Assembly: GCF_964355755.1 (NCBI RefSeq)
Contig: NC_092678.1
Location: 1,387,922 to 1,451,921 of the forward strand
Length of the DNA stretch: 64,000 bases
Direction of reading: 5' to 3'
Source: Antedon mediterranea
Taxonomy: Eukaryota > Echinodermata > Crinoidea > Comatulida > Antedonidae
The position numbers and the translations under genes were made by a program. Below are positions 1 through 64,000 of the stretch, in pieces. Numbering within the stretch: the first letter of the stretch is position 1; every line of letters starts with the position of its first letter. Below the pieces are notes generated by a model that searched no databases, was not told the DNA's origin, and saw only the letters and a list, made by a program, of their open reading frames with translations.

Positions 1-80
1 ATGTTGTTTTATCTTAGAACTTACCATAGGCCTATTTCTCGATGGTTTGTTTTCTATCGATGTTTAAAATACTTTATCGT

Positions 81-152
81 GGCTCGGTGGCCAAGTGGTA
101 AGGCGTCTGTCTCGTAAACAGAAGATCATGGGTTCAAACCCCATTCGGGCCA
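81..152 (+). tRNA. tRNA-Thr (anticodon CGT)
   Basis: Canonical 72-nt cloverleaf. The acceptor GGCTCGG pairs with TCGGGCC, the D stem has 3 bp, and the anticodon stem TCTGT/ACAGA encloses loop CTCGTAA (anticodon CGT, reads ACG). The T arm is ATGGG/CCCAT with loop TTCAAAC. A box and B box are intact, and a T run just downstream can end Pol III transcription. The discriminator base is A here, whereas the array copies have T. Confidence 0.9.
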
Positions 153-235
153 ATTTTTTATGCTGTTAGTGTCAAATAAATTAAATATGTATTTTGATAA
201 TTGTTTGAATTTTTAATATTAGTGTTCTTCGTGGC

Positions 236-307
236 GGCTCGGTGGCCAAGTAGTAATGCGTCTGTCTCGTAAACAGGAGTTCATGGGGTCAAACCCCATT
301 CGGGTGT
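236..307 (+). pseudogene. tRNA-Thr (CGT) pseudogene
   Basis: The CGT anticodon is kept, but T54 is G, G18 is A, and the 3' acceptor end reads TCGGGTG, so the last pairs of the acceptor stem are lost. The B box is also damaged. Probably not charged or processed. Confidence 0.75.
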
Positions 308-419
308 AATTTTTATGCAATTTGTTTTGAAAAATTACCTATTTTAATATTGGTTTATCTTGAAAGTTAAACTTATTTCCCGATGGTTTGATTTATCGAT
401 ATTTAGGTAACTTCAGCAC

Positions 420-491
420 GGCTCGGTGGCCAAGTGGTAAGGCGTCTGTCTCGTAAACAGAAGATCATGGGTTCAAACCCCATTCGGGCCT
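420..491 (+). tRNA. tRNA-Thr (anticodon CGT)
   Basis: Intact cloverleaf with acceptor GGCTCGG and discriminator T, followed by AATTTTT. It is preceded by a spacer of the 'cttcagcac' class that also precedes the copy at 1978. Confidence 0.9.
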
Positions 492-572
492 AATTTTTAT
501 CCCGTTTAGTCAAATAAATTATGTATTTCGATAATATTGTTTAACTTATTAATATTTGCGTCCATTCCTGAC

Positions 573-644
573 GGCTCGGTGGCCAAGTGGTAAGGCGTCT
601 GTCTCGTAAACAGAAGATCATGGGTTCAAACCCCATTCGGGCCT
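573..644 (+). tRNA. tRNA-Thr (anticodon CGT)
   Basis: Same 72-nt sequence as the copy at 420. It sits in the shorter (about 153 bp) spacer class, preceded by 'cattcctgac'. Confidence 0.9.
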
Positions 645-723
645 AATTTTTATGCCGTTTAGTCAAATAGATTATGTATTTCGATAATTGTTTAAATTAT
701 TAATATTTGTGTCCATTCCTGAC

Positions 724-809
724 GGCTCGGTGGCCAAGTGGTAAAGTGCCTGTCTCGTAAAGCGCCTGTCTCGTAAACAGAATCATGGATTCAAACCCCA
801 TTCGGACCT
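724..809 (+). pseudogene. tRNA-Thr pseudogene with duplicated anticodon arm
   Basis: Length is 86 nt instead of 72. The segment around GCCTGTCTCGTAA occurs twice in tandem, giving two anticodon loops in succession. The variable region is shortened and the 3' acceptor is mutated (TTCGGACC). It cannot fold as a normal cloverleaf. Confidence 0.8.
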
Positions 810-885
810 AATTTTTATGCCGTTTAGTCAAATAAATTATGTATTTCGATTGTTTAAATTATTAATATTTGTGTCCATTTCTGAC

Positions 886-957
886 GGCTCGGTGGCCAAG
901 TGGTAAGGCGTCTGTCTCGTAAACAGAAGATCATGGGTTCAAACCCCATTCGGGCCT
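886..957 (+). tRNA. tRNA-Thr (anticodon CGT)
   Basis: Intact copy with acceptor GGCTCGG. It is the last copy before an 836-bp gap without tRNA genes. Confidence 0.9.
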
Positions 958-1793
958 AATTTATGCATTTTTAATTTATTTAATTAATTTAATTGATTAA
1001 TTACATTCATCTATTCTACTACTTTATATTAATTGGTTATTCTTCCAGCAGTTCAAGTTATTGCACTTTCCGATGTAAAACACGCCAATTAGTATTAACA
1101 TTTCACTGCGTACAATTTACTTTACGAATTAACCATCTCCGATGAAAGAATTTTCCATGATTACTTTTCATGCAGGCATAAGAAAAGCGTAAATTTTTCA
1201 CCCACAAATAACTTGCATTGGTCAATCGTAATAGTCAACTCGATGGTCAAATTGATTCAATATTCGAAAGTACTTCATTCTCGTTACGGTCTATCTGGTA
1301 TTCATCCAGTCTGAGAAATCTGAATTGTCCAGAACCAGGCAAGATAATTTCACTCTTCCCTGCTATTAAACGTTTTCATTATTTGGGAATCGCATTATCG
1401 TAAATTCGTTTATTCATTACGGTACCCGTATATACGGTCGAGTATTATCGACATTGCGTGTCTGCTATTCCAACGGGATTACTTAAATTATATTAAATGT
1501 TTAGGCTTATTATCGTTAAAGATGATTCCTCCTGTCTGAGGAACATTATCTATTGTTTTTTAAATTATAATCAGCGTTCATTTGGAGGCATTTGTCTATT
1601 CTCAATTTAGATTGTAATAATCTCTGTTTTGTTTGTTAATGGTAGATTCCCCTTTTCCGCGTCAATGTTTATAATTTGTTTTGAAATAATAAAGACAGTA
1701 ATTATATTTTTTAAATTATTATAATTACCTTAAAGAATTGAAGATATTTAATTTAATTTGCTTTGTTCCATCGTTGATTAAAGTCCTTCCCGC
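958..1793. other. Spacer without tRNA copies
   Basis: AT-rich unique-looking sequence interrupting the tRNA series. I see no tRNA remnant and no convincing coding exon. The 61-codon open frame inside it has no ATG start and no protein-like composition. Confidence 0.6.
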
Positions 1794-1865
1794 GGCTCGG
1801 TGGCCAAGTGGTAAGGCGTCTGTCTCGTAAACAGAAGATCATGGATTCAAACCCCATTCGGGCCT
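1794..1865 (+). tRNA. tRNA-Thr (CGT), G52A variant
   Basis: All arms are present. The T stem reads ATGGA instead of ATGGG next to the loop (G53 changed to A), which weakens the closing pair and the B box. Probably reduced function. Confidence 0.75.
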
Positions 1866-1977
1866 AATTTTTATGCAATTTTTTTTGACAAATTACCTAT
1901 TTTAATATTGGTTTATCTTGAAAGTTAAACTTATTTCTCGATGGCTTGATCTAGCGATATTTGTGTAACTTCAGCAC

Positions 1978-2049
1978 GGCTCGGTGACCAAGTGGTAAGG
2001 CGTCTGTCTCGTAAACAGAAGATCATGGGTTCAAACCCCATTCGGGCCT
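1978..2049 (+). tRNA. tRNA-Thr (CGT), D-stem variant
   Basis: G10 is changed (GGTGACC in place of GGTGGCC), which disturbs the first D-stem pair. Anticodon, T arm and acceptor are otherwise intact. Confidence 0.75.
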
Positions 2050-2164
2050 AATTTTTATGCAATTTGTTTTGACAAATTACCTGTTTTAATATATGGTTTT
2101 ATCTTGAAAGTTAAACTTATTTCTCGATGGCTTGATCTATCGATATTTGAGTAACTTCAAGCAC

Positions 2165-2224
2165 GGCTCGGTGGCCAAGTGGTAAGGCGTCTGTCTCGTA
2201 AACAGAAGATCATGGGTTCAAACA
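2165..2224 (+). pseudogene. 3'-truncated tRNA-Thr (CGT)
   Basis: Acceptor 5' strand, D arm and anticodon arm are intact, but the sequence passes from GTTCAAAC straight into AATTTTT. The 3' half of the T stem and the whole 3' acceptor strand are deleted. Confidence 0.85.
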
Positions 2225-2294
2225 ATTTTTATGCCGTTTAGTCAAATAAATTATGTATTTCGATAAATTATTTATATTTGTGTCCCTTTCTGAC

Positions 2295-2366
2295 GGCTGG
2301 GTGGCCAAGTGGTAAGGCGTCTGTCTCGTAAACAGAAGATCATGGGTTCAAACCCCATTCGGGCCT
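2295..2366 (+). tRNA. tRNA-Thr (CGT), acceptor C5G variant
   Basis: The acceptor starts GGCTGGG, so position 5 faces G68. All other arms match the consensus. One mismatch in the acceptor stem, probably tolerated. Confidence 0.75.
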
Positions 2367-2447
2367 AATTTTTATGCTGTTTTGTCAAATAAATGATGTA
2401 GTCCGATAATTGTTTAAATTATTAATAATTTTGTGTCCCTTCCCGAC

Positions 2448-2519
2448 GGCTCGGTGGCCAAGTGGTAAGGCGTCTGTCTCGTAAACAGAAGATCATGGGT
2501 TCAAACCCCATTCTGGCCT
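2448..2519 (+). tRNA. tRNA-Thr (CGT), acceptor 3' variant
   Basis: The 3' acceptor reads TCTGGCC (G68 to T), opposite C5. This is the last copy with acceptor GGCTCGG; all later copies carry A at position 7. Confidence 0.75.
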
Positions 2520-2617
2520 AACTTTTGGCACTCTGATAAATGTTAGTATTGTTTTTTTGTGAAAGTTAAATTATTTCTCGGTGGTTGGATCTATCGACAT
2601 TTGAGGTCTTACATTCC

Positions 2618-2689
2618 GGCTCGATGGCCAAGTGGTAAGGCGTCTGTCTCGTAAACAGAAGATCATGGGTTCAAACCCCAATCGGGCCT
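2618..2689 (+). tRNA. tRNA-Thr (CGT), T65A
   Basis: First unit of the tight array. The T stem 3' strand ends CCCAA, leaving an A-A mismatch at its base. Confidence 0.8.
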
Positions 2690-2787
2690 AACTTTTGGCA
2701 CTCTGATAAATGTTAGTATTGTTTTTTTGTGAAAGTTAAATTATTCCTCGGTGGTTGGATCTATCAACATTTGAGGTCTTACATCCC

Positions 2788-2859
2788 GGCTCGATGGCCA
2801 AGTGGTAAGGCGTCTGTCTCGTAAACAGAAGATCATGGGTTCAAACCCCATTCGGGCCT
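2788..2859 (+). tRNA. tRNA-Thr (CGT), array consensus
   Basis: Array consensus. It differs from the dispersed copies by A7, which makes a proper A7-T66 pair. Confidence 0.92.
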
Positions 2860-2957
2860 AACTTTTAGCACTCTGATAAATGTTAGTATTGTTTTTTTGT
2901 GAAAGTTAAATTATTCCTCGGTGGTGCGATCTATCAACATTTGAGGTCTTGCATTCC

Positions 2958-3029
2958 GGCTCGATGGCCAAGTGGTAAGGCGTCTGTCTCGTAAACAGAA
3001 GATCATGGGTTCAAACCCCATTCGGGCCT
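2958..3029 (+). tRNA. tRNA-Thr (CGT), array consensus
   Basis: Matches the consensus; proximal, non-block part of the array. Confidence 0.92.
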
Positions 3030-3127
3030 AACTTTTGGCACTCTGATAAATGTTAGTATTGTTTTTTTGTGAAAGTTAAATTATTCCTCGGTGGTTGGAT
3101 CTATCAACATTTGAGGTCTTACATCCC

Positions 3128-3199
3128 GGCTCGATGGCCAAGTGGTAAGGCGTCTGTCTCGTAAACAGAAGATCATGGGTTCAAACCCCAATCGGGCCT
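3128..3199 (+). tRNA. tRNA-Thr (CGT), T65A
   Basis: Same T65A change as the copy at 2618, three units upstream, so the two probably share descent by unit duplication. Confidence 0.8.
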
Positions 3200-3297
3200 A
3201 ACTTTTGGCACTCTGATAAATGTTAGTATTGTTTTTTTGTGAAAGTTAAATTATTCCTCGGTGTTTGGATCTATCAACATTTGAAGTCTTACATCCC

Positions 3298-3369
3298 GGC
3301 TCGATGGCCAAGTGGTAAGGCGTCTGTCTCGTAAACAGAAGATCATGGGTTCAAACCCCATTCGGGCCT
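3298..3369 (+). tRNA. tRNA-Thr (CGT), array consensus
   Basis: Matches the consensus. Confidence 0.92.
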
Positions 3370-3467
3370 AACTTTTGGCACTCTGATAAATGTTAGTATT
3401 GTTTTTTTGTGAAAGTTAAATTATTCCTCGGTGGTTGGATCTATCAACATTTGAGGTCTTACATCCC

Positions 3468-3539
3468 GGCTCGATGGCCAAGTGGTAAGGCGTCTGTCTC
3501 GTAAACAGAAGATCATGGGTTCAAACCCCATTCGGGCCT
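3468..3539 (+). tRNA. tRNA-Thr (CGT), array consensus
   Basis: Matches the consensus. Confidence 0.92.
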
Positions 3540-3637
3540 AACTTTTGGCACTCTGATAAATGTTAGTATTGTTTTTTTGTGAAAGTTAAATTATTCCTCG
3601 GTGGTTGGATCTATCAACATTTGAGGTCTTATATCCC

Positions 3638-3709
3638 GGCTCGATGGCCAAGTGGTAAGGCGTCTGTCTCGTAAACAGAAGATCATGGGTTCTAACCCCA
3701 TTAGGGCCT
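3638..3709 (+). tRNA. tRNA-Thr (CGT), T-loop and acceptor variant
   Basis: The T loop is TTCTAAC (position 57 A to T, inside the B box) and acceptor C67 is A, facing G6. Two private changes; likely weak or inactive. Confidence 0.6.
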
Positions 3710-3807
3710 AACTTTTAGCACTCTGATAAATGTTAGTATTGTTTTTTTGTGAAAGTTAAATTATTCCTCGGTGGTGCGATCTATCAACATTTGAGGTCTT
3801 ACATTCC

Positions 3808-3879
3808 GGCTCGATGGCCAAGTGGTAAGGCGTCTCTCTCGTAAACAGAAGATCATGGGTTCAAACCCCATTCGGGCCT
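3808..3879 (+). tRNA. tRNA-Thr (CGT), G30C
   Basis: The anticodon stem reads TCTCT/ACAGA, giving a C-C mismatch at 30-40. The spacer after it has the long T run that marks block slot 4. Confidence 0.65.
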
Positions 3880-3978
3880 AACTTTTGGCACTCTGATAAA
3901 TGTTAGTTTTTTTTTTTTTATGAAAATTAAATTATTCCTCGGTGTTTGGATTTATCAACATTTGAAGTCTTACATCCC

Positions 3979-4050
3979 GGCTCGATGGCCAAGTGGTAAG
4001 GCGTCTGTCTCGTAAACAGAAGATCATGGGTTCAAACCCCATTCGGGCCT
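3979..4050 (+). tRNA. tRNA-Thr (CGT), array consensus
   Basis: Matches the consensus; corresponds to slot 5 of the 7-unit block. Confidence 0.92.
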
Positions 4051-4148
4051 AACTTTTGGCACTCTGATAAATGTTAGTATTGTTTTTTTGTGAAAGTTAA
4101 AATATTCCTCGGTGGTGCGATCTATCAACATTTGAGGTCTTACATTCC

Positions 4149-4220
4149 GGCTCGATGGCCAAGTGGTAAGGCGTCTGTCTCGTAAACAGAAGATCATGGG
4201 TTCAAACCCCATTCGGGCCT
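4149..4220 (+). tRNA. tRNA-Thr (CGT), array consensus
   Basis: Matches the consensus; slot 6 type. Confidence 0.92.
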
Positions 4221-4318
4221 AACTTTTGGCACTCTGATAAATGTTAGTATTGTTTTTTTGTGAAAGTTAAATTATTCCTCGGTGGCTGGATCTATGAACA
4301 TTTGAGGTCTTACATCCC

Positions 4319-4390
4319 GGCTCGATGGCCAAGTGGTAAGGCGTCTGTCTCGTAAACAGAAGATCATGGGTTCAAACCCCATTCGGGCCT
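4319..4390 (+). tRNA. tRNA-Thr (CGT), array consensus
   Basis: Matches the consensus; slot 7 type, with the spacer 'ggctggatctatgaac' before it. Confidence 0.92.
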
Positions 4391-4488
4391 AACTTTTGGC
4401 ACTCTGATAAATGTTAGTATTGTTTTTTTGTGAAAGTTAAATTATTCCTCGGTGGTGCGATCTATCATCATGTGAGGTCTTACATTCC

Positions 4489-4560
4489 GGCTCGAAGGCC
4501 AAGTGGTAAGGCGTCTGTCTCGTAAACAGAAGATCATGGGTTCAAACCCCATTCGGGCCT
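4489..4560 (+). tRNA. tRNA-Thr (CGT), U8A variant
   Basis: Position 8 is A (CTCGAAGGCC). U8 is almost universal because it makes the U8-A14 tertiary pair, and it is the first base of the A box. Starts a 6-unit block (4489-5509) that equals the 7-unit block without slot 3. Confidence 0.65.
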
Positions 4561-4658
4561 AACTTTTGGCACTCTGATAAATGTTAGTATTGTTTTTTTG
4601 TGAAAGTTAAATTATTTCTCGGTGGTTGCATCTATCAACATTTGAGGTCTTACATCCC

Positions 4659-4730
4659 GGCTCGATGGCCAAGTGGTAAGGCGTCTGTCTCCTAAACAGA
4701 AGATCATGTTTTCAAACCCCATTCGGGCCT
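4659..4730 (+). tRNA. tRNA-Thr body with anticodon CCT
   Basis: The loop is CTCCTAA, so the anticodon is CCT (reads AGG, Arg) on a threonine tRNA body. The T stem is ATGTT, with both G52 and G53 changed to T, which breaks the B box. The most damaged of the six CCT copies. Confidence 0.65.
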
Positions 4731-4828
4731 AACTTTTGGCACTCTGATAAATGTTAGTATTGTTTTTTTGTGAAAGTTAAATTATTCCTCGGTGGTGCGA
4801 TCTATCAACATTTGAGGTCTTACATTCC

Positions 4829-4900
4829 GGCTCGATGGCCAAGTGGTAAGGCGTCTGTCTCGTAAACAGAAGATCATGGGTTCAAACCCCATTCGGGCCT
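4829..4900 (+). tRNA. tRNA-Thr (CGT), array consensus
   Basis: Matches the consensus; slot 4 type, followed by the long T run. Confidence 0.92.
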
Positions 4901-4999
4901 AACTTTTGGCACTCTGATAAATGTTAGTTTTTTTTTTTTTATGAAAGTTAAATTATTCCTCGGTGTTTGGATTTATCAACATTTGAAGTCTTACATCCC

Positions 5000-5071
5000 G
5001 GCTCGATGGCCAAGTGGTAAGGCGTCTGTCTCGTAAACAGAAGATCATGGGTTCAAACCCCATTCGGGCCT
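5000..5071 (+). tRNA. tRNA-Thr (CGT), array consensus
   Basis: Matches the consensus; slot 5 type. Confidence 0.92.
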
Positions 5072-5169
5072 AACTTTTGGCACTCTGATAAATGTTAGTA
5101 TTGTTTTTTTGTGAAAGTTAAATTATTCCTCGGTGGTGCGATCTATCAACATTTGAGGTCTTACATTCC

Positions 5170-5241
5170 GGCTCGATGGCCAAGTGGTAAGGCGTCTGTC
5201 TCGTAAACAGAAGATCATGGGTTCAAACCCCATTCGGGCCT
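5170..5241 (+). tRNA. tRNA-Thr (CGT), array consensus
   Basis: Matches the consensus; slot 6 type. Confidence 0.92.
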
Positions 5242-5339
5242 AACTTTTGGCACTCTGATAAATGTTAGTATTGTTTTTTTATGAAAGTTAAATTATTCCT
5301 CGGTGGCTGGATCTATGAACATTTGAGGTCTTACATCCC

Positions 5340-5411
5340 GGCTCGATGGCCAAGTGGTAAGGCGTCTGTCTCGTAAACAGAAGATCATGGGTTCAAACCC
5401 CATTCGGGCCT
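5340..5411 (+). tRNA. tRNA-Thr (CGT), array consensus
   Basis: Matches the consensus; slot 7 type, but without the C11T found at 6532 and 9259. Confidence 0.92.
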
Positions 5412-5509
5412 AACTTTTGGCACTCTGATAAATGTTAGTATTGTTTTTTTGTGAAAGTTAAATTATTCCTCGGTGGTGCGATCTATCATCATTTGAGGTC
5501 TTACATTCC

Positions 5510-5581
5510 GGCTCGAAGGCCAAGTGGTAAGGCGTCTGTCTCGTAAACAGAAGATCATGGGTTCAAACCCCATTCGGGCCT
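5510..5581 (+). tRNA. tRNA-Thr (CGT), U8A variant
   Basis: Position 8 is A. Slot 1 of the first full 7-unit block (5510-6701). Confidence 0.65.
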
Positions 5582-5680
5582 AACTTTTGGCACTCTGATA
5601 AATGTTAGTATTGTTTTTTTATTGAAAGTTAAATTATTTCTCGGTGGTTGGATCTATCAACATTTGAGGTCTTACATCCC

Positions 5681-5752
5681 GGCTCGATGGCCAAGTGGTA
5701 AGGCGTCTGTCTCCTAAACAGAAGATCATGGTTTCAAACCCCATTCGGGCCT
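5681..5752 (+). tRNA. tRNA-Thr body with anticodon CCT
   Basis: Anticodon CCT plus G53T (T stem ATGGT). Slot 2 of the first 7-unit block. Confidence 0.65.
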
Positions 5753-5850
5753 AACTTTTGGCACTCTGATAAATGTTAGTATTGTTTTTTTGTGAAAGTT
5801 AATTTATTCCTCGGTGGTTAGATCTATCAACATTTGAGGTGTTACATCCC

Positions 5851-5922
5851 GGCTCGATGGCCAAGTGGTAAGGCGTCTGTCTCGTAAACAGAAGATCATG
5901 GGTTCAAACCCCATTCGGGCCT
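5851..5922 (+). tRNA. tRNA-Thr (CGT), array consensus
   Basis: Matches the consensus; slot 3, preceded by the diagnostic spacer 'gaggtgttacatccc'. Confidence 0.92.
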
Positions 5923-6021
5923 AACTTTTAGCACTCTGATAAATGTTAGTATTGTTTTTTTTGTGAAAGTTAAATTATTCCTCGGTGGTGCGATCTATCA
6001 ACATTTGAGGTCTTACATTCC

Positions 6022-6093
6022 GGCTCGATGGCCAAGTGGTAAGGCGTCTGTCTCGTAAACAGAAGATCATGGGTTCAAACCCCATTCGGGCCT
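6022..6093 (+). tRNA. tRNA-Thr (CGT), array consensus
   Basis: Matches the consensus; slot 4. The trailer reads GACTTTT rather than AACTTTT. Confidence 0.92.
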
Positions 6094-6191
6094 GACTTTT
6101 GGCACTCTGATAAATGTTAGTTTTTTTTTTTTATGAAAGTTAAATTATTCCTCGGTGTTTGGATTTATCAACATTTGAAGTCTTACATCCC

Positions 6192-6263
6192 GGCTCGATG
6201 GCCAAGTGGTAAGGCGTCTGTCTCGTAAACAGAAGATCATGGGTTCAAACCCCATTCGGGCCT
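6192..6263 (+). tRNA. tRNA-Thr (CGT), array consensus
   Basis: Matches the consensus; slot 5. Confidence 0.92.
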
Positions 6264-6361
6264 AACTTTTGGCACTCTGATAAATGTTAGTATTGTTTTT
6301 TTGTGAAAGTTAAATTATTCCTCGGTGGTGCGATCTATCAACATTTGAGGTCTTACATTCC

Positions 6362-6433
6362 GGCTCGATGGCCAAGTGGTAAGGCGTCTGTCTCGTAAAC
6401 AGAAGATCATGGGTTCAAACCCCATTCGGGCCT
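6362..6433 (+). tRNA. tRNA-Thr (CGT), array consensus
   Basis: Matches the consensus; slot 6. Confidence 0.92.
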
Positions 6434-6531
6434 AACTTTTGGCACTCTGATAAATGTTAGTATTGTTTTTTTATGAAAGTTAAATTATTCCTCGGTGGCT
6501 GGATCTATGAACATTTGAGGTCTTACATCCC

Positions 6532-6603
6532 GGCTCGATGGTCAAGTGGTAAGGCGTCTGTCTCGTAAACAGAAGATCATGGGTTCAAACCCCATTCGGG
6601 CCT
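6532..6603 (+). tRNA. tRNA-Thr (CGT), C11T
   Basis: The D stem has T11 facing G24, a tolerated wobble. Slot 7; same change as the copy at 9259. Confidence 0.85.
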
Positions 6604-6701
6604 AACTTTTGGCACTCTGATAAATGTTAGTATTGTTTTTTTGTGAAAGTTAAATTATTCCTCGGTGGTGCGATCTATCATCATTTGAGGTCTTACATTC
6701 C

Positions 6702-6773
6702 GGCTCGAAGGCCAAGTGGTAAGGCGTCTGTCTCGTAAACAGAAGATCATGGGTTCAAACCCCATTCGGGCCT
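6702..6773 (+). tRNA. tRNA-Thr (CGT), U8A variant
   Basis: Position 8 is A. First unit of the 9-unit block 6702-8237. Confidence 0.65.
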
Positions 6774-6871
6774 AACTTTTGGCACTCTGATAAATGTTAG
6801 TATTGTTTTTTTGTGAAAGTTAAATTATTTCTCGGTGGTTGGATCTATCAACATTTGAGGTCTTACATCCC

Positions 6872-6943
6872 GGCTCGATGGCCAAGTGGTAAGGCGTCTG
6901 TCTCCTAAACAGAAGATCATGGTTTCAAACCCCATTCGGGCCT
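6872..6943 (+). tRNA. tRNA-Thr body with anticodon CCT
   Basis: Anticodon CCT plus G53T; slot 2 of the 9-unit block. Confidence 0.65.
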
Positions 6944-7041
6944 AACTTTTGGCACTCTGATAAATGTTAGTATTGTTTTTTTGTGAAAGTTAATTTATTC
7001 CTCGGTGGTTAGATCTATCAACATTTGAGGTGTTACATCCC

Positions 7042-7113
7042 GGCTCGATGGCCAAGTGGTAAGGCGTCTGTCTCGTAAACAGAAGATCATGGGTTCAAAC
7101 CCCATTCGGGCCT
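7042..7113 (+). tRNA. tRNA-Thr (CGT), array consensus
   Basis: Matches the consensus; slot 3 of the 9-unit block. Confidence 0.92.
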
Positions 7114-7212
7114 AACTTTTAGCACTCTGATAAATGTTAGTATTGTTTTTTTTGTGAAAGTTAAATTATTCCTCGGTGGTGCGATCTATCAACATTTGAG
7201 GTCTTACATTCC

Positions 7213-7284
7213 GGCTCGATGGCCAAGTGGTAAGGCGTCTGTCTCGTAAACAGAAGATCATGGGTTCAAACCCCATTCGGGCCT
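7213..7284 (+). tRNA. tRNA-Thr (CGT), array consensus
   Basis: Matches the consensus; slot 4. The T run after it is the short type, unlike slot 4 of the 7-unit block. Confidence 0.92.
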
Positions 7285-7382
7285 GACTTTTGGCACTCTG
7301 ATAAATGTTAGTATTGTTTTTTTATGAAAGTTAAATTATTCCTCAGTGTTTGGATCTATCAACATTTGAAGTCTTACATCCC

Positions 7383-7454
7383 GGCTCGATGGACAAGTGG
7401 TAAGGCGTCTGTCTCGTAAACAGAAGATCATGGGTTCAAACCCCATTCGGGCCT
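7383..7454 (+). tRNA. tRNA-Thr (CGT), C11A
   Basis: The D stem has A11 facing G24, a mismatch inside the A box. Slot 5 of the 9-unit block; repeated at 10110. Confidence 0.65.
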
Positions 7455-7557
7455 AACTTTTGGCACTCTGATAAATGTTAGTATTGTTTTTTTATGATAG
7501 TTAAATTATTATATTTCTCGGTGGTGCGATCTATCAACATTTGAGGTCTTACGTTCC

Positions 7558-7629
7558 GGCTCGATGGCCAAGTGGTAAGGCGTCTGTCTCGTAAACAGAA
7601 GATCATGGTTTCAAACCCCATTCGGGCCT
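7558..7629 (+). tRNA. tRNA-Thr (CGT), G53T
   Basis: T stem ATGGT with the normal CGT anticodon. The spacer before it has about 5 extra bases (unit of 175 bp). Slot 6; repeated at 10285. Confidence 0.65.
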
Positions 7630-7727
7630 AACTTTTGGCACTCTGATAAATGTTAGTATTGTTTTTTTATGAAAGTTAAATTATTCCTCGGTGGTTGGCT
7701 CTATCAACATTTGAGGTCTTACATTCC

Positions 7728-7799
7728 GGCTCGATGGCCAAGTGGTAAGGCGTCTGTCTCGTAAACAGAAGATCATGGGTTCAAACCCCATTCGGGCCT
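7728..7799 (+). tRNA. tRNA-Thr (CGT), array consensus
   Basis: Matches the consensus; slot 7 of the 9-unit block. Confidence 0.92.
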
Positions 7800-7897
7800 G
7801 ACTTTTGGCACTCTGATAAATGTTAGTATTGTTTTTTTATGAAAATTAAATTATTTCTCGGTGGTGCGATCTATCAACATTTGAGGTCTTACATTCC

Positions 7898-7969
7898 GGC
7901 TCGATGGCCAAGTAGTAAGGCGTCTGTCTCGTAAACAGAAGATCATGGGTTCAAACCCCATTCGGGCCT
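7898..7969 (+). tRNA. tRNA-Thr (CGT), G18A
   Basis: The D loop reads GTAGTAA, so G18 (partner of U55) is A. This change is private: the duplicate at 10625 has the normal G. Confidence 0.65.
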
Positions 7970-8067
7970 AACTTTTGGCACTCTGATAAATGTTAGTATT
8001 GTTTTTTTATGAAAGTTAAATTATTCCTCGGTGGCTGGATCTATGAACATTTGAGGTCTTACATCCC

Positions 8068-8139
8068 GGCTCGATGGCCAAGTGGTAAGGCGTCTGTCTC
8101 GTAAACAGAAGATCATGGGTTCAAACCCCATTCGGGCCT
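8068..8139 (+). tRNA. tRNA-Thr (CGT), array consensus
   Basis: Matches the consensus; last unit of the 9-unit block. Confidence 0.92.
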
Positions 8140-8237
8140 AACTTTTGGCACTCTGATAAATGTTAGTATTGTTTTTTTGTGAAAGTTAAATTATTCCTCG
8201 GTGGTGCGATCTATCATCATTTGAGGTCTTACATTCC

Positions 8238-8309
8238 GGCTCGAAGGCCAAGTGGTAAGGCGTCTGTCTCGTAAACAGAAGATCATGGGTTCAAACCCCA
8301 TTCGGGCCT
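8238..8309 (+). tRNA. tRNA-Thr (CGT), U8A variant
   Basis: Position 8 is A; slot 1 of the second 7-unit block (8238-9428). Confidence 0.65.
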
Positions 8310-8407
8310 AACTTTTGGCACTCTGATAAATGTTAGTATTGTTTTTTTGTGAAAGTTAAATTATTTCTCGGTGGTTGGATCTATCAACATTTGAGGTCTT
8401 ACATCCC

Positions 8408-8479
8408 GGCTCGATGGCCAAGTGGTAAGGCGTCTGTCTCCTAAACAGAAGATCATGGTTTCAAACCCCATTCGGGCCT
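8408..8479 (+). tRNA. tRNA-Thr body with anticodon CCT
   Basis: Anticodon CCT plus G53T; slot 2 of the second 7-unit block. Confidence 0.65.
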
Positions 8480-8577
8480 AACTTTTGGCACTCTGATAAA
8501 TGTTAGTATTGTTTTTTTGTGAAAGTTAATTTATTCCTCGGTGGTTAGATCTATCAACATTTGAGGTGTTACATCCC

Positions 8578-8649
8578 GGCTCGATGGCCAAGTGGTAAGG
8601 CGTCTGTCTCGTAAACAGAAGATCATGGGTTCAAACCCCATTCGGGCCT
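8578..8649 (+). tRNA. tRNA-Thr (CGT), array consensus
   Basis: Matches the consensus; slot 3. Confidence 0.92.
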
Positions 8650-8748
8650 AACTTTTAGCACTCTGATAAATGTTAGTATTGTTTTTTTTGTGAAAGTTAA
8701 ATTATTCCTCGGTGGTGCGATCTATCAACATTTGAGGTCTTACATTCC

Positions 8749-8820
8749 GGCTCGATGGCCAAGTGGTAAGGCGTCTGTCTCGTAAACAGAAGATCATGGG
8801 TTCAAACCCCATTCGGGCCT
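8749..8820 (+). tRNA. tRNA-Thr (CGT), array consensus
   Basis: Matches the consensus; slot 4, long T run follows. Confidence 0.92.
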
Positions 8821-8918
8821 GACTTTTGGCACTCTGATAAATGTTAGTTTTTTTTTTTTATGAAAGTTAAATTATTCCTCGGTGTTTGGATTTATCAACA
8901 TTTGAAGTCTTACATCCC

Positions 8919-8990
8919 GGCTCGATGGCCAAGTGGTAAGGCGTCTGTCTCGTAAACAGAAGATCATGGGTTCAAACCCCATTCGGGCCT
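8919..8990 (+). tRNA. tRNA-Thr (CGT), array consensus
   Basis: Matches the consensus; slot 5. Confidence 0.92.
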
Positions 8991-9088
8991 AACTTTTGGC
9001 ACTCTGATAAATGTTAGTATTGTTTTTTTGTGAAAGTTAAATTATTCCTCGGTGGTGCGATCTATCAACATTTGAGGTCTTACATTCC

Positions 9089-9160
9089 GGCTCGATGGCC
9101 AAGTGGTAAGGCGTCTGTCTCGTAAACAGAAGATCATGGGTTCAAACCCCATTCGGGCCT
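9089..9160 (+). tRNA. tRNA-Thr (CGT), array consensus
   Basis: Matches the consensus; slot 6. Confidence 0.92.
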
Positions 9161-9258
9161 AACTTTTGGCACTCTGATAAATGTTAGTATTGTTTTTTTA
9201 TGAAAGTTAAATTATTCCTCGGTGGCTGGATCTATGAACATTTGAGGTCTTACATCCC

Positions 9259-9330
9259 GGCTCGATGGTCAAGTGGTAAGGCGTCTGTCTCGTAAACAGA
9301 AGATCATGGGTTCAAACCCCATTCGGGCCT
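9259..9330 (+). tRNA. tRNA-Thr (CGT), C11T
   Basis: T11-G24 wobble in the D stem; slot 7, shared with 6532. Confidence 0.85.
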
Positions 9331-9428
9331 AACTTTTGGCACTCTGATAAATGTTAGTATTGTTTTTTTGTGAAAGTTAAATTATTCCTCGGTGGTGCGA
9401 TCTATCATCATTTGAGGTCTTACATTCC

Positions 9429-9500
9429 GGCTCGAAGGCCAAGTGGTAAGGCGTCTGTCTCGTAAACAGAAGATCATGGGTTCAAACCCCATTCGGGCCT
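9429..9500 (+). tRNA. tRNA-Thr (CGT), U8A variant
   Basis: Position 8 is A; starts the second 9-unit block (9429-10964). Confidence 0.65.
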
Positions 9501-9598
9501 AACTTTTGGCACTCTGATAAATGTTAGTATTGTTTTTTTGTGAAAGTTAAATTATTTCTCGGTGGTTGGATCTATCAACATTTGAGGTCTTACATCCC

Positions 9599-9670
9599 GG
9601 CTCGATGGCCAAGTGGTAAGGCGTCTGTCTCCTAAACAGAAGATCATGGTTTCAAACCCCATTCGGGCCT
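9599..9670 (+). tRNA. tRNA-Thr body with anticodon CCT
   Basis: Anticodon CCT plus G53T; duplicate of 6872. Confidence 0.65.
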
Positions 9671-9768
9671 AACTTTTGGCACTCTGATAAATGTTAGTAT
9701 TGTTTTTTTGTGAAAGTTAATTTATTCCTCGGTGGTTAGATCTATCAACATTTGAGGTGTTACATCCC

Positions 9769-9840
9769 GGCTCGATGGCCAAGTGGTAAGGCGTCTGTCT
9801 CGTAAACAGAAGATCATGGGTTCAAACCCCATTCGGGCCT
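9769..9840 (+). tRNA. tRNA-Thr (CGT), array consensus
   Basis: Matches the consensus; duplicate of 7042. Confidence 0.92.
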
Positions 9841-9939
9841 AACTTTTAGCACTCTGATAAATGTTAGTATTGTTTTTTTTGTGAAAGTTAAATTATTCCT
9901 CGGTGGTGCGATCTATCAACATTTGAGGTCTTACATTCC

Positions 9940-10011
9940 GGCTCGATGGCCAAGTGGTAAGGCGTCTGTCTCGTAAACAGAAGATCATGGGTTCAAACCC
10001 CATTCGGGCCT
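9940..10011 (+). tRNA. tRNA-Thr (CGT), array consensus
   Basis: Matches the consensus; duplicate of 7213. Confidence 0.92.
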
Positions 10012-10109
10012 GACTTTTGGCACTCTGATAAATGTTAGTATTGTTTTTTTATGAAAGTTAAATTATTCCTCAGTGTTTGGATCTATCAACATTTGAAGTC
10101 TTACATCCC

Positions 10110-10181
10110 GGCTCGATGGACAAGTGGTAAGGCGTCTGTCTCGTAAACAGAAGATCATGGGTTCAAACCCCATTCGGGCCT
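10110..10181 (+). tRNA. tRNA-Thr (CGT), C11A
   Basis: A11-G24 mismatch in the D stem; duplicate of 7383. Confidence 0.65.
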
Positions 10182-10284
10182 AACTTTTGGCACTCTGATA
10201 AATGTTAGTATTGTTTTTTTATGATAGTTAAATTATTATATTTCTCGGTGGTGCGATCTATCAACATTTGAGGTCTTACGTTCC

Positions 10285-10356
10285 GGCTCGATGGCCAAGT
10301 GGTAAGGCGTCTGTCTCGTAAACAGAAGATCATGGTTTCAAACCCCATTCGGGCCT
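10285..10356 (+). tRNA. tRNA-Thr (CGT), G53T
   Basis: T stem ATGGT with CGT anticodon; duplicate of 7558, including the 175-bp unit before it. Confidence 0.65.
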
Positions 10357-10454
10357 AACTTTTGGCACTCTGATAAATGTTAGTATTGTTTTTTTATGAA
10401 AGTTAAATTATTCCTCGGTGGTTGGCTCTATCAACATTTGAGGTCTTACATTCC

Positions 10455-10526
10455 GGCTCGATGGCCAAGTGGTAAGGCGTCTGTCTCGTAAACAGAAGAT
10501 CATGGGTTCAAACCCCATTCGGGCCT
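10455..10526 (+). tRNA. tRNA-Thr (CGT), array consensus
   Basis: Matches the consensus; duplicate of 7728. Confidence 0.92.
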
Positions 10527-10624
10527 GACTTTTGGCACTCTGATAAATGTTAGTATTGTTTTTTTATGAAAATTAAATTATTTCTCGGTGGTGCGATCTA
10601 TCAACATTTGAGGTCTTACATTCC

Positions 10625-10696
10625 GGCTCGATGGCCAAGTGGTAAGGCGTCTGTCTCGTAAACAGAAGATCATGGGTTCAAACCCCATTCGGGCCT
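10625..10696 (+). tRNA. tRNA-Thr (CGT), array consensus
   Basis: Matches the consensus. Its duplicate at 7898 carries G18A, so that change arose after the block duplication. Confidence 0.92.
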
Positions 10697-10794
10697 AACT
10701 TTTGGCACTCTGATAAATGTTAGTATTGTTTTTTTATGAAAGTTAAATTATTCCTCGGTGGCTGGATCTATGAACATTTGAGGTCTTACATCCC

Positions 10795-10866
10795 GGCTCG
10801 ATGGCCAAGTGGTAAGGCGTCTGTCTCGTAAACAGAAGATCATGGGTTCAAACCCCATTCGGGCCT
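10795..10866 (+). tRNA. tRNA-Thr (CGT), array consensus
   Basis: Matches the consensus; duplicate of 8068. Confidence 0.92.
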
Positions 10867-10964
10867 AACTTTTGGCACTCTGATAAATGTTAGTATTGTT
10901 TTTTTGTGAAAGTTAAATTATTCCTCGGTGGTGCGATCTATCATCATTTGAGGTCTTACATTCC

Positions 10965-11036
10965 GGCTCGAAGGCCAAGTGGTAAGGCGTCTGTCTCGTA
11001 AACAGAAGATCATGGGTTCAAACCCCATTCGGGCCT
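10965..11036 (+). tRNA. tRNA-Thr (CGT), U8A variant
   Basis: Position 8 is A; slot 1 of the third 7-unit block (10965-12155). Confidence 0.65.
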
Positions 11037-11134
11037 AACTTTTGGCACTCTGATAAATGTTAGTATTGTTTTTTTGTGAAAGTTAAATTATTTCTCGGTG
11101 GTTGGATCTATCAACATTTGAGGTCTTACATCCC

Positions 11135-11206
11135 GGCTCGATGGCCAAGTGGTAAGGCGTCTGTCTCCTAAACAGAAGATCATGGTTTCAAACCCCATTC
11201 GGGCCT
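11135..11206 (+). tRNA. tRNA-Thr body with anticodon CCT
   Basis: Anticodon CCT plus G53T; the sixth and last CCT copy. Confidence 0.65.
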
Positions 11207-11304
11207 AACTTTTGGCACTCTGATAAATGTTAGTATTGTTTTTTTGTGAAAGTTAATTTATTCCTCGGTGGTTAGATCTATCAACATTTGAGGTGTTACA
11301 TCCC

Positions 11305-11376
11305 GGCTCGATGGCCAAGTGGTAAGGCGTCTGTCTCGTAAACAGAAGATCATGGGTTCAAACCCCATTCGGGCCT
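11305..11376 (+). tRNA. tRNA-Thr (CGT), array consensus
   Basis: Matches the consensus; slot 3. Confidence 0.92.
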
Positions 11377-11475
11377 AACTTTTAGCACTCTGATAAATGT
11401 TAGTATTGTTTTTTTTGTGAAAGTTAAATTATTCCTCGGTGGTGCGATCTATCAACATTTGAGGTCTTACATTCC

Positions 11476-11547
11476 GGCTCGATGGCCAAGTGGTAAGGCG
11501 TCTGTCTCGTAAACAGAAGATCATGGGTTCAAACCCCATTCGGGCCT
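11476..11547 (+). tRNA. tRNA-Thr (CGT), array consensus
   Basis: Matches the consensus; slot 4. Confidence 0.92.
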
Positions 11548-11645
11548 GACTTTTGGCACTCTGATAAATGTTAGTTTTTTTTTTTTATGAAAGTTAAATT
11601 ATTCCTCGGTGTTTGGATTTATCAACATTTGAAGTCTTACATCCC

Positions 11646-11717
11646 GGCTCGATGGCCAAGTGGTAAGGCGTCTGTCTCGTAAACAGAAGATCATGGGTTC
11701 AAACCCCATTCGGGCCT
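11646..11717 (+). tRNA. tRNA-Thr (CGT), array consensus
   Basis: Matches the consensus; slot 5. Confidence 0.92.
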
Positions 11718-11815
11718 AACTTTTGGCACTCTGATAAATGTTAGTATTGTTTTTTTGTGAAAGTTAAATTATTCCTCGGTGGTGCGATCTATCAACATTT
11801 GAGGTCTTACATTCC

Positions 11816-11887
11816 GGCTCGATGGCCAAGTGGTAAGGCGTCTGTCTCGTAAACAGAAGATCATGGGTTCAAACCCCATTCGGGCCT
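11816..11887 (+). tRNA. tRNA-Thr (CGT), array consensus
   Basis: Matches the consensus; slot 6. Confidence 0.92.
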
Positions 11888-11985
11888 AACTTTTGGCACT
11901 CTGATAAATGTTAGTATTGTTTTTTTATGAAAGTTAAATTATTCCTCGGTGGCTGGATCTATGAACATTTGAGGTCTTACATCCC

Positions 11986-12057
11986 GGCTCGATGGCCAAG
12001 TGGTAAGGCGTCTGTCTCGTAAACAGAAGATCATGGGTTCAAACCCCATTCGGGCCT
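11986..12057 (+). tRNA. tRNA-Thr (CGT), array consensus
   Basis: Matches the consensus; slot 7 without the C11T seen in the two earlier 7-unit blocks. Confidence 0.92.
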
Positions 12058-12155
12058 AACTTTTGGCACTCTGATAAATGTTAGTATTGTTTTTTTGTGA
12101 AAGTTAAATTATTCCTCGGTGGTGCGATCTATCATCATTTGAGGTCTTACATTCC

Positions 12156-12227
12156 GGCTCGAAGGCCAAGTGGTAAGGCGTCTGTCTCGTAAACAGAAGA
12201 TCATGGGTTCAAACCCCATTCGGGCCT
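12156..12227 (+). tRNA. tRNA-Thr (CGT), U8A variant
   Basis: Position 8 is A. The only array U8A copy not followed by a CCT copy, so the block pattern ends here. Confidence 0.65.
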
Positions 12228-12325
12228 AACTTTTGGCACTCTGATAAATGTTAGTATTGTTTTTTTATGAAAGTTAAATTATTCCTCGGTGGTGCGATCT
12301 ATCAACATTTGAGGTCTTACATCCC

Positions 12326-12397
12326 GGCTCAATGGCCAAGTGGTAAGGCGTCTGTCTCGTAAACAGAAGATCATGGGTTCAAACCCCATTCGGGCCT
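12326..12397 (+). tRNA. tRNA-Thr (CGT), G6A
   Basis: Acceptor GGCTCAA, giving an A6-C67 mismatch. Confidence 0.7.
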
Positions 12398-12495
12398 AAC
12401 TTTTGGCACTCTGATAAATGTTAGTATTGTTTTTTTATGAAAGTTAAATTATTCCTCGGTGGTTGGATCTATCAACATTTGAGGTCTTACATTCT

Positions 12496-12567
12496 GGCTC
12501 GATGGCCAAGTGGTAAGGCGTCTGTCTCGTAAACAGAAGATCATGGGTTCAAACCCCATTCGGGCCT
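12496..12567 (+). tRNA. tRNA-Thr (CGT), array consensus
   Basis: Matches the consensus; the base before position 1 is T rather than C. Confidence 0.92.
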
Positions 12568-12665
12568 GACTTTTGGCACTCTGATAAATGTTAGTATTGT
12601 TTTTTTATGAAAGTTAAATTATTTCTCGGTGGTGCGATCTATCAACATTTGAGGTCTTACGTTCC

Positions 12666-12737
12666 GGCTCGATGGCCAAGTGGTAAGGCGTCTGTCTCGT
12701 AAACAGAAGATCATGGTTTCAAACCCCATTCGGGCCT
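12666..12737 (+). tRNA. tRNA-Thr (CGT), G53T
   Basis: T stem ATGGT with CGT anticodon; relative of 7558 and 10285. Confidence 0.65.
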
Positions 12738-12835
12738 AACTTTTGGCACTCTGATAAATGTTAGTATTGTTTTTTTGTGAAAGTTAAATTATTCCTCGGT
12801 GGTGCCATCTATCAACATTTGAGGTCTTACATTCC

Positions 12836-12907
12836 GGCTCGATGGCCAAGTGGTAAGGCGTCTGTCTCGTAAACAGAAGATCATGGGTTCAAACCCCATT
12901 CGGGCCT
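12836..12907 (+). tRNA. tRNA-Thr (CGT), array consensus
   Basis: Matches the consensus; last complete copy. Confidence 0.92.
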
Positions 12908-12972
12908 AACTTTTGGCACTCTGATAAATGTTAGTATTGTTTTTTTATGAAAGTTAAATTATTCCTCGGTGG

Positions 12973-13009
12973 AAACAGAAGATCATGGGTTCAAACCCCA
13001 TTCGGGCCT
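12973..13009 (+). pseudogene. 3' half of tRNA-Thr at array end
   Basis: Positions 37 to 73 of the tRNA (half of the anticodon arm, T arm, 3' acceptor) are fused directly to the spacer motif CTCGGTGG. That motif also resembles the 5' end of the dispersed tRNA copies, so a deletion across this short homology is likely. Unique sequence follows. Confidence 0.85.
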
Positions 13010-14640
13010 GATGTCGATTATGCGTTGAATCTATTGTTTGATCTATCAATCTATAGATTTTCATCATCAATTTATTGTTTAAAAAGCAGTTTTTTTGTAT
13101 CAAAAAGGGTACGCGCACGCAACCTCTGGTTATCCTGTCGCCAATTGCCTCCGTTACACTGCATGTTTACTTTTTTAATGTGGCCGATTCAGTCTGCAAA
13201 TTGCAGTCAATTGCCTCATATTTAGTGTTCGTTAAATTGGAATTACTTTCCTGTGACGTCAGCTAGAGCCTTATGAAGACTAATTAGGCGGTTAAAATAC
13301 GTTTATTGTTCCTGTGAATAATGAATCATGATTTTGAATCTAAAATCCACATGAAAATGTATATCTGAAGGCCATGCGCTAGATTTGAAGTGGGTTGTGA
13401 TGGGGATGGGATGAGACGCGGGAATATGGGTTATAAGTGTACCTGTGATAGTAGGCCTACCATAGCAACTAGTAGGCCTACCATAGCAACTAGTTTATGG
13501 GATTATAATAACAATAAAATATACAATGAATACACCATACAACGTTATAATGCTTGCTTTCCACTTGAACGCAACGACGTGGGCGCAACTCAGTATCTTT
13601 GATCACAAGCGATAGTTCAATAGCGTCGTGATTGGTCAAATTACTTGCGATGCGCTTACGTCCTCAGTGCGCAAGTAGAAACAAATGCAAAGTGCATGTG
13701 TATAACTTACATGCGCAACAGCTATCCTTTGTAGTACAGTACATGATATACATATAAAAATGGGATGGTGATTTGTTCAATAGAATAGGAGAGATGAGGA
13801 TGGATAGTAGGCCTAGCTACCGTAGGGCTATATTTTTTCCAAACTATCGCGATACTAATATGCGTTCACTACCGTATGTGAATTATCGCGTAGTCAAACC
13901 ATTGACACAATGCCAGTAACGTGAAAATTGTCTACATCTGGGGTGGAGGAGGGTGCGCGGTTATAAACGCTTGTTGTAGCGATTGATAAGATACGGATAG
14001 CGAGATCAGATATTCCATTACTATCAATGTCATGATTCAACGTAAAAATTGAAGAACGTAAAAAAAAAAACTACCCCAAGCCTTTTAAAGATGTGAGTAT
14101 TGTTGATACATTACATTTTAAGTACCATAATGTGTCATTTTCCTCAACATTGTCATGTTGTAACTATTTTAGATATTAATAAAAATATTTATCACATAAT
14201 ACTTAAATGTCATTTTTAGCTTTGTTATTAATCCGTAGGTTTTAAATTTGTCATTTAGATGTTCGATAGATCTTTAGGCTTAATTTCTTAATTCTAAACG
14301 TATCCTTTTGAGTGCCACTAGATCACATTACGATCAACATAAATTTACTATTTTCAGTGAATATTGTAACCTCTATCTGTCCGTTTCTAAAAATATATGC
14401 ATTACAGACACATTTATAGTATTAAGAGTATCTGTAATAAGCCCTCGTTTAGGCTCTGCTAAGTGGCTAGGCCAATTGTCTATGATTAGTCTTTGTAGAA
14501 GGTTCATTGTTCGTCATTCGCCCGGTTCCTAAACCACGGCTTAGTAAACAACTTGAGATATATTTTCTTCAAACAGTTTCAGCAACTAGCTGGAAAATAA
14601 CTTTTTTATTTAAAATGCAGTTTCTTTATTTATTTAGGGT
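13010..14640. other. Intergenic region after the tRNA array
   Basis: No convincing coding exon. It contains a tandem pair of a 21-bp motif at about 13451-13492 and a decayed MITE (separate entry). The short open frames here lack conserved features. Confidence 0.6.
13553..13672. mobile_element. Decayed family-A MITE
   Basis: Imperfect inverted repeat containing 'gatcacaagcgata' and 'gtgattggtcaaattact', flanked by ends like 'gcttacgtcct'. It resembles the complete family-A element at 15261, much diverged. Confidence 0.5.
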
Positions 14641-14663
14641 AGAAGTGGAGATCGCGTTGATTT

Positions 14664-14884
14664 AACGCTTTTGTGAACTTTACAGAATTCATTCTGTAGA
14701 AGTGTCGTTTCTGCTGAAAAAAAGGGAAACGGAAAGTGCGTCCATTTAAGTACAGTCGGTCTATTTTGCGAACTTTACGGAAGTCATTCTGTAAAAGTGT
14801 CCTTTACTGAAAGAAAGAAGCGGAGAGTGTGTCAATTGGAACTATTTGTGAACTAAACGGAAGTACTTCTGAAGAAAACTTAAG
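14664..14884 (+). repeat. Triplicated leader upstream of candidate exon
   Basis: Three diverged direct repeats built on 'tgaactttacggaagtcatt' and 'aaagtgtcctttactgaaag', the last ending just before the ATG at 14885. If that exon is real, this is its 5' UTR or core promoter. Confidence 0.55.
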
Positions 14885-14924
14885 ATGCCTGCCAGAAGAA
14901 CTGTTCGAACAGCCTACATGGCAG
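14885..14924 (+). CDS. Candidate first coding exon of TMEM26-like gene 1
   Basis: An ATG in the context TTAAGATGC opens 13 codons (MPARRTVRTAYMA) plus one base, then the donor G|GTTAGT. The exon at 22132 has a good acceptor and starts in the matching phase, so the junction codon is GAT (Asp). That downstream exon stays open for 30 protein-like codons before its own first ATG, which argues for an upstream coding exon. Phase and splice signals fit, but the pairing over 7.2 kb is inference. If it is wrong, translation would begin at 22221. Confidence 0.5.
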
Positions 14925-15054
14925 GTTAGTACAGTTTACAGAAATATTTTTGTAGTAAGAAATTTATTTGTATAAATTATAATATACGGTTATATAGGCT
15001 GTATCAATTCGTCGGTTTGGATAAATAGCCCGCAAAAATAATACTGTATATCCA

Positions 15055-15136
15055 TTTCTACCATATTTAAGCATATCACTACCATATTTGTGCACATCAT
15101 ACCTTTGTTGTTAGTGATAGTGTAGACAGAGCTTTA
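15055..15136. mobile_element. Family-B MITE, partial
   Basis: Holds the inner motif 'catatcactaccatatttg' and one end, 'agtgtagacagagcttta'. The other end is missing. Confidence 0.6.
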
Positions 15137-15260
15137 GAAAAGACTGAGCTTAATTTTGGATAAACTAGAAAACTGGATTAAATCATTGAAAACAAAATAC
15201 TGGACACAAGAGCCATAACAAACCATCAGTTAGACAGAGCAATATTGTGTTGATGACTAA

Positions 15261-15440
15261 AGCTTGGTTCTCACTAGAACGTAACGCAAGGACGTAAACG
15301 CAACGCAAGCGTTTTAACCAATGACAAGCGAAGTATATAGACAGTTAGAAATCACAAGCGAATAAGCCATCGCTTGTGATTGGTTAAAACGCTTGCGTTG
15401 CGTTTACGTCCTTGCGTTACGTTCTAGTGGGAACCAAGCT
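15261..15440. mobile_element. Family-A MITE, complete, 180 bp
   Basis: Nearly perfect foldback. The left arm AGCTTGGTTCTCACTAGAAC reappears inverted at the right end, and the arms pair for most of their length around a short centre near 15345. It is flanked on both sides by TAA. A 3-bp TAA/TTA target duplication is typical of PIF/Harbinger transposons, so a Harbinger-derived non-autonomous element is the best guess. Confidence 0.85.
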
Positions 15441-16805
15441 TAACAAATAACATGTTTAAGCCACCTAAGAACCAACACTCTTTAACAACAACAACAAAAT
15501 GGTATAAGCATACTATGTCTCCTTTTGCGTCAATCACCACAATCTAGGTACGATCCCTTTAATCAAATGAAAGCTATACATATACAATTATCTATATTTT
15601 TCAATTTACCTGTCAAGGTAAGCGACGATCGAGAAACAATTTGCAATGTTTTGACAAGAGTGGGATTATTAAATACTTATTAGCACTCTCATTATTCTGT
15701 TAACATGTTCGCGTTACGTATCCTCATCCACTTTTGTCAAATTGATCATGGAGAAATGAACCGAACACCTTCATGAAATTTAATTTCCCTTGCGATCACG
15801 TTTGATTTGGTTTTATTATTGGAACAAATGCAATATTAGTTTAGTTATCATATAGTACACATTTCGACTTGTGACGAACTAGGACCTAGTAGGTCTGTGC
15901 ACTAAAACTGTGTCGAAGAATCGGGTGAGTAAATACGTTTCAATGTCGTCGCATGCGCACAATGAATTAACATGACTAACTAGGTCCTTATAAGTCATCC
16001 AAAATCTCTGTAATTTTGTTTAGTAGATAAATATATACGAATTTCATTTTATTTGTTTTATTATTTGTATATATTTCAGGGAAAAAAAATAGAAACCAAA
16101 CAGAACACATTATATCCTAAAATTACATTAAAAACAACTATAAAATAAAACTGAATAAATCATTGACAATTCTCCGATTCTGCAGTTGTTCCTAGATAGA
16201 TTCTAACAGACTATCGCAAGTCATAAGAATTATGAAAATGTGAAGGATGTTTTAACACTTCGGCAACCCGTATTCAAGGGACACTCCTATTTAGGGAGAC
16301 ACTTTTTTGATTCCCAATATGTCCTCTTAATACAGGTTCTACTAAATATGAAACCGGTACTTTCTCGTGTTGTTTTATGTAGGCCTATTAAGAAGAAACT
16401 GTGATTTGAAATTGAAATTACCGAACACAAATAATCAATATTTATTTTAGGAATAACTGCAACTCTTGAATTTTGATATGTGACCTTTTAATATGTGTAG
16501 TTGACCTTGTCATATACCACGTTTTAAATGAAACCAATTATTGATCCAACTTGTCGATGTGAGCTTCGATTAGTGACAAACCCGTTAAAATGGGGTAGGC
16601 CTATTGCACAATTTAAGTGGAATTAAATATATTGTTTTAATGGGTAATAATTGCGTGCGGTATGTCGCAAGGTTAGTGTTAAAAGCTAAAGCTAAAAATA
16701 GTAATAAGCTATTGCTAATTAGGATCTCATGTACTATTATACACTTTATTAGGTATTCTCTGTGAATGATTAGACGGAACAATCACAAATTATATCGGAA
16801 TGAAA

Positions 16806-16940
16806 ATACGAATAGATACGAATACGAATACGATACGAATACGAATAGATGGACACATTCTGGTCCCAACAAAGTGTCCCTTTTATAGTGCTTATTTATT
16901 ATTACGGATACGAATAGATACGAATACGAATACGAATATA
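16806..16940. repeat. ACGAATA-type simple repeat
   Basis: Two clusters of 'acgaat(a/ag)' with a short unique insert between them. Confidence 0.8.
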
Positions 16941-17282
16941 TTTATTATTACGGTCGTAAGTGACTAACTCCTTATAATTCATCACAAATCGAAAGCTCTC
17001 AGTTTAGTAGATAATACATAAATAAGAACTTTTATTTCTCTTTTCATTTTGAATATAAACTACAATAAAAACAACTATAAAATAAAACTGAATAAATGAT
17101 AACAATTTACACACGTCGTAACAATGTATTGCAAACAAGTTTATGTCTGGTATGGCTGGTAAAAAATCACAGTTAAATTCGTCAACAAAACCTAGGCCCA
17201 ACTTAAACTGAAAATAAATGTAAAATAAGAGAAGAAATGAGCGGGGTATAGTTACATATTTATGACCAATTATAACTAATTA

Positions 17283-17462
17283 TAGTCTTCATACTTGCAC
17301 TGCTGATGAAGAGCTAGTGTTTCCCGAAAGCTCTGCTAACTTTTCTGGCTGTTTTACTTTATCGTTTTGATTTAGCTTTTCGCTTTTTTTTTTTGTATCT
17401 CCATTGAGATCCAGCCACTGATACCCACAGCATTGTCATTTGTTCAGTAATTTGCCTTTGGA
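17283..17462 (+). repeat. Dispersed retroelement-like tail, copy 1
   Basis: A segment with 'cccgaaagctctgctaac' and a later 'ccactgatacccacagca', homologous in inverse orientation to 44058-44215. It looks like the 3' end of a decayed retrotransposon, but the class is not certain. Confidence 0.5.
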
Positions 17463-17671
17463 TTTAATTATAGTCTTCATTGTATTAATGGTCATGTTTC
17501 ATGTTGCTAGCTATATCATGATGTTTATCATGTTCATTAAAATATCCTCAATGTCGTTACGATCCATCACATTTTAGTTTTACTTAGAATTTAAGATTAA
17601 AGTATAAAGAATGGCGCTTCTATCTAATCCTATCGAATGTTTCAGACACTTAACATTAATATAAAACTAAC

Positions 17672-17890
17672 TATCAATAACGCGAGCATGCAATACGCTT
17701 TAGCCAATCAAATAACGTGTAACTGACAATTACCTTAACCAATGAAATAACGCGTAGCCGACAATCCAATCAAATAACTCATGGAGCAGACAATATACTT
17801 AACCAATCATTTAACGAGTAATAGATTATCGTTAACCAATCAAATACCGCGTCTAGACAATTATTAACCAATCAAGTATCGCTTTTAGGT
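17672..17890. repeat. CCAAT-containing tandem repeat, about 40 bp
   Basis: Five or so diverged copies of 'ttaaccaatcaaataacgcg' separated by 'gacaat'. Each carries a CCAAT pentamer and most carry ATAACG. Confidence 0.75.
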
Positions 17891-18865
17891 AACACTTTAA
17901 AAATAACTACTTTAAAGTAAATCCCACATTTTACACATAATTAATTACCATGGAAACTGTAATCATTATCATATTATTTTAATCTGAATTGTTTAAACCA
18001 AGCACGACGTCAGAGCGTGAACAGGAATTGTAACGATCACACGCTCCCGAGAAGTTACATAGTTAGTTTTTTTATGGGCAAATTATTACGAATAGGATAA
18101 TTTGGAATTACTATGCGGATATATATTTTCGTAATGGCGACTAAAATATAACTAATCAAGAATATTTCTACGAACCGAAAAAAGCGATAATTTCGTCAAA
18201 TTAAAAAGTTATTTAAGGTAAGATGATAAATGTTAGATTTATTTTAATTAAAACTCTAAAATAAATTGATTAATCAATTTAATTGGTTGTAGGTCTATTT
18301 TAGAAGTGCTAGGAATGATAGAGTCGCATCAGTATAAACAAAATTCATAAAAGCTGAACAATTTTGCGGCGTTGCCATTCCATGAGAGTTTGGGGGAGCC
18401 TTAAAGAAAAGTTCATAATAAAAACGAAAAACAGATTTTTTAATCTTTGTTATAAAAAATGATTAAAATAATATTTTAACTATGTTTTGGCAAAATCTTA
18501 AACAAAGAACTCTGTTATTGTTCATATTTGGCCAAATGAAGTACCGGTATACTACTATCACCTATTTAGTGATATAAACATCATCTGCACAATTCTTTGG
18601 AGAACGAGGCGCTTTAGTATAATAATGTACAGTACTATAGTCGTTATGGCGGCAAGTCTAATGCTGGATAAACTCGGTAATCGCAACAGACAGGTCACAC
18701 ATAGTATTAATGAGATATTTAGCCAATAGCCCCCAAACAAATGTGTTTGTTTACCTTCAAACTCTGTCCCAATTTTTCGAAAAGTTAAAAAAACCAATAC
18801 AGTATTTTTCACTTACTTTTAAGGAACTATTTGTTAATATTTACTATTTTTATATTATGTTTCTT

Positions 18866-19030
18866 AAGCTTTGTCTACAAAAACAAACTAGTTTGACAAA
18901 AACAAGTGTGATGTGCCCAAATATGGTATTGATATACCCAAATACGGTAGTGATATGACATCATCATGTCCATATATGGGCACATCACATTTGTTTGTCA
19001 AATAAAGTTTGATAGTGTTGACAGAGCTTT
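18866..19030. mobile_element. Family-B MITE, near complete
   Basis: Terminal inverted repeats AAGCTTTGTCTAC and 'gttgacagagctt'. Inside are 'ctagtttgacaaaaacaag' and its inverse, and 'gatatgacatcatcatgtcc'. The core part is partly duplicated. Confidence 0.8.
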
Positions 19031-19615
19031 CTAACTGTACCTGTATTATTAAACAAACAAGCTTGAATTTGTCACGTTTCCCCGTTTAAAAAAAATGTTT
19101 GGGGTTATATAATTTGAAGACTCTTGTTCCGCGGCGCAAAGGGACACAAGAAGGTCTAATTCGTCATCTTCACATTTAGTTAAAACGTGTAGTAGAAACA
19201 GGACATACGTTTTAATAAAATTTAAAGTAATTAACGGTTATGCTATGAAATTTGTCTTTTTTCCATTAATCAAGATGTGAGAGATAATTCTTGTTCATCA
19301 ATCATCATAATTGATGTAGCAAACCTCTCGAGGCTTCCTTCTCACTCGAATGTAAATTACGATTGCGTGTAATCATAGTCCATTATACGACATGGCGGTA
19401 TGTAAAAGTTTAAATATATCTGGACTAATGCAACAAAAAATGAGCCGTTATTTACATTACTTAACCAGATTTTTGTTTGTTCGCTGGATAATCCTCTTTA
19501 ACGTTGTTTGTTTGAAATTGTAATTTTAATCTACTAATTATTCTGACCCTTTTTCGGAAATGTAACATTAAAATCCAATATAAAAATATAATATAGATAA
19601 AGCATGATGAATTAT

Positions 19616-19726
19616 TGTGACATGAAAAATATGATGTGCCCATAATATATGGACACGATGATGTCATATCACTACCATTTGGACACATCACATCTCTTTT
19701 GTCAAACTAGTTTGATAGTGTATAGA
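19616..19726. mobile_element. Family-B MITE, partial
   Basis: Contains 'gatgatgtcatatcactacc', 'ggacacatcacat' and 'gtcaaactagtttgatagtg', with the distal end decayed. Confidence 0.65.
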
Positions 19727-19969
19727 CAATACTTTATTACGCTTCTTCAGACTTTTTCATCGGGTAAATATTTCAATAACAGTTTGACATTTTAATTAAA
19801 GTGATGTAGAGTATGTCAATTTGTTGTACCAAGTATCTTCCGATACATTTTTAAAATAACATTCTATTTAATCATCTGGGATTTGCTACTTCATGTATTA
19901 TTTTGATAGCGATGGTATTCCTCGCTTGATATAATGTCATTATATCAATAGCATTCATCATTTTCTTGG

Positions 19970-21944
19970 TTGCTCTACTAGTCTACAGTCTATGTCTTGT
20001 ATAATGTTTAGTTGCTCTACTAGTCTACAGTCTATGTCTTGTATAATGTTTAGTTGCTCTACTAGTCTACAGTCTATGTCTTGTATAATGTTTAGTTGCT
20101 CTACTAGTCTACAGTCTATGTCTCGTATAATGTTTAGTTGCTCTACTAGTCTACAGTCTATGTCTCGTATAATGTTTAGTTGCTCTACTAGTCTACAGTC
20201 TATGTCTCGTATAATGTTTAGTTGCTCTACTAGTCTACAGTCTATGTCTCGTATAATGTTTAGTTGCTCTACTAGTCTACAGTCTATGTCTTGTATAATG
20301 TTTAGTTGCTCTACTAGTCTACAGTCTATGTCTTGTATAATGTTTAGTTGCTCTACTAGTCTACAGTCTATGTCTCGTATAATGTTTAGTTGCTCTACTA
20401 GTCTACAGTCTATGTCTTGTATAATGTTTAGTTGCTCTACTAGTCTACAGTCTATGTCTTGTATAATGTTTAGTTGCTCTACTAGTCTACAGTCTATGTC
20501 TTGTATAATGTTTAGTTGCTCTACTAGTCTACAGTCTATGTCTCGTATAATGTTTAGTTGCTCTACTAGTCTACAGTCTATGTCTTGTATAATGTTTAGT
20601 TGCTCTACTAGTCTACAGTCTATGTCTCGTATAATGTTTAGTTGCTCTACTAGTCTACAGTCTATGTCTTGTATAATGTTTAGTTGCTCTACTAGTCTAC
20701 AGTCTATGTCTCGTATAATGTTTAGTTGCTCTACTAGTCTACAGTCTATGTCTCGTATAATGTTTAGTTGCTCTACTAGTCTACAGTCTATGTCTCGTAT
20801 AATGTTTAGTTGCTCTACTAGTCTACAGTCTATGTCTCGTATAATGTTTAGTTGCTCTACTAGTCTACAGTCTATGTCTCGTATAATGTTTAGTTGCTCT
20901 ACTAGTCTACAGTCTATGTCTCGTATAATGTTTAGTTGCTCTACTAGTCTACAGTCTATGTCTCGTATAATGTTTAGTTGCTCTACTAGTCTACAGTCTA
21001 TGTCTCGTATAATGTTTAGTTGCTCTACTAGTCTACAGTCTATGTCTCGTATAATGTTTAGTTGCTCTACTAGTCTACAGTCTATGTCTCGTATAATGTT
21101 TAGTTGCTCTACTAGTCTACAGTCTATGTCTCGTATAATGTTTAGTTGCTCTACTAGTCTACAGTCTATGTCTCGTATAATGTTTAGTTGCTCTACTAGT
21201 CTACAGTCTATGTCTCGTATAATGTTTAGTTGCTCTACTAGTCTACAGTCTATGTCTCGTATAATGTTTAGTTGCTCTACTAGTCTACAGTCTATGTCTT
21301 GTATAATGTTTAGTTGCTCTACTAGTCTACAGTCTATGTCTCGTATAATGTTTAGTTGCTCTACTAGTCTACAGTCTATGTCTCGTATAATGTTTAGTTG
21401 CTCTACTAGTCTACAGTCTATGTCTCGTATAATGTTTAGTTGCTCTACTAGTCTACAGTCTATGTCTCGTATAATGTTTAGTTGCTCTACTAGTCTACAG
21501 TCTATGTCTCGTATAATGTTTAGTTGCTCTACTAGTCTACAGTCTATGTCTCGTATAATGTTTAGTTGCTCTACTAGTCTACAGTCTATGTCTCGTATAA
21601 TGTTTAGTTGCTCTACTAGTCTACAGTCTATGTCTCGTATAATGTTTAGTTGCTCTACTAGTCTACAGTCTATGTCTCGTATAATGTTTAGTTGCTCTAC
21701 TAGTCTACAGTCTATGTCTTGTATAATGTTTAGTTGCTCTACTAGTCTACAGTCTATGTCTCGTATAATGTTTAGTTGCTCTACTAGTCTACAGTCTATG
21801 TCTCGTATAATGTTTAGTTGCTCTACTAGTCTACAGTCTATGTCTTGTATAATGTTTAGTTGCTCTACTAGTCTACAGTCTATGTCTTGTATAATGTTTA
21901 GTTGCTCTACTAGTCTACAGTCTATGTCTCGTATAATGTTTAGT
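19970..21944. repeat. 42-bp minisatellite, 47 copies
   Basis: Forty-seven units with almost no variation. I see only one polymorphic base in the body of the array, tctCGta versus tctTGta: 33 units have C and 14 have T. That base is the C of the only CpG in the unit. Because 42 is divisible by 3 and the frame has no stop, a long open reading frame results, but it is a by-product. Right next to the array starts a family-B MITE. Confidence 0.95.
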
Positions 21945-21945
21945 G

Positions 21946-22084
21946 TTTTAAGCTCTTTCTACACTATCAAAGTTTATATAGAGACGATGATGTCATATCA
22001 GTACCATATTTGGGCATATCACAACCATATTGAACACATCACACTTGTTTTTGTCTAGTTTGATTGTGTAGACAAAGCTTTAGA
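21946..22084. mobile_element. Family-B MITE at minisatellite edge
   Basis: Starts TTTTAAGCTCTTTCTACAC two bases after the last 42-bp unit and ends 'tgtagacaaagctttag'. Contains 'gatgatgtcatatcagtacc'. Confidence 0.8.
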
Positions 22085-22131
22085 CAGAATAATATACTTA
22101 ATTAACCAACATTGTCTTTTTGCAATCCCAG

Positions 22132-25057
22132 ATCAGTTTGACCAAGATCCAACTGAAGAACAAATCGCGCGAATAATCAACCAGTCACAACGTCATCGGC
22201 CTGGACGACGTCTTAGCTCGATGGATAGAGCTCGCAGTGCAATAAGGACCATCAAGGGTCTATTTGTTCGATCGTTGTTTAGTATCTCCACAACACTGGC
22301 AGTATGGCGGGTTGTCATGGTAAAGGATACCTATGTGTATTGGTTCATATTAGGGCTTGTTGTTTTCTTGTATATCGAGGCTGTTGTCACTTTTATGCAA
22401 CGCGAGTCAGGAGAATGGAAATGGTAAGATAAGAGGCTTTTTTTCCGTTTCTTATTTTCTGTTGCAATAGTAAAATCTTATGTAAAGTTCTTACCAAAAG
22501 AGTAACAAAATATTAATTTTCTAAGCGCGAGAGTACGCACGTAAATGTTGTAGTGCACGCAAATGTTTACAAGAAATTGACCCTTTATGGAGTATACTTT
22601 TGGAAGATTTTGTACTTTTTGTTTTAGGCCTATTTATAAACAAAAATCTAATTTATTTCCGGATCTAAGATCTCTGTAATTTGTTTAAAGATACTTTAAA
22701 TTGAATTGTCAACATTGTTATTCTTAAGCCTTGATTTTTTTCCTGTTGTTGATTCAACTTAAAGTATATTTCAAATCCGATTAGGACAAGTGACATAACA
22801 TTAAAGTGCTTCTAAAGACGATACCTTATCAACTCGTGAACTTACAGAATATAATCAACTGTGACATAGTTTCTCTAAATATCGTTAGAAAATTTTAATT
22901 TGACCATTTATTTTTTCTAATAATATAATTGTGTAAATAAAAAAATGTTTGTGAACTTCGCACTGTATGAACTGCTGGAGATGATATTGTGACCTGCCGT
23001 TTTTATGACGTGCCACTCAACTACGCAGCTGTCGAGTAAAAAGTAATTCTACGCACGTACAAAAAGCACGTAACATGCGCATAATTACGCGTAGTCTAGT
23101 GGAGCGTCATGAAAAGTTGCTAATGGGATTGGAAAACTGAGGGCTTGGCGAAAGGGCTCTAAATAGACTGTGAATAAAAGTTATCTAAGCAGCTGTTGAT
23201 TTCTATACTAAGAATCTATCTAAGGATCATCTTTCTACAGCGATAAACTCGAGTATCATTCGAGGCTTAGGGTTTGGAGTAAAGAGTCGTGAGTTACAAC
23301 ATTTTTTACTTATTGAATCAGTCATTTAAATGTATACTTGTTTTACCCATTAGGTTTTGTCCAAGTGTCTTTTTCTACTTGCTAAGTATTCTTCCACCAC
23401 TGTGGATTCTAGAAGACGAGCTCTTGCACGAAAGAATACGTGCCACAAGACGTCAGAATCTTGATCTGGATCATTGTGTAGCTTCTGGTGAAATATTTCA
23501 AAACGTATCAAGTCTTGTAACAAATGTTGGAGTGAGTATCTTCTACGTGTGGTTTGTTCTTTCTAAAAGCTGATTATTATGGTTGTCTGGTTAGCTGAAG
23601 TCTTGAAAATATCTTTGGCTATAGTTAGGATAAATTAGAATATTTTTCTTCTTTCTTTTCTTAAGATGTTGATTCCAAAATAACTAATACATTTTCTGTT
23701 TTTCTTTCAGATTGAAATACCACTAGATTTGGAAGATCACAACTGGTCGTTAGCTCTTCAACAGACCCTTATCTTCTTGTTGATCCTCGGAAGATGGTGG
23801 CTGCCAAAGGGTGAGCTAACCAGAGACCAGTTGTCGCAGTTATTACTGGTGTACATCGGTATTGCTGCAGACATTTTGGAATTTGTCACAGAAGGCTTGA
23901 AAATACAAGAGGTTCGCTGCAATAAGATCTTGGTGTATTGGATCCTGATCATCTGGTCTTGGAGTCTTCTCCAGTTTACTCTTGGTCTCACGGTTACAAA
24001 ATCACGCAAGCCTAGAATATCTGGAGTTAACCAACGGTATGAAGGCCGCGTGTTGATGTGTAACATCTGTGAGACTGAGGTCTGGGGTATAGTGGTGACC
24101 ATTATAATGCAGGATGGACCATTTCTATCAATGCGGTTATATCTCCTAGTACATCTTAGAGTCATCAACCAAATGATGATCTTCTTCACTTTTAAGAACA
24201 TTCTAGTGATGCTGCTCCAGTTGTATCGTCTTCTTGTTCTTTATGTTGAAAAGCCGTCTGGTCCAACAGTTCTCGTCCAGACGGTGTACAAATACAAGAG
24301 ACAAAAGAATAAAAGTAAAGGACAGGAAGTTGCAACCAAGGGTTCTTTGCTCACTGCGTCTGAATACAATAAGTTAGTTGCAACAAGATCTGGAAATAAA
24401 GATCCTAAATTCACAATGTCGGCTGCTGAAATGATGGAATATGGTGATTCGGAGTTTGATGATCCGTTTGCGGATAGTCCATCTCTTAGGAATACGAATG
24501 TAAAGAAGAAAAATAATAAACCGCCGGCACCACAAGCAACCCGTAATCAAAGACCTCCACAGAGGGAACAAAGGAAGGATAGAACACCGAACAAAGATGT
24601 CAACGAATTATATCATTCTGGAAAACAAGACAAACAGGTTAAGAAAGAACCAATATTTTACACAAAATGTGAAACGAAAGACATGCAACCGCATTCTTCA
24701 AAAGATAAACAAACATTGAAATCTTTCAAAAACATTGACAAGAATAAATTGAAAGCGTTGGCGCCAAAAAAGAAGACCTTTGGTGACGTAGCAACCCAAG
24801 TGTTAAACCCAGCTAAAAAGTTGAACAAACACACGGAGAAAGCTAAATCTGTAGAGGGAGCTGTTGAAGCTAAGAAAGTTAACCATCTCATACAGATATA
24901 TGAGAAAAAAGATTCTAAAGAAAATTCCCCCGTCCGGCAGACAAGTCTGACCTTACAACCAAAGTATAAAAAGCGGGAACTTCAGCCAACTCGTTCGAAA
25001 TCTTTGGATTCAGACGAGAGTAATAAATGTCATATATTAACATTCAATGATTTATGA
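22132..25057 (+). CDS. TMEM26-family multipass membrane protein 1
   Basis: Exons 22132-22423, 23354-23531 and 23711-25057, all with GT-AG borders; with the 14885 exon the protein is 618 aa. Residues from about 45 align well by eye with vertebrate TMEM26. Shared motifs are VWRVVMVK, the Trp codon split at the exon 2/3 border, LGRWWLPKG (196-204), TRDQLSQLLL (207-216), AADILEF and MQDGPF. About eight hydrophobic segments are visible, with an NVS glycosylation sequon in the loop before the fourth. The last roughly 245 residues form a Lys-rich, low-complexity cytoplasmic-type tail, far longer than in human TMEM26 (368 aa). The molecular function of TMEM26 is not established. A paralog lies 5.7 kb downstream on the same strand. 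If the upstream exon is wrong, translation starts at ATG 22221 (575 aa). Confidence 0.88.
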
Positions 25058-25931
25058 GTTTTTAGTTCATTTCTAAATCTACAAAACAGGATGATGAGTT
25101 AATATAAAAACCGTCGAGTAAAAGGAATTAACAATTTGTATCCTTTGTTTAGTTTGGCATCGATGCTGTCATAATAATACACTTTTACTACTGTGGGTAA
25201 TTGGGTTCAATACGGTGTATTGCGTTTGCAGACGGTTGAGTCATTCTTCTTTTATGAGAGCATTTTTGGAGGGAGCATCAGCGCAAAACTACTAAACACA
25301 GTATCTGGACCTGATTACCTTCGGGATGGACGGAATGTTGGAACAACCTTTTATTAAGAATGGTTATGACCACATGACCCAATCCCTATTGGCCGAATCT
25401 TTATTCACCGAGTCCATTGCCAAATCCATTCACCGAGTTCATTCACCGAGTCCATTCATCTAGTCCATTGCCGAGTCCATTTGACAAATTCTAATTTTCT
25501 GATCAACAATGAAAAAGAATATTTCTACACTACACTCTTATTAAACTGAATTTTGCCGAATGTATTAAACTCCAACTTCAATGTTTGATTCGTCACTCTT
25601 ACTGTGTAGAAACACTGACAATTATCTTGTTTTGTTTCTTGTATACCTTTATGCGCTGTGCCGTTTGTTATTGTTTTAAGTAAAAGTTAAATTCAATAAC
25701 ACCTACCTCGACCAATAGCCTAGTTCTAAACACTATATTACCTCTTTTAAAGATCATGTTGACAATTTATTGTACAGTGTTACATGTATTTCAACAGCAT
25801 AGATTTTCGCGGGAAGAGATGGAAATCGAGAAGAAACACAAGAGGATACAATGCATGCGTAGTTCCATCTTCTCACTTCCTTTCATAAACTATTCTCTTT
25901 AGTGAAACGTTTTTCTACAGTTTCTGTTTCT
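25058..25931. other. 3' flank of TMEM26-like gene 1
   Basis: Probable 3' UTR followed by intergenic DNA. A short run of 'attcaccgagtccattc' variants lies at about 25391-25480. No other gene seen. Confidence 0.5.
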
Positions 25932-26135
25932 AAAGCTTTGTCTACACTATCAAACATTTCTGGATCCACCATTAAGCTCTGTCTACACTATCAACATTTA
26001 TGCGACAAAAGTGTGATATGCCCATATATGGACATGATAATGTCATATCACTACCACATTTAAGCATATCACTACCATATTTGGACACATCAAACTTTTT
26101 TTGTCAAACTAGTTTGATAGTGTTGACAAAGCTTT
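25932..26135. mobile_element. Family-B MITE with doubled left end
   Basis: Two left ends in succession (AAAGCTTTGTCTACACTATC, then 'aagctctgtctacactatc'), the usual core, and the right end 'gatagtgttgacaaagctt'. Suggests one copy inserted in the end of another. Confidence 0.8.
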
Positions 26136-26228
26136 TACAAAATGCGAAATCAAAGTTCAGAAAATGAATTACCGGTATGCGTTCATAATAAATTCGTCTT
26201 GAGAGAATGAGAGACGACATGCTTTATG

Positions 26229-26440
26229 CGTGTGTTTGAGTCTAGCAGTTCAGTCCATCACCCGATTTTAAAGCCTTTAGTGCACAACGTTTGAGTCTAG
26301 CAGTGTGTTTGAGTCTAGCAGTTCAGTCCATCACCCGATTTTAAAGCCTTTAGTGCACAACGTTTGAGTCTAGCAGTGTGTTTGAGTCTAGCAGTTCAGT
26401 CCATCACCCGATTTTAAAGCCTTTAGTGCACAACGTTTTG
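26229..26440. repeat. 73-bp tandem repeat, about 3 copies
   Basis: Three near-identical units starting 'gtgtttgagtctagcagttc', so a recent expansion. Confidence 0.9.
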
Positions 26441-26806
26441 ACAACCGTGCAATATGGTATGAAACCGTATCTATAAATTGATGTAAATACTGGTGAATTA
26501 ATGATTAATCTATTTATAGATATATGCTGTTTGTAAATGCGTAACTTGTGTTTAGTTTTAAAAAGCATCGTTTTGCTCTGGTAAGCAATGATTTAGAAAA
26601 TTTGAGAGAATTTTATATATGTATAATGTATTAAGTACAGAAGAGGGCTAGTAATAGCATACACATTATAATATTAAATATTTATTTATTACCATATCAT
26701 AATATGCTGTGTACGTATTTCATTGTGTAAATTAAAAAAAAAACAAAGAACATACTGAATTCGAATTAAGTTGGGGCTTCCCCGTCCATATCAGTGTGAC
26801 GTCGTT

Positions 26807-26905
26807 GAGTCCCACTGGGGCGCAACTCAAAGAGAATGCGCAACGCAAGTCATTTTGACCAATCACAAGCGACAGATCACAGAACTGTGATTGTTCAAAT
26901 TATAG
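26807..26905. mobile_element. Family-A MITE, decayed
   Basis: Contains 'gcgcaacgcaag', 'ttgaccaatcacaagcgaca' and 'gtgattgttcaaatta', a diverged foldback. Confidence 0.5.
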
Positions 26906-27504
26906 CCTACACATTTGTTTTTGTTCACGATAAGTCACCGTCGCATAACTACACGTTTAATTTTATAGTTTATTTAGTTCATTTTCGTTTTTTAAATTCA
27001 TGAAATATTCATGTATTGCAATACACGTATGTCAGTAGTGAATATACTTCTATAGTTATATTAGTTGTATTAAATTTTATTTTTAATTTAATAGTAAATC
27101 AATATACCATTATTATAATTCTTCTACGTGCATTTAAATGATGTTTTTAAAACCTTTTGTTTAGAGTGCTGCAGTTGTCTACAGCAATGCCAAGGCTACC
27201 CCCACAGTTCAACAATATAGACAGGTAAAACAAAAAGCACTTAAAATGTCTTTTATTGTGCATTATAACATGAATAAAATATAGTTAATCTCACAGCCAA
27301 GTGGACCCAAGGGTACGTGTATAACACGGGTATGCTATTCGTTATGTATTTAGTATTATACACTGTTCTCCTGTGTATATTTCATATTAACAAATGTATT
27401 GTATCCATAAATTATTACATTAGGCCTACTGCTAAATTTATAGGCTAGTTTTTGAGTCAATTTATCCGTCAACTTATTCTCATTTATGAGACCATTTACG
27501 CACA

Positions 27505-27935
27505 TCCATGGATGCATATATCTTTCCATCCACGGCCGCCTTTTCCATACGTTAATCCAATCATTTTCCCATTCAGTCATGTTTATTTATCCCAGTAGTT
27601 TGCCATTCATAATTCCCTTCATCCACGGCCGCCTTTTCCATACGTTAATCCAATCATTTTCCTATTCAGTCATGTTTATTTATCCCAATAGTTTGCCATT
27701 CATAAATTCCCTTCATCCACGGCCGCCTTTTCCATACGTTAATCCAGTCATGTTTATTTATCCCAGTAGTTTTCCATTCATAAAAATCCCTTCATCTACG
27801 GCCGCCTTTTCCATACATTAATCCAGTCATTTTCACCATCCAGTCATGTTTTAATTTAGTCAAATTTCCATCCAGTCATGTTTATTTATCCCAAGAGTTT
27901 TCCATTCATACAAATGCCTTCATCCACGGCCGCAT
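27505..27935. repeat. Tandem repeat of about 97 bp, 4-5 copies
   Basis: Units contain 'ccacggccgccttttccata' and 'cagtcatgtttatttatccc'. An open frame of about 111 codons on the plus strand follows the repeat and is not considered a gene. Confidence 0.85.
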
Positions 27936-28477
27936 TTTTTGTCCAGATATTTCTCCCGTCAATCATTTATTTTTAAAAAGTAGTCGTGTCTCATAAAATT
28001 AGAAGACAAAGTGGTGTTTTCTACAACGTTTTTTATTGTTGATATTGAAAACTTAATTGACAACGAATTTATTTATAGGCCTACATTGTCCAGAATTATT
28101 TATTATACAGTAATTCATTTTTATTCAATTAAAATTGATGGCCATTTTATATCAACAATAACACACGATTACGATGAATTGTTAATACTTATTATATCAT
28201 TCAATTTTCTCGCGTTCATTTTGGCCGTCGCTCCCTTATACTTATCTGCGCTAAGCTCGCACAATGCTTTTTGTAAGTTTTAAACACTTGCGCAATCGGA
28301 GCTCATAGTGTACAGGCAGTACGTAATACGCAGTGTATGCAAAAAAACCATTGCGCCGCATTAAAATGTCGCCGAAAGTGGCACTCCCCGCGTTCCATAT
28401 ACAATTGCAATAAATTCAAAATATCTAGTTAATTGAACGCGGATTGTTCACTATGACGCAACGTTGATGAGGCATTA

Positions 28478-28841
28478 AAGCTTGGTTCCCACTAGAACGT
28501 AACGCAAGGACGTAAACGCAACGCAAGCGTGTTAAAGCGTGGTTCCCACTAGCGACGCAACACAAGGACGTAACGCAACGCAAGTGAATTGACCAATCAC
28601 AAGCGATGGCTTATTCGCTTGTGATTGCTAACTGTCTATAACTTCGCTTGTCATTGGTTAAAACGCTTGCGTTGCGTTTACGTTCTTGCGTTACGTTCTA
28701 GTGGGAACCAAGCTTGACCAATGACAAGCGAAGTTATAGGCAGTTAGCAATCACAAGCGAATAAGCCATCGCTTGTGATTGGTTAATTCACTTGCGTTGC
28801 GTTACTTCCTTGCGTTGCGTCGCTAGTGGGAACCACGCTTT
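28478..28841. mobile_element. Composite family-A foldback, 364 bp
   Basis: Two family-A elements are interleaved. The outer left end AGCTTGGTTCCCACTAGAAC pairs with the end at about 28713, while a second left end (AGCGTGGTTCCCACTAGCG, at about 28534) pairs with the end at 28841. The arms therefore cross, in the order left1-left2-right1-right2, instead of nesting. Confidence 0.85.
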
Positions 28842-29136
28842 TTAGAGACCACCGTTTTGGTTAAAAGAAGAGGATTTTAAAATGACATGGCATCGCATAA
28901 CACATTGTAAATGAAGTCATAATATTGTAAATGAAGTCGGCTTAACTTATGACTTATCTACTAGAATAGGATTAAGTATGTGCTGTCTAAATACCGTATA
29001 CTCATCAATAAAACTCAAGTGTTGTACTCGTAATAATTTGACAGATCGGTGACGAATCAAACAATGAACTCAGTATTATACGCCTTCGCGAACGACCGTA
29101 ATATTATGTGGATATTATGTCTATATTAATGCGTAA

Positions 29137-29240
29137 GAAAAGCTCTGTAAACACTATCACATTTCATGTGACAAAAAAGTGCATATCACTACCATATGTG
29201 GGAATATCACTACCAGTGGGCACATCACATTTTACACATA
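29137..29240. mobile_element. Family-B MITE, partial
   Basis: Left end 'aagctctgtaaacactatc' and core 'catatcactaccatatgtgg'; the right end is lost. Confidence 0.6.
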
Positions 29241-29454
29241 TACTTGACCTGAGACCTATAGAAAATTCAATACCAAATCATTTCCTTTTCATTAATGGTG
29301 TTTTTTTTTGGATAATGTTCTGTTTGTCTGATATATTAAAATTTTAATCCAGAACGTAGTCAATCATAGATTTAATAAATCAAATTGGCACTTTAATGAA
29401 CAATCAATCTCGTGGGGCCTCATTTAAATTTAAAATATTATTAAAACAATACGA

Positions 29455-29582
29455 AACGGTACGTCAACGCAACTGAGTTGACCAATCGCAAGCGGCAATT
29501 CGGATAATCCATCGGTCCTGATTGGTCAAATTATTTGCGGCACGTTTACGTCCTTGAGGTGCGTCGAATGGGAACCAAGCTT
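29455..29582. mobile_element. Family-A MITE, diverged
   Basis: Contains 'ttgaccaatcgcaagcggca', 'tgattggtcaaattatttgc' and the right end 'gggaaccaagcttta'. Confidence 0.65.
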
Positions 29583-30760
29583 TAAGTTCGATGACGAAGG
29601 AATAGCGTTTTCAAAGGTTGATACTTCTTTTTCTGTTTTTCTTTGCTTGATTTGCTTATTTTATTTGTATGTCCATTCATACAGTAAATATGAGATCTGC
29701 TCTCTGCATAATACATTGAAAGTTCAACAATTTTAATCTAAACAATTATTAATTTAATATCTGGGGTTTGATAGGGCTATAAAACCCGTCATACCATAGA
29801 TAACGTATGCTAATTATTACCGTTACACAGTCAATAATAAACGTTTTGTTAAACTGGTCGGTTACTTGCTACTTGATGTCATCTTTATTTTCAACAGTCT
29901 GACGTTTAGAGCTTCATCATTTAATGTTGCATATTTACCCCATTTTTTTTATTGTGTACTTTCGTTTTTGTGATAATAAACATTTGTACGGAACATTACT
30001 GTACGTGATCGACGGTCACCTTGTAAGCAAGTGAAAGACGTAGTTTAACATTAACAAGACATAGCGACATCAAACAGCAACAGAAAAACGTCAAGTATTT
30101 ACAAATTGAATCGCGTCAATTAAGAGGCAAGAAATCAAACATCGGGACTACTTCATTCAGTACTACAATCATTAGTCAACTCGTTATTATTAACTTTATT
30201 GGGTACTTTTAATTTGGAACGTAAACGTCTATTGAAAGGCAACTCTGATCAGGGAAATTGTTAAAAAACAATTGTTTTTCATCGGCCTGCCGCGCCGGAC
30301 GACCGCGTAGGCCTAAAAATTAGCTGCTTTTAAAAAACAATCCGTTTCTTCTTCTAAATTGAGCTGTTCCGGTCTTGCAGATTTCTCTTTTGAAACTTTG
30401 CTAGAATCTGTTTCCGGTACTGTTAATGGTAAACTAGTGTTTTCACGACCAGTATTTTAAACTATTTCGTCTGTGTTCGATCTACCATTCAAATACAGAC
30501 TAATTAAAATCAATACGTTGTACTTTTGATCAAGGAGATACACGCACCATCGTTCCGACATCTATCTATCTCATGTATAGACTTTTTTATTCAACTGGAG
30601 TTATTTTGGCGTAATTTTCAGATATCGGGAGAGAGGGTGTTTTGGACAATCTGAAATATTGTCTGATTCCCGAAATTTAAATGAGTTATTGAGCGGACTA
30701 TTACAAGAGTTATGCATTAACAAACTAACTTTATGTTTACTTTCATATTTTCGATATGAA
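29583..30760. other. 5' flank of TMEM26-like gene 2
   Basis: About 1.2 kb of AT-rich sequence without recognisable exon or repeat. Must contain the promoter of the downstream gene, but I see no clear TATA or initiator. Confidence 0.5.
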
Positions 30761-32908
30761 ATGGCGCTTAGTATTTTTGCTGTGATTAAGGCAATTCTAG
30801 CCAGAGCACTGTTCATTTCGGTCAGCATTCTGTGCGTTCGGTCGCTTGTTCAAGTTGAGCAGAACGTGTTATATTGGTTCATGTTGTCCACAGCAGTGTT
30901 ATCTTGTTTTGAAGCAGCCATAACTTTAACAACTAGAGAAGGTGGCGAGTGGAAATGGTAAGTTACCCTTCCCTACATTTTTATTTATTTAACTAATGTC
31001 CTTTTTGTCACTCGGATAGTTAAGAATTGCTTTAGAGAAAATCTGAGAGTTTATTTATCAAACCATGCAGTTCTTTTCATGGAATGAACTTTTAAGATTG
31101 AAAAAGAATATATACAAATATATGCTTAAATTTTGAAAACTGACTAAGCAAAATACATAGATAAATAAATCAGATGAGTTTTATCCGATCATTTAATAGT
31201 CCCATCTCTCTTCCGTAGAGTATAGTAGATATCAGTTGGGAGGTGTCACTATTCTAAAGCTCTATCCACACTATCAAACTAGTTTGACAAAAAAAGTGTG
31301 GTGTGCCCAAATGTAGTGATATAACATCATCATGTCCATATATGAGCACATCACTTTTTTTGACACATAAAGTTTGATAGTATAGACCGAGCTTTAGAGT
31401 TCTTCTTTAATGTCAGTAGTTTTAGAATTTTAAAAAATTTAACAAATAAATCAATTTCAAATTATGGTAGGCCTACACTATTAAATATATAGCTTGTAAT
31501 ATTTTATCCTGATTATGAATAATTCTTTCTGAATTAAAGGTTTTATCCGAGTTTTGCAATAGCGCTCATAAGCACAGTTCCTGCAATTTGGATTTTGGAA
31601 CTAGACATCATGGAAGCACATATTAAAGCTGCTGAGGAACTCGATTTGGACGAGTGTACTGATGAAGTATTGCATAGTGGCAATAATACTTATGTAGATC
31701 AGGTAGGCCTACATTAGTTACATTATGTAGTTAAAATAAAGGAGGCTTCTTGATACAGTATATCATTCAAACCAATATTTTTTACATATAATACCACTAT
31801 CTACAAATGGAGATTGACAACTGCTGGAATGAACTAAAGCATGATGTGTTTTTCCAATTCTTAAATGGGTCTTAAGCTCTACTCTCTCGTAGCAGCAGAA
31901 GTAACGTACAGTAGTTAGGTGTCTGGTGGGCTGACCTTACGGCTACCGTGGATCGCTATGACCTCTTATTCCCAGATATAGTTCACCGTGATGTGGACTA
32001 ATAAAAACTAATGAAAAGAAGTAATATACTGTACTTATGGGTTTTTACAGATTGTACAGACGCTGGATTTTACACCCGAGGAATGGTCATTGTTCCTGCA
32101 GCAAGTTCTTTTATTCGCGCTGATTCTGGGACGGTGGATGCTACCAAAAGGATCCATGACACGTGACCAGCTTTCCCAACTCCTATTGGTCTTCATCGGT
32201 ATCGCTGCAGACATTTTGGAGTTTTCTACAGAGAGCATGAAACTTCCAACCGTCAGATGCAACGAGGTGATGATTGTAACTATATTGAGTATCTGGACGT
32301 GGAGTCTACTGCAGTTCACGCTTGGCTTGACCGTGACAAAGTCTCGAAAGACGCGAGTAGCTGGCGTGACGGACCGACAGGAAAACAGGAATCAAGTGTG
32401 TGCAGATGGTGGATGGGGTTGCTGCGAAACAGAAACATGGGGAATAATGGTAACCATTGTCATGCAAGATGGACCGTTCTTCGTTATGAGAATGTACTTA
32501 ATCTTCCACGAGGACGTTATCAACCAGGGAATGATATTCTTTACATGCAAAAATCTGTTAGTTTTACTACTCCAGTTATACCGTCTGTTTGTGCTTTACT
32601 GGGAGAAGAAGCCGCCGGACTCACCGAATAGATTTGTTCGTGCTGTCCAGCGAACCCGCACGGTTTTGCTTAGTACTCAGAACATGAAACAGAATCGGCC
32701 CACCACCACGGATACTGAGATATTTTACCCTTCTGAGGAATATAAAACGCCAACTCATAAACAACTAGGTGATTCTATAATGACCGTTGTGGCGGAGGAA
32801 TTAGAAAAAAGTAGATCTTCTCATCAACTTGTCAGGTCACAAAATGATGAAACCTTAAACGAAACTGGCTGTTTTATTAACGGCAGCATAACGTCTGAGA
32901 GTTTGTAA
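30761..32908 (+). CDS. TMEM26-family multipass membrane protein 2
   Basis: Exons 30761-30957, 31540-31702 and 32051-32908, protein of 405 aa. The start ATG is the first in frame; the open frame extends about 100 bases upstream without another ATG. Intron positions and phases match paralog 1, including the Trp codon split after GGEWK. Shared motifs are LGRWMLPKG (146-154), TRDQLSQLLL (157-166), GIAADILEF, LLQFTLGLTVTKSRK and MQDGPFF. Membrane layout is the same, with an NNT sequon at the end of exon 2. The C-terminal tail is about 85 residues, much shorter than in paralog 1. Same-strand tandem duplicate; function of the family is unknown. Confidence 0.9.
31255..31396. mobile_element. Family-B MITE in TMEM26-like gene 2 intron
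   Basis: Compact, complete copy flanked by TA. Left end AAGCTCTATCCACACTATC, then 'aactagtttgacaaaaaaag', with the right end 'gatagtatagaccgagctt'. Confidence 0.85.
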
Positions 32909-33078
32909 AAGTAGAAATTATTTGCATATCAAGCATGCGCAGAAGAGTCACATATTCGGTTGACCCATCAGTTTTATTCTCTCAAATGTTCCCAAGTTTA
33001 CCATTTAGAACAAAACATTATTTTAAGCTTCTTTATTTTTAAACAGTTTTATTGTTTTGATTTTGTTTAAACCTGGCT

Positions 33079-33158
33079 AGGTCATCTCCATTTAGTAACA
33101 TTTCAGGTCACATTTCAGGTCACATTTCAGGTCACATTTCAGGTCACATTTCAGGTCA
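33079..33158. repeat. 12-bp repeat carrying AGGTCA half-sites
   Basis: Five copies of AGGTCACATTTC in tandem (AGGTCA at 33105, 33117, 33129, 33141, 33153), plus one isolated AGGTCA at 33079. AGGTCA is the nuclear receptor half-site; here the sites are direct repeats with 6-bp spacing. Located about 200 bp past the stop of TMEM26-like gene 2. Confidence 0.85.
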
Positions 33159-33227
33159 CATTTAAATGCTCATGTACTCACTGTTGTCTCAATTGTCTTG
33201 GAATGAAAGTGCTTGTTGTCTACCTGC

Positions 33228-33254
33228 GATCATCATCATCGTCATCATCATCAG
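33228..33254. repeat. CAT microsatellite
   Basis: Run of ATC/GTC triplets, followed by a 21-bp motif, 'tatagtttccgggtggtacc', present twice (about 33279-33321). Confidence 0.8.
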
Positions 33255-33861
33255 CCTAAAATAAAAATATTCATCGTATAGTTTCCGGGTGGTACCGTAT
33301 AGTTTCCGGGTGGTACCGTATATTATCAGGTTGTCTGGATACAACAATGTATATGTGCGTACATAATTTAGAGTCCATTACTCTTTCCATTTCAAATGTT
33401 TGTTTTACCATGTTCTGTTTTAGCCTACAATATCTTAAAATAAATATAACATGTTAACAAACTTAAAAAGTGTTTATTGGTGAATTAAAACGAAATCTAA
33501 AAATGAAAACTATATAATCACAACATATTTCATTTCTCTAGCTAGAACATTCACTAACACAAATTATTAATTTACATTCTCTAGGATAGAATAATCATTA
33601 TTAATTTACACATTAATTTGTTACCAGTATTTCACAAGATAAATAAACATAAACATAGCTAATTGTGGTAAACTTGATCGCAAATAGTATGGGCAATAGC
33701 GCCACCACCAGTATATAAAGTTTGTATTATACGGTGGCGCTATTGCTCCAAAACTCTTCCCATCATGCATTATGCAATGACGTTCCTACACAATTGTTAT
33801 TGTTTTTTACCACAAACGACTAAAGATGTCACAACACAATCACTAAAATGTAAAAGCTAAA

Positions 33862-33906
33862 AATGGTTATATCATGGACAAATATTTCTCCATGGTTATA
33901 TACAGT
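33862..33906. repeat. Family-C palindrome
   Basis: 'ttatatcatggacaaatatt' faces 'tctccatggttatata'. Similar ends occur at 34810 and 56646. Confidence 0.45.
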
Positions 33907-33965
33907 TGTATGCGTTATCATCATTTGGTTCCATCAATGCGTTCGTCGTTCAGTGCTTATTTTTT

Positions 33966-34116
33966 AACCCGGGTAAGTTGGTTGGGCACAGTTATACATT
34001 TGGTGGATAAGAACGAACTTACCCGGGTAAGAACCAACTTACCTGGGTAAGAACCAATTTACCCGGGTAAGAACCAACTTACCCGAGTAAGAACCAACTT
34101 ACCCGGGTATAAATAA
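33966..34116. repeat. Tandem repeat of 21 bp with CCCGGG
   Basis: Five copies of 'acttacccgggtaagaacca' plus an inverted relative at the left edge. Each unit contains the 14-bp palindrome TTACCCGGGTAA. Confidence 0.85.
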
Positions 34117-34809
34117 GTACGCCCGAATAGGTGTTTTGTTACGTATGTGAGTATACACTCTTCCAGAGTTTTTCTCTTTGTTATATACTTATGTGTTTAC
34201 TTAAAATGTAAGGTGTTTCTCTCGACAAAATTCTGGGCTCAACTACATGCTGTCTCGTCGTACGTTTTTTAGTCCCAGTTTTCTTTGTTTAATATTGAAG
34301 ATCATCTTCAAAAAATGACGACGAGTCTTCGTCAATTGCGTCGTCTGCTCGGAATATCCACGGTGCCCTTGAAAACTCTTTATAACTTAGTTTTTTATCA
34401 TCTGTAAAATAAGCATAATACATTTTTGAGATATAAGCATACTAAAAAAGTCTGTTATTGCCATATGATGGCGCACTTGCTATAAGTACCTTTTGTCAAA
34501 TGTATTAAAGTATGTTGTGTAGTGTGTATTTTGTGAACGACAAAGGTATTGTTTATGTACTTGCAATTATTATAAAATACATTATAGTAGACCTACATTT
34601 GTATGTTCTTACAACCCTATAAATCAAGATGTTTCGACTCTTTATTTTGGCAACAGAAAAAAGGCATATTTCTTTACCCCGAAACATTAAAGTAACTGTG
34701 ACAATTGTTGACAATGGTAAAGCCTCCATGGGTAAAGTGTTACTGCAGTAAATAAAGGTACTGCAGTATTTTACAAAACAATCTTTATTTTCTATCTACT
34801 TTGTTCATA

Positions 34810-34840
34810 TATGGAGTAATTACTCCATGGTTATACAGGG
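34810..34840. repeat. Family-C palindrome, short
   Basis: 'tggagtaattactcca' is palindromic and is followed by 'tggttatacagg'. Confidence 0.4.
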
Positions 34841-34946
34841 GTTAAGGCCCGTTGACACCCGGGGTTTTCCACCCACTGTTAACCGCAAGTTTCGGGTTCA
34901 CTTGTTCCGTTTCACGGAAAGAAAGACGATGCCGTTTTATACGTAC

Positions 34947-35253
34947 CATTTGAGTCTGCACTTCTAAATGCTCCTCTTGCGTCTTCCAGTGATGTATCGG
35001 TCGCCTCTGCCAACTCGAACAACGTAATCACGCCATCTTTGTTGGCATCGTAGGTACGGAATGGACTTGGTATGTCAATTGGGTTAAACTTCAGTTCATT
35101 TTCTTCTTGTTCTTCTTCTGTCGGTTTCTTTTCATGTTTATTACCCCCATGTTGTTTTTGTGACGGTAACCTTAAACTCTTACTCTCTGTCACAACACAT
35201 AAAAGTGAGAAGATACATACAATGGCAACAACGGCCACAGAAGTCGTCACTTT
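34947..35253 (-). CDS. Exon of EF-hand protein with signal sequence or membrane anchor
   Basis: Internal exon bounded by a polypyrimidine acceptor (CAG at 35256-35254) and the donor G|GTACGT below 34947. It encodes about 102 residues. A hydrophobic stretch (AVVAIVCIFSLLCVV) reads as a signal peptide core or anchor, then comes a Lys/Glu-rich linker, then a canonical EF-hand loop DANKDGVITLFE. A second EF hand begins with DSNG and is cut by the exon end. No ATG lies at the start of this exon, so a short upstream exon should carry the Met. I could not find the other exons. Exact family not recognised. Confidence 0.65.
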
Positions 35254-35319
35254 CTGAAAAAAAAGAGAACGAAAGTAATATTTAGTACATTATTACATTC
35301 TATCGTAGGGCCAACGCAA

Positions 35320-35342
35320 CCTCCCCCCCCCCCCCCTCCCCC
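35320..35342. repeat. Poly-C tract
   Basis: A run of about 15 C residues in the 5' flank or intron of the EF-hand exon; the complementary strand is a G run. Confidence 0.9.
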
Positions 35343-36146
35343 ACGTCACAAAACATTAAAACCATAACTTTCGGTTTAATCAACATTAGGCTTGTAATAT
35401 TACTAGTTTACATTGCAAACTTTACCAGACGTTTGCAAACTCTGAGTTTGTCATTGTTTGGGAAGTTCCTGCGAGTGTCTGGTTACTGGAGGCGATCAGT
35501 TTGTCCACTTGCCGAATCACATGACGGCATAGATTGTCAGTGATTGGTCAGTAAACTTGTTTGTCAAGAAGGTGCACACGGCCCAACTTCTTCAAACTAT
35601 CTTTCTTCGCAGCAAATTTGGAAAATATGTCTTGCTTGCTTGTTTTATACAATCCACTGTACAGTACAGATAACTGATTAATGAACAGATGGTTGACATG
35701 ACAAGGTTGGCTGGATGGAAATATTACTGCTACAAAGTGGCTTAAGTCTTGCCCTTTTTGATAAATATCCCCGATAAGTATTTAATACTTTTACTTTATT
35801 AAACCCCATTAAGTGAAAAACGTATCGGCGTTTATCTTGCAGACAATGACGTCACGGATTAGTTAATAGTGGGGTACTCAACCGAAATAGGTTCATTGAA
35901 AGAAATTCATAATCCCGAATAATAAACCTCTGACACTTTTAAGGATAATGAAAATAATAGATTATTGTTATCCTCTCACGCCTCGGATTAGGTTCGTCAA
36001 TTTCGAATAAATAATATAAAATCATATTATAAAGCTTTTATAATTGTGTTGTGTACTTCTTTCCTGGTTTGCTTTTTTTCTGATTTCTTACAATTTGATT
36101 ATTTGTGTTGGTAAATATCTGATTTCATGTTATCAGTCTCCCCTGC

Positions 36147-36285
36147 CGAATGCCTAGGGGGAAAGCTCCCCAAGTTACTGTTGATTGCTGAATGTCTTAA
36201 ATGCCTAGGGGGAAAGCTCCCCAAGTTACTGGTGATTGCTGAATATTATGAATGCAATAGGAGAAAGCTCCCCAAATCACTGTTT
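36147..36285. repeat. Tandem repeat of about 54 bp, 2.5 copies
   Basis: Units contain 'atgcctagggggaaagctcc' and 'ccaagttactg'; the third copy is decayed. Confidence 0.8.
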
Positions 36286-36818
36286 ATTTACTGTTGACAT
36301 TTTTGACTATTTATGATACAATAATATATACCTACCTAAAATGCCTGTCTGATCTCTGATCTGTATGTATGGTCTATGTTTATTTTATACTCATTTGAGT
36401 AATTATTTTTATTAACATTAGTAGTATTTCAAACTAAATGCCTATTATAGGCCTGTGTACTCTGGCAGTTGATGTATGAGAGCCAATTTTTGTAATTTAT
36501 AAGGGGCTATTTTCATTTTAAAAAAGAATGGCTTTGATCAGGGACGTTTTGAATTCCACTAACAATAGCTAGTAGGTAGGCCTACATTTATTTTATTATG
36601 TGGGCTACTCCGGGGGGCTACTGTGCCAGTGTATTGTTGGCTTCATCAGGTTAGTAGGCCTAAAACGAAATAAAACAAGGAGATATGAACATATTGTATT
36701 AATATTGTTATACAATCATTAAGGGCCTACTTGCTGTGATTGGCCCGGCTAATTGACAGGGTTATTATATTATTTGCTTTAACACGACCTCTTGTATTTT
36801 CACGATTTGCTTTGACCT

Positions 36819-36826
36819 ATATAATA
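36819..36826 (+). promoter_or_regulatory. Candidate TATA box
   Basis: TATATAAT lies about 130 bp upstream of the ATG at 36955, in a spot compatible with a start of transcription near 36850. Confidence 0.35.
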
Positions 36827-36954
36827 TAAACAAGGCAAATATCGCGCTGTGTTCTCTGTTCTCATTTCATACCCGGTGTATTCGAAGACGAATAACACCC
36901 ACTGAGAATATTGACTTAAAGACATTCTAAACAAATATTCACGACAGAAATAAG

Positions 36955-37098
36955 ATGCCAATCAAAAGTACCGAGTCCTCGGCACCAGGCAGATCTCGGC
37001 AGGGGCGACAGTACAACAAGGGCGGCCTAGCTGCAGAAATACCTGAATATACCTTATGTGACGAACACGTACATATTTCTGTACAATTAAATTATTAG
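36955..37098 (+). CDS. Small ORF or first exon, unknown
   Basis: ATG in the context AATAAGATGC opens 47 codons beginning MPIKSTESSAPGRSRQGRQY and rich in Gly, Arg and Gln. Composition is more protein-like than nearby DNA, and the frame follows a TATA-like element. A donor-like GTACAT at about 37069 could make it a first exon, but I found no partner. The 3' end runs into a family-A MITE, whose target duplication supplies the stop. Family unknown. Confidence 0.3.
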   Translation: MPIKSTESSAPGRSRQGRQYNKGGLAAEIPEYTLCDEHVHISVQLNY

Positions 37099-37227
37099 CT
37101 TGGTACGGTTTCACCGCAGCGCATGAACGTAAGCCGCAACGCAACTATCAAAAGCGGTAGATTATTCGACCTGTCGCTTGTGATTGGTCAATCGCTTGCG
37201 TCCTGGCGGTGGGAACCAAGCTTATAT
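37095..37227. mobile_element. Family-A MITE with TTA flanks
   Basis: GCTTGG and CCAAGC ends flanked by TTA on both sides. Inner arms ('aacgcaactatcaaaagcgg' and 'gtcgcttgtgattggtcaat') are diverged. Confidence 0.7.
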
Positions 37228-37979
37228 TGAATAATGCGATGATTTCACCCCGGTTCTCTTTGCTCCGAAACAGCCCATAAATATATTATATTGATGCAGT
37301 TTTACCAAATTTGAATATGATTTTAATATGTTTGATAATTTATGCAGCTTTTAAACCTCTGTAATTTGGACAAAGATGGGTGTGTCACCTATTGAGAGAC
37401 CTTCTCTCTCAGCGTAATTGTCGTAGTAGCTAATAATGTAACGAGTTTACCGTATAACTTATATAGGTATATTATAGCGTACGCAGTATAAATAGAAAAA
37501 TAAATATTGAGCGTTTGACAGGTCCCTGGTGACCGCAGAAAGTATTTGGTCAAAATTGTCATTAAAACATAATAGGTAACAGTTGAGTTTCTGCATAAAA
37601 TGCCCAGGCCCGTAACGTTGCAACCGGGAACAGCTTGTATCTTGTGAGAGCATAACCGAAATAAATAGTGTACAGTATTTCTGTTTATGATCTTCTATGT
37701 CAAATACAGTGAGTAGAGAACAATCTTACAGAAATATGCCTAGACATTGTAAGCCAAGTTGTCTTGCATAGTATATTATTGGGCAAAATCAGGCCAAGGT
37801 CTACACACTAGGCACACTTACACGAAAATACACACATAAAAAATTCATCCACAAAATTGTATTTCTTGTCTTACTCTAGCCTTAGGCCTATCTTATTTTG
37901 GGTTTTTCTGATATTCTTTAGACAAAATTAATGTACTACAGATTATTGGTTATGAAAAATGATAAAGTGACAGATGTGT

Positions 37980-38650
37980 TTCGCCTTGGTGCCAATCAAA
38001 GAACGGTATGTCACCAGGTCTCGCTGAGGTCAGAACAACCATTCTGTCTATCAGTAAACCACTCATCTTCATAAAATGATACATGCCTGGCATACCATTT
38101 GAACTTTAAAGCGAAATCTAATGTTGTCAAAATAAGCCAAATTGGGGATCTCTTATGCCCACGGTGATTTCTTCGTTCGTTCGATAAATCCCTGTTCACA
38201 TGGTGCCAAAGATCAGACTACATTGTCTACAATAATTACCCTCATTTACATAAAATGATACATGCCTTTAGCATACCATTTGTACCTTTTAAAGATCTGT
38301 CTACACTATCAAACTATTTTCACTAAAAAAAGCGTGATATGCCTAAATATGGTAGTGATATGACAACATCATGTCCATATATTTGTTGTCAAATAAAATG
38401 TAATAGTGTAGACAGAGCTTAAAGGGAGTCTTATCCCCTTTGATTCCTTCGTTGAGAAAAACCCTGCCCTGCTCCCCAGTTTAAAGGTACTATTATTTTC
38501 ACTCCGTACTCATCCCCATAAACTGTACAGCATCCGTTTGAACTTTAAAGGAAATCTCGTTACAGAAAAAAAAAATAGGCCACATGGATATCTCTTATGC
38601 CCTCTGATTTCTTCACCCAGTAAACGTCTTCCTAACTTCCCAGTTACTAA
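37980..38650. repeat. Local triplicated segment
   Basis: Three related stretches carry 'cataaaatgatacatgcc' or 'gtttgaactttaaaggaaat' and 'ggatatctcttatgccctc' variants. A family-B MITE sits between the second and third. Confidence 0.55.
38288..38421. mobile_element. Family-B MITE, complete but short
   Basis: Ends 'agatctgtctacactatc' and 'aatagtgtagacagagctt', core 'gatatgacaacatcatgtcc'. Confidence 0.8.
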
Positions 38651-38667
38651 AAAGGTACTAATGTTAA

Positions 38668-38790
38668 CCTCTGTCAACACTATCAGACTTTATGTGATAA
38701 AAAACGTGATGTACGTGCCCATATATGGACATGATGATGTCATATCACTACCTTATTTAAGCATATCACTACCATATTAGGCATGCCCTA
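38668..38790. mobile_element. Family-B MITE, right end lost
   Basis: Left end 'cctctgtcaacactatcag', then 'gacatgatgatgtcatatca' and 'catatcactaccatat'. Confidence 0.65.
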
Positions 38791-40930
38791 GTGGGGAAAT
38801 CAAGCTTTAATTTTTTACATTTAATAAAAATGATTTTACATTCGTTTACCTAGAAAATCAGTACAGGAACACCAATTCAACAGCAGTATATTATAAACAA
38901 ATTTGTCAATCGAAAACTAAAAGCCACCAGAGTAATAGAACGCACCTGTGTTTGATTACTGTGTATATAGTTTTATGCTATTTATGTTGCAGACGACCCA
39001 GCCTCTAAATTGTCCAATTATAGGGATTCCTTTACCGATGACATATTTTGGAACATAAATCTAAACTGTCTTCATAAATTGTTTTATTTATAATAAATGA
39101 AGTGGTGTAGCTGTTTTTATGATAATGAAATATTTAAGTGCTAGATAGTTTATGGCGATAAAATGACTACAATTTAATTGGCAAAACTTAGGCGATAAAT
39201 AAAGATTTAAACGTACGTATACAAATTAAATCTATGCACAATGAAACGAAACATTGCAGGTTCTATGTCCTCTGAGGCATATTATCATTGTTTACCTGCA
39301 TTTCATGAGATTGAGAACCACAATTAGGCCTAAACCAACTAGTGTATTCTATTTCATTTGAGGAATACTGCTCTTGATAAACCTGACGTCATTGTATAGA
39401 TATGTGGGTTGTTTTTCTAACTAAATGAAGATTTCATGAATTACAATAAGCCTAACTACATAATATTTAAACGGAAGTTTTTAAGAGCAGTCAATTAAAT
39501 GGTTTAGCATCGTTCATTCAACTTTTAAACCGTCTACTTTTTGTTCAATAACAATGGAGCCGTAAAACAACCTCTGGCAATGTTCCCAAGCTAGATAAAA
39601 TACACAAATGGTCATTGAAAAAGAAGGCATTTGGGCCCAGCATCGCATTCCCTTGGGTGTATACGAATCTGTGATAAGGCTCATACATTTAAAGTAGGGC
39701 CAAACACCTCGTAGTAGAACAGAAGAGAAAGCAGGCTTATTCTATTTTTTTTTAAATAGGTTTCTGAAAAGTTAAGAGAACTTGTATTAGGCTCGTAATA
39801 GAATAGTAAAGTACGTTCGTTATTTTAAATTATACTATAGACAGCAATGAATGCAGTCTAATTTTATTTAAAAAAAACGTTAATAATATCAAGTCGTAGC
39901 AAAAACATAGTTAAGATCATAATATAGGGATACGGTTGTTATTTTTTGAACATTAATGCATCAGGACCATTTCAGATAGATAATTATAATTTCACTCCTT
40001 AGGACAATAAAAGCATATTGATCAAAACGTCGAGTAACTCAACAGTTCTTTTCAGAACTAATATACCGTAAACTTTATATCAACACTATCACTATATCTA
40101 CATAAGTTAGTCGTTTAAAAAAAATCAAAAGAACAGGTTAAAAAGAAGTTCGCAAAGTTCTGGACACTGAAAGAGTGGCAATTAAGTACCGGACACCTCA
40201 GGAAACAGGATGTCCATGCTAGTTGATAGTTTCAAATCTAGATAGGCCTGGAATTAAAAGATAGGTTGTTGTTTTTAGAAGGTTGGATATCTCATGCACT
40301 TTTTTGGCACACTCAAGTTTCAATAATAGTTGTTTAAAAAACTTACCATTTCAGCAGTTAAATCCTACGTTCCTTTAGGCCTATCCTGTTATATATCCAC
40401 CACAACAATATGAAACCGCTGATAATTCCTTTATAAAGCTATAATTGTGTTGTAAGAAAATTCCTCAATAGTTTTTATCGTTGACAATGACCCCCTTCCG
40501 ACTCCATCGAACTCTTAACCAAAACAATTACTAAACTTTTACTTTTACTGTGTTCAATAGAGCATTACATTTAGCAAGTGGTGGCGCTATTTAAATTAAA
40601 ATAGGCTACTGATTTCTGTCTTTCACAATTTAATATACAAAACTAAATTATAAACTTGAATTAAAAACAAAAATTAAACAAAACATTGTGACTCCTTACT
40701 TGCATTTATTTTTTGTTCATATCGGGGATAAAACCACACCTTAAAGAAATGATTAGAGATGATTTTCGGCTATTTTTTCAACATTTCTAGATAAAACGCC
40801 ATTTAAAAAAAAAATTCAATTTATGTTTTCTTTTGTTAATAAGTTTTCAATTTAGTTGTTTTGTTCATCTATTATAATGTTGTTTTTACTTTACCGCCAT
40901 AATTTCGACAACCGCTTAATTATTTTTTCG
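38791..40930. other. Gene-poor AT-rich region
   Basis: No coding exon, RNA gene or tandem repeat that I can support. Confidence 0.5.
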
Positions 40931-40934
40931 TTTA

Positions 40935-41225
40935 TTTCGTGATCACTTTTACACAGAGATATTAAGAACTGGATCACCTGAAACACCTATACGTACGTAT
41001 AAGACTAAACAATATATTCCTACCAGACCTACCGCCGCCATTTATTTTGTAATTTATTTCGCGATCACTTTTACACAGTTTAATAAACGTAAACAAAACT
41101 AACTTTGCATGAGATATGACTACTTGTTTACCTATTTATTACCCATATTCCAGAGATATTAAAAACTGGGTCACCTGAAAAAAATATAGGATTACTAAAC
41201 AGTATATTTCTAGGACTTATATTAC
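40935..41225. repeat. Local direct duplication
   Basis: Two copies share 'gatcacttttacacag', then 'agatattaa(g/a)aactgg(a/g)tcacctga' and 'aaacagtatatttctag' variants. Confidence 0.7.
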
Positions 41226-44057
41226 CATTTAAGCCTGGTAATTAGTAAATATTAGAATGATCTAATGCTGTTTAAAAAGTTTTTTCCTAGTAATCTAATT
41301 ATAAATTAAAACCCCGCCCCTCTCCAGCCTAGCCAACAATCAGCCAACCAGCGACCATGCCGCACACTTTACAAAATTCACCACCATATATAGAGTAGAC
41401 TGTTCCAAACAACACAGAAAGGGTACAGCTATTTTCCGTCCACATTGTGCCTAAAAAGACAATAAAATATAATTACAAAATTGATGTTTAAATGTTTATA
41501 AATATGAATAATTACCACAGAACAACTATTAATGTCAACAACAATAATTTTACAAATTTTAAAATGTCTAAAATTACAATTATAAGTAACAAATAAATGT
41601 CTTTATTTTTGTTAATTTTCACTCCCCCTCTAAATTTTGAGGTGGTCCAACTCACTTCCGCCCACAACTTGACAGCGTGAAAATGTGCCTCCGATATCCG
41701 ATTACCGTCTGCTTCAACCTGCTGTGTACGTCAAAACATGAAAGTATTTACCGTGTGTGTCTGCTGAAAATTAACAATTTTAATCGATATTAATATGTAA
41801 GCTGGTTATTTTGTTTATGTTATCTATAAATAAGTTATAAGGAATAATTATATACATTTTGTGGATCTTTTTTATAAGTTTTTTGTAGTTTGCAGACTGT
41901 TTTTCCTAGCTAGGCCCTAGCCTAAAAAATAAAGGCCGGCCTGTCAAATCATCACATCCTTGCCATGCGTGTTGTAGGCGTAAGACTACACCCGGGCGGC
42001 GTAACCTAGGCTATAGAAGGGTGGTGTGGACGACGTCCCGATTTTTTTTTCAGTATTATATATTGCATTAATTATTTAAATTAACTACTAGGCCTAGAGT
42101 ACTAATATTGTGGGATTTTTTTTTATTTTCTTGGCTCTTTCAGGATGACACATTGATGTGGCCTTCCTTGGCAGCAGTGTGAGAGAGAGTACGGTGTACA
42201 TGATTGATGGATGGCAAGACCAGGATGAAGTAAAAGGGTGTGAGGGCTGTCTATTTCTGATAAAACATCAGAAAATTATTGGTAAGTCTAGGGCCTAGGC
42301 CTAGTGAATTTACAATAAAGTAACTGGTACAATAAACAAAATTTAGTGGGAATGCAGTGGCAACATTTGTAGTGGCAAAAACTGTTTTACCTTTATTTAG
42401 GCTATGACATATCTTTTTTTTCGCAATGTTTAAGACTAAGAGGAGAACAAATGGTCGGGATCGCGGCCAAATTGTGTTTTACGAGGATATCGGGTTGTGT
42501 GTTATTTTGGTCGTGATAAAATCAACTTCCGGTATTCTGTATGGAACGCTGCTAGACCTTGCTATGCTTGTGATCATATCGGTCGCTTTTGAATTTAATC
42601 AGGTTATTCTGTCATGATATTTTGTAGGTGGCGCTCTACATATATTTTCCTCAATTTAAAGTGATTATTATAATATTAGGTATTGTTTTATTTTTATTTT
42701 TGATTATCAGAAATATGTAAAATATAACAACAATTTTTTAATAGTGAAATTTAAAATTGTCTTAAGAAAAAAATATGTTAAAAACTTTGTGTACTGTTTC
42801 CTTTCTTTCACACTGGTAAGTATGATTTTATATCTTTTTAAAATTCATTATATTCATAATTTACTTTTGAATATAACACAGGATTTTCGGTCTGCATGAT
42901 TATGACATCACAGGGAAAAATTTCATCTTAAAATTTTGTTTAGCAATATTGCTAATAAAACTGATTTTTGAGTCGAGAAACATAGTTTTCTATAGTATAT
43001 TTTGCTACACAATTGTAGAAATGTGTAGCAAGAAGGTTGTTTTGTATTGCTATGCTACACTGGCGAAATTATTCCCTGCATCAAATATATAAATGCATCA
43101 GGCCTAAAACAAACAATGGATCAAAATAAACTAATTTAAAATTATTATACTATGTGTAAATTTACGTACGGATAAATTCTGCAATATGTATATTGTACTT
43201 GCTTTTCACAAAAAGATGATTTTGACACATGAGCTAGGTGCCTATTTAATTTTTAATTATTTAAAACATATTTATACAGGATAAAAAAAAACATCAGGTA
43301 TAGATATTGCACCTGTTTTATATATGGTCCTATTTTTTTAGCAATACATTAAAAACATTCATAATATACATTTTAAAAAAATGTACATTTATAAAACTTT
43401 AAAATCACAATACAAAGACAAACAATATTTAAAATGTTAAAAAGGAGTGAAATAAAAGGGAAATATAAAATGAATTGATGCCTACATGAAGAGTCCTAAA
43501 AAATACAGTTCTCGACGATCAAATGTCCTTATATTAAACTTTTCAAGTGAATAATAATTAATATAAAAACAATAATACCTGTAGTATACACAATTGTACT
43601 TGCATTCACAAATAGGCAGGCAGGAACTAAACGCCAAAGGGGGACAAGCGGCGAAAGCAGACAGTTCGAATCTATAATATGTTAGGCTCTGTCATTATCT
43701 TTTCAAAACACATACATAACACTGTTTGAGTTATTTTTACCATAATCATTTCATGTAGCCCTATCTCTCCTATGATCGTCCCCTTTGTCATTGTCATATA
43801 TCCATCTTGCGCATCATGTCACATGTCATACTATCTATGTTACTGCTGATAAATTGGTTACATAATTTGACGCATATTTACTTTTTCTTCATAAGCCACA
43901 CCCAACAATAGGCTACAGTAATTTGGATGTCGTGACAGCAATGTTTCGCCAGTTGAATAAATTGAATACAAAGATTATATAAAATACAAAGTAATAGGCC
44001 TAAGGCATAGGACTTCACTACAGAGGTTTTTAAAAAACTATACTATTACTAATTATT

Positions 44058-44215
44058 ATTCCAAAGGCAAATTAATGAAAAATGCTGTGGGTATCAGTGG
44101 CTAGATTTTAATGAAGATACAAAATAAAATAAGCAAAAAGCTAATTCAAAACGATAACGTATAACAGCCAGAACAGAGCTTTCGGGCAACACCAAGTTCC
44201 GAGACGAACTCTCCA
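44058..44215 (-). repeat. Dispersed retroelement-like tail, copy 2
   Basis: Inverse-orientation homolog of 17283-17462. A related phrase with codons for KSxSGxLYG occurs both here (minus strand, near 44210-44240) and at about 42517-42547 (plus strand), suggesting a decayed coding tail. Confidence 0.5.
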
Positions 44216-45457
44216 TACAGAACACCAGATATTGATTTTATCTGGACCAAAACTTGGTCGATTTTATCTGTCACTATCAAGAACACATGACTTATGGGTC
44301 CAACAAATAGGATGATCAGGACCAATCGGAGGTGTAACGCAGGAGAAAAAGGCCCCTTCAGCACTCTGTGGCCCCTGGGTTTAGCAAGTGAGTCCTCATA
44401 GCCATTGCGCCAATGGGACCAATACGTTTCCGATCACATGAGACGATCAGGGTTAACACATAGGATGATCGAGTCCAATATGGTTCCAACACAAGATGAT
44501 TGAGCCAACACATTGAACAATCGAGACGATGATAACATTTATTGTTCTGATTGTCTGATATAGCCCTTTCTCTTAACCAATTCTCCACAAGAGAACATCC
44601 ATTGTTGTTTGTCATTTTTAGGTGGTTGTTGTGGAGGAGGTTGTGTTGTCTGAAATATGTTTGCTTACATGTGGATGTCCGATTATTTCTTATTTTACTA
44701 TTTTTTTATTGACATATTATACTCAATTAACATATGAACTATTGTTTTTTTTTTTCAGTGTTTTTCTTGACTTAGGCTAACCTAGCTAAGAGAAGTCATG
44801 GTTTGGAACACCAGCATACACTTTGCCAAAATGGACATGATGGCAAAATGCAGTAGGCCTAGGCTATGATGAAAACATCAGAGAAGTATTGGTAAGTCTA
44901 GTGAATTAGGGTACAAATTGGCACCACACATGCACTTGCTAGCCATGGCTAGTAAACACATTTTAGTTTGAATATAGTGGCAACATCTCTTAATCATCTG
45001 GAAACCTTTTGAGCTTCTTGGTATCTTTTTGTTCACAATGTTGTTAAGGTATGCTGAACAATATTCTGCCGGCTGGGAGAACATCCGCTATTAGTCGTAA
45101 TGTTGTGAAAGTATCACAAAATAGTTTTTACTAGTGTTGTAGTATTATAAAGTTAAATACAATGTTTACCAAAATAATATTTATAATTTACAAAAGATAT
45201 TAAAAATTACTGTTTAACTACCACAATACATCAGCAAGTGCCTACCAATAGAAATATTGACGAGTGTAAAATATTGTCATTTTGCCCCTGTTCATAATGT
45301 CTATAAATTATTATCTTATTTTTGTGATCATTCACAGCAGGAGTTTATTAGGAGATTTTTAGGTCGTCTTTCTTAACGGTCTAACTGGGAAGCAGTGTGG
45401 GATGTGAGCATGCTAGGTTGAGGTGATGGTAAATGCAGCATTGCCTGCCAGGCTGGC

Positions 45458-45718
45458 TTAATAGAAGTCTTCACTGCAAGTTGATGTTTGATGGCAATAT
45501 AAACAATGGTGAGTTTTTTTATGACCGAACTTTGTGGACAAATTGATTTGATGCTCAAGAATATCCTTGCATATGTCAGCCAATTGCGAGTGGTTAATCG
45601 ATCGGTTCGTGAGCGAGATTGCATCCACAAACTGTTCTTCATTCAATTTCATCACAGCTAACCCGTCGGTTTCTACATGTAGGCCTAGGCACAACACCAC
45701 TAAAAAAGACCCAAACAT
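45458..45718 (-). CDS. Hypothetical small secreted protein, 86 aa
   Basis: ATG start with an N-terminal signal-peptide-like stretch (MFGSFLVVLCLGL, then polar residues). The mature part has three N-glycosylation sequons (NRS, NHS, NLS) and ends in a short Cys/His-rich segment (HHCLYCHQTSTC). No family recognised. It could equally be a chance frame: the signal region overlaps a TAGGCCTA-type motif common in the non-coding DNA here, and there is no clear promoter. Confidence 0.3.
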   Translation of the reverse strand: MFGSFLVVLCLGLHVETDGLAVMKLNEEQFVDAISLTNRSINHSQLADICKDILEHQINLSTKFGHKKTHHCLYCHQTSTCSEDFY

Positions 45719-46499
45719 CTTAGGCCCCTCCTAGGTACCACTCGTGTTACAGTGTTGTTTGGTGCCACCTCAACAGCGACCCAAGACATGCTTAAATATT
45801 GAGGGTGATTGTAACTAATTTATCATTCTTTTATTTTTATATAGAGAAACATCAATACTGTAGTTGTAACTTAACATGAATTGGTGAAGATAAGAAGATG
45901 TTCAATCAATTTTCATCTGCTAGAAATACAGGTATTTAAAATAGTCAACTTAAAACAAACATTTATTAAAAGTCGGTTATAAACATAAATTTCAAATATA
46001 ACAGTTGGTTAAATATATACAAATTAAAAATGAAATCATGAAAAACCGTTCATTTCTCTTGGAATAGTCAACATAATTTGGCAAATTTTAGCTATAGACT
46101 TTTTATAGTACCGTATATCCTTGCGTACAGTATAATATAATCCCACTTTGGGTCTAGTCCCCCCACCTACTTATTTCATAGGCATATCCCTGAGTATAGA
46201 CTTTTGGTCTGGCTGTAGACCGCTCTCTAAACAGTTTTTGCATGAATTGCTTATCAATCATTTCTTTCCTGAACCAGAATTTACGTGGGTCTAGTCCTAC
46301 CCCCCATTTTAATTAAGGATATTTATTAATGTCATTTATTTTTCAATAAAATGCAACATAAATAAAATGTCTTCTTTTTTTTTTCAGCTTGACGCGGGAT
46401 TGGAGATGGACAGCTTTATCTTGTTATTTTTATATTTATTTTCTTAAGCCATCATAAATTATAAATAAAATAGACAAATAATTGAAATAAATAGCATAA

Positions 46500-48075
46500 A
46501 TTATCACAAATCCTCACTAGCAATGAACAAAGTAAGTGTAATTTTAAAATAGTTATCAAATTTGTACAAATAAATTTCAAATTTTATATAGTGATCACCC
46601 ATTCTAGAGGGGATACTTGATACCATGATTGTTTTCTTTTTAAATTTCTCTATTTTTCTTTACATGGTATTATTATCAAATTACTCATTTCAGATCACAT
46701 TTAATACAGTAATTAGTTTAATTGTTATGATTGTTTTTGCTGGTGAGGTTTTTTCTTCTTTTTTTTAAGGTGTATTAGCAAATCCTCATTAGCAATGAAC
46801 AAAAGAAATTTATTCTTTTACTTGGAAAACAAAATTTATTTTCAAATTTCCTAAGAAACAAACTAATTTTAAAATAATGTCATAGTGATTCACTTGTCTC
46901 GGAATGTCAAGTGTTATCCTGATACCATGATTGTTTTTATTTTACATTTGTCTCTATTTTTGGTTTTCATGGTATTAAAATAAATTAAAAGTTTTGTTAG
47001 GGTTTACTTGTCTCAGAATGTCAAGTGTAATCCTGATACCATGATCATTTTTATATTACATTTTCTCTATTTTTGGTTTTCATGGTATTAAAATAATTGA
47101 AATTTAAAATTGCTAGCAAATTTGTTTAAATGTAAACATTGTTTTTGCTAATGAGGTTCTTTTTTTCTCTTTCTTGGGTGCATTTGTAACTCAGAACCCC
47201 ACATTAGCAATGATCAAAATAAGCCAAATTTTATGAATTTGGGTGTTTTCTTTTATTTTTGCCAATTTATTTGTGTAAATTTAATCAAATATAACCTCAA
47301 ATTTAGTTTTAAATTCTCTCAGAATGTATTCTCTTCTGAGACTGTTGAGGGTAATCCCAGATACCATTTATATTTTATCTATTTTCGTTTTTAATGGTAT
47401 CGCAATAATAAATTTATTGCAAAGAAGCACAGTATTTATTCAAATTGATACTATTTTAAATGTTTCCTATTTTTGTAATACATGGTATCATCTATACTAA
47501 AACTTTATAAAAAATAATAAATAATGATGTTTGCTAATGGGGTTCTGTTTACTCTTGCTTTGGTCCTTCTGGTGCAATGTTTAGAGTTCAAATTGTGTAC
47601 ACTCATTAGCAATGAACAAAATAACTGTAATTGTATAATAATTTGTGGAATATTTTTCGTAGTTAAATAAAGGGCCATTTATACTTTTAAAATGTATTTA
47701 AAAATGTACCCCTCAGGATGTATTCACTTCTGTGGGTGTCAAATGTACTCCTCAGGATGTATTCACTTCTGTGGGTGTCAAATGTACCCCTCAGGATGTA
47801 TTCACTTCTGTGGGTGTCAAATGTACCCCTCAGGATGTATTCACTTCTGTGGGATAATCTCTGATACCATTATTATTAACATTTTCTCTATTTTGTTCGG
47901 TTTTTCATGGTATCAAAAAAATCATTTGAATTTAAATTATTATTTAATTTATTTAAAACATTTTATTAGATAATTTTACTTTTACAAATTTGACTTGAAA
48001 TTTATTTAATTAGTTATTTGTTTTTGCTGATGAGTTTATTTTCTTTGTACATCTTTTACAAGTACCGTACTTACT
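46500..48075. repeat. Tandem region of about 400-bp units with hairpins
   Basis: About four diverged units. Each has 'attagcaatgaacaaaa', a segment 'ctcagaatgt..tcctgatacc', an inverted pair GATACCATG / CATGGTATT about 60 bp apart, and a second inverted pair TTGCTAATGAGG / CCTCATTAGCAA. The clearest hairpin is at 47143-47213. Within the last unit a 42-bp piece is repeated four times. Confidence 0.75.
47699..47850. repeat. 42-bp minisatellite, 4 copies
   Basis: Units start 'atgtacccctcaggatgtat' and contain 'tcacttctgtgggtgtcaa'. Clearly expanded from the 'ctcagaatgtattc' segment of the surrounding larger units. Confidence 0.9.
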
Positions 48076-48470
48076 TGAATAAGCTGGCATTTGAGCGAAT
48101 GGTGCGCACTTTGGATTAATATTTTAGTAACTGCCTTTTTTTTGTAAGCATGCTCTTGAAAATGTCGCATTTGGAAATGACAGTCATTTTGGAAGTTTGA
48201 ATTGCGCCTTTGGTAGACTTTGGTTTTAACTAATTTTTGCCCATGGGTTCCTCACAAAAATGTACTATAATCTTAACAATTATGTGTCGTTTTCCGATAC
48301 ATAATACCTATTCCCAAATGTTTTTTGTCAAATTGTCGCAAGCGCTGTATAAATTCTGCATAATTAGAGTCAGTACGGTAACTTGCATATAAATTTGGAG
48401 AGTTTTAGTCTTGGGGTAGAATGTTTTACAGCATCTATGTTAATTAAGTAGGTATAACATTGTTTTAACC

Positions 48471-48954
48471 ATGTTTGTTGATCACTTGGAATTGACAAAA
48501 ACCAATGGAATGGTACCACACATACTGATGATGTTGAACAGAGAGCTGCTGCAACTGATGCATACAGATGTTGAAATGGTATGTATGCAATGCTCAATTT
48601 TCATTTCAATTATTAATTTGTGAATGTGCGACTAAAATCAAACATGGTTATTTACAGTAAAGGCAGATGATTATGTTGCCCTAAATAGTATCTGTTAAAA
48701 CTCAACTAATATATTACAACCAAGCTTGATTTAGCAAGTAAGGTATACAAGCCAAACTACTCCTGTTTGATTCAGACAGGGTAGCAAGAAATGCTTTTCA
48801 AAACAACCAAACACTATTGAATAACTGATTATACTATTTTGTATCTTTTTAGGTAAGCACGTCTACAAATCAAGAAGACTTGTTGAGGAGGAGCATTTCA
48901 ATGAGAGACTTGGATCGGCCAGCAATTTCAAGATCAACAAACATTTATATTTAA
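48471..48954 (+). CDS. Candidate two-exon small protein, 69 aa
   Basis: Segments 48471-48578 and 48853-48954 join in frame (phase 0). ATG opens MFVDHLELTKTNG and the second part encodes a polar, Ser/Arg-rich end (LLRRSISMRDLDRPAISR) before TAA. AATAAA follows 50 bp downstream. Could be the 3' end of the transcript that begins at 42144. No family recognised. Confidence 0.3.
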
Positions 48955-49003
48955 TTGCTATTTTTATGTTTTATTTGTTAAGTGAAGTGGAATGAACATC
49001 CAA

Positions 49004-49009
49004 AATAAA
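49004..49009 (+). promoter_or_regulatory. Polyadenylation signal
   Basis: AATAAA about 50 bp after the TAA of the candidate small protein. Confidence 0.45.
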
Positions 49010-49431
49010 AAGTTTGGCAACATCTTTGGCTATTTTTAAAAGTTTTAAATAAATTCACTAAAATGTGATTTCTGAAAATTATAAATGAAAACTTATCCAA
49101 ATATTTACCATTTCTTTATATTTTGTATCGTTTTTATAATCTGGTTTATACATTTAAAAACTAAATATGAATTGAAAGCCTAAATTAACTCCAAATTATT
49201 TATAACAGTTTTTGCATTTGTTTTTGGTTTTTTTAAACTTTAAAACTTTTTTTAGAGCAAATTTTGTTTCTAATCACACTTAAAATTTCAAACATAATTT
49301 CACTTGATTTAGGTTGGATATCCTCATAATTCTATAAAATTAGATTCCACTTCACTGTGTAATTTTATATTATATATTTATAGTTTAATGTATTTAGTTT
49401 CAGGTTTTTTCCAAACTCTAAACATTGTTAC

Positions 49432-49511
49432 AAAAAAAGCACCCCTCTGCACACCCCCTGTGTGCTCCAACCACACCGATGGGTACTGGCCAGCTCGGCT
49501 GCACGGTGAAT
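49432..49511 (+). repeat. Left copy of an 80-bp inverted repeat
   Basis: 'aaaaaaagcacccctctgc' followed by 'acaccccctgtgtgctcc'. The inverted partner is at 53511-53593. The pair faces inward over 4.1 kb that contains both 28-29 bp minisatellites. Confidence 0.7.
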
Positions 49512-50144
49512 GCTTCTCGGGTCGTGTTCTTTGCTCCTGCTAATTGGTGAGTTTGTTTTGAGATTTTCTATGGAGGTTTTTGATACTTGTTTCATGTTCT
49601 ATGTAATCTACATTTTGACCAAATGCTTGTGAGAGTCCTTTACAGTCCTTTGTGGTGTTGGCATTGTGGCGGTGGCACCATCATCAGTGTATGGGTTTGA
49701 AACTAGACAAATCAGGAGTTAAATAACTTAATAAACTGGTTTCAGTATGTTTTATGGTTCTGTTTCCAATTTAAATAATTTAATAACTCAAAAGATATTG
49801 CGTGCATGTACAAACAAAAAATATTTTTGAACTTTTGGTGGTTAGACAAACTCTGTGATACATTCCTCTTCGATCTGGCTAAGTAAGCAGGCAGGAAGTT
49901 ATACGATACTATTCTCAAAGTGTGCTTGATATATTTATCTCAAAGATATGGTACCAATTTAATTAAATACAATCATATAATTTAGCTATAATTCTGTCTT
50001 TAAATTTAAAGTTGATACCAGTAATTCATATTTTCACACATTACACACAATACAATTAATATTTTACACTTTTTATATTTGCAACAAAAATATTAATATA
50101 AATTAGAAGTAAAAGTGTTTTTATACTGTTAGTATAATGTAAGA

Positions 50145-51340
50145 ATTGCCTGTAAGGGGCACTTTAAAACTTAGCTGCCTGTAAGGGGAAATTTAAAACT
50201 TAGCTGCCTGTAAGGGGCACTTTAAAACTTGGCTGCCGGTAAGGGGAACTTTAAAACTTGGCTGCCGGTAAGGGGAACTTTAAAACTTAGCTGCCGGTAA
50301 GGGGCACTTTAAAACTTAGCTGCCTGTAAGGGGCACTTTAAAACTTAGCTGCCTGTAAGGGGCACTTTAAAACTTAGCTGCCTGTAAGGGTAAGGGGCAC
50401 TTTAAAACTTAGCTGCCTGTAAGGGGCACTTTAAAACTTAGCTGCCCTTTAAAACTTAGCTGCCTGTAAGGGGCACTTTAAAACTTAGCTGCCTGTAAGG
50501 GGAAATTTAAAACTTAGCTGCCTGTAAGGGAAAATTTAAAACTTAGCTGCCTGTAAGGGGAAATTTAAATTTTAGCAACCTGTAAGGGGAAACTTAAAAC
50601 TTACCTGCTTGTAAGAGGAAACTTAAAACTTAGCTGCCTGTAAGGGGGAAATTTAAAACTTAGTTGACTGTAAGGGGAAATTTAAAACTTAGCTGCCTGT
50701 AAGGGGAAATTTAAACTTAGCTGCCTGTAAGGGGAAACTTAAAACTTAAGCTGCCTGTAAGGGGAAATCAAAAACTTGGCTGCCTGTAAGGGGAACTTAA
50801 AACTTAGCTGCCTGTAAGGGAAAATCTAAAACTTAGCTGCTTGTAGGGGGAAACTTAAAACTTAGCTGCTTGTAAGAGAAACTTAAAACTTAGCTGCCTG
50901 TAAGGGGGAAAGAGGGAAATTTAAAACTTAGTTGACTGTAAGCGGAAATTTAAACCTTAGCTGCATGTAAGGGGAAATTTAAAACTTAGTTGCCTGCAAG
51001 GAGAAATTTAGAACGTAGCCGCCTGTAAGGGGAAATTTAAAACTTAGGCGCCTGTAAAGGGAAATTTAAAACTTATCTGCCTGTAAGGGGGACATTTAAA
51101 ACTTAGTTGACTGTAAGGGGAAATTTAAAACTTAGGCGCCTGTAAGGGGAAATTTAAAACTTATCTGCCTGTAAGGGGGACATTTAAAACTTAGTTGACT
51201 GTAAGGAGAAATTTTAAAACGTAGCTGCCTGTAAGGGAAATTTTAAACTTAGCTGCCTGTAAGGGAAATTTAAAACTTAGGTGCCTGTAAGGGGAAATTT
51301 AAAACTTAGGTGATTGTAGGGGGAAATTTAAAACTTAGCT
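50145..51340. repeat. 29-bp minisatellite, about 40 copies
   Basis: Unit built on 'cttagctgcctgtaagggg' plus 'aaatttaaaa'. The first part of the array has 'cactttaaaa' units, the rest 'aaatttaaaa'. Most units read CCTGTAAG, with some CCGGTAAG. Confidence 0.95.
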
Positions 51341-51828
51341 TTAATTTATGAAGTAGATTTGCTGACCATTTACAGTACTCTAATTTTTTGTTGCAAATAT
51401 AATAAAAACAATTTTATAAATACATAAATTAAACCCTGCATAAATGCATAATTTATTTTGGTTTGCACAAATTCAAGGAGAAGTCATTAATTAAACAGTA
51501 AAATATAAATTATTATTATTAATTGAGTATTTTGTAAAGCATCATTCATCATTCAAATGTATTTTCTACCAAAACAAACAATAATAATAAATTACTGTAG
51601 CTAGGAATTAGTTGTTTTAAAAAGCATTGATATTTAATTAAAATTAAAAAATAAATTAAATGCACTCTTTTAGTGTCCTTATAATTTGATAGAAGTTTCA
51701 AGTAGGATAAACCAGTTGATACAGTATGCAATAGGCAGACTAATAATATAAACTTTATTTGGGTGATGTAAATTATTTACAGCATTGACAATTTAAATGT
51801 AATTTTTATGTTTACGTCAGTTCAATTT
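51341..51828. other. Unique spacer between two related minisatellites
   Basis: AT-rich, no gene seen. Confidence 0.5.
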
Positions 51829-52530
51829 ATAACTTAGCTGCCCGTAAGGGGCTTTTAAAACTTAGCTGCCCGTAAGGGGCTATTAAAACTTGGCTGCCCG
51901 TAAGGGGCTTTTAAAACTTAGCTACCCGTAAAGGGCTATTAAAACTTAGCTGCCCGTAAGTGGCTATTAAAACTTAGCTGTCCGTAAGGGGCTTTTAAAA
52001 CTAGGCTGCCCGTAAGGGGCTTTTAAAACGTAGCTGCCCGTAAGTGGCTATTAAAAATTAGCTGCCTGTAAGGGGCTATAAAAACTTAGCTGCTTGTAAG
52101 TGGCTATTAAAACATAGCTACCCGTAAGGTGCAATTAAAACTTAACTGCTCGTAAGAGGCTATTAAAACTTAGCTGCCCTTAAGGTGCTATTAAAACTTA
52201 ATTGCCTGTTAGTGGCTTTTAAAACTTAGCTGCCCTTAAGTGGCTATTCAAACTTAGGTGCCCGTAATTGGCTATTCAAACTTAGGTGCCCGTAAGGGGC
52301 TATTCAAACTTTGTTGCCAGTAAGTGGCTTTTATAACCTTGCTGCCAGTAAGGGGCTATTCAAACTTAGGTGCCCTTAAGGGGCTATTCAAACTTGGGTG
52401 CCCGTAAGGGGCTATTCAAACTTTGCTGCCAGTAAGTGGCTATTCAAACTCCGCTGCCAGTAAGTGGCTATTCAAACTCCGCTGCCAGTAAGTGGCTATT
52501 CAAACTTAGTCACCAATGAGTGGTGAATTT
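51829..52530. repeat. 28-bp minisatellite, about 25 copies
   Basis: Unit 'cttagctgcccgtaagggg' plus 'ctattaaaa', clearly related to the array at 50145 but with CCCGTAAG and a different second half; the distal part changes to 'ctattcaaa'. Confidence 0.95.
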
Positions 52531-53510
52531 ATACTTAATAATATAATTTAATTAATATAATTTAATTACATTGAATTTAAATTGTAGCTTAATAGTTTGT
52601 TTTGGTTGAGTTTATACATACAGTGGTCTACACACAGTGAACACAACATACACACAGTTGGTTACTACAAACATTAATAATAATAAAAAAATAAACAAAC
52701 TTACACTAAAATAAATAATGGCTTCTCTTAAGATAGGAATAGTTGGTACCGTATCTGAAGGGTAAATGAGTTGGGCAGTATAACAATTACACTGTGCTGT
52801 CCTGAAAACGAAGTCGTTGGGTTTGGTATTAACAGAGTGTCAACCTTATTAAATTATATAATCCAAATTATGTACTGCACAATTTGTTTTCTTGAGCTAA
52901 TATAGGCATCAAAATTATTGACACCATTTTTCTGAAACCAGTCAGGCTTTATTTTCCACAACAACCACTTGTTTGCATTTGTGTCGTGTGAAACTAAGAC
53001 AAGCTTCGTTCAACATAAATGCGTCTAGTTCGGTGTTTTGGGAATTAAGTCTTTAAGCCATTTACCTTTTTGAACCGTATAATATTCATTTAGGCTTACA
53101 ATGTAACCTTCTGGTTATGTTTAAAATAATAATAATTGATATCAAAATTCTTTTATTAGTCATAACTGTACAATTTTTAATAAAATCAAAACTTATTTTT
53201 CTTTTATAAATTCTGTTTGTAATTTTAAGAAATTAAAAATTTTAGTATCAAATTTTAATATAGGTCTAAATTCCTATGCTAAAACAGCATATAATTCCAC
53301 TCCTGAGAACGTCCGGTGTGCCCAGGGCGATTCCCTCATGTGTCAGCGTCCCTGCATTGGAGTATTGGGTTCTCGCTTGTGTTAAATGGTCTTTCTGTAG
53401 TTTACATTGAACTTTAATCGTTTTCGATTGAGGCTAGTGTCTTTGACTTTCTAGATGTCTTAGAGCATTCTTGCTACTTAATGGTTGTGGCGGACATGAC
53501 TTGGGGACAT

Positions 53511-53593
53511 ATTCACTGTGTAGTTGTGTAGGTTAACACTCATTGGTGTAGTGGGGCACATAGGGGGTGTTGCAGAGGGGTGCTTTTTTTTTG
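53511..53593 (-). repeat. Right copy of an 80-bp inverted repeat
   Basis: On the minus strand this reads 'aaaagcacccctctgcaac' and 'accccctatgtgcccc', partner of 49432-49511. Confidence 0.7.
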
Positions 53594-53660
53594 GCTCGAA
53601 AAATAAACACCAACACACAATGTACATTTGTTTGTCTTTTATTAAGTGGCTGACCACCAA

Positions 53661-54000
53661 CCGCCGGAGGGCGCCCTTTAAACTACTAGCTAAAATGTAG
53701 AGGGCGCCCTCATCAAATAAAAAAATTGGCGTAGGAGTCCCTTACAGAGCCAATTTTTAACCAGATGAGGGCGCCTTTCACACAAACAACATTATAGAGG
53801 GCGCACTACCATTAAAAAACGCCCTCACAAATGAAAAAAAAATTGGCGTAGGGGTACCCTACGAGGCCTTTTTCTATCAGATGAGGGCGCCCTTTTTACC
53901 AATCACAATATAGAGGGCGCACTTTATATAGGACGCCCTCATTATACACAAACGATAGTGCCACTTTTTTTACATCAAATGAGGGCGCTTTCCAGTGGCA
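53661..54000. repeat. Inverted and direct repeats with GAGGGCGCC
   Basis: About eight GAGGGCG(C) motifs in both orientations. 'aaaattggcgtagg(a/g)gt' is repeated twice, so the region folds into several hairpins. GC-rich blocks stand out from the AT-rich surroundings. Confidence 0.8.
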
Positions 54001-55020
54001 CAAAAGTAATCATTCCACATACCTGTTACTGTTAGCCTTCTTTCTAGCTGCCAGTACAGCAACTTTTTTTCTTACCTTTACAAATATGCCTACCACTCTA
54101 CTGCAATTAATAACAATATGCCTACCACTAAATAATAATTATATGCCTAAACTAAATCGTGTGAATATCTTATAAGTATATTATGCCAACCAGATTAAAC
54201 AGTTTTAATAGATTATTTAGATAATAATAAAATGTGAAATCAGACGATAAACAAGTATATATGCCTACATGACTAAAATACAGCATAGAAGATGTGAAAT
54301 CAGATGATAACATTAAGTATATATATGCCTACCAGACTAAAATATGTGCAATCATAATGAACAGTTTATAAAAATAAATGCAAACAATTGATGCAATGCT
54401 GAAATTCATATGCCTATGACTAAAGATATAATATGCCAATACTAAAACTTAAATAAAGTTAAAAAATAGACACAACACAGGGATTAACTTTATTGAGGTT
54501 GGGGCTAATTGCAATCGAAGCGAGCAGCTGGATCGCGAATGTTAATGACGAATATATATAGTCATGGAGATATTATACAGTGGAAACCCTGTACTATAGT
54601 ACAGGGAGTTCCCACTGTTATATGAATTAGTGTGTATACTCGATCAAAGAAAACTATATTCTGGCGCGGGTAGTGACATTTTTTTTATACATGATCGCGA
54701 AAATGTACCTTTCACTTTAAAGGATATTGAAAGTTCAAGTTTCCATTTCTGTCTCAACTGAAAGATATAAAAAATAATAATTGACAATATTAGATAATTT
54801 TGAGGATTTTGTTTTTTCTGCTCCTTTAGTTTTACACCTAATTTGAATTTAGTAATAAAGCATTTAAAGTAAAGCCATGCTTGAGTGCATCACCTGATGT
54901 GTTATGCAAATTATATGTAAATTAGAACTTTGCATGCTTGAGCAATGTCAGTTCATTTGGCAGGTGAGGCTTGTTGTGCAAGGACACAGTGGAAGTATTA
55001 ATGGTTTACAGGAGTTGACA
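54001..55020. other. Gene-poor region
   Basis: Short motif 'tatgcctacc/a' recurs about eight times between 54080 and 54440 without a fixed period. No gene seen. Confidence 0.45.
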
Positions 55021-55026
55021 CAATTT

Positions 55027-55360
55027 TGCACTGAGGGGCTTACTTAGCCTGGAGTGAACTCAAGCCTGCATTGAGGGACTTACTAAGCCTTGAGTGAACT
55101 CAAGCCTGTACTGAGGGGCTTACTAAGCCTGGAGTGAACTCAAGCCTGCATTGAGGGACTTACTAAGCCTTGAGTGAACTCAAGCCTGCATTGAGGGGCT
55201 TACTAAGCCTTGAGTTGATACAAGTTTGTACTTAGGGGCTTACTAAGCCTAGAGTGACCTCAAGCCTGCGGCCCTGCATTGAGGGGCTTACTAAGCCTTG
55301 AGTTGACACAAGCCTTACTGAGAGGCTTATTAAGCCTGGAGGTGACTCAAGCCTAGGTAC
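55027..55360. repeat. 40-bp minisatellite with two palindromes per unit, about 8 copies
   Basis: Unit has 'ggcttactaagcc' (inverted repeat around CTA) and 'cttgagtgaactcaag' (palindrome), so each unit can form two small hairpins. Confidence 0.9.
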
Positions 55361-57780
55361 TTCGAAGCTTGTCTGCAGACGGAGGTAAGTCAATTTTAAG
55401 AAATGTAGCTAGTAAGTAATTCCATGAATGTTTTAGTTGCTGTATGATTGCCTTTTAATACAATTAAATAATCTTTTAATAGTCTTTTTTTTAAACAATT
55501 TTTGTAATGAAGAGTGTGGGTGCTGTATTGAAATTACTGGGCATTAGAGTAGGCTAGGTGGAAGTCAAACAAATCTACTACACCCCAGTAGGAGTTTGAC
55601 ATAAATCAAACACATGCTATATGCTAACATGTTATTTGAATGTTGTTCGTTTTATGCAATTTCTTTAGTTAGAAATTATTGATTCTAGAATTTCTGGTTA
55701 ATGCCGAAAAACTGCTCATAACACAAAGGCAATTATAATATACTGCACTGTACTATTATCCATTTCTTATAAAGTGTAGGACTAAATTTATATTAGCCTA
55801 AATTTCATTAAAAACTACTATAGACTTCTAGTTCATTTTTAATTGTAACAATTTCACGATCTGGGGATACACGTTGTAAATTATTTTTTTTAATACTGTA
55901 CATTGAAGAGAAAAGTTAGGCCTGTACTGTAGCGACTGTAGCATGTCCTAGTAAGTTTGGTTGTGGCACCCAACCTAGGCCTACCCATGATGGTGCAGTA
56001 CAGTGCCTGAATAAATGGTTCATTTGTTTGTCTCTCTGCGACTGTATTTTGAACTTTAAATTACCTTTTGATGTTTAACTGCAACAATTAATTGAGTTGT
56101 ATTATCATCTATTCTGTGGCTGGTTACAAGAGTTTCTGCAAAATATAGGGAAAATAATTTTAAAATCATAGTTAATAATATTGTTTCCCAAATTACTTTA
56201 TGCTGTGAATCTACAATATGGTATTATGATGGTTAATAACTGCCGACTGTCTCCTATGTATAATTACTTATGGCCTGGGAGAAAAAAACACCTCATTTTT
56301 TGAGAATGTGATGCTAAACAAGTATTTCGTCTTGTCTCGATACTTAATTGACAACTAAAAATGATTTCACTCCACTTCATTTATTTGATAGTAGTTTGAA
56401 TGGCCTTTGCAGTAGTATTGAAGAATTTCTGCTTTGAAATCAATTATGTCATTAAACCAACAACTTAAGTTCTGAAACATTTTCACTTTATATGCCATTT
56501 AAAAGTGTAGGTTGTAATATGTTTTATAAAATTCAACGTACCACTGATTTTAATTCATTTTTTCAAAATCACAACATACTTCTATGCCAAAAACTGAATG
56601 TTGACGCAGTTCCTGCAAGATAAGAGAAAATAGTATATTAGGTATAACCATGGAGGATTTCCTCCATGGTATAACATACTGTTAAAACCTCGAAAAGAAG
56701 CCCATCTCAAAAAGAAGTAAACTTAAATTATTATTACTTAAAACTTCTAATTTCTGTGGTCAGTTACTTCTTAGTTTATAATTAATTGGTCATTCATAAA
56801 GACATAAGGAAGAAAGTTAAAGGACTGAAATGATTGCAAGAATCTATAAACAACTTTTCAAAAAGAGAAACACGACTTACTTATATTCTATACCTACCAT
56901 TATTATTATAGCAATTGCTTCTACAAATAATAGGCTTTTATAGGCCGCCGAACAAAAAAATATATAATATGATTTTCTCCAAGTTGAAACTAGGCCTAGT
57001 GTATGTAGTGATCCATTTCTTCATATTTTAAAGAGTGTTAAATCAAAGTGGTAGCAGAAAATTCAATGTCAATGACTTGAATTTTAAAAATAAAAACGCC
57101 CTCCATTCCCTGAAATTTACTCAGAGGTTAACCCTTCAAGTATTTTATAAAATATATATATTTTTGGCATTAAATTAAATAAAAATACACTTAAACCTAC
57201 TCATAAAAATGTAGGCTAATAAATGCCAAAATGATCACATCTCAGTTTTATCTTTGTACTTGCTGTGCCTGAAAATATAGAAGGAAAAACGATAGTTAAA
57301 ATTGCCAATGATTATTTGGCCGAAGTTATTTCTTAATTTTGTTAAATAATTTTAGGACAATTTATATGTGCATACAGTCAACCTTTAATTTATTTAAAAT
57401 TGTAGTTATTTTCTATCAATTATGTCATGCATAATAGCCTACCAGGCAGTGTTGAAATGTTTTTGTGGGATTCCCAACTTAGGCCTAGGCCTACTAGCCT
57501 ACGTCGTGGATGGACTAGCCAAACAACAGGGCTTCATCTGGCACTGGTGGTGTCGTACGTACGACGTACGTGTGCATCGTCGATCCAAAATGGAAAGGTG
57601 CCTAGCGAAAATCACCCGATTTATTCTAATTTAAACAAAGTCTACAATAAGTCACAATAATGTTGTGACTTTCAAAGTTTTATATTTTTTATAGATGTAT
57701 CTTATAAAATCAGTAGGCCTATATACTTACTTTTATTATCGTTTTTTATGGTGGAAAATTTTGTTTGCAAGAAGGATCGA
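55361..57780. other. Intergenic region upstream of KLHL12
   Basis: No convincing exon. Contains the family-C palindrome at 56646 and several TAGGCCTA-type motifs. Two overlapping frames at 57422-57660 look like chance. Confidence 0.5.
56646..56681. repeat. Family-C palindrome, complete
   Basis: 'ataaccatggagga' and 'tcctccatggtat' form an inverted repeat with a 2-3 base centre. Confidence 0.7.
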
Positions 57781-57830
57781 AGAGAGAGGGGAGAAAAATC
57801 AGCGCAGACGATCAACAATACCGTGATCTG

Positions 57831-57912
57831 ATTGGTCAATAGTCAGCAAAAAAACTTCGGATCTGCTCGGATTGTCGATCGCATCCGATTTGTCTGAGTT
57901 TCGCATGCGCAG
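57831..57912 (+). promoter_or_regulatory. Candidate KLHL12 promoter elements
   Basis: ATTGG (inverted CCAAT box) at 57831-57835 and the NRF-1-like palindrome CGCATGCGCAG at 57902-57912. They lie about 180-250 bp before the probable leader exon. No TATA box, as usual for housekeeping-type genes. Confidence 0.4.
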
Positions 57913-58084
57913 TACGTATTATCGTTTTCTTTTATTGTTTTGTTTAAAGAAAGGCTATTTTGGTTATAAATCGGTTTAAGTGTGGTTAAACTGTTTTTAT
58001 TTTTAAATAAAACGCATAACATCTTCCAAAAGTACATTTTTCTGGGATCTGATATGACAAAATATCCACGTTGGTGGCGCACTT

Positions 58085-58141
58085 TTTTGTTTATAACGTG
58101 ACTACTGACGCGTGAACTGGCTAGTTGGGGTCTCTAGCTAG
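58085..58141 (+). other. KLHL12: Probable noncoding leader exon of KLHL12
   Basis: Ends at a good donor (CTAG|GTGAGA). The first coding exon starts at an acceptor (TATCCAG, exon from 58586) about 100 bp before the ATG, so at least one upstream noncoding exon is needed. The 5' limit is uncertain. Confidence 0.45.
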
Positions 58142-58686
58142 GTGAGAATTTAGAAAAATAAACCATCATAAATCATAAATACTGTATTAAGATCAAAAAT
58201 TTGTTTAATATTTGTCAACTTTTGTTATACAGAAAGTTATAAACAAATTAGGTTACACTGTTTGTATGATTAGTTAGGCCTAACTAACATCCAACTAACC
58301 AACCCCCGCCCGGACCTAGCCTCCTCTCTTATATTGAAAGCGTAGTCTAGGCCTAGGCCTCTAGTCTACTACTGGCAAGCAAATTAGTAGACCCGGGCCT
58401 AGAGTAACGAGTCTCTAGCTAGCCTGTACTGTAGTACCAGTAGGTGGTTTGATAGGCCTACTAGAATACAATAGTAATAGTATTCCTATATCAAATGTAT
58501 TCAAAAACTACCGTGATTTCTACTAAATGGTATTTTATATATTTGATTTTATAATAGCATAATACTGTATTTTGTTTCTATCCAGGTCTTAATAGAGGTC
58601 TAAAAGATAACAAAAGAAAGGTGCATTGTCGACTGTTACAATCAATAGCCTCTACGGCGGCACGCTATTCAGTTCAATTTCCAGAA

Positions 58687-61600
58687 ATGGAATCTCCTCA
58701 AAAAGAAACAATGCCATGTTATACCAACTCGCATAGCATGCTTCTTGCCATGAATGATCTAAGAAAACAACGTCTGTTGTGTGACGTCGTGTTTTGTGTT
58801 GACGAGGAAACGTTTCCTGTTCATCGTGTTGTCATGGCAGCCTGCAGTGACTATTTCTGTGCAATGTTGACTGGAGAGGTAAACTATAGTTTAATTTATT
58901 GAATTTTTTAAAATGGTTTAATTTGAAAGTAATAGCTACAGAAACCCCTCTTTTAGAAAAACACCCATTAAGGAGATACTTTCCCGTGAAATGAACAAAC
59001 ATGATTGTTAACACTACACCCAACCAACACTTAATTAACAAATTAATGGGACATTTTGTTGAGTTCCCCTACTTATTAATTTACAATGGCGGTACTAATT
59101 AGACTAATTTGTTTATTTTATTAGATGAGTGAGAGTCAAAGACAACAGGTAGAGTTGAAAGGTTTGAAGGCAAGAACATTGAAGATACTCATAAACTATG
59201 TTTACACTGAAGATATTGAAATTACAGAAGATAATGTACAAGAATTATTACCTGCAGCTTGCCTTTTACAACTCAAAGGTATAAAGCTCTGTCTTCACGA
59301 TCAAACTAGTTTGACCAAAAGAATTGTGATTTGCCAAAATTATGTAGTGATATGACAAACAAAATACGTTTTATCTCTGCAGGTGTGAAGCAGGCCTGCT
59401 GCGATTTCTTGGAGAACCAACTTGATCCAGCAAACTGTCTAGGAATCAAGCACTTTGCCGAGACGCACACATGTTTAGAGCTGATGAAAGCTTCAACGGA
59501 TTACTGCCATCGGCATTTCCAAGCTATGGTGAACAACGAAGAGTTTCTAGGCTTGGATGACAAAGAAATAAAAGAATTTATTGAAAGTGACGATGTTCAT
59601 GTAAGCATCAGGGACCCTGAGGGTAGATGAAAGTTGTGCATGTGTGATATATTAAAATCACTGCACTTTGAGATGTTTATGACTGTATAAAGTGCATTAT
59701 GAATACGTATCCATTATTTTTATCCATTATTCTGTTGTGTAGCGCCATGAGCAATGAATATTGGAATGGCGCTATATAAATCGAACGATTGATTGATTGT
59801 AGCTTGGAATAAGCACTTTAACACATTGACTGCCAAGGCATTTTCCGTAATTTCTGTCCCAGTGCCAAGTCCCGTTTACATATTAAATTACAGTTTGAAA
59901 GTGTAACATCTGGTCACAGACTATCATGATGTCATTCAAAATACGATGGCGGGAAAAACCGTTGAGACGTATAAATACGTCACTGGCAATGGTCCAACAA
60001 TTTTATTGACTTTGCCAGGAACGTAAATATACGTCGGGGATTTTCCGCGCTAAAATCGGTCAAACCTATCATCGAGAGATAAAAACAGTAAACCACACTG
60101 AATCATTTCATCCTTTATTATTTTTATTTACTATTAGCGCAATTTATGACATGTTTGAGATGATTATATTGAGTGTGAGGGCGCCATCGTATCAACCATA
60201 TTCAATGCATGAGGGAATAAACACAAACAAACATATGACATTTATTTTTAGATTATCGTTTACGTACATCATTCATAAACTGCCATGCGATAATTCCTGT
60301 TCCAATCACCACTGCCAGCGATTCTACATACAATACAAAAGTGCTACGATTTTGACGTAGTATTACGTCTTGGCAAGTAGCGACACGCAATTTTTGACGT
60401 ATAAATACGCCGTGGCAGTGAACGTGTTAAAGACTCCCAAATTTCTTTGATTTGACCTGTATTGACATTGTATTTCTATTTAATTAACAGCTAACATCTG
60501 AAGAGATTATGTACGAGGCATTGATGTCATGGACAAGGCACAAGAATGAATGTCGGGTGAAAGTCTTACCACAATTGCTGAGTCATGTCCGACTGCCACT
60601 ACTGACCCCAAAATATTTGACTGACACAATAGATAATGAAGTACGTAAATGGTCGGAATTGAATTGAGTTCAAGTTTCAACACTGTTTTCTTTCTTGCTG
60701 TTCAATACATACATTTCTAGCAAGCAAGCAAATTTAGTTGGAAAAAGTTTAACTATGAGGTTTTGTTTTTTTACACAGCCTTTAATAAAACGAAATCATG
60801 AGTGCAGAGATTTAGTTGATGAAGCGAAGAAGTTCCACCTACGCCCAGAATGTCGTAGCAAGGTAGAAAATGTACGTACCAAGCCCAGGACAGGTTAGTC
60901 ATTCTAATTTCATTTTATATATTTTAATTTTTCTGTTAATTTATGTCTCATTCTGTGAGTGCGTATGTACTACGTACATTTTTTTCTACGTTTATTTTTT
61001 CTTCTTTTGTTGTTTTAGGCTCAGATGAGCGGTTGGTGGTTATAGGAGGCTTTGGCAGTCAACAGATGCCGCTTTCTGCAGTCGAGGAGTACAACCCCAA
61101 AACAGAATCGTGGACTTTTCTTCCTGTGAGTAAACACTATAACAAATTTATGGTATTTACACACAGGGCATTCACGAGAAAAATCGTCATGTTGTCTGTA
61201 GATATTTAAATTCTATATCATATACTTCATTTGCGTAAAGATATTTATCCTAAATCAACTTTAAGGTTTGCGCACACGGCAACACAAATATGCTTCCGAA
61301 AATGAGAACTAAATGTTTAACCTTTTATTTTATTAGGCATTGAATAAAAGTAGGCGGTATATAACAGCGGTGTCTATGAAAGAAAGGTTGTATGTAATAG
61401 GAGGTTATGATGGAACGGCACGGTTACATACTGTGGAATCTTTAAATTATACCAAGGAAGACAATTGGACCAGTATGGCGTCAATGAATGTGAGACGTGG
61501 CCTTGCAGGAGCTACAATCATTAAAGGTAAACTCTAGTACTGAATCATGTATTACATACGACTAATAACTCCACCTTTTGAAAAATTATTTTAACACTAT

Positions 61601-63050
61601 GGCTAACCCTTATTCAGAGGACGCCTCTACTAAAGAGAAACCCCTATTAAAAGGACACTTCTATAAAGAGGACATTTCCATTAAAGGGACATTTCTATTA
61701 AGGAGACTCTTCTATTAAGGGTACACTAATATTAAAGGGACATTTCTATTATGGGGACATTTCTACTAACTGTATTTAAACATTTTTTTCAGATAAAATT
61801 TACGTAGCTGGTGGATTTGATGGTTCTATGCGACACTCTTCAATGGAAAATTACGACCCCCATATAGATCAATGGAATGTTCTTAAAGAAATGGAGACAG
61901 GTCGTGAAGGCGCCGGTCTAGTGTCAACTGGAGGCGTTATGTATTGTATTGGTAGGTTATAATGAAATTGATCATCAAAAAATTTGCTTGGTTGTTAAGA
62001 AGTTTAGTTACCAATCCCAGAGTCTTGTTTGCAGTGTGCTTACGTAGGTACATTATGATTATCCTGCACAAGTTTTCTAAATATATTTTTAATATGAATT
62101 AATTTTATGGTTTATTATCATAGGAGGTTATGATGGTTTTCGAATTCTGAGCTCTGCTGAACGGTTTGACCCAGCTACTGGCCAGTGGGAGCATATTTCC
62201 CCCATGAATGTACCCAGATCAGGTAAGCAATAAATAAATAACAAATAGTTTTCCACACTTTCTATGTAGTAATAGAAGTAAATATTTGTTGTCTAAAGTT
62301 AAAGTTAAGTAATGGGAATAAAAATATAGAATGTTATTCCATTTACACACAACGAACGGGTGGTTTCCGTTCAGGATAGATTCAGATTCCATGTGGAACA
62401 AGCTACACAGTTTTCTGTTTACTGTTACTGCTCGTCTGTGTAGATTGACCTTTAACCTATTCTCTATTTCATTATTTAATTTTTGTACCCTGTTAGTGCA
62501 ACAATAAGATTTAAAAAAAAAAAGAATACTGTAATCTTTTCTTTTATTAGGTGCTGGTGTATCTGTTCTAAACGATTTAATTTATGTCATCGGTGGTTAC
62601 GATGGTAACAGTCATTTGTCCTCGGTGGAATGTTACAATCCACGGACCGACTCGTGGAACCTCGTTGCCAAGATGATTTCACCACGTTGTTACGTAGGTG
62701 CAGTTACAATCAAGGGAAAGCTGTACGCCGTATCGGGGTAAGAATAATTATTTTATTTTAAAGTAATTTGTTTTTTTATTTTGGTTTTTTTTTTCGTGCA
62801 TGGAACATAAAAAGAGATTTTATAGTTTATCACCTGCATGGCTATCGCCCAACCCAACATATTCTAGATGACGTGATCTGTCTCGGTTTAAAGAAAAACA
62901 ATACTTTTTTATTTCTAAAGATATGATGGTTCAAAACTGTTAAATACGGTAGAATGGTATGATCCGTTTGAAAATGCTTGGCAACCGTTAAATGATAAAA
63001 TGGACATGCAACGTTGTGATGCGGGCGTGGCTGTAATCAGGCGATTTTGA
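58687..63050 (+). CDS. KLHL12: KLHL12, CUL3 substrate adaptor (BTB-BACK-Kelch)
   Basis: Complete gene, 566 aa (human 568). Coding exons: 58687-58878, 59125-59278, 59383-59600, 60491-60640, 60779-60893, 61019-61125, 61337-61526, 61793-61951, 62124-62222, 62551-62737, 62921-63050; all GT-AG and in phase. BTB spans about 20-125 ([21 protein letters not shown]), then BACK ([16 protein letters not shown], the split Gly codon; [16 protein letters not shown] near 245). Six Kelch repeats with GG doublets and GxDG turns follow from about 280; the last has SG where human has AG. The end, [10 protein letters not shown], matches human [10 protein letters not shown] 58687 is the first in frame. Known role: adaptor of CUL3 ubiquitin ligase acting on SEC31 (large COPII coats) and Dishevelled in Wnt signalling. 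Confidence 0.95.
59282..59360. mobile_element. Family-B MITE fragment in KLHL12 intron
   Basis: Starts four bases after the donor with TAAAGCTCTGTCTTCACG, then 'caaactagtttgaccaaaag', and fills about 80 of the 104 bases of the intron. The right half of the element is missing. Confidence 0.75.
59818..60430. mobile_element. piggyBac-like non-autonomous element, 613 bp
   Basis: Bounded by TTAA on both sides, with terminal inverted repeats CACATTGACTGCCA and TGGCAGTGAACGTG. TTAA targets and such TIRs are typical of piggyBac. Internal 'tataaatacgtc' and 'acgtcttggca' motifs near both ends are subterminal repeats. No transposase frame. Confidence 0.8.
61612..61772. repeat. Degenerate tandem repeat of about 20 bp in KLHL12 intron
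   Basis: Seven or eight variants of 'gggacatttctattaaa'. Similar phrases occur at 16280-16330 and 58947-58990, so it may derive from a dispersed element. Confidence 0.7.
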
Positions 63051-63151
63051 CAACAATGAATAAATCATTTATGCATCCGAAATATAAATTTTATTCATAT
63101 CTAAATAGTTCACTTTGAATTAGACTTCTTATTTAATGTGAAGAAAATATC

Positions 63152-63233
63152 TTGTAACCGGACAGGATTCGAACCCAGGCCACAGGATTACTAGGCTAGC
63201 ATTATGCTAATAGTATGGGAGTGCAATTGGCTA
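63152..63233 (-). repeat. Possible tRNA-derived SINE relic
   Basis: On the minus strand a B-box-like GGGTTCGAATCC lies 3' of a small hairpin (TAGCATAATGCTA). A box is not clear. Could be a decayed tRNA gene or a SINE head. Confidence 0.3.
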
Positions 63234-64000
63234 GTAAAACAATTCCAGGCTAGTCAGCCAAAGAGAGTGGTATATCATAGAGGATGTCAACTAGCATGTC
63301 ACGTGAGAGGCATTGGTTCATTCATGTCTGTTCCATATTGCTTGTATCGTCAGACAAGATACTTTACCCTCATTTCTTTATTCTTTGGATGGGATATACA
63401 GATGTTGATCCTGTATACAAACATTGTACACGTGTACGATAAATTTAGGGTTGTCTCTTAGTGTGCTGGTCCTACTGCCAGGGACTTTTGAGAGAACAGT
63501 CTTGTATCATAGAGGCCACTATAGGGAAGGCGGTTTGGTTTGACAGACAATTTTGTTCAATTTTAAATATATGTATGTTTTTTTTTTATTTTTCATTTAT
63601 TTTAATTACCATCTTTAAAGAAGATGACTGCTATTATTGGTCCTCTAAGGCATGACTTTCAATTATATATATATTTTTAAAAACAATTTCATATTTATAT
63701 AAATATAATATATTTATTATATAAAACAAAATGTATAAATTCGATTGAATTCGATTGTGTTTAGCTTTGATCACAAAGTTGTTACGAACTGGACATGTAG
63801 TATAATGCCGATTTCATATCATCGGTCACCAGATGTTACCAAATGTTACCAAGTTAACGAAAATAAATAACCAATCAAACACGCTAAATACACCTGACCG
63901 ATGACGTATTCTGTCATCACTTTAGACTTCTTCACCGACCTTAACAAACGCCTCTTATGAAGTGATGACAGTCCTCGTCATTAAACGCTTCTTCACCGAC
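63234..64000. other. Region downstream of KLHL12
   Basis: AT-rich, no gene supported. Near the end 'cttcttcaccgac' occurs twice (about 63928 and 63988) beside TGATGAC/GTCATCA motifs, a small repeat cut by the window edge. Confidence 0.4.

Follow-up and report, generated by a model that had tools for sequence, protein, structure and literature searches.

A tandem array of threonine tRNA genes in Antedon mediterranea as one case of a genome-wide habit

Why should the gene for one threonine tRNA be repeated dozens of times, head to tail, in an animal genome? This question is raised by a 64,000-nucleotide window of the crinoid Antedon mediterranea (contig NC_092678.1, positions 1,387,922 to 1,451,921 of the forward strand), the whole stretch of DNA analysed here, to whose numbering the coordinates below refer. 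Three tektin fragments were compared with PDB sequences as a pointer to the kind of animal: two found their best match in the sea urchin sperm entry 8snb (290 compared to 156 bits, and 176 compared to 138 bits), one of them at 68.8% identity over 189 columns, and the third scored higher with mammalian Tektin-3 (208 bits) than with 8snb (121 bits). Demand for a rare codon is not supported as an answer. The first-pass annotation spoke of a rare-type anticodon, but ACG accounts for 101 of 438 Thr codons (23%) in the open frames of 14 GPCR loci out of 148 matches, a small sample from one gene family in which the longest frame from the first ATG was used; the commonest Thr codon in this sample is ACA.

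Architecture of the array and of the older block beside it

ARAGORN predicted 69 tRNA genes in the 64-kb window, 63 of them with the anticodon CGT. Sixty-one of the 69 lie at positions 2618–12907, all on the forward strand and spaced about 170 bp apart. A cloverleaf with the Thr anticodon CGT is present, and the gene is probably a nuclear tRNA-Thr(CGU) gene. It had been proposed that this stretch is a 61-copy array of a single tRNA-Thr(CGT) gene, repeated head to tail at about 170 bp with 35 identical copies. The number of genes, the spacing (TRF at 2447–12972: period 170, 61.8 copies, 95% matches, score 19084) and the 35 letter-identical tRNA sequences were all confirmed, but the anticodon is not uniform, as 55 of the 61 genes read CGT and 6 read CCT.

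Each unit consists of the 72-nt tRNA and a spacer of about 98 bp. The spacer places the first unit at 2448, and the TRF and ARAGORN results together with a unit listing define an array at 2448–12972 (forward strand) with 62 units of 170–175 bp, which falls within the 1000-nt rule of PMC2888827 for a tandem tDNA cluster. At the right edge (12836–13014, forward strand), the last full tRNA is accompanied by a truncated unit; this final unit breaks off at about 12972, where it is joined to the 3′ half of a tRNA, a broken half unit. The window contains no N, and the copy number is given as assembled. The Rfam tRNA model (RF00005) gave 71 matches in positions 1–14000 and a score of 69.6 bits for the common copy (35 copies). 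A core pattern search of the whole genome (354 Mb in 18 contigs) returned 75 matches compared to none for the reversed control, and 72 of the 75 lie head to tail at one locus. The array is thus far beyond chance. A tRNA-derived SINE was rejected, given this concentration in one locus, the T4 run right after the gene and the absence of a SINE body or tail.

An internal A box, an internal B box and a downstream T-run are the marks of a tRNA gene. The A and B boxes, TGGCCAAGTGG and GGTTCAAACCC, are present in the common copy (35 of 62 units), and all 62 units have a T4 run in the same position, three bases downstream of the gene. These features suggest that the units should be transcribed singly by Pol III. 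The tRNA of the remaining 27 units deviates from this copy; in 7 units the deviation affects the A box, with U8 changed to A (T8A). Nine units carry a change of G53 to U (G52T in linear numbering; T stem and B box), six of which also have the anticodon CCT. Among 61 aligned units, 32 are distinct. Nucleotide diversity (pi) is 0.015 in the tRNA part compared to 0.054 in the spacer. The lower share of variable sites in the tRNA (13/72 versus 29/106 in the spacer) is, however, not significant (Fisher p 0.21), so that purifying selection on single copies within the array is unsupported.

A higher-order repeat is superimposed on the basic unit. Block comparison identified two adjacent forward-strand blocks, block A at 5681–8407 and block B at 8408–11134, each of 16 units and 2,727 bp, with one mismatch between them. 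Mean unit identity at lag 16 is 98.0%, with 21 of 45 pairs identical, compared to 95.2–96.7% for the remaining lags between 1 and 30. The near-identity of the two blocks points to a recent unequal exchange.

Left of the array lies an older block at 81–2366 (forward strand), defined by ARAGORN, Rfam and sequence comparison, in which ten Thr(CGT) tRNA units are irregularly spaced, starting at 81, 236, 420, 573, 724, 886, 1794, 1978, 2165 and 2295. Eleven additional upstream copies had been counted previously; ten are these older units, but the eleventh, at 2448, is by its spacer the first unit of the array. Most older units have a GGCTCGG acceptor stem. Those at 236, 724 and 2165 are broken; the first and last score only 35.6 and 32.7 bits with Rfam, and the unit at 724 was missed by both ARAGORN and Rfam. 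Two further tRNAs lie directly left of the window. Six older genes that were compared with the array gene match it at 70–71 of 72 positions while their spacers diverge. By eye, the spacer string GAAAGTTAAA followed by TTATTTCTCG is common to the older units at 1794 and 1978 and to the array. In permissive global alignment, the array spacer did not match the six older spacers above shuffled controls.

Tandem tRNA arrays in this genome and in other organisms

Of eleven tRNA families surveyed in the genome, nine occur as arrays: Thr-CGT, Thr AGT/TGT, Lys-TTT, Lys-CTT, Cys-GCA, Ile-AAT, iMet, Gly-GCC and Glu. For Arg-CCT there is a small cluster (10 CCT genes in the sequence piece examined); the classic Thr-TGT type, with 9 matches, has no array. 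Four of the nine arrays surfaced through their high rank in tRNA searches, and the fair figure is therefore that from the six typed probes, of which four led to arrays, one to a small cluster and one to none. The Thr AGT/TGT array, on C4, spans about 62 kb compared to 10.5 kb for the Thr-CGT array; in a 10-kb piece of it, 32 of 54 genes have the anticodon TGT, the best of these scoring 68–73 bits. Distinct sequences number 38 in these 54 genes, and 33 of 42 and 47 of 59 in Cys pieces. Variant anticodons also occur in other arrays, as TTA copies among the Lys genes and CAC copies among the initiators.

The description of the window array as long, uniform and nearly single-isoacceptor was borne out, since it is the most uniform of the array pieces compared and 55 of its 61 genes read CGT. 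Its description as striking and exceptional was not, given the arrays of the other families. The first-pass annotation had itself pointed to the possibility of equally large arrays for all families; this is largely the case, although not every family is arrayed and the array for Lys-CTT, with 25 genes, is smaller. The Thr-CGT array is one case of a genome-wide habit and not a special case. Each of Thr-CGT, Thr-AGT and Thr-TGT also has intact genes that are solitary or dispersed. Three solitary Thr-CGT genes lie elsewhere, two on C2 with 66 of 72 positions identical to the array gene and one at C9:22.36 Mb with 71 of 72. The array itself lies at C9:1.39 Mb. Most tRNA families looked at in Antedon mediterranea thus occur in tandem arrays, with separate solitary genes for all three Thr anticodons, and because arrayed Thr genes can be told apart from solitary ones by their sequence, a two-tier tRNA supply is directly testable.

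The tandem tRNA unit of Xenopus is a multi-gene unit of 3.18 kb, and an oocyte-type array of the Xenopus kind is accompanied by isodecoders of the same acceptor that stand apart as solitary genes. The array described here is like that of Xenopus in being made of tandem tRNA genes in an animal, with solitary same-acceptor isodecoders (66/72 and 71/72) alongside, but its unit is one gene of one family. As had been pointed out in the first-pass annotation, tRNA arrays are known in some eukaryotes, and the Thr-CGT array adds another example. Passages of PMC11500080 describe oocyte-specific tandem tRNA genes in Xenopus, and passages of PMC2888827 describe clusters containing fifty or more tRNA genes in Nematostella and teleosts. 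Like the animal clusters of PMC2888827, the array consists of parallel tRNA genes within 1 kb of each other and numbering fifty and more. The Fig. 4 legend of PMC2888827 (Bermudez-Santana 2010) mentions a cluster that includes Thr copies (AGT or TGT). According to that paper, pairs are mostly heterogeneous in Nematostella, frog and zebrafish, whereas most arrays sampled here are single-family; mostly homogeneous pairs are given for drosophilids, Monosiga and Tetrahymena.

The SYY and tRNA-Cys clusters of Arabidopsis, as presented in parts of PMC12308677 and PMC10701932, are likewise tandem tRNA gene expansions, SYY being also linked to dispersed genes, but their units are Ser-Tyr-Tyr or a 0.4-kbp Cys unit of four genes compared to one gene here. 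Tandem tRNA arrays are a genome-wide habit in Entamoeba as well, where, according to PMC2652664, units have up to 5 tRNA genes and microsatellite-like spacers and the arrays exceed 10% of the genome. An Entamoeba-type array was rejected, as there is one tRNA per unit here and TRF gives no period other than 170 bp over the array. Among the papers listed in literature searches on echinoderm tRNA arrays and on tRNA arrays in general, none reports this array; the words tandem and cluster do not appear in the main text of the sea cucumber tRNA paper PMC8580430.

Origin and role of the array

The array probably represents real Pol III tRNA genes, putatively transcribed, which unequal exchange multiplied in addition to a base set of dispersed genes. 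Judging by likeness, head-to-tail amplification would have started from one gene of the older block at this locus together with its spacer. The array has since grown by unequal exchange, and the sequence identifies the duplication of the 16-unit, 2,727-bp block as the latest step. Pol III is predicted to transcribe each unit separately, which would enlarge the tRNA-Thr(CGU) pool beyond the three solitary genes. Some copies decay, and their decay is multiplied along with the block. By analogy with the oocyte-type arrays of Xenopus, our best guess is that many copies may be kept for burst demand, for example in oogenesis or the early embryo. Drift could make such an array.

It is also conceivable, though rather less likely, that the array is a tRNA-derived satellite, that is, passive and mostly silent repeat DNA that grew by unequal exchange while the solitary genes do the work. 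Decayed copies were amplified together with good ones, the Thr AGT/TGT and Cys arrays are more degenerate (38 distinct of 54; 33 of 42 and 47 of 59), intact solitary or dispersed genes exist for the three Thr anticodons, and the site counts give no hint of selection on single copies. Silent tandem tDNA clusters are documented in PMC12308677, where SYY in Arabidopsis is described as silent across most tissues. On the other hand, the same intact sequence is preserved in 35 of 62 units, T4 is kept in all units, and six older genes at the locus hold 70–71 of 72 positions while their spacers diverge.

A chromatin boundary, with TFIIIC-bound tRNA genes separating domains, appears very unlikely. The human 1q23.3 tDNA VNTR, as outlined in the relevant portion of PMC4041453, is also a head-to-tail tRNA repeat and binds CTCF at a domain boundary, but its unit of about 7.3 kb combines a conserved CTCF motif with five tRNA genes, unlike the 170-bp unit here, in whose sequence nothing noticed so far points to a boundary role. 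Inflation of the copy number by misassembled repeat reads is improbable to the same degree: the adjacent blocks differ by one base and the copy number is as assembled, but the array is only 10.5 kb long, is flanked on both sides by other sequence, contains no N and has 32 distinct units among the 61 aligned.

Copies with the anticodon CCT

The six array genes that read CCT (6 of 61) all have a T-stem change. Copy 1 (4659–4730, forward strand), found by unit listing and Rfam, carries G51T and G52T in linear numbering and scores 53.1 bits. Copy 2 (5681–5752, forward strand), found by ARAGORN and Rfam, carries G52T and scores 62.7 bits, and the forward-strand copies at 6872, 8408, 9599 and 11135, found by the same programs, are like it. 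All six look decayed. It is most improbable that they represent a new tRNA that reads AGG and is charged with Arg or Thr. Five of the six do share one sequence, which recurs with the higher-order repeat, but G53U in the T stem and B box is present in all six, and they score 62.7 or 53.1 bits compared to 69.6. Ordinary Arg-CCT genes, scoring up to 68.3 bits, are found at C4:3.31 Mb. With the T-stem defect in every copy and such genes available elsewhere, a new Arg-CCT tRNA was set aside. G53U without CCT occurs in three CGT copies, and decay thus probably preceded the anticodon change.

A broader and doubtful reading is that the tRNA arrays of this genome serve as a nursery for anticodon variants, in which changes arise in redundant copies, multiply with higher-order repeats and in some cases become working genes with new decoding. 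If so, the Thr AGT/TGT mix on C4 would be a working case that serves ACA, and the non-working or early cases would be the CCT copies of the window, the Lys TTA copies and the CAC copies of the initiator. Within the window, anticodon variants have been multiplied by unequal exchange.

Extent and composition of the Thr-CGT array

ARAGORN, applied to the whole window, called 69 tRNA genes between 80 and 12907, all on the + strand, of which 63 carry the anticodon CGT (Thr) and six carry CCT. The first-pass annotation had described 61 head-to-tail copies of a single tRNA-Thr(CGT) gene at 2618-12907. That count was matched by ARAGORN, and the assignment to one isoacceptor held for 55 of the 61 genes (CGT) and failed for the six with CCT. 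Tandem Repeats Finder returned one array at 2447-12972 (61.8 copies, 95% matches) with a period of 170, as had been estimated, and the commonest 72-nt tRNA was indeed found 35 times. Judged by spacer type, the array begins at 2448 and thus comprises 62 units on the + strand (2448-12972), the last of which is truncated at about 12972 and fused to a tRNA 3' half. The dispersed upstream copies noted earlier proved to be irregular older units left of the array, numbering ten rather than 11, since the gene at 2448 is an array unit by its spacer.

Each array unit consists of a 72-nt gene and a spacer of about 98 bp, and a run of four T residues starts three bases 3' of the gene in 62/62 units. A T run after a tRNA gene is the usual stop signal for Pol III. 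In shape the genes are tRNAs, and they carry promoter boxes as well as terminators. The Rfam tRNA model gave 71 matches within 1-14000. Each of the common copies (35) scored 69.6 bits, three older genes 66.2, and the CCT copies 62.7 in five cases and 53.1 in one. Position 7 is A in the common array gene and G in most older genes; by our reading of the stem, A7 would convert an acceptor-stem G-U pair to A-U.

Compared to the common gene, 35/62 units are unchanged, T8A is present in seven and G52T (linear numbering) in nine. By our count, linear G52 corresponds to standard G53, a base of the T-stem and B box. Six of the nine G52T units have the CCT anticodon; because the other three show only the T-stem change, the anticodon change probably came second, and it probably arose on a copy already decaying. 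The decay multiplied along with the duplicated block.

Array growth and the older block

The array grew through block duplication. Among 61 aligned units (the truncated last unit excluded), 32 sequences are distinct, and mean unit identity reaches 98.0% at lag 16, compared to 95.2-96.7% at the remaining lags from 1 to 30. Identical pairs account for 21/45 comparisons at lag 16, 9/54 at lag 7 and 7/52 at lag 9, and a single mismatch in 2,727 positions separates segment 5681-8407 from segment 8408-11134. Higher-order repeats of this type ordinarily point to recent unequal exchange. The tRNA part has a pairwise diversity of 0.015, the spacer one of 0.054; as the shares of variable sites (13/72 and 29/106, respectively) give a Fisher p of 0.21, selection on individual copies is not claimed here.

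The ten older units (81, 236, 420, 573, 724, 886, 1794, 1978, 2165 and 2295) are unevenly spaced, and most have the G7 acceptor stem. Units 236 and 2165 score weakly with the Rfam model (35.6 and 32.7 bits), unit 724 was called neither by ARAGORN nor by that model, and two further tRNAs lie directly outside the window (66.2 and 48.8 bits). Six of the ten genes, when compared with the array gene, share 70-71 of its 72 bases. In a permissive global alignment, their spacers scored no better against the array spacer than shuffled controls did; a string common to the array and units 1794 and 1978 is visible by eye. The gene thus seems to have been kept at this locus over a longer time while the spacers diverged. 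A search of the 354 Mb genome with a 35-base core pattern (up to two mismatches) gave 75 matches, compared to none in the reversed control, and 72 of them fall at C9:1387638-1400803, on the contig that holds the window. The other three, within the 4.1-kb pieces read, are intact solitary genes (66.2, 67.5 and 69.5 bits): one at C9:22.36 Mb is identical to an older gene at 72/72 positions and to the array gene at 71/72, and the two on C2 agree with it at 66/72.

tRNA arrays elsewhere in the genome

The first-pass annotation had treated the array as striking. Within this genome it is not exceptional, given the large arrays found with four of six typed probes and further high-ranking ones. With the tRNA model, 63 of 35,763 candidates were scored and yielded 62 matches (58 on C8, two each on C2 and C3). 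ARAGORN found a Lys-TTT array on C8, with 45 genes at 23.650-23.660 Mb and 26, one of them CTT, at 23.670-23.680 Mb (three pieces further left held one, two and one genes), a Cys-GCA array on C2 (GCA in 93/101 genes, two adjoining pieces) and a Lys-CTT array on C3 (CTT in 22/25, one piece). An Ile-AAT array on C1 (adjoining pieces of 33 and 36 genes, AAT throughout) was located through the first 100 listed matches of a T-arm motif that has 1825 matches genome-wide and six in the reversed control. Among the 100 C1 matches listed, 83 do not belong to the Ile array; almost all of these are scattered singly, many read GGGTTCAAGTCCC, and they are possibly a tRNA-derived dispersed repeat.

These four arrays are a biased sample because they were found through high search rank; six typed animal tRNA probes provided a fairer one. 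Thr-AGT gave 282 matches and, among the 150 listed, 148 lie in C4:34.561-34.623 Mb (one on the other strand). Initiator Met gave 146, all except five in C11:15.183-15.200 Mb and C1:37.160-37.164 Mb (Met in 23/28 and 16/16 genes of the pieces called), and Gly-GCC gave 104, all except ten in C7:9.932-9.961 Mb (GCC in 24/24 genes of the piece called). For Glu, scoring covered 40 of 149 candidates and gave 40 matches; 38 fall in C10:14.304-14.366 Mb, where 11/17 genes in a piece are Glu (five CTC, six TTC). The Glu array is not of one kind, since its repeat of about 425 bp (C10:14340001-14346000) carries on the opposite strand a second, 88-nt tRNA-like gene, whose anticodon ARAGORN did not resolve. 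Arg-CCT gave 23 matches, with a cluster in one C4 piece (CCT in 10/14 genes) and a few others, and Thr-TGT gave nine in the genome, without an array. Collectively, four probes led to large arrays, one to a small cluster and one to none, and most tRNA families looked at have arrays in this genome.

Among the arrays compared, the others being judged from pieces, the window array shows the greatest uniformity: its 62 ARAGORN genes comprise 13 distinct sequences, the commonest 35 times, against 9/24 for Gly, 14/25 for Lys-CTT, 17/36 and 18/33 for Ile, 28/45 and 22/26 for Lys-TTT, 19/28 and 11/16 for initiator Met, 11/17 for Glu, 33/42 and 47/59 for Cys, and 38/54 for Thr AGT/TGT. This uniformity fits recent growth.

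Anticodon variants occur in other arrays as well. Anticodon shifts between tRNA families are documented in PMC3923123. The C4 Thr piece (C4:34595001-34605000) has 54 genes, 32 TGT, 21 AGT and one GGT; some TGT copies may be functional, as several score as well as AGT copies (72.6, 69.8 and 69.7 bits, compared to 70.1). In the Lys-CTT piece, 3/25 copies (piece positions 1906, 4225 and 5752) have TTA as their anticodon, predicted to decode UAA, a stop codon; they score 53.3-56.9 bits, compared to 67.4 for the common copy. Eight of 101 genes in the Cys pieces have anticodons other than GCA. The C11 initiator piece contains three CAC and two AAT copies among 28 (at 376, 821, 3614, 4061 and 4355), with 46.5-47.5 and 55.9 bits, respectively, compared to a commonest score of 57.1. 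One Arg-like copy in the Arg-CCT piece has the anticodon CTA, and two vault RNA matches adjoin that cluster (piece positions 3236-3367, 43.5 bits, and 4265-4395, 38.6 bits).

Demand, precedent and neighboring features

The first-pass annotation had called the anticodon a rare type. In 14 single-exon GPCR open frames, a small sample from one gene family, ACG accounts for 101 of 438 Thr codons (ACA 175, ACT 104, ACC 58), which does not bear this out. From their promoter boxes and terminators, the array units would be transcribed by Pol III and the product used. The closest functional precedent comes from Xenopus, whose tandem tRNA genes specific to oocytes are described in PMC11500080 as switched on at zygotic genome activation. 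The array may instead be silent, for which the Arabidopsis SYY cluster is the closest precedent; PMC12308677 describes clustered and dispersed tRNA genes side by side in that system. Sequence alone cannot choose between an active, Xenopus-like array and a silent, SYY-like one.

That tRNA arrays are known in some eukaryotes, as had been noted, is borne out by PMC2888827, which reports clusters of fifty and more genes in Nematostella and teleosts and a repeated origin of such arrays among eukaryotes. Large tRNA gene arrays are therefore already on record, and the Thr-CGT array is a further example. According to the same paper, tRNA gene pairs are mostly homogeneous in drosophilids, Monosiga and Tetrahymena and mostly heterogeneous in Nematostella, frog and zebrafish; in contrast to the latter three, most arrays in the present genome are of one family. 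By protein comparison the genome probably belongs to an echinoderm or near relative: of three tektin fragments encoded in it, two are closer to PDB entry 8snb, from sea urchin sperm, than to mammalian tektins (68.8% identity over 189 columns for one of them), and the best match of the third is mammalian Tektin-3.

Elsewhere in the window, a 42-bp tandem repeat (19969-21944; 47 copies, 99%) keeps an open reading frame on each strand, of 707 and 666 codons. Two neighboring TMEM26-family genes follow on the + strand at 22059-25057 and 30581-32908 (Pfam PF09772, 203.7 and 193.6 bits, in the larger open frames), and a 28-29 bp repeat forms two adjacent arrays with a near-identical core at 50147-51340 and 51827-52509.
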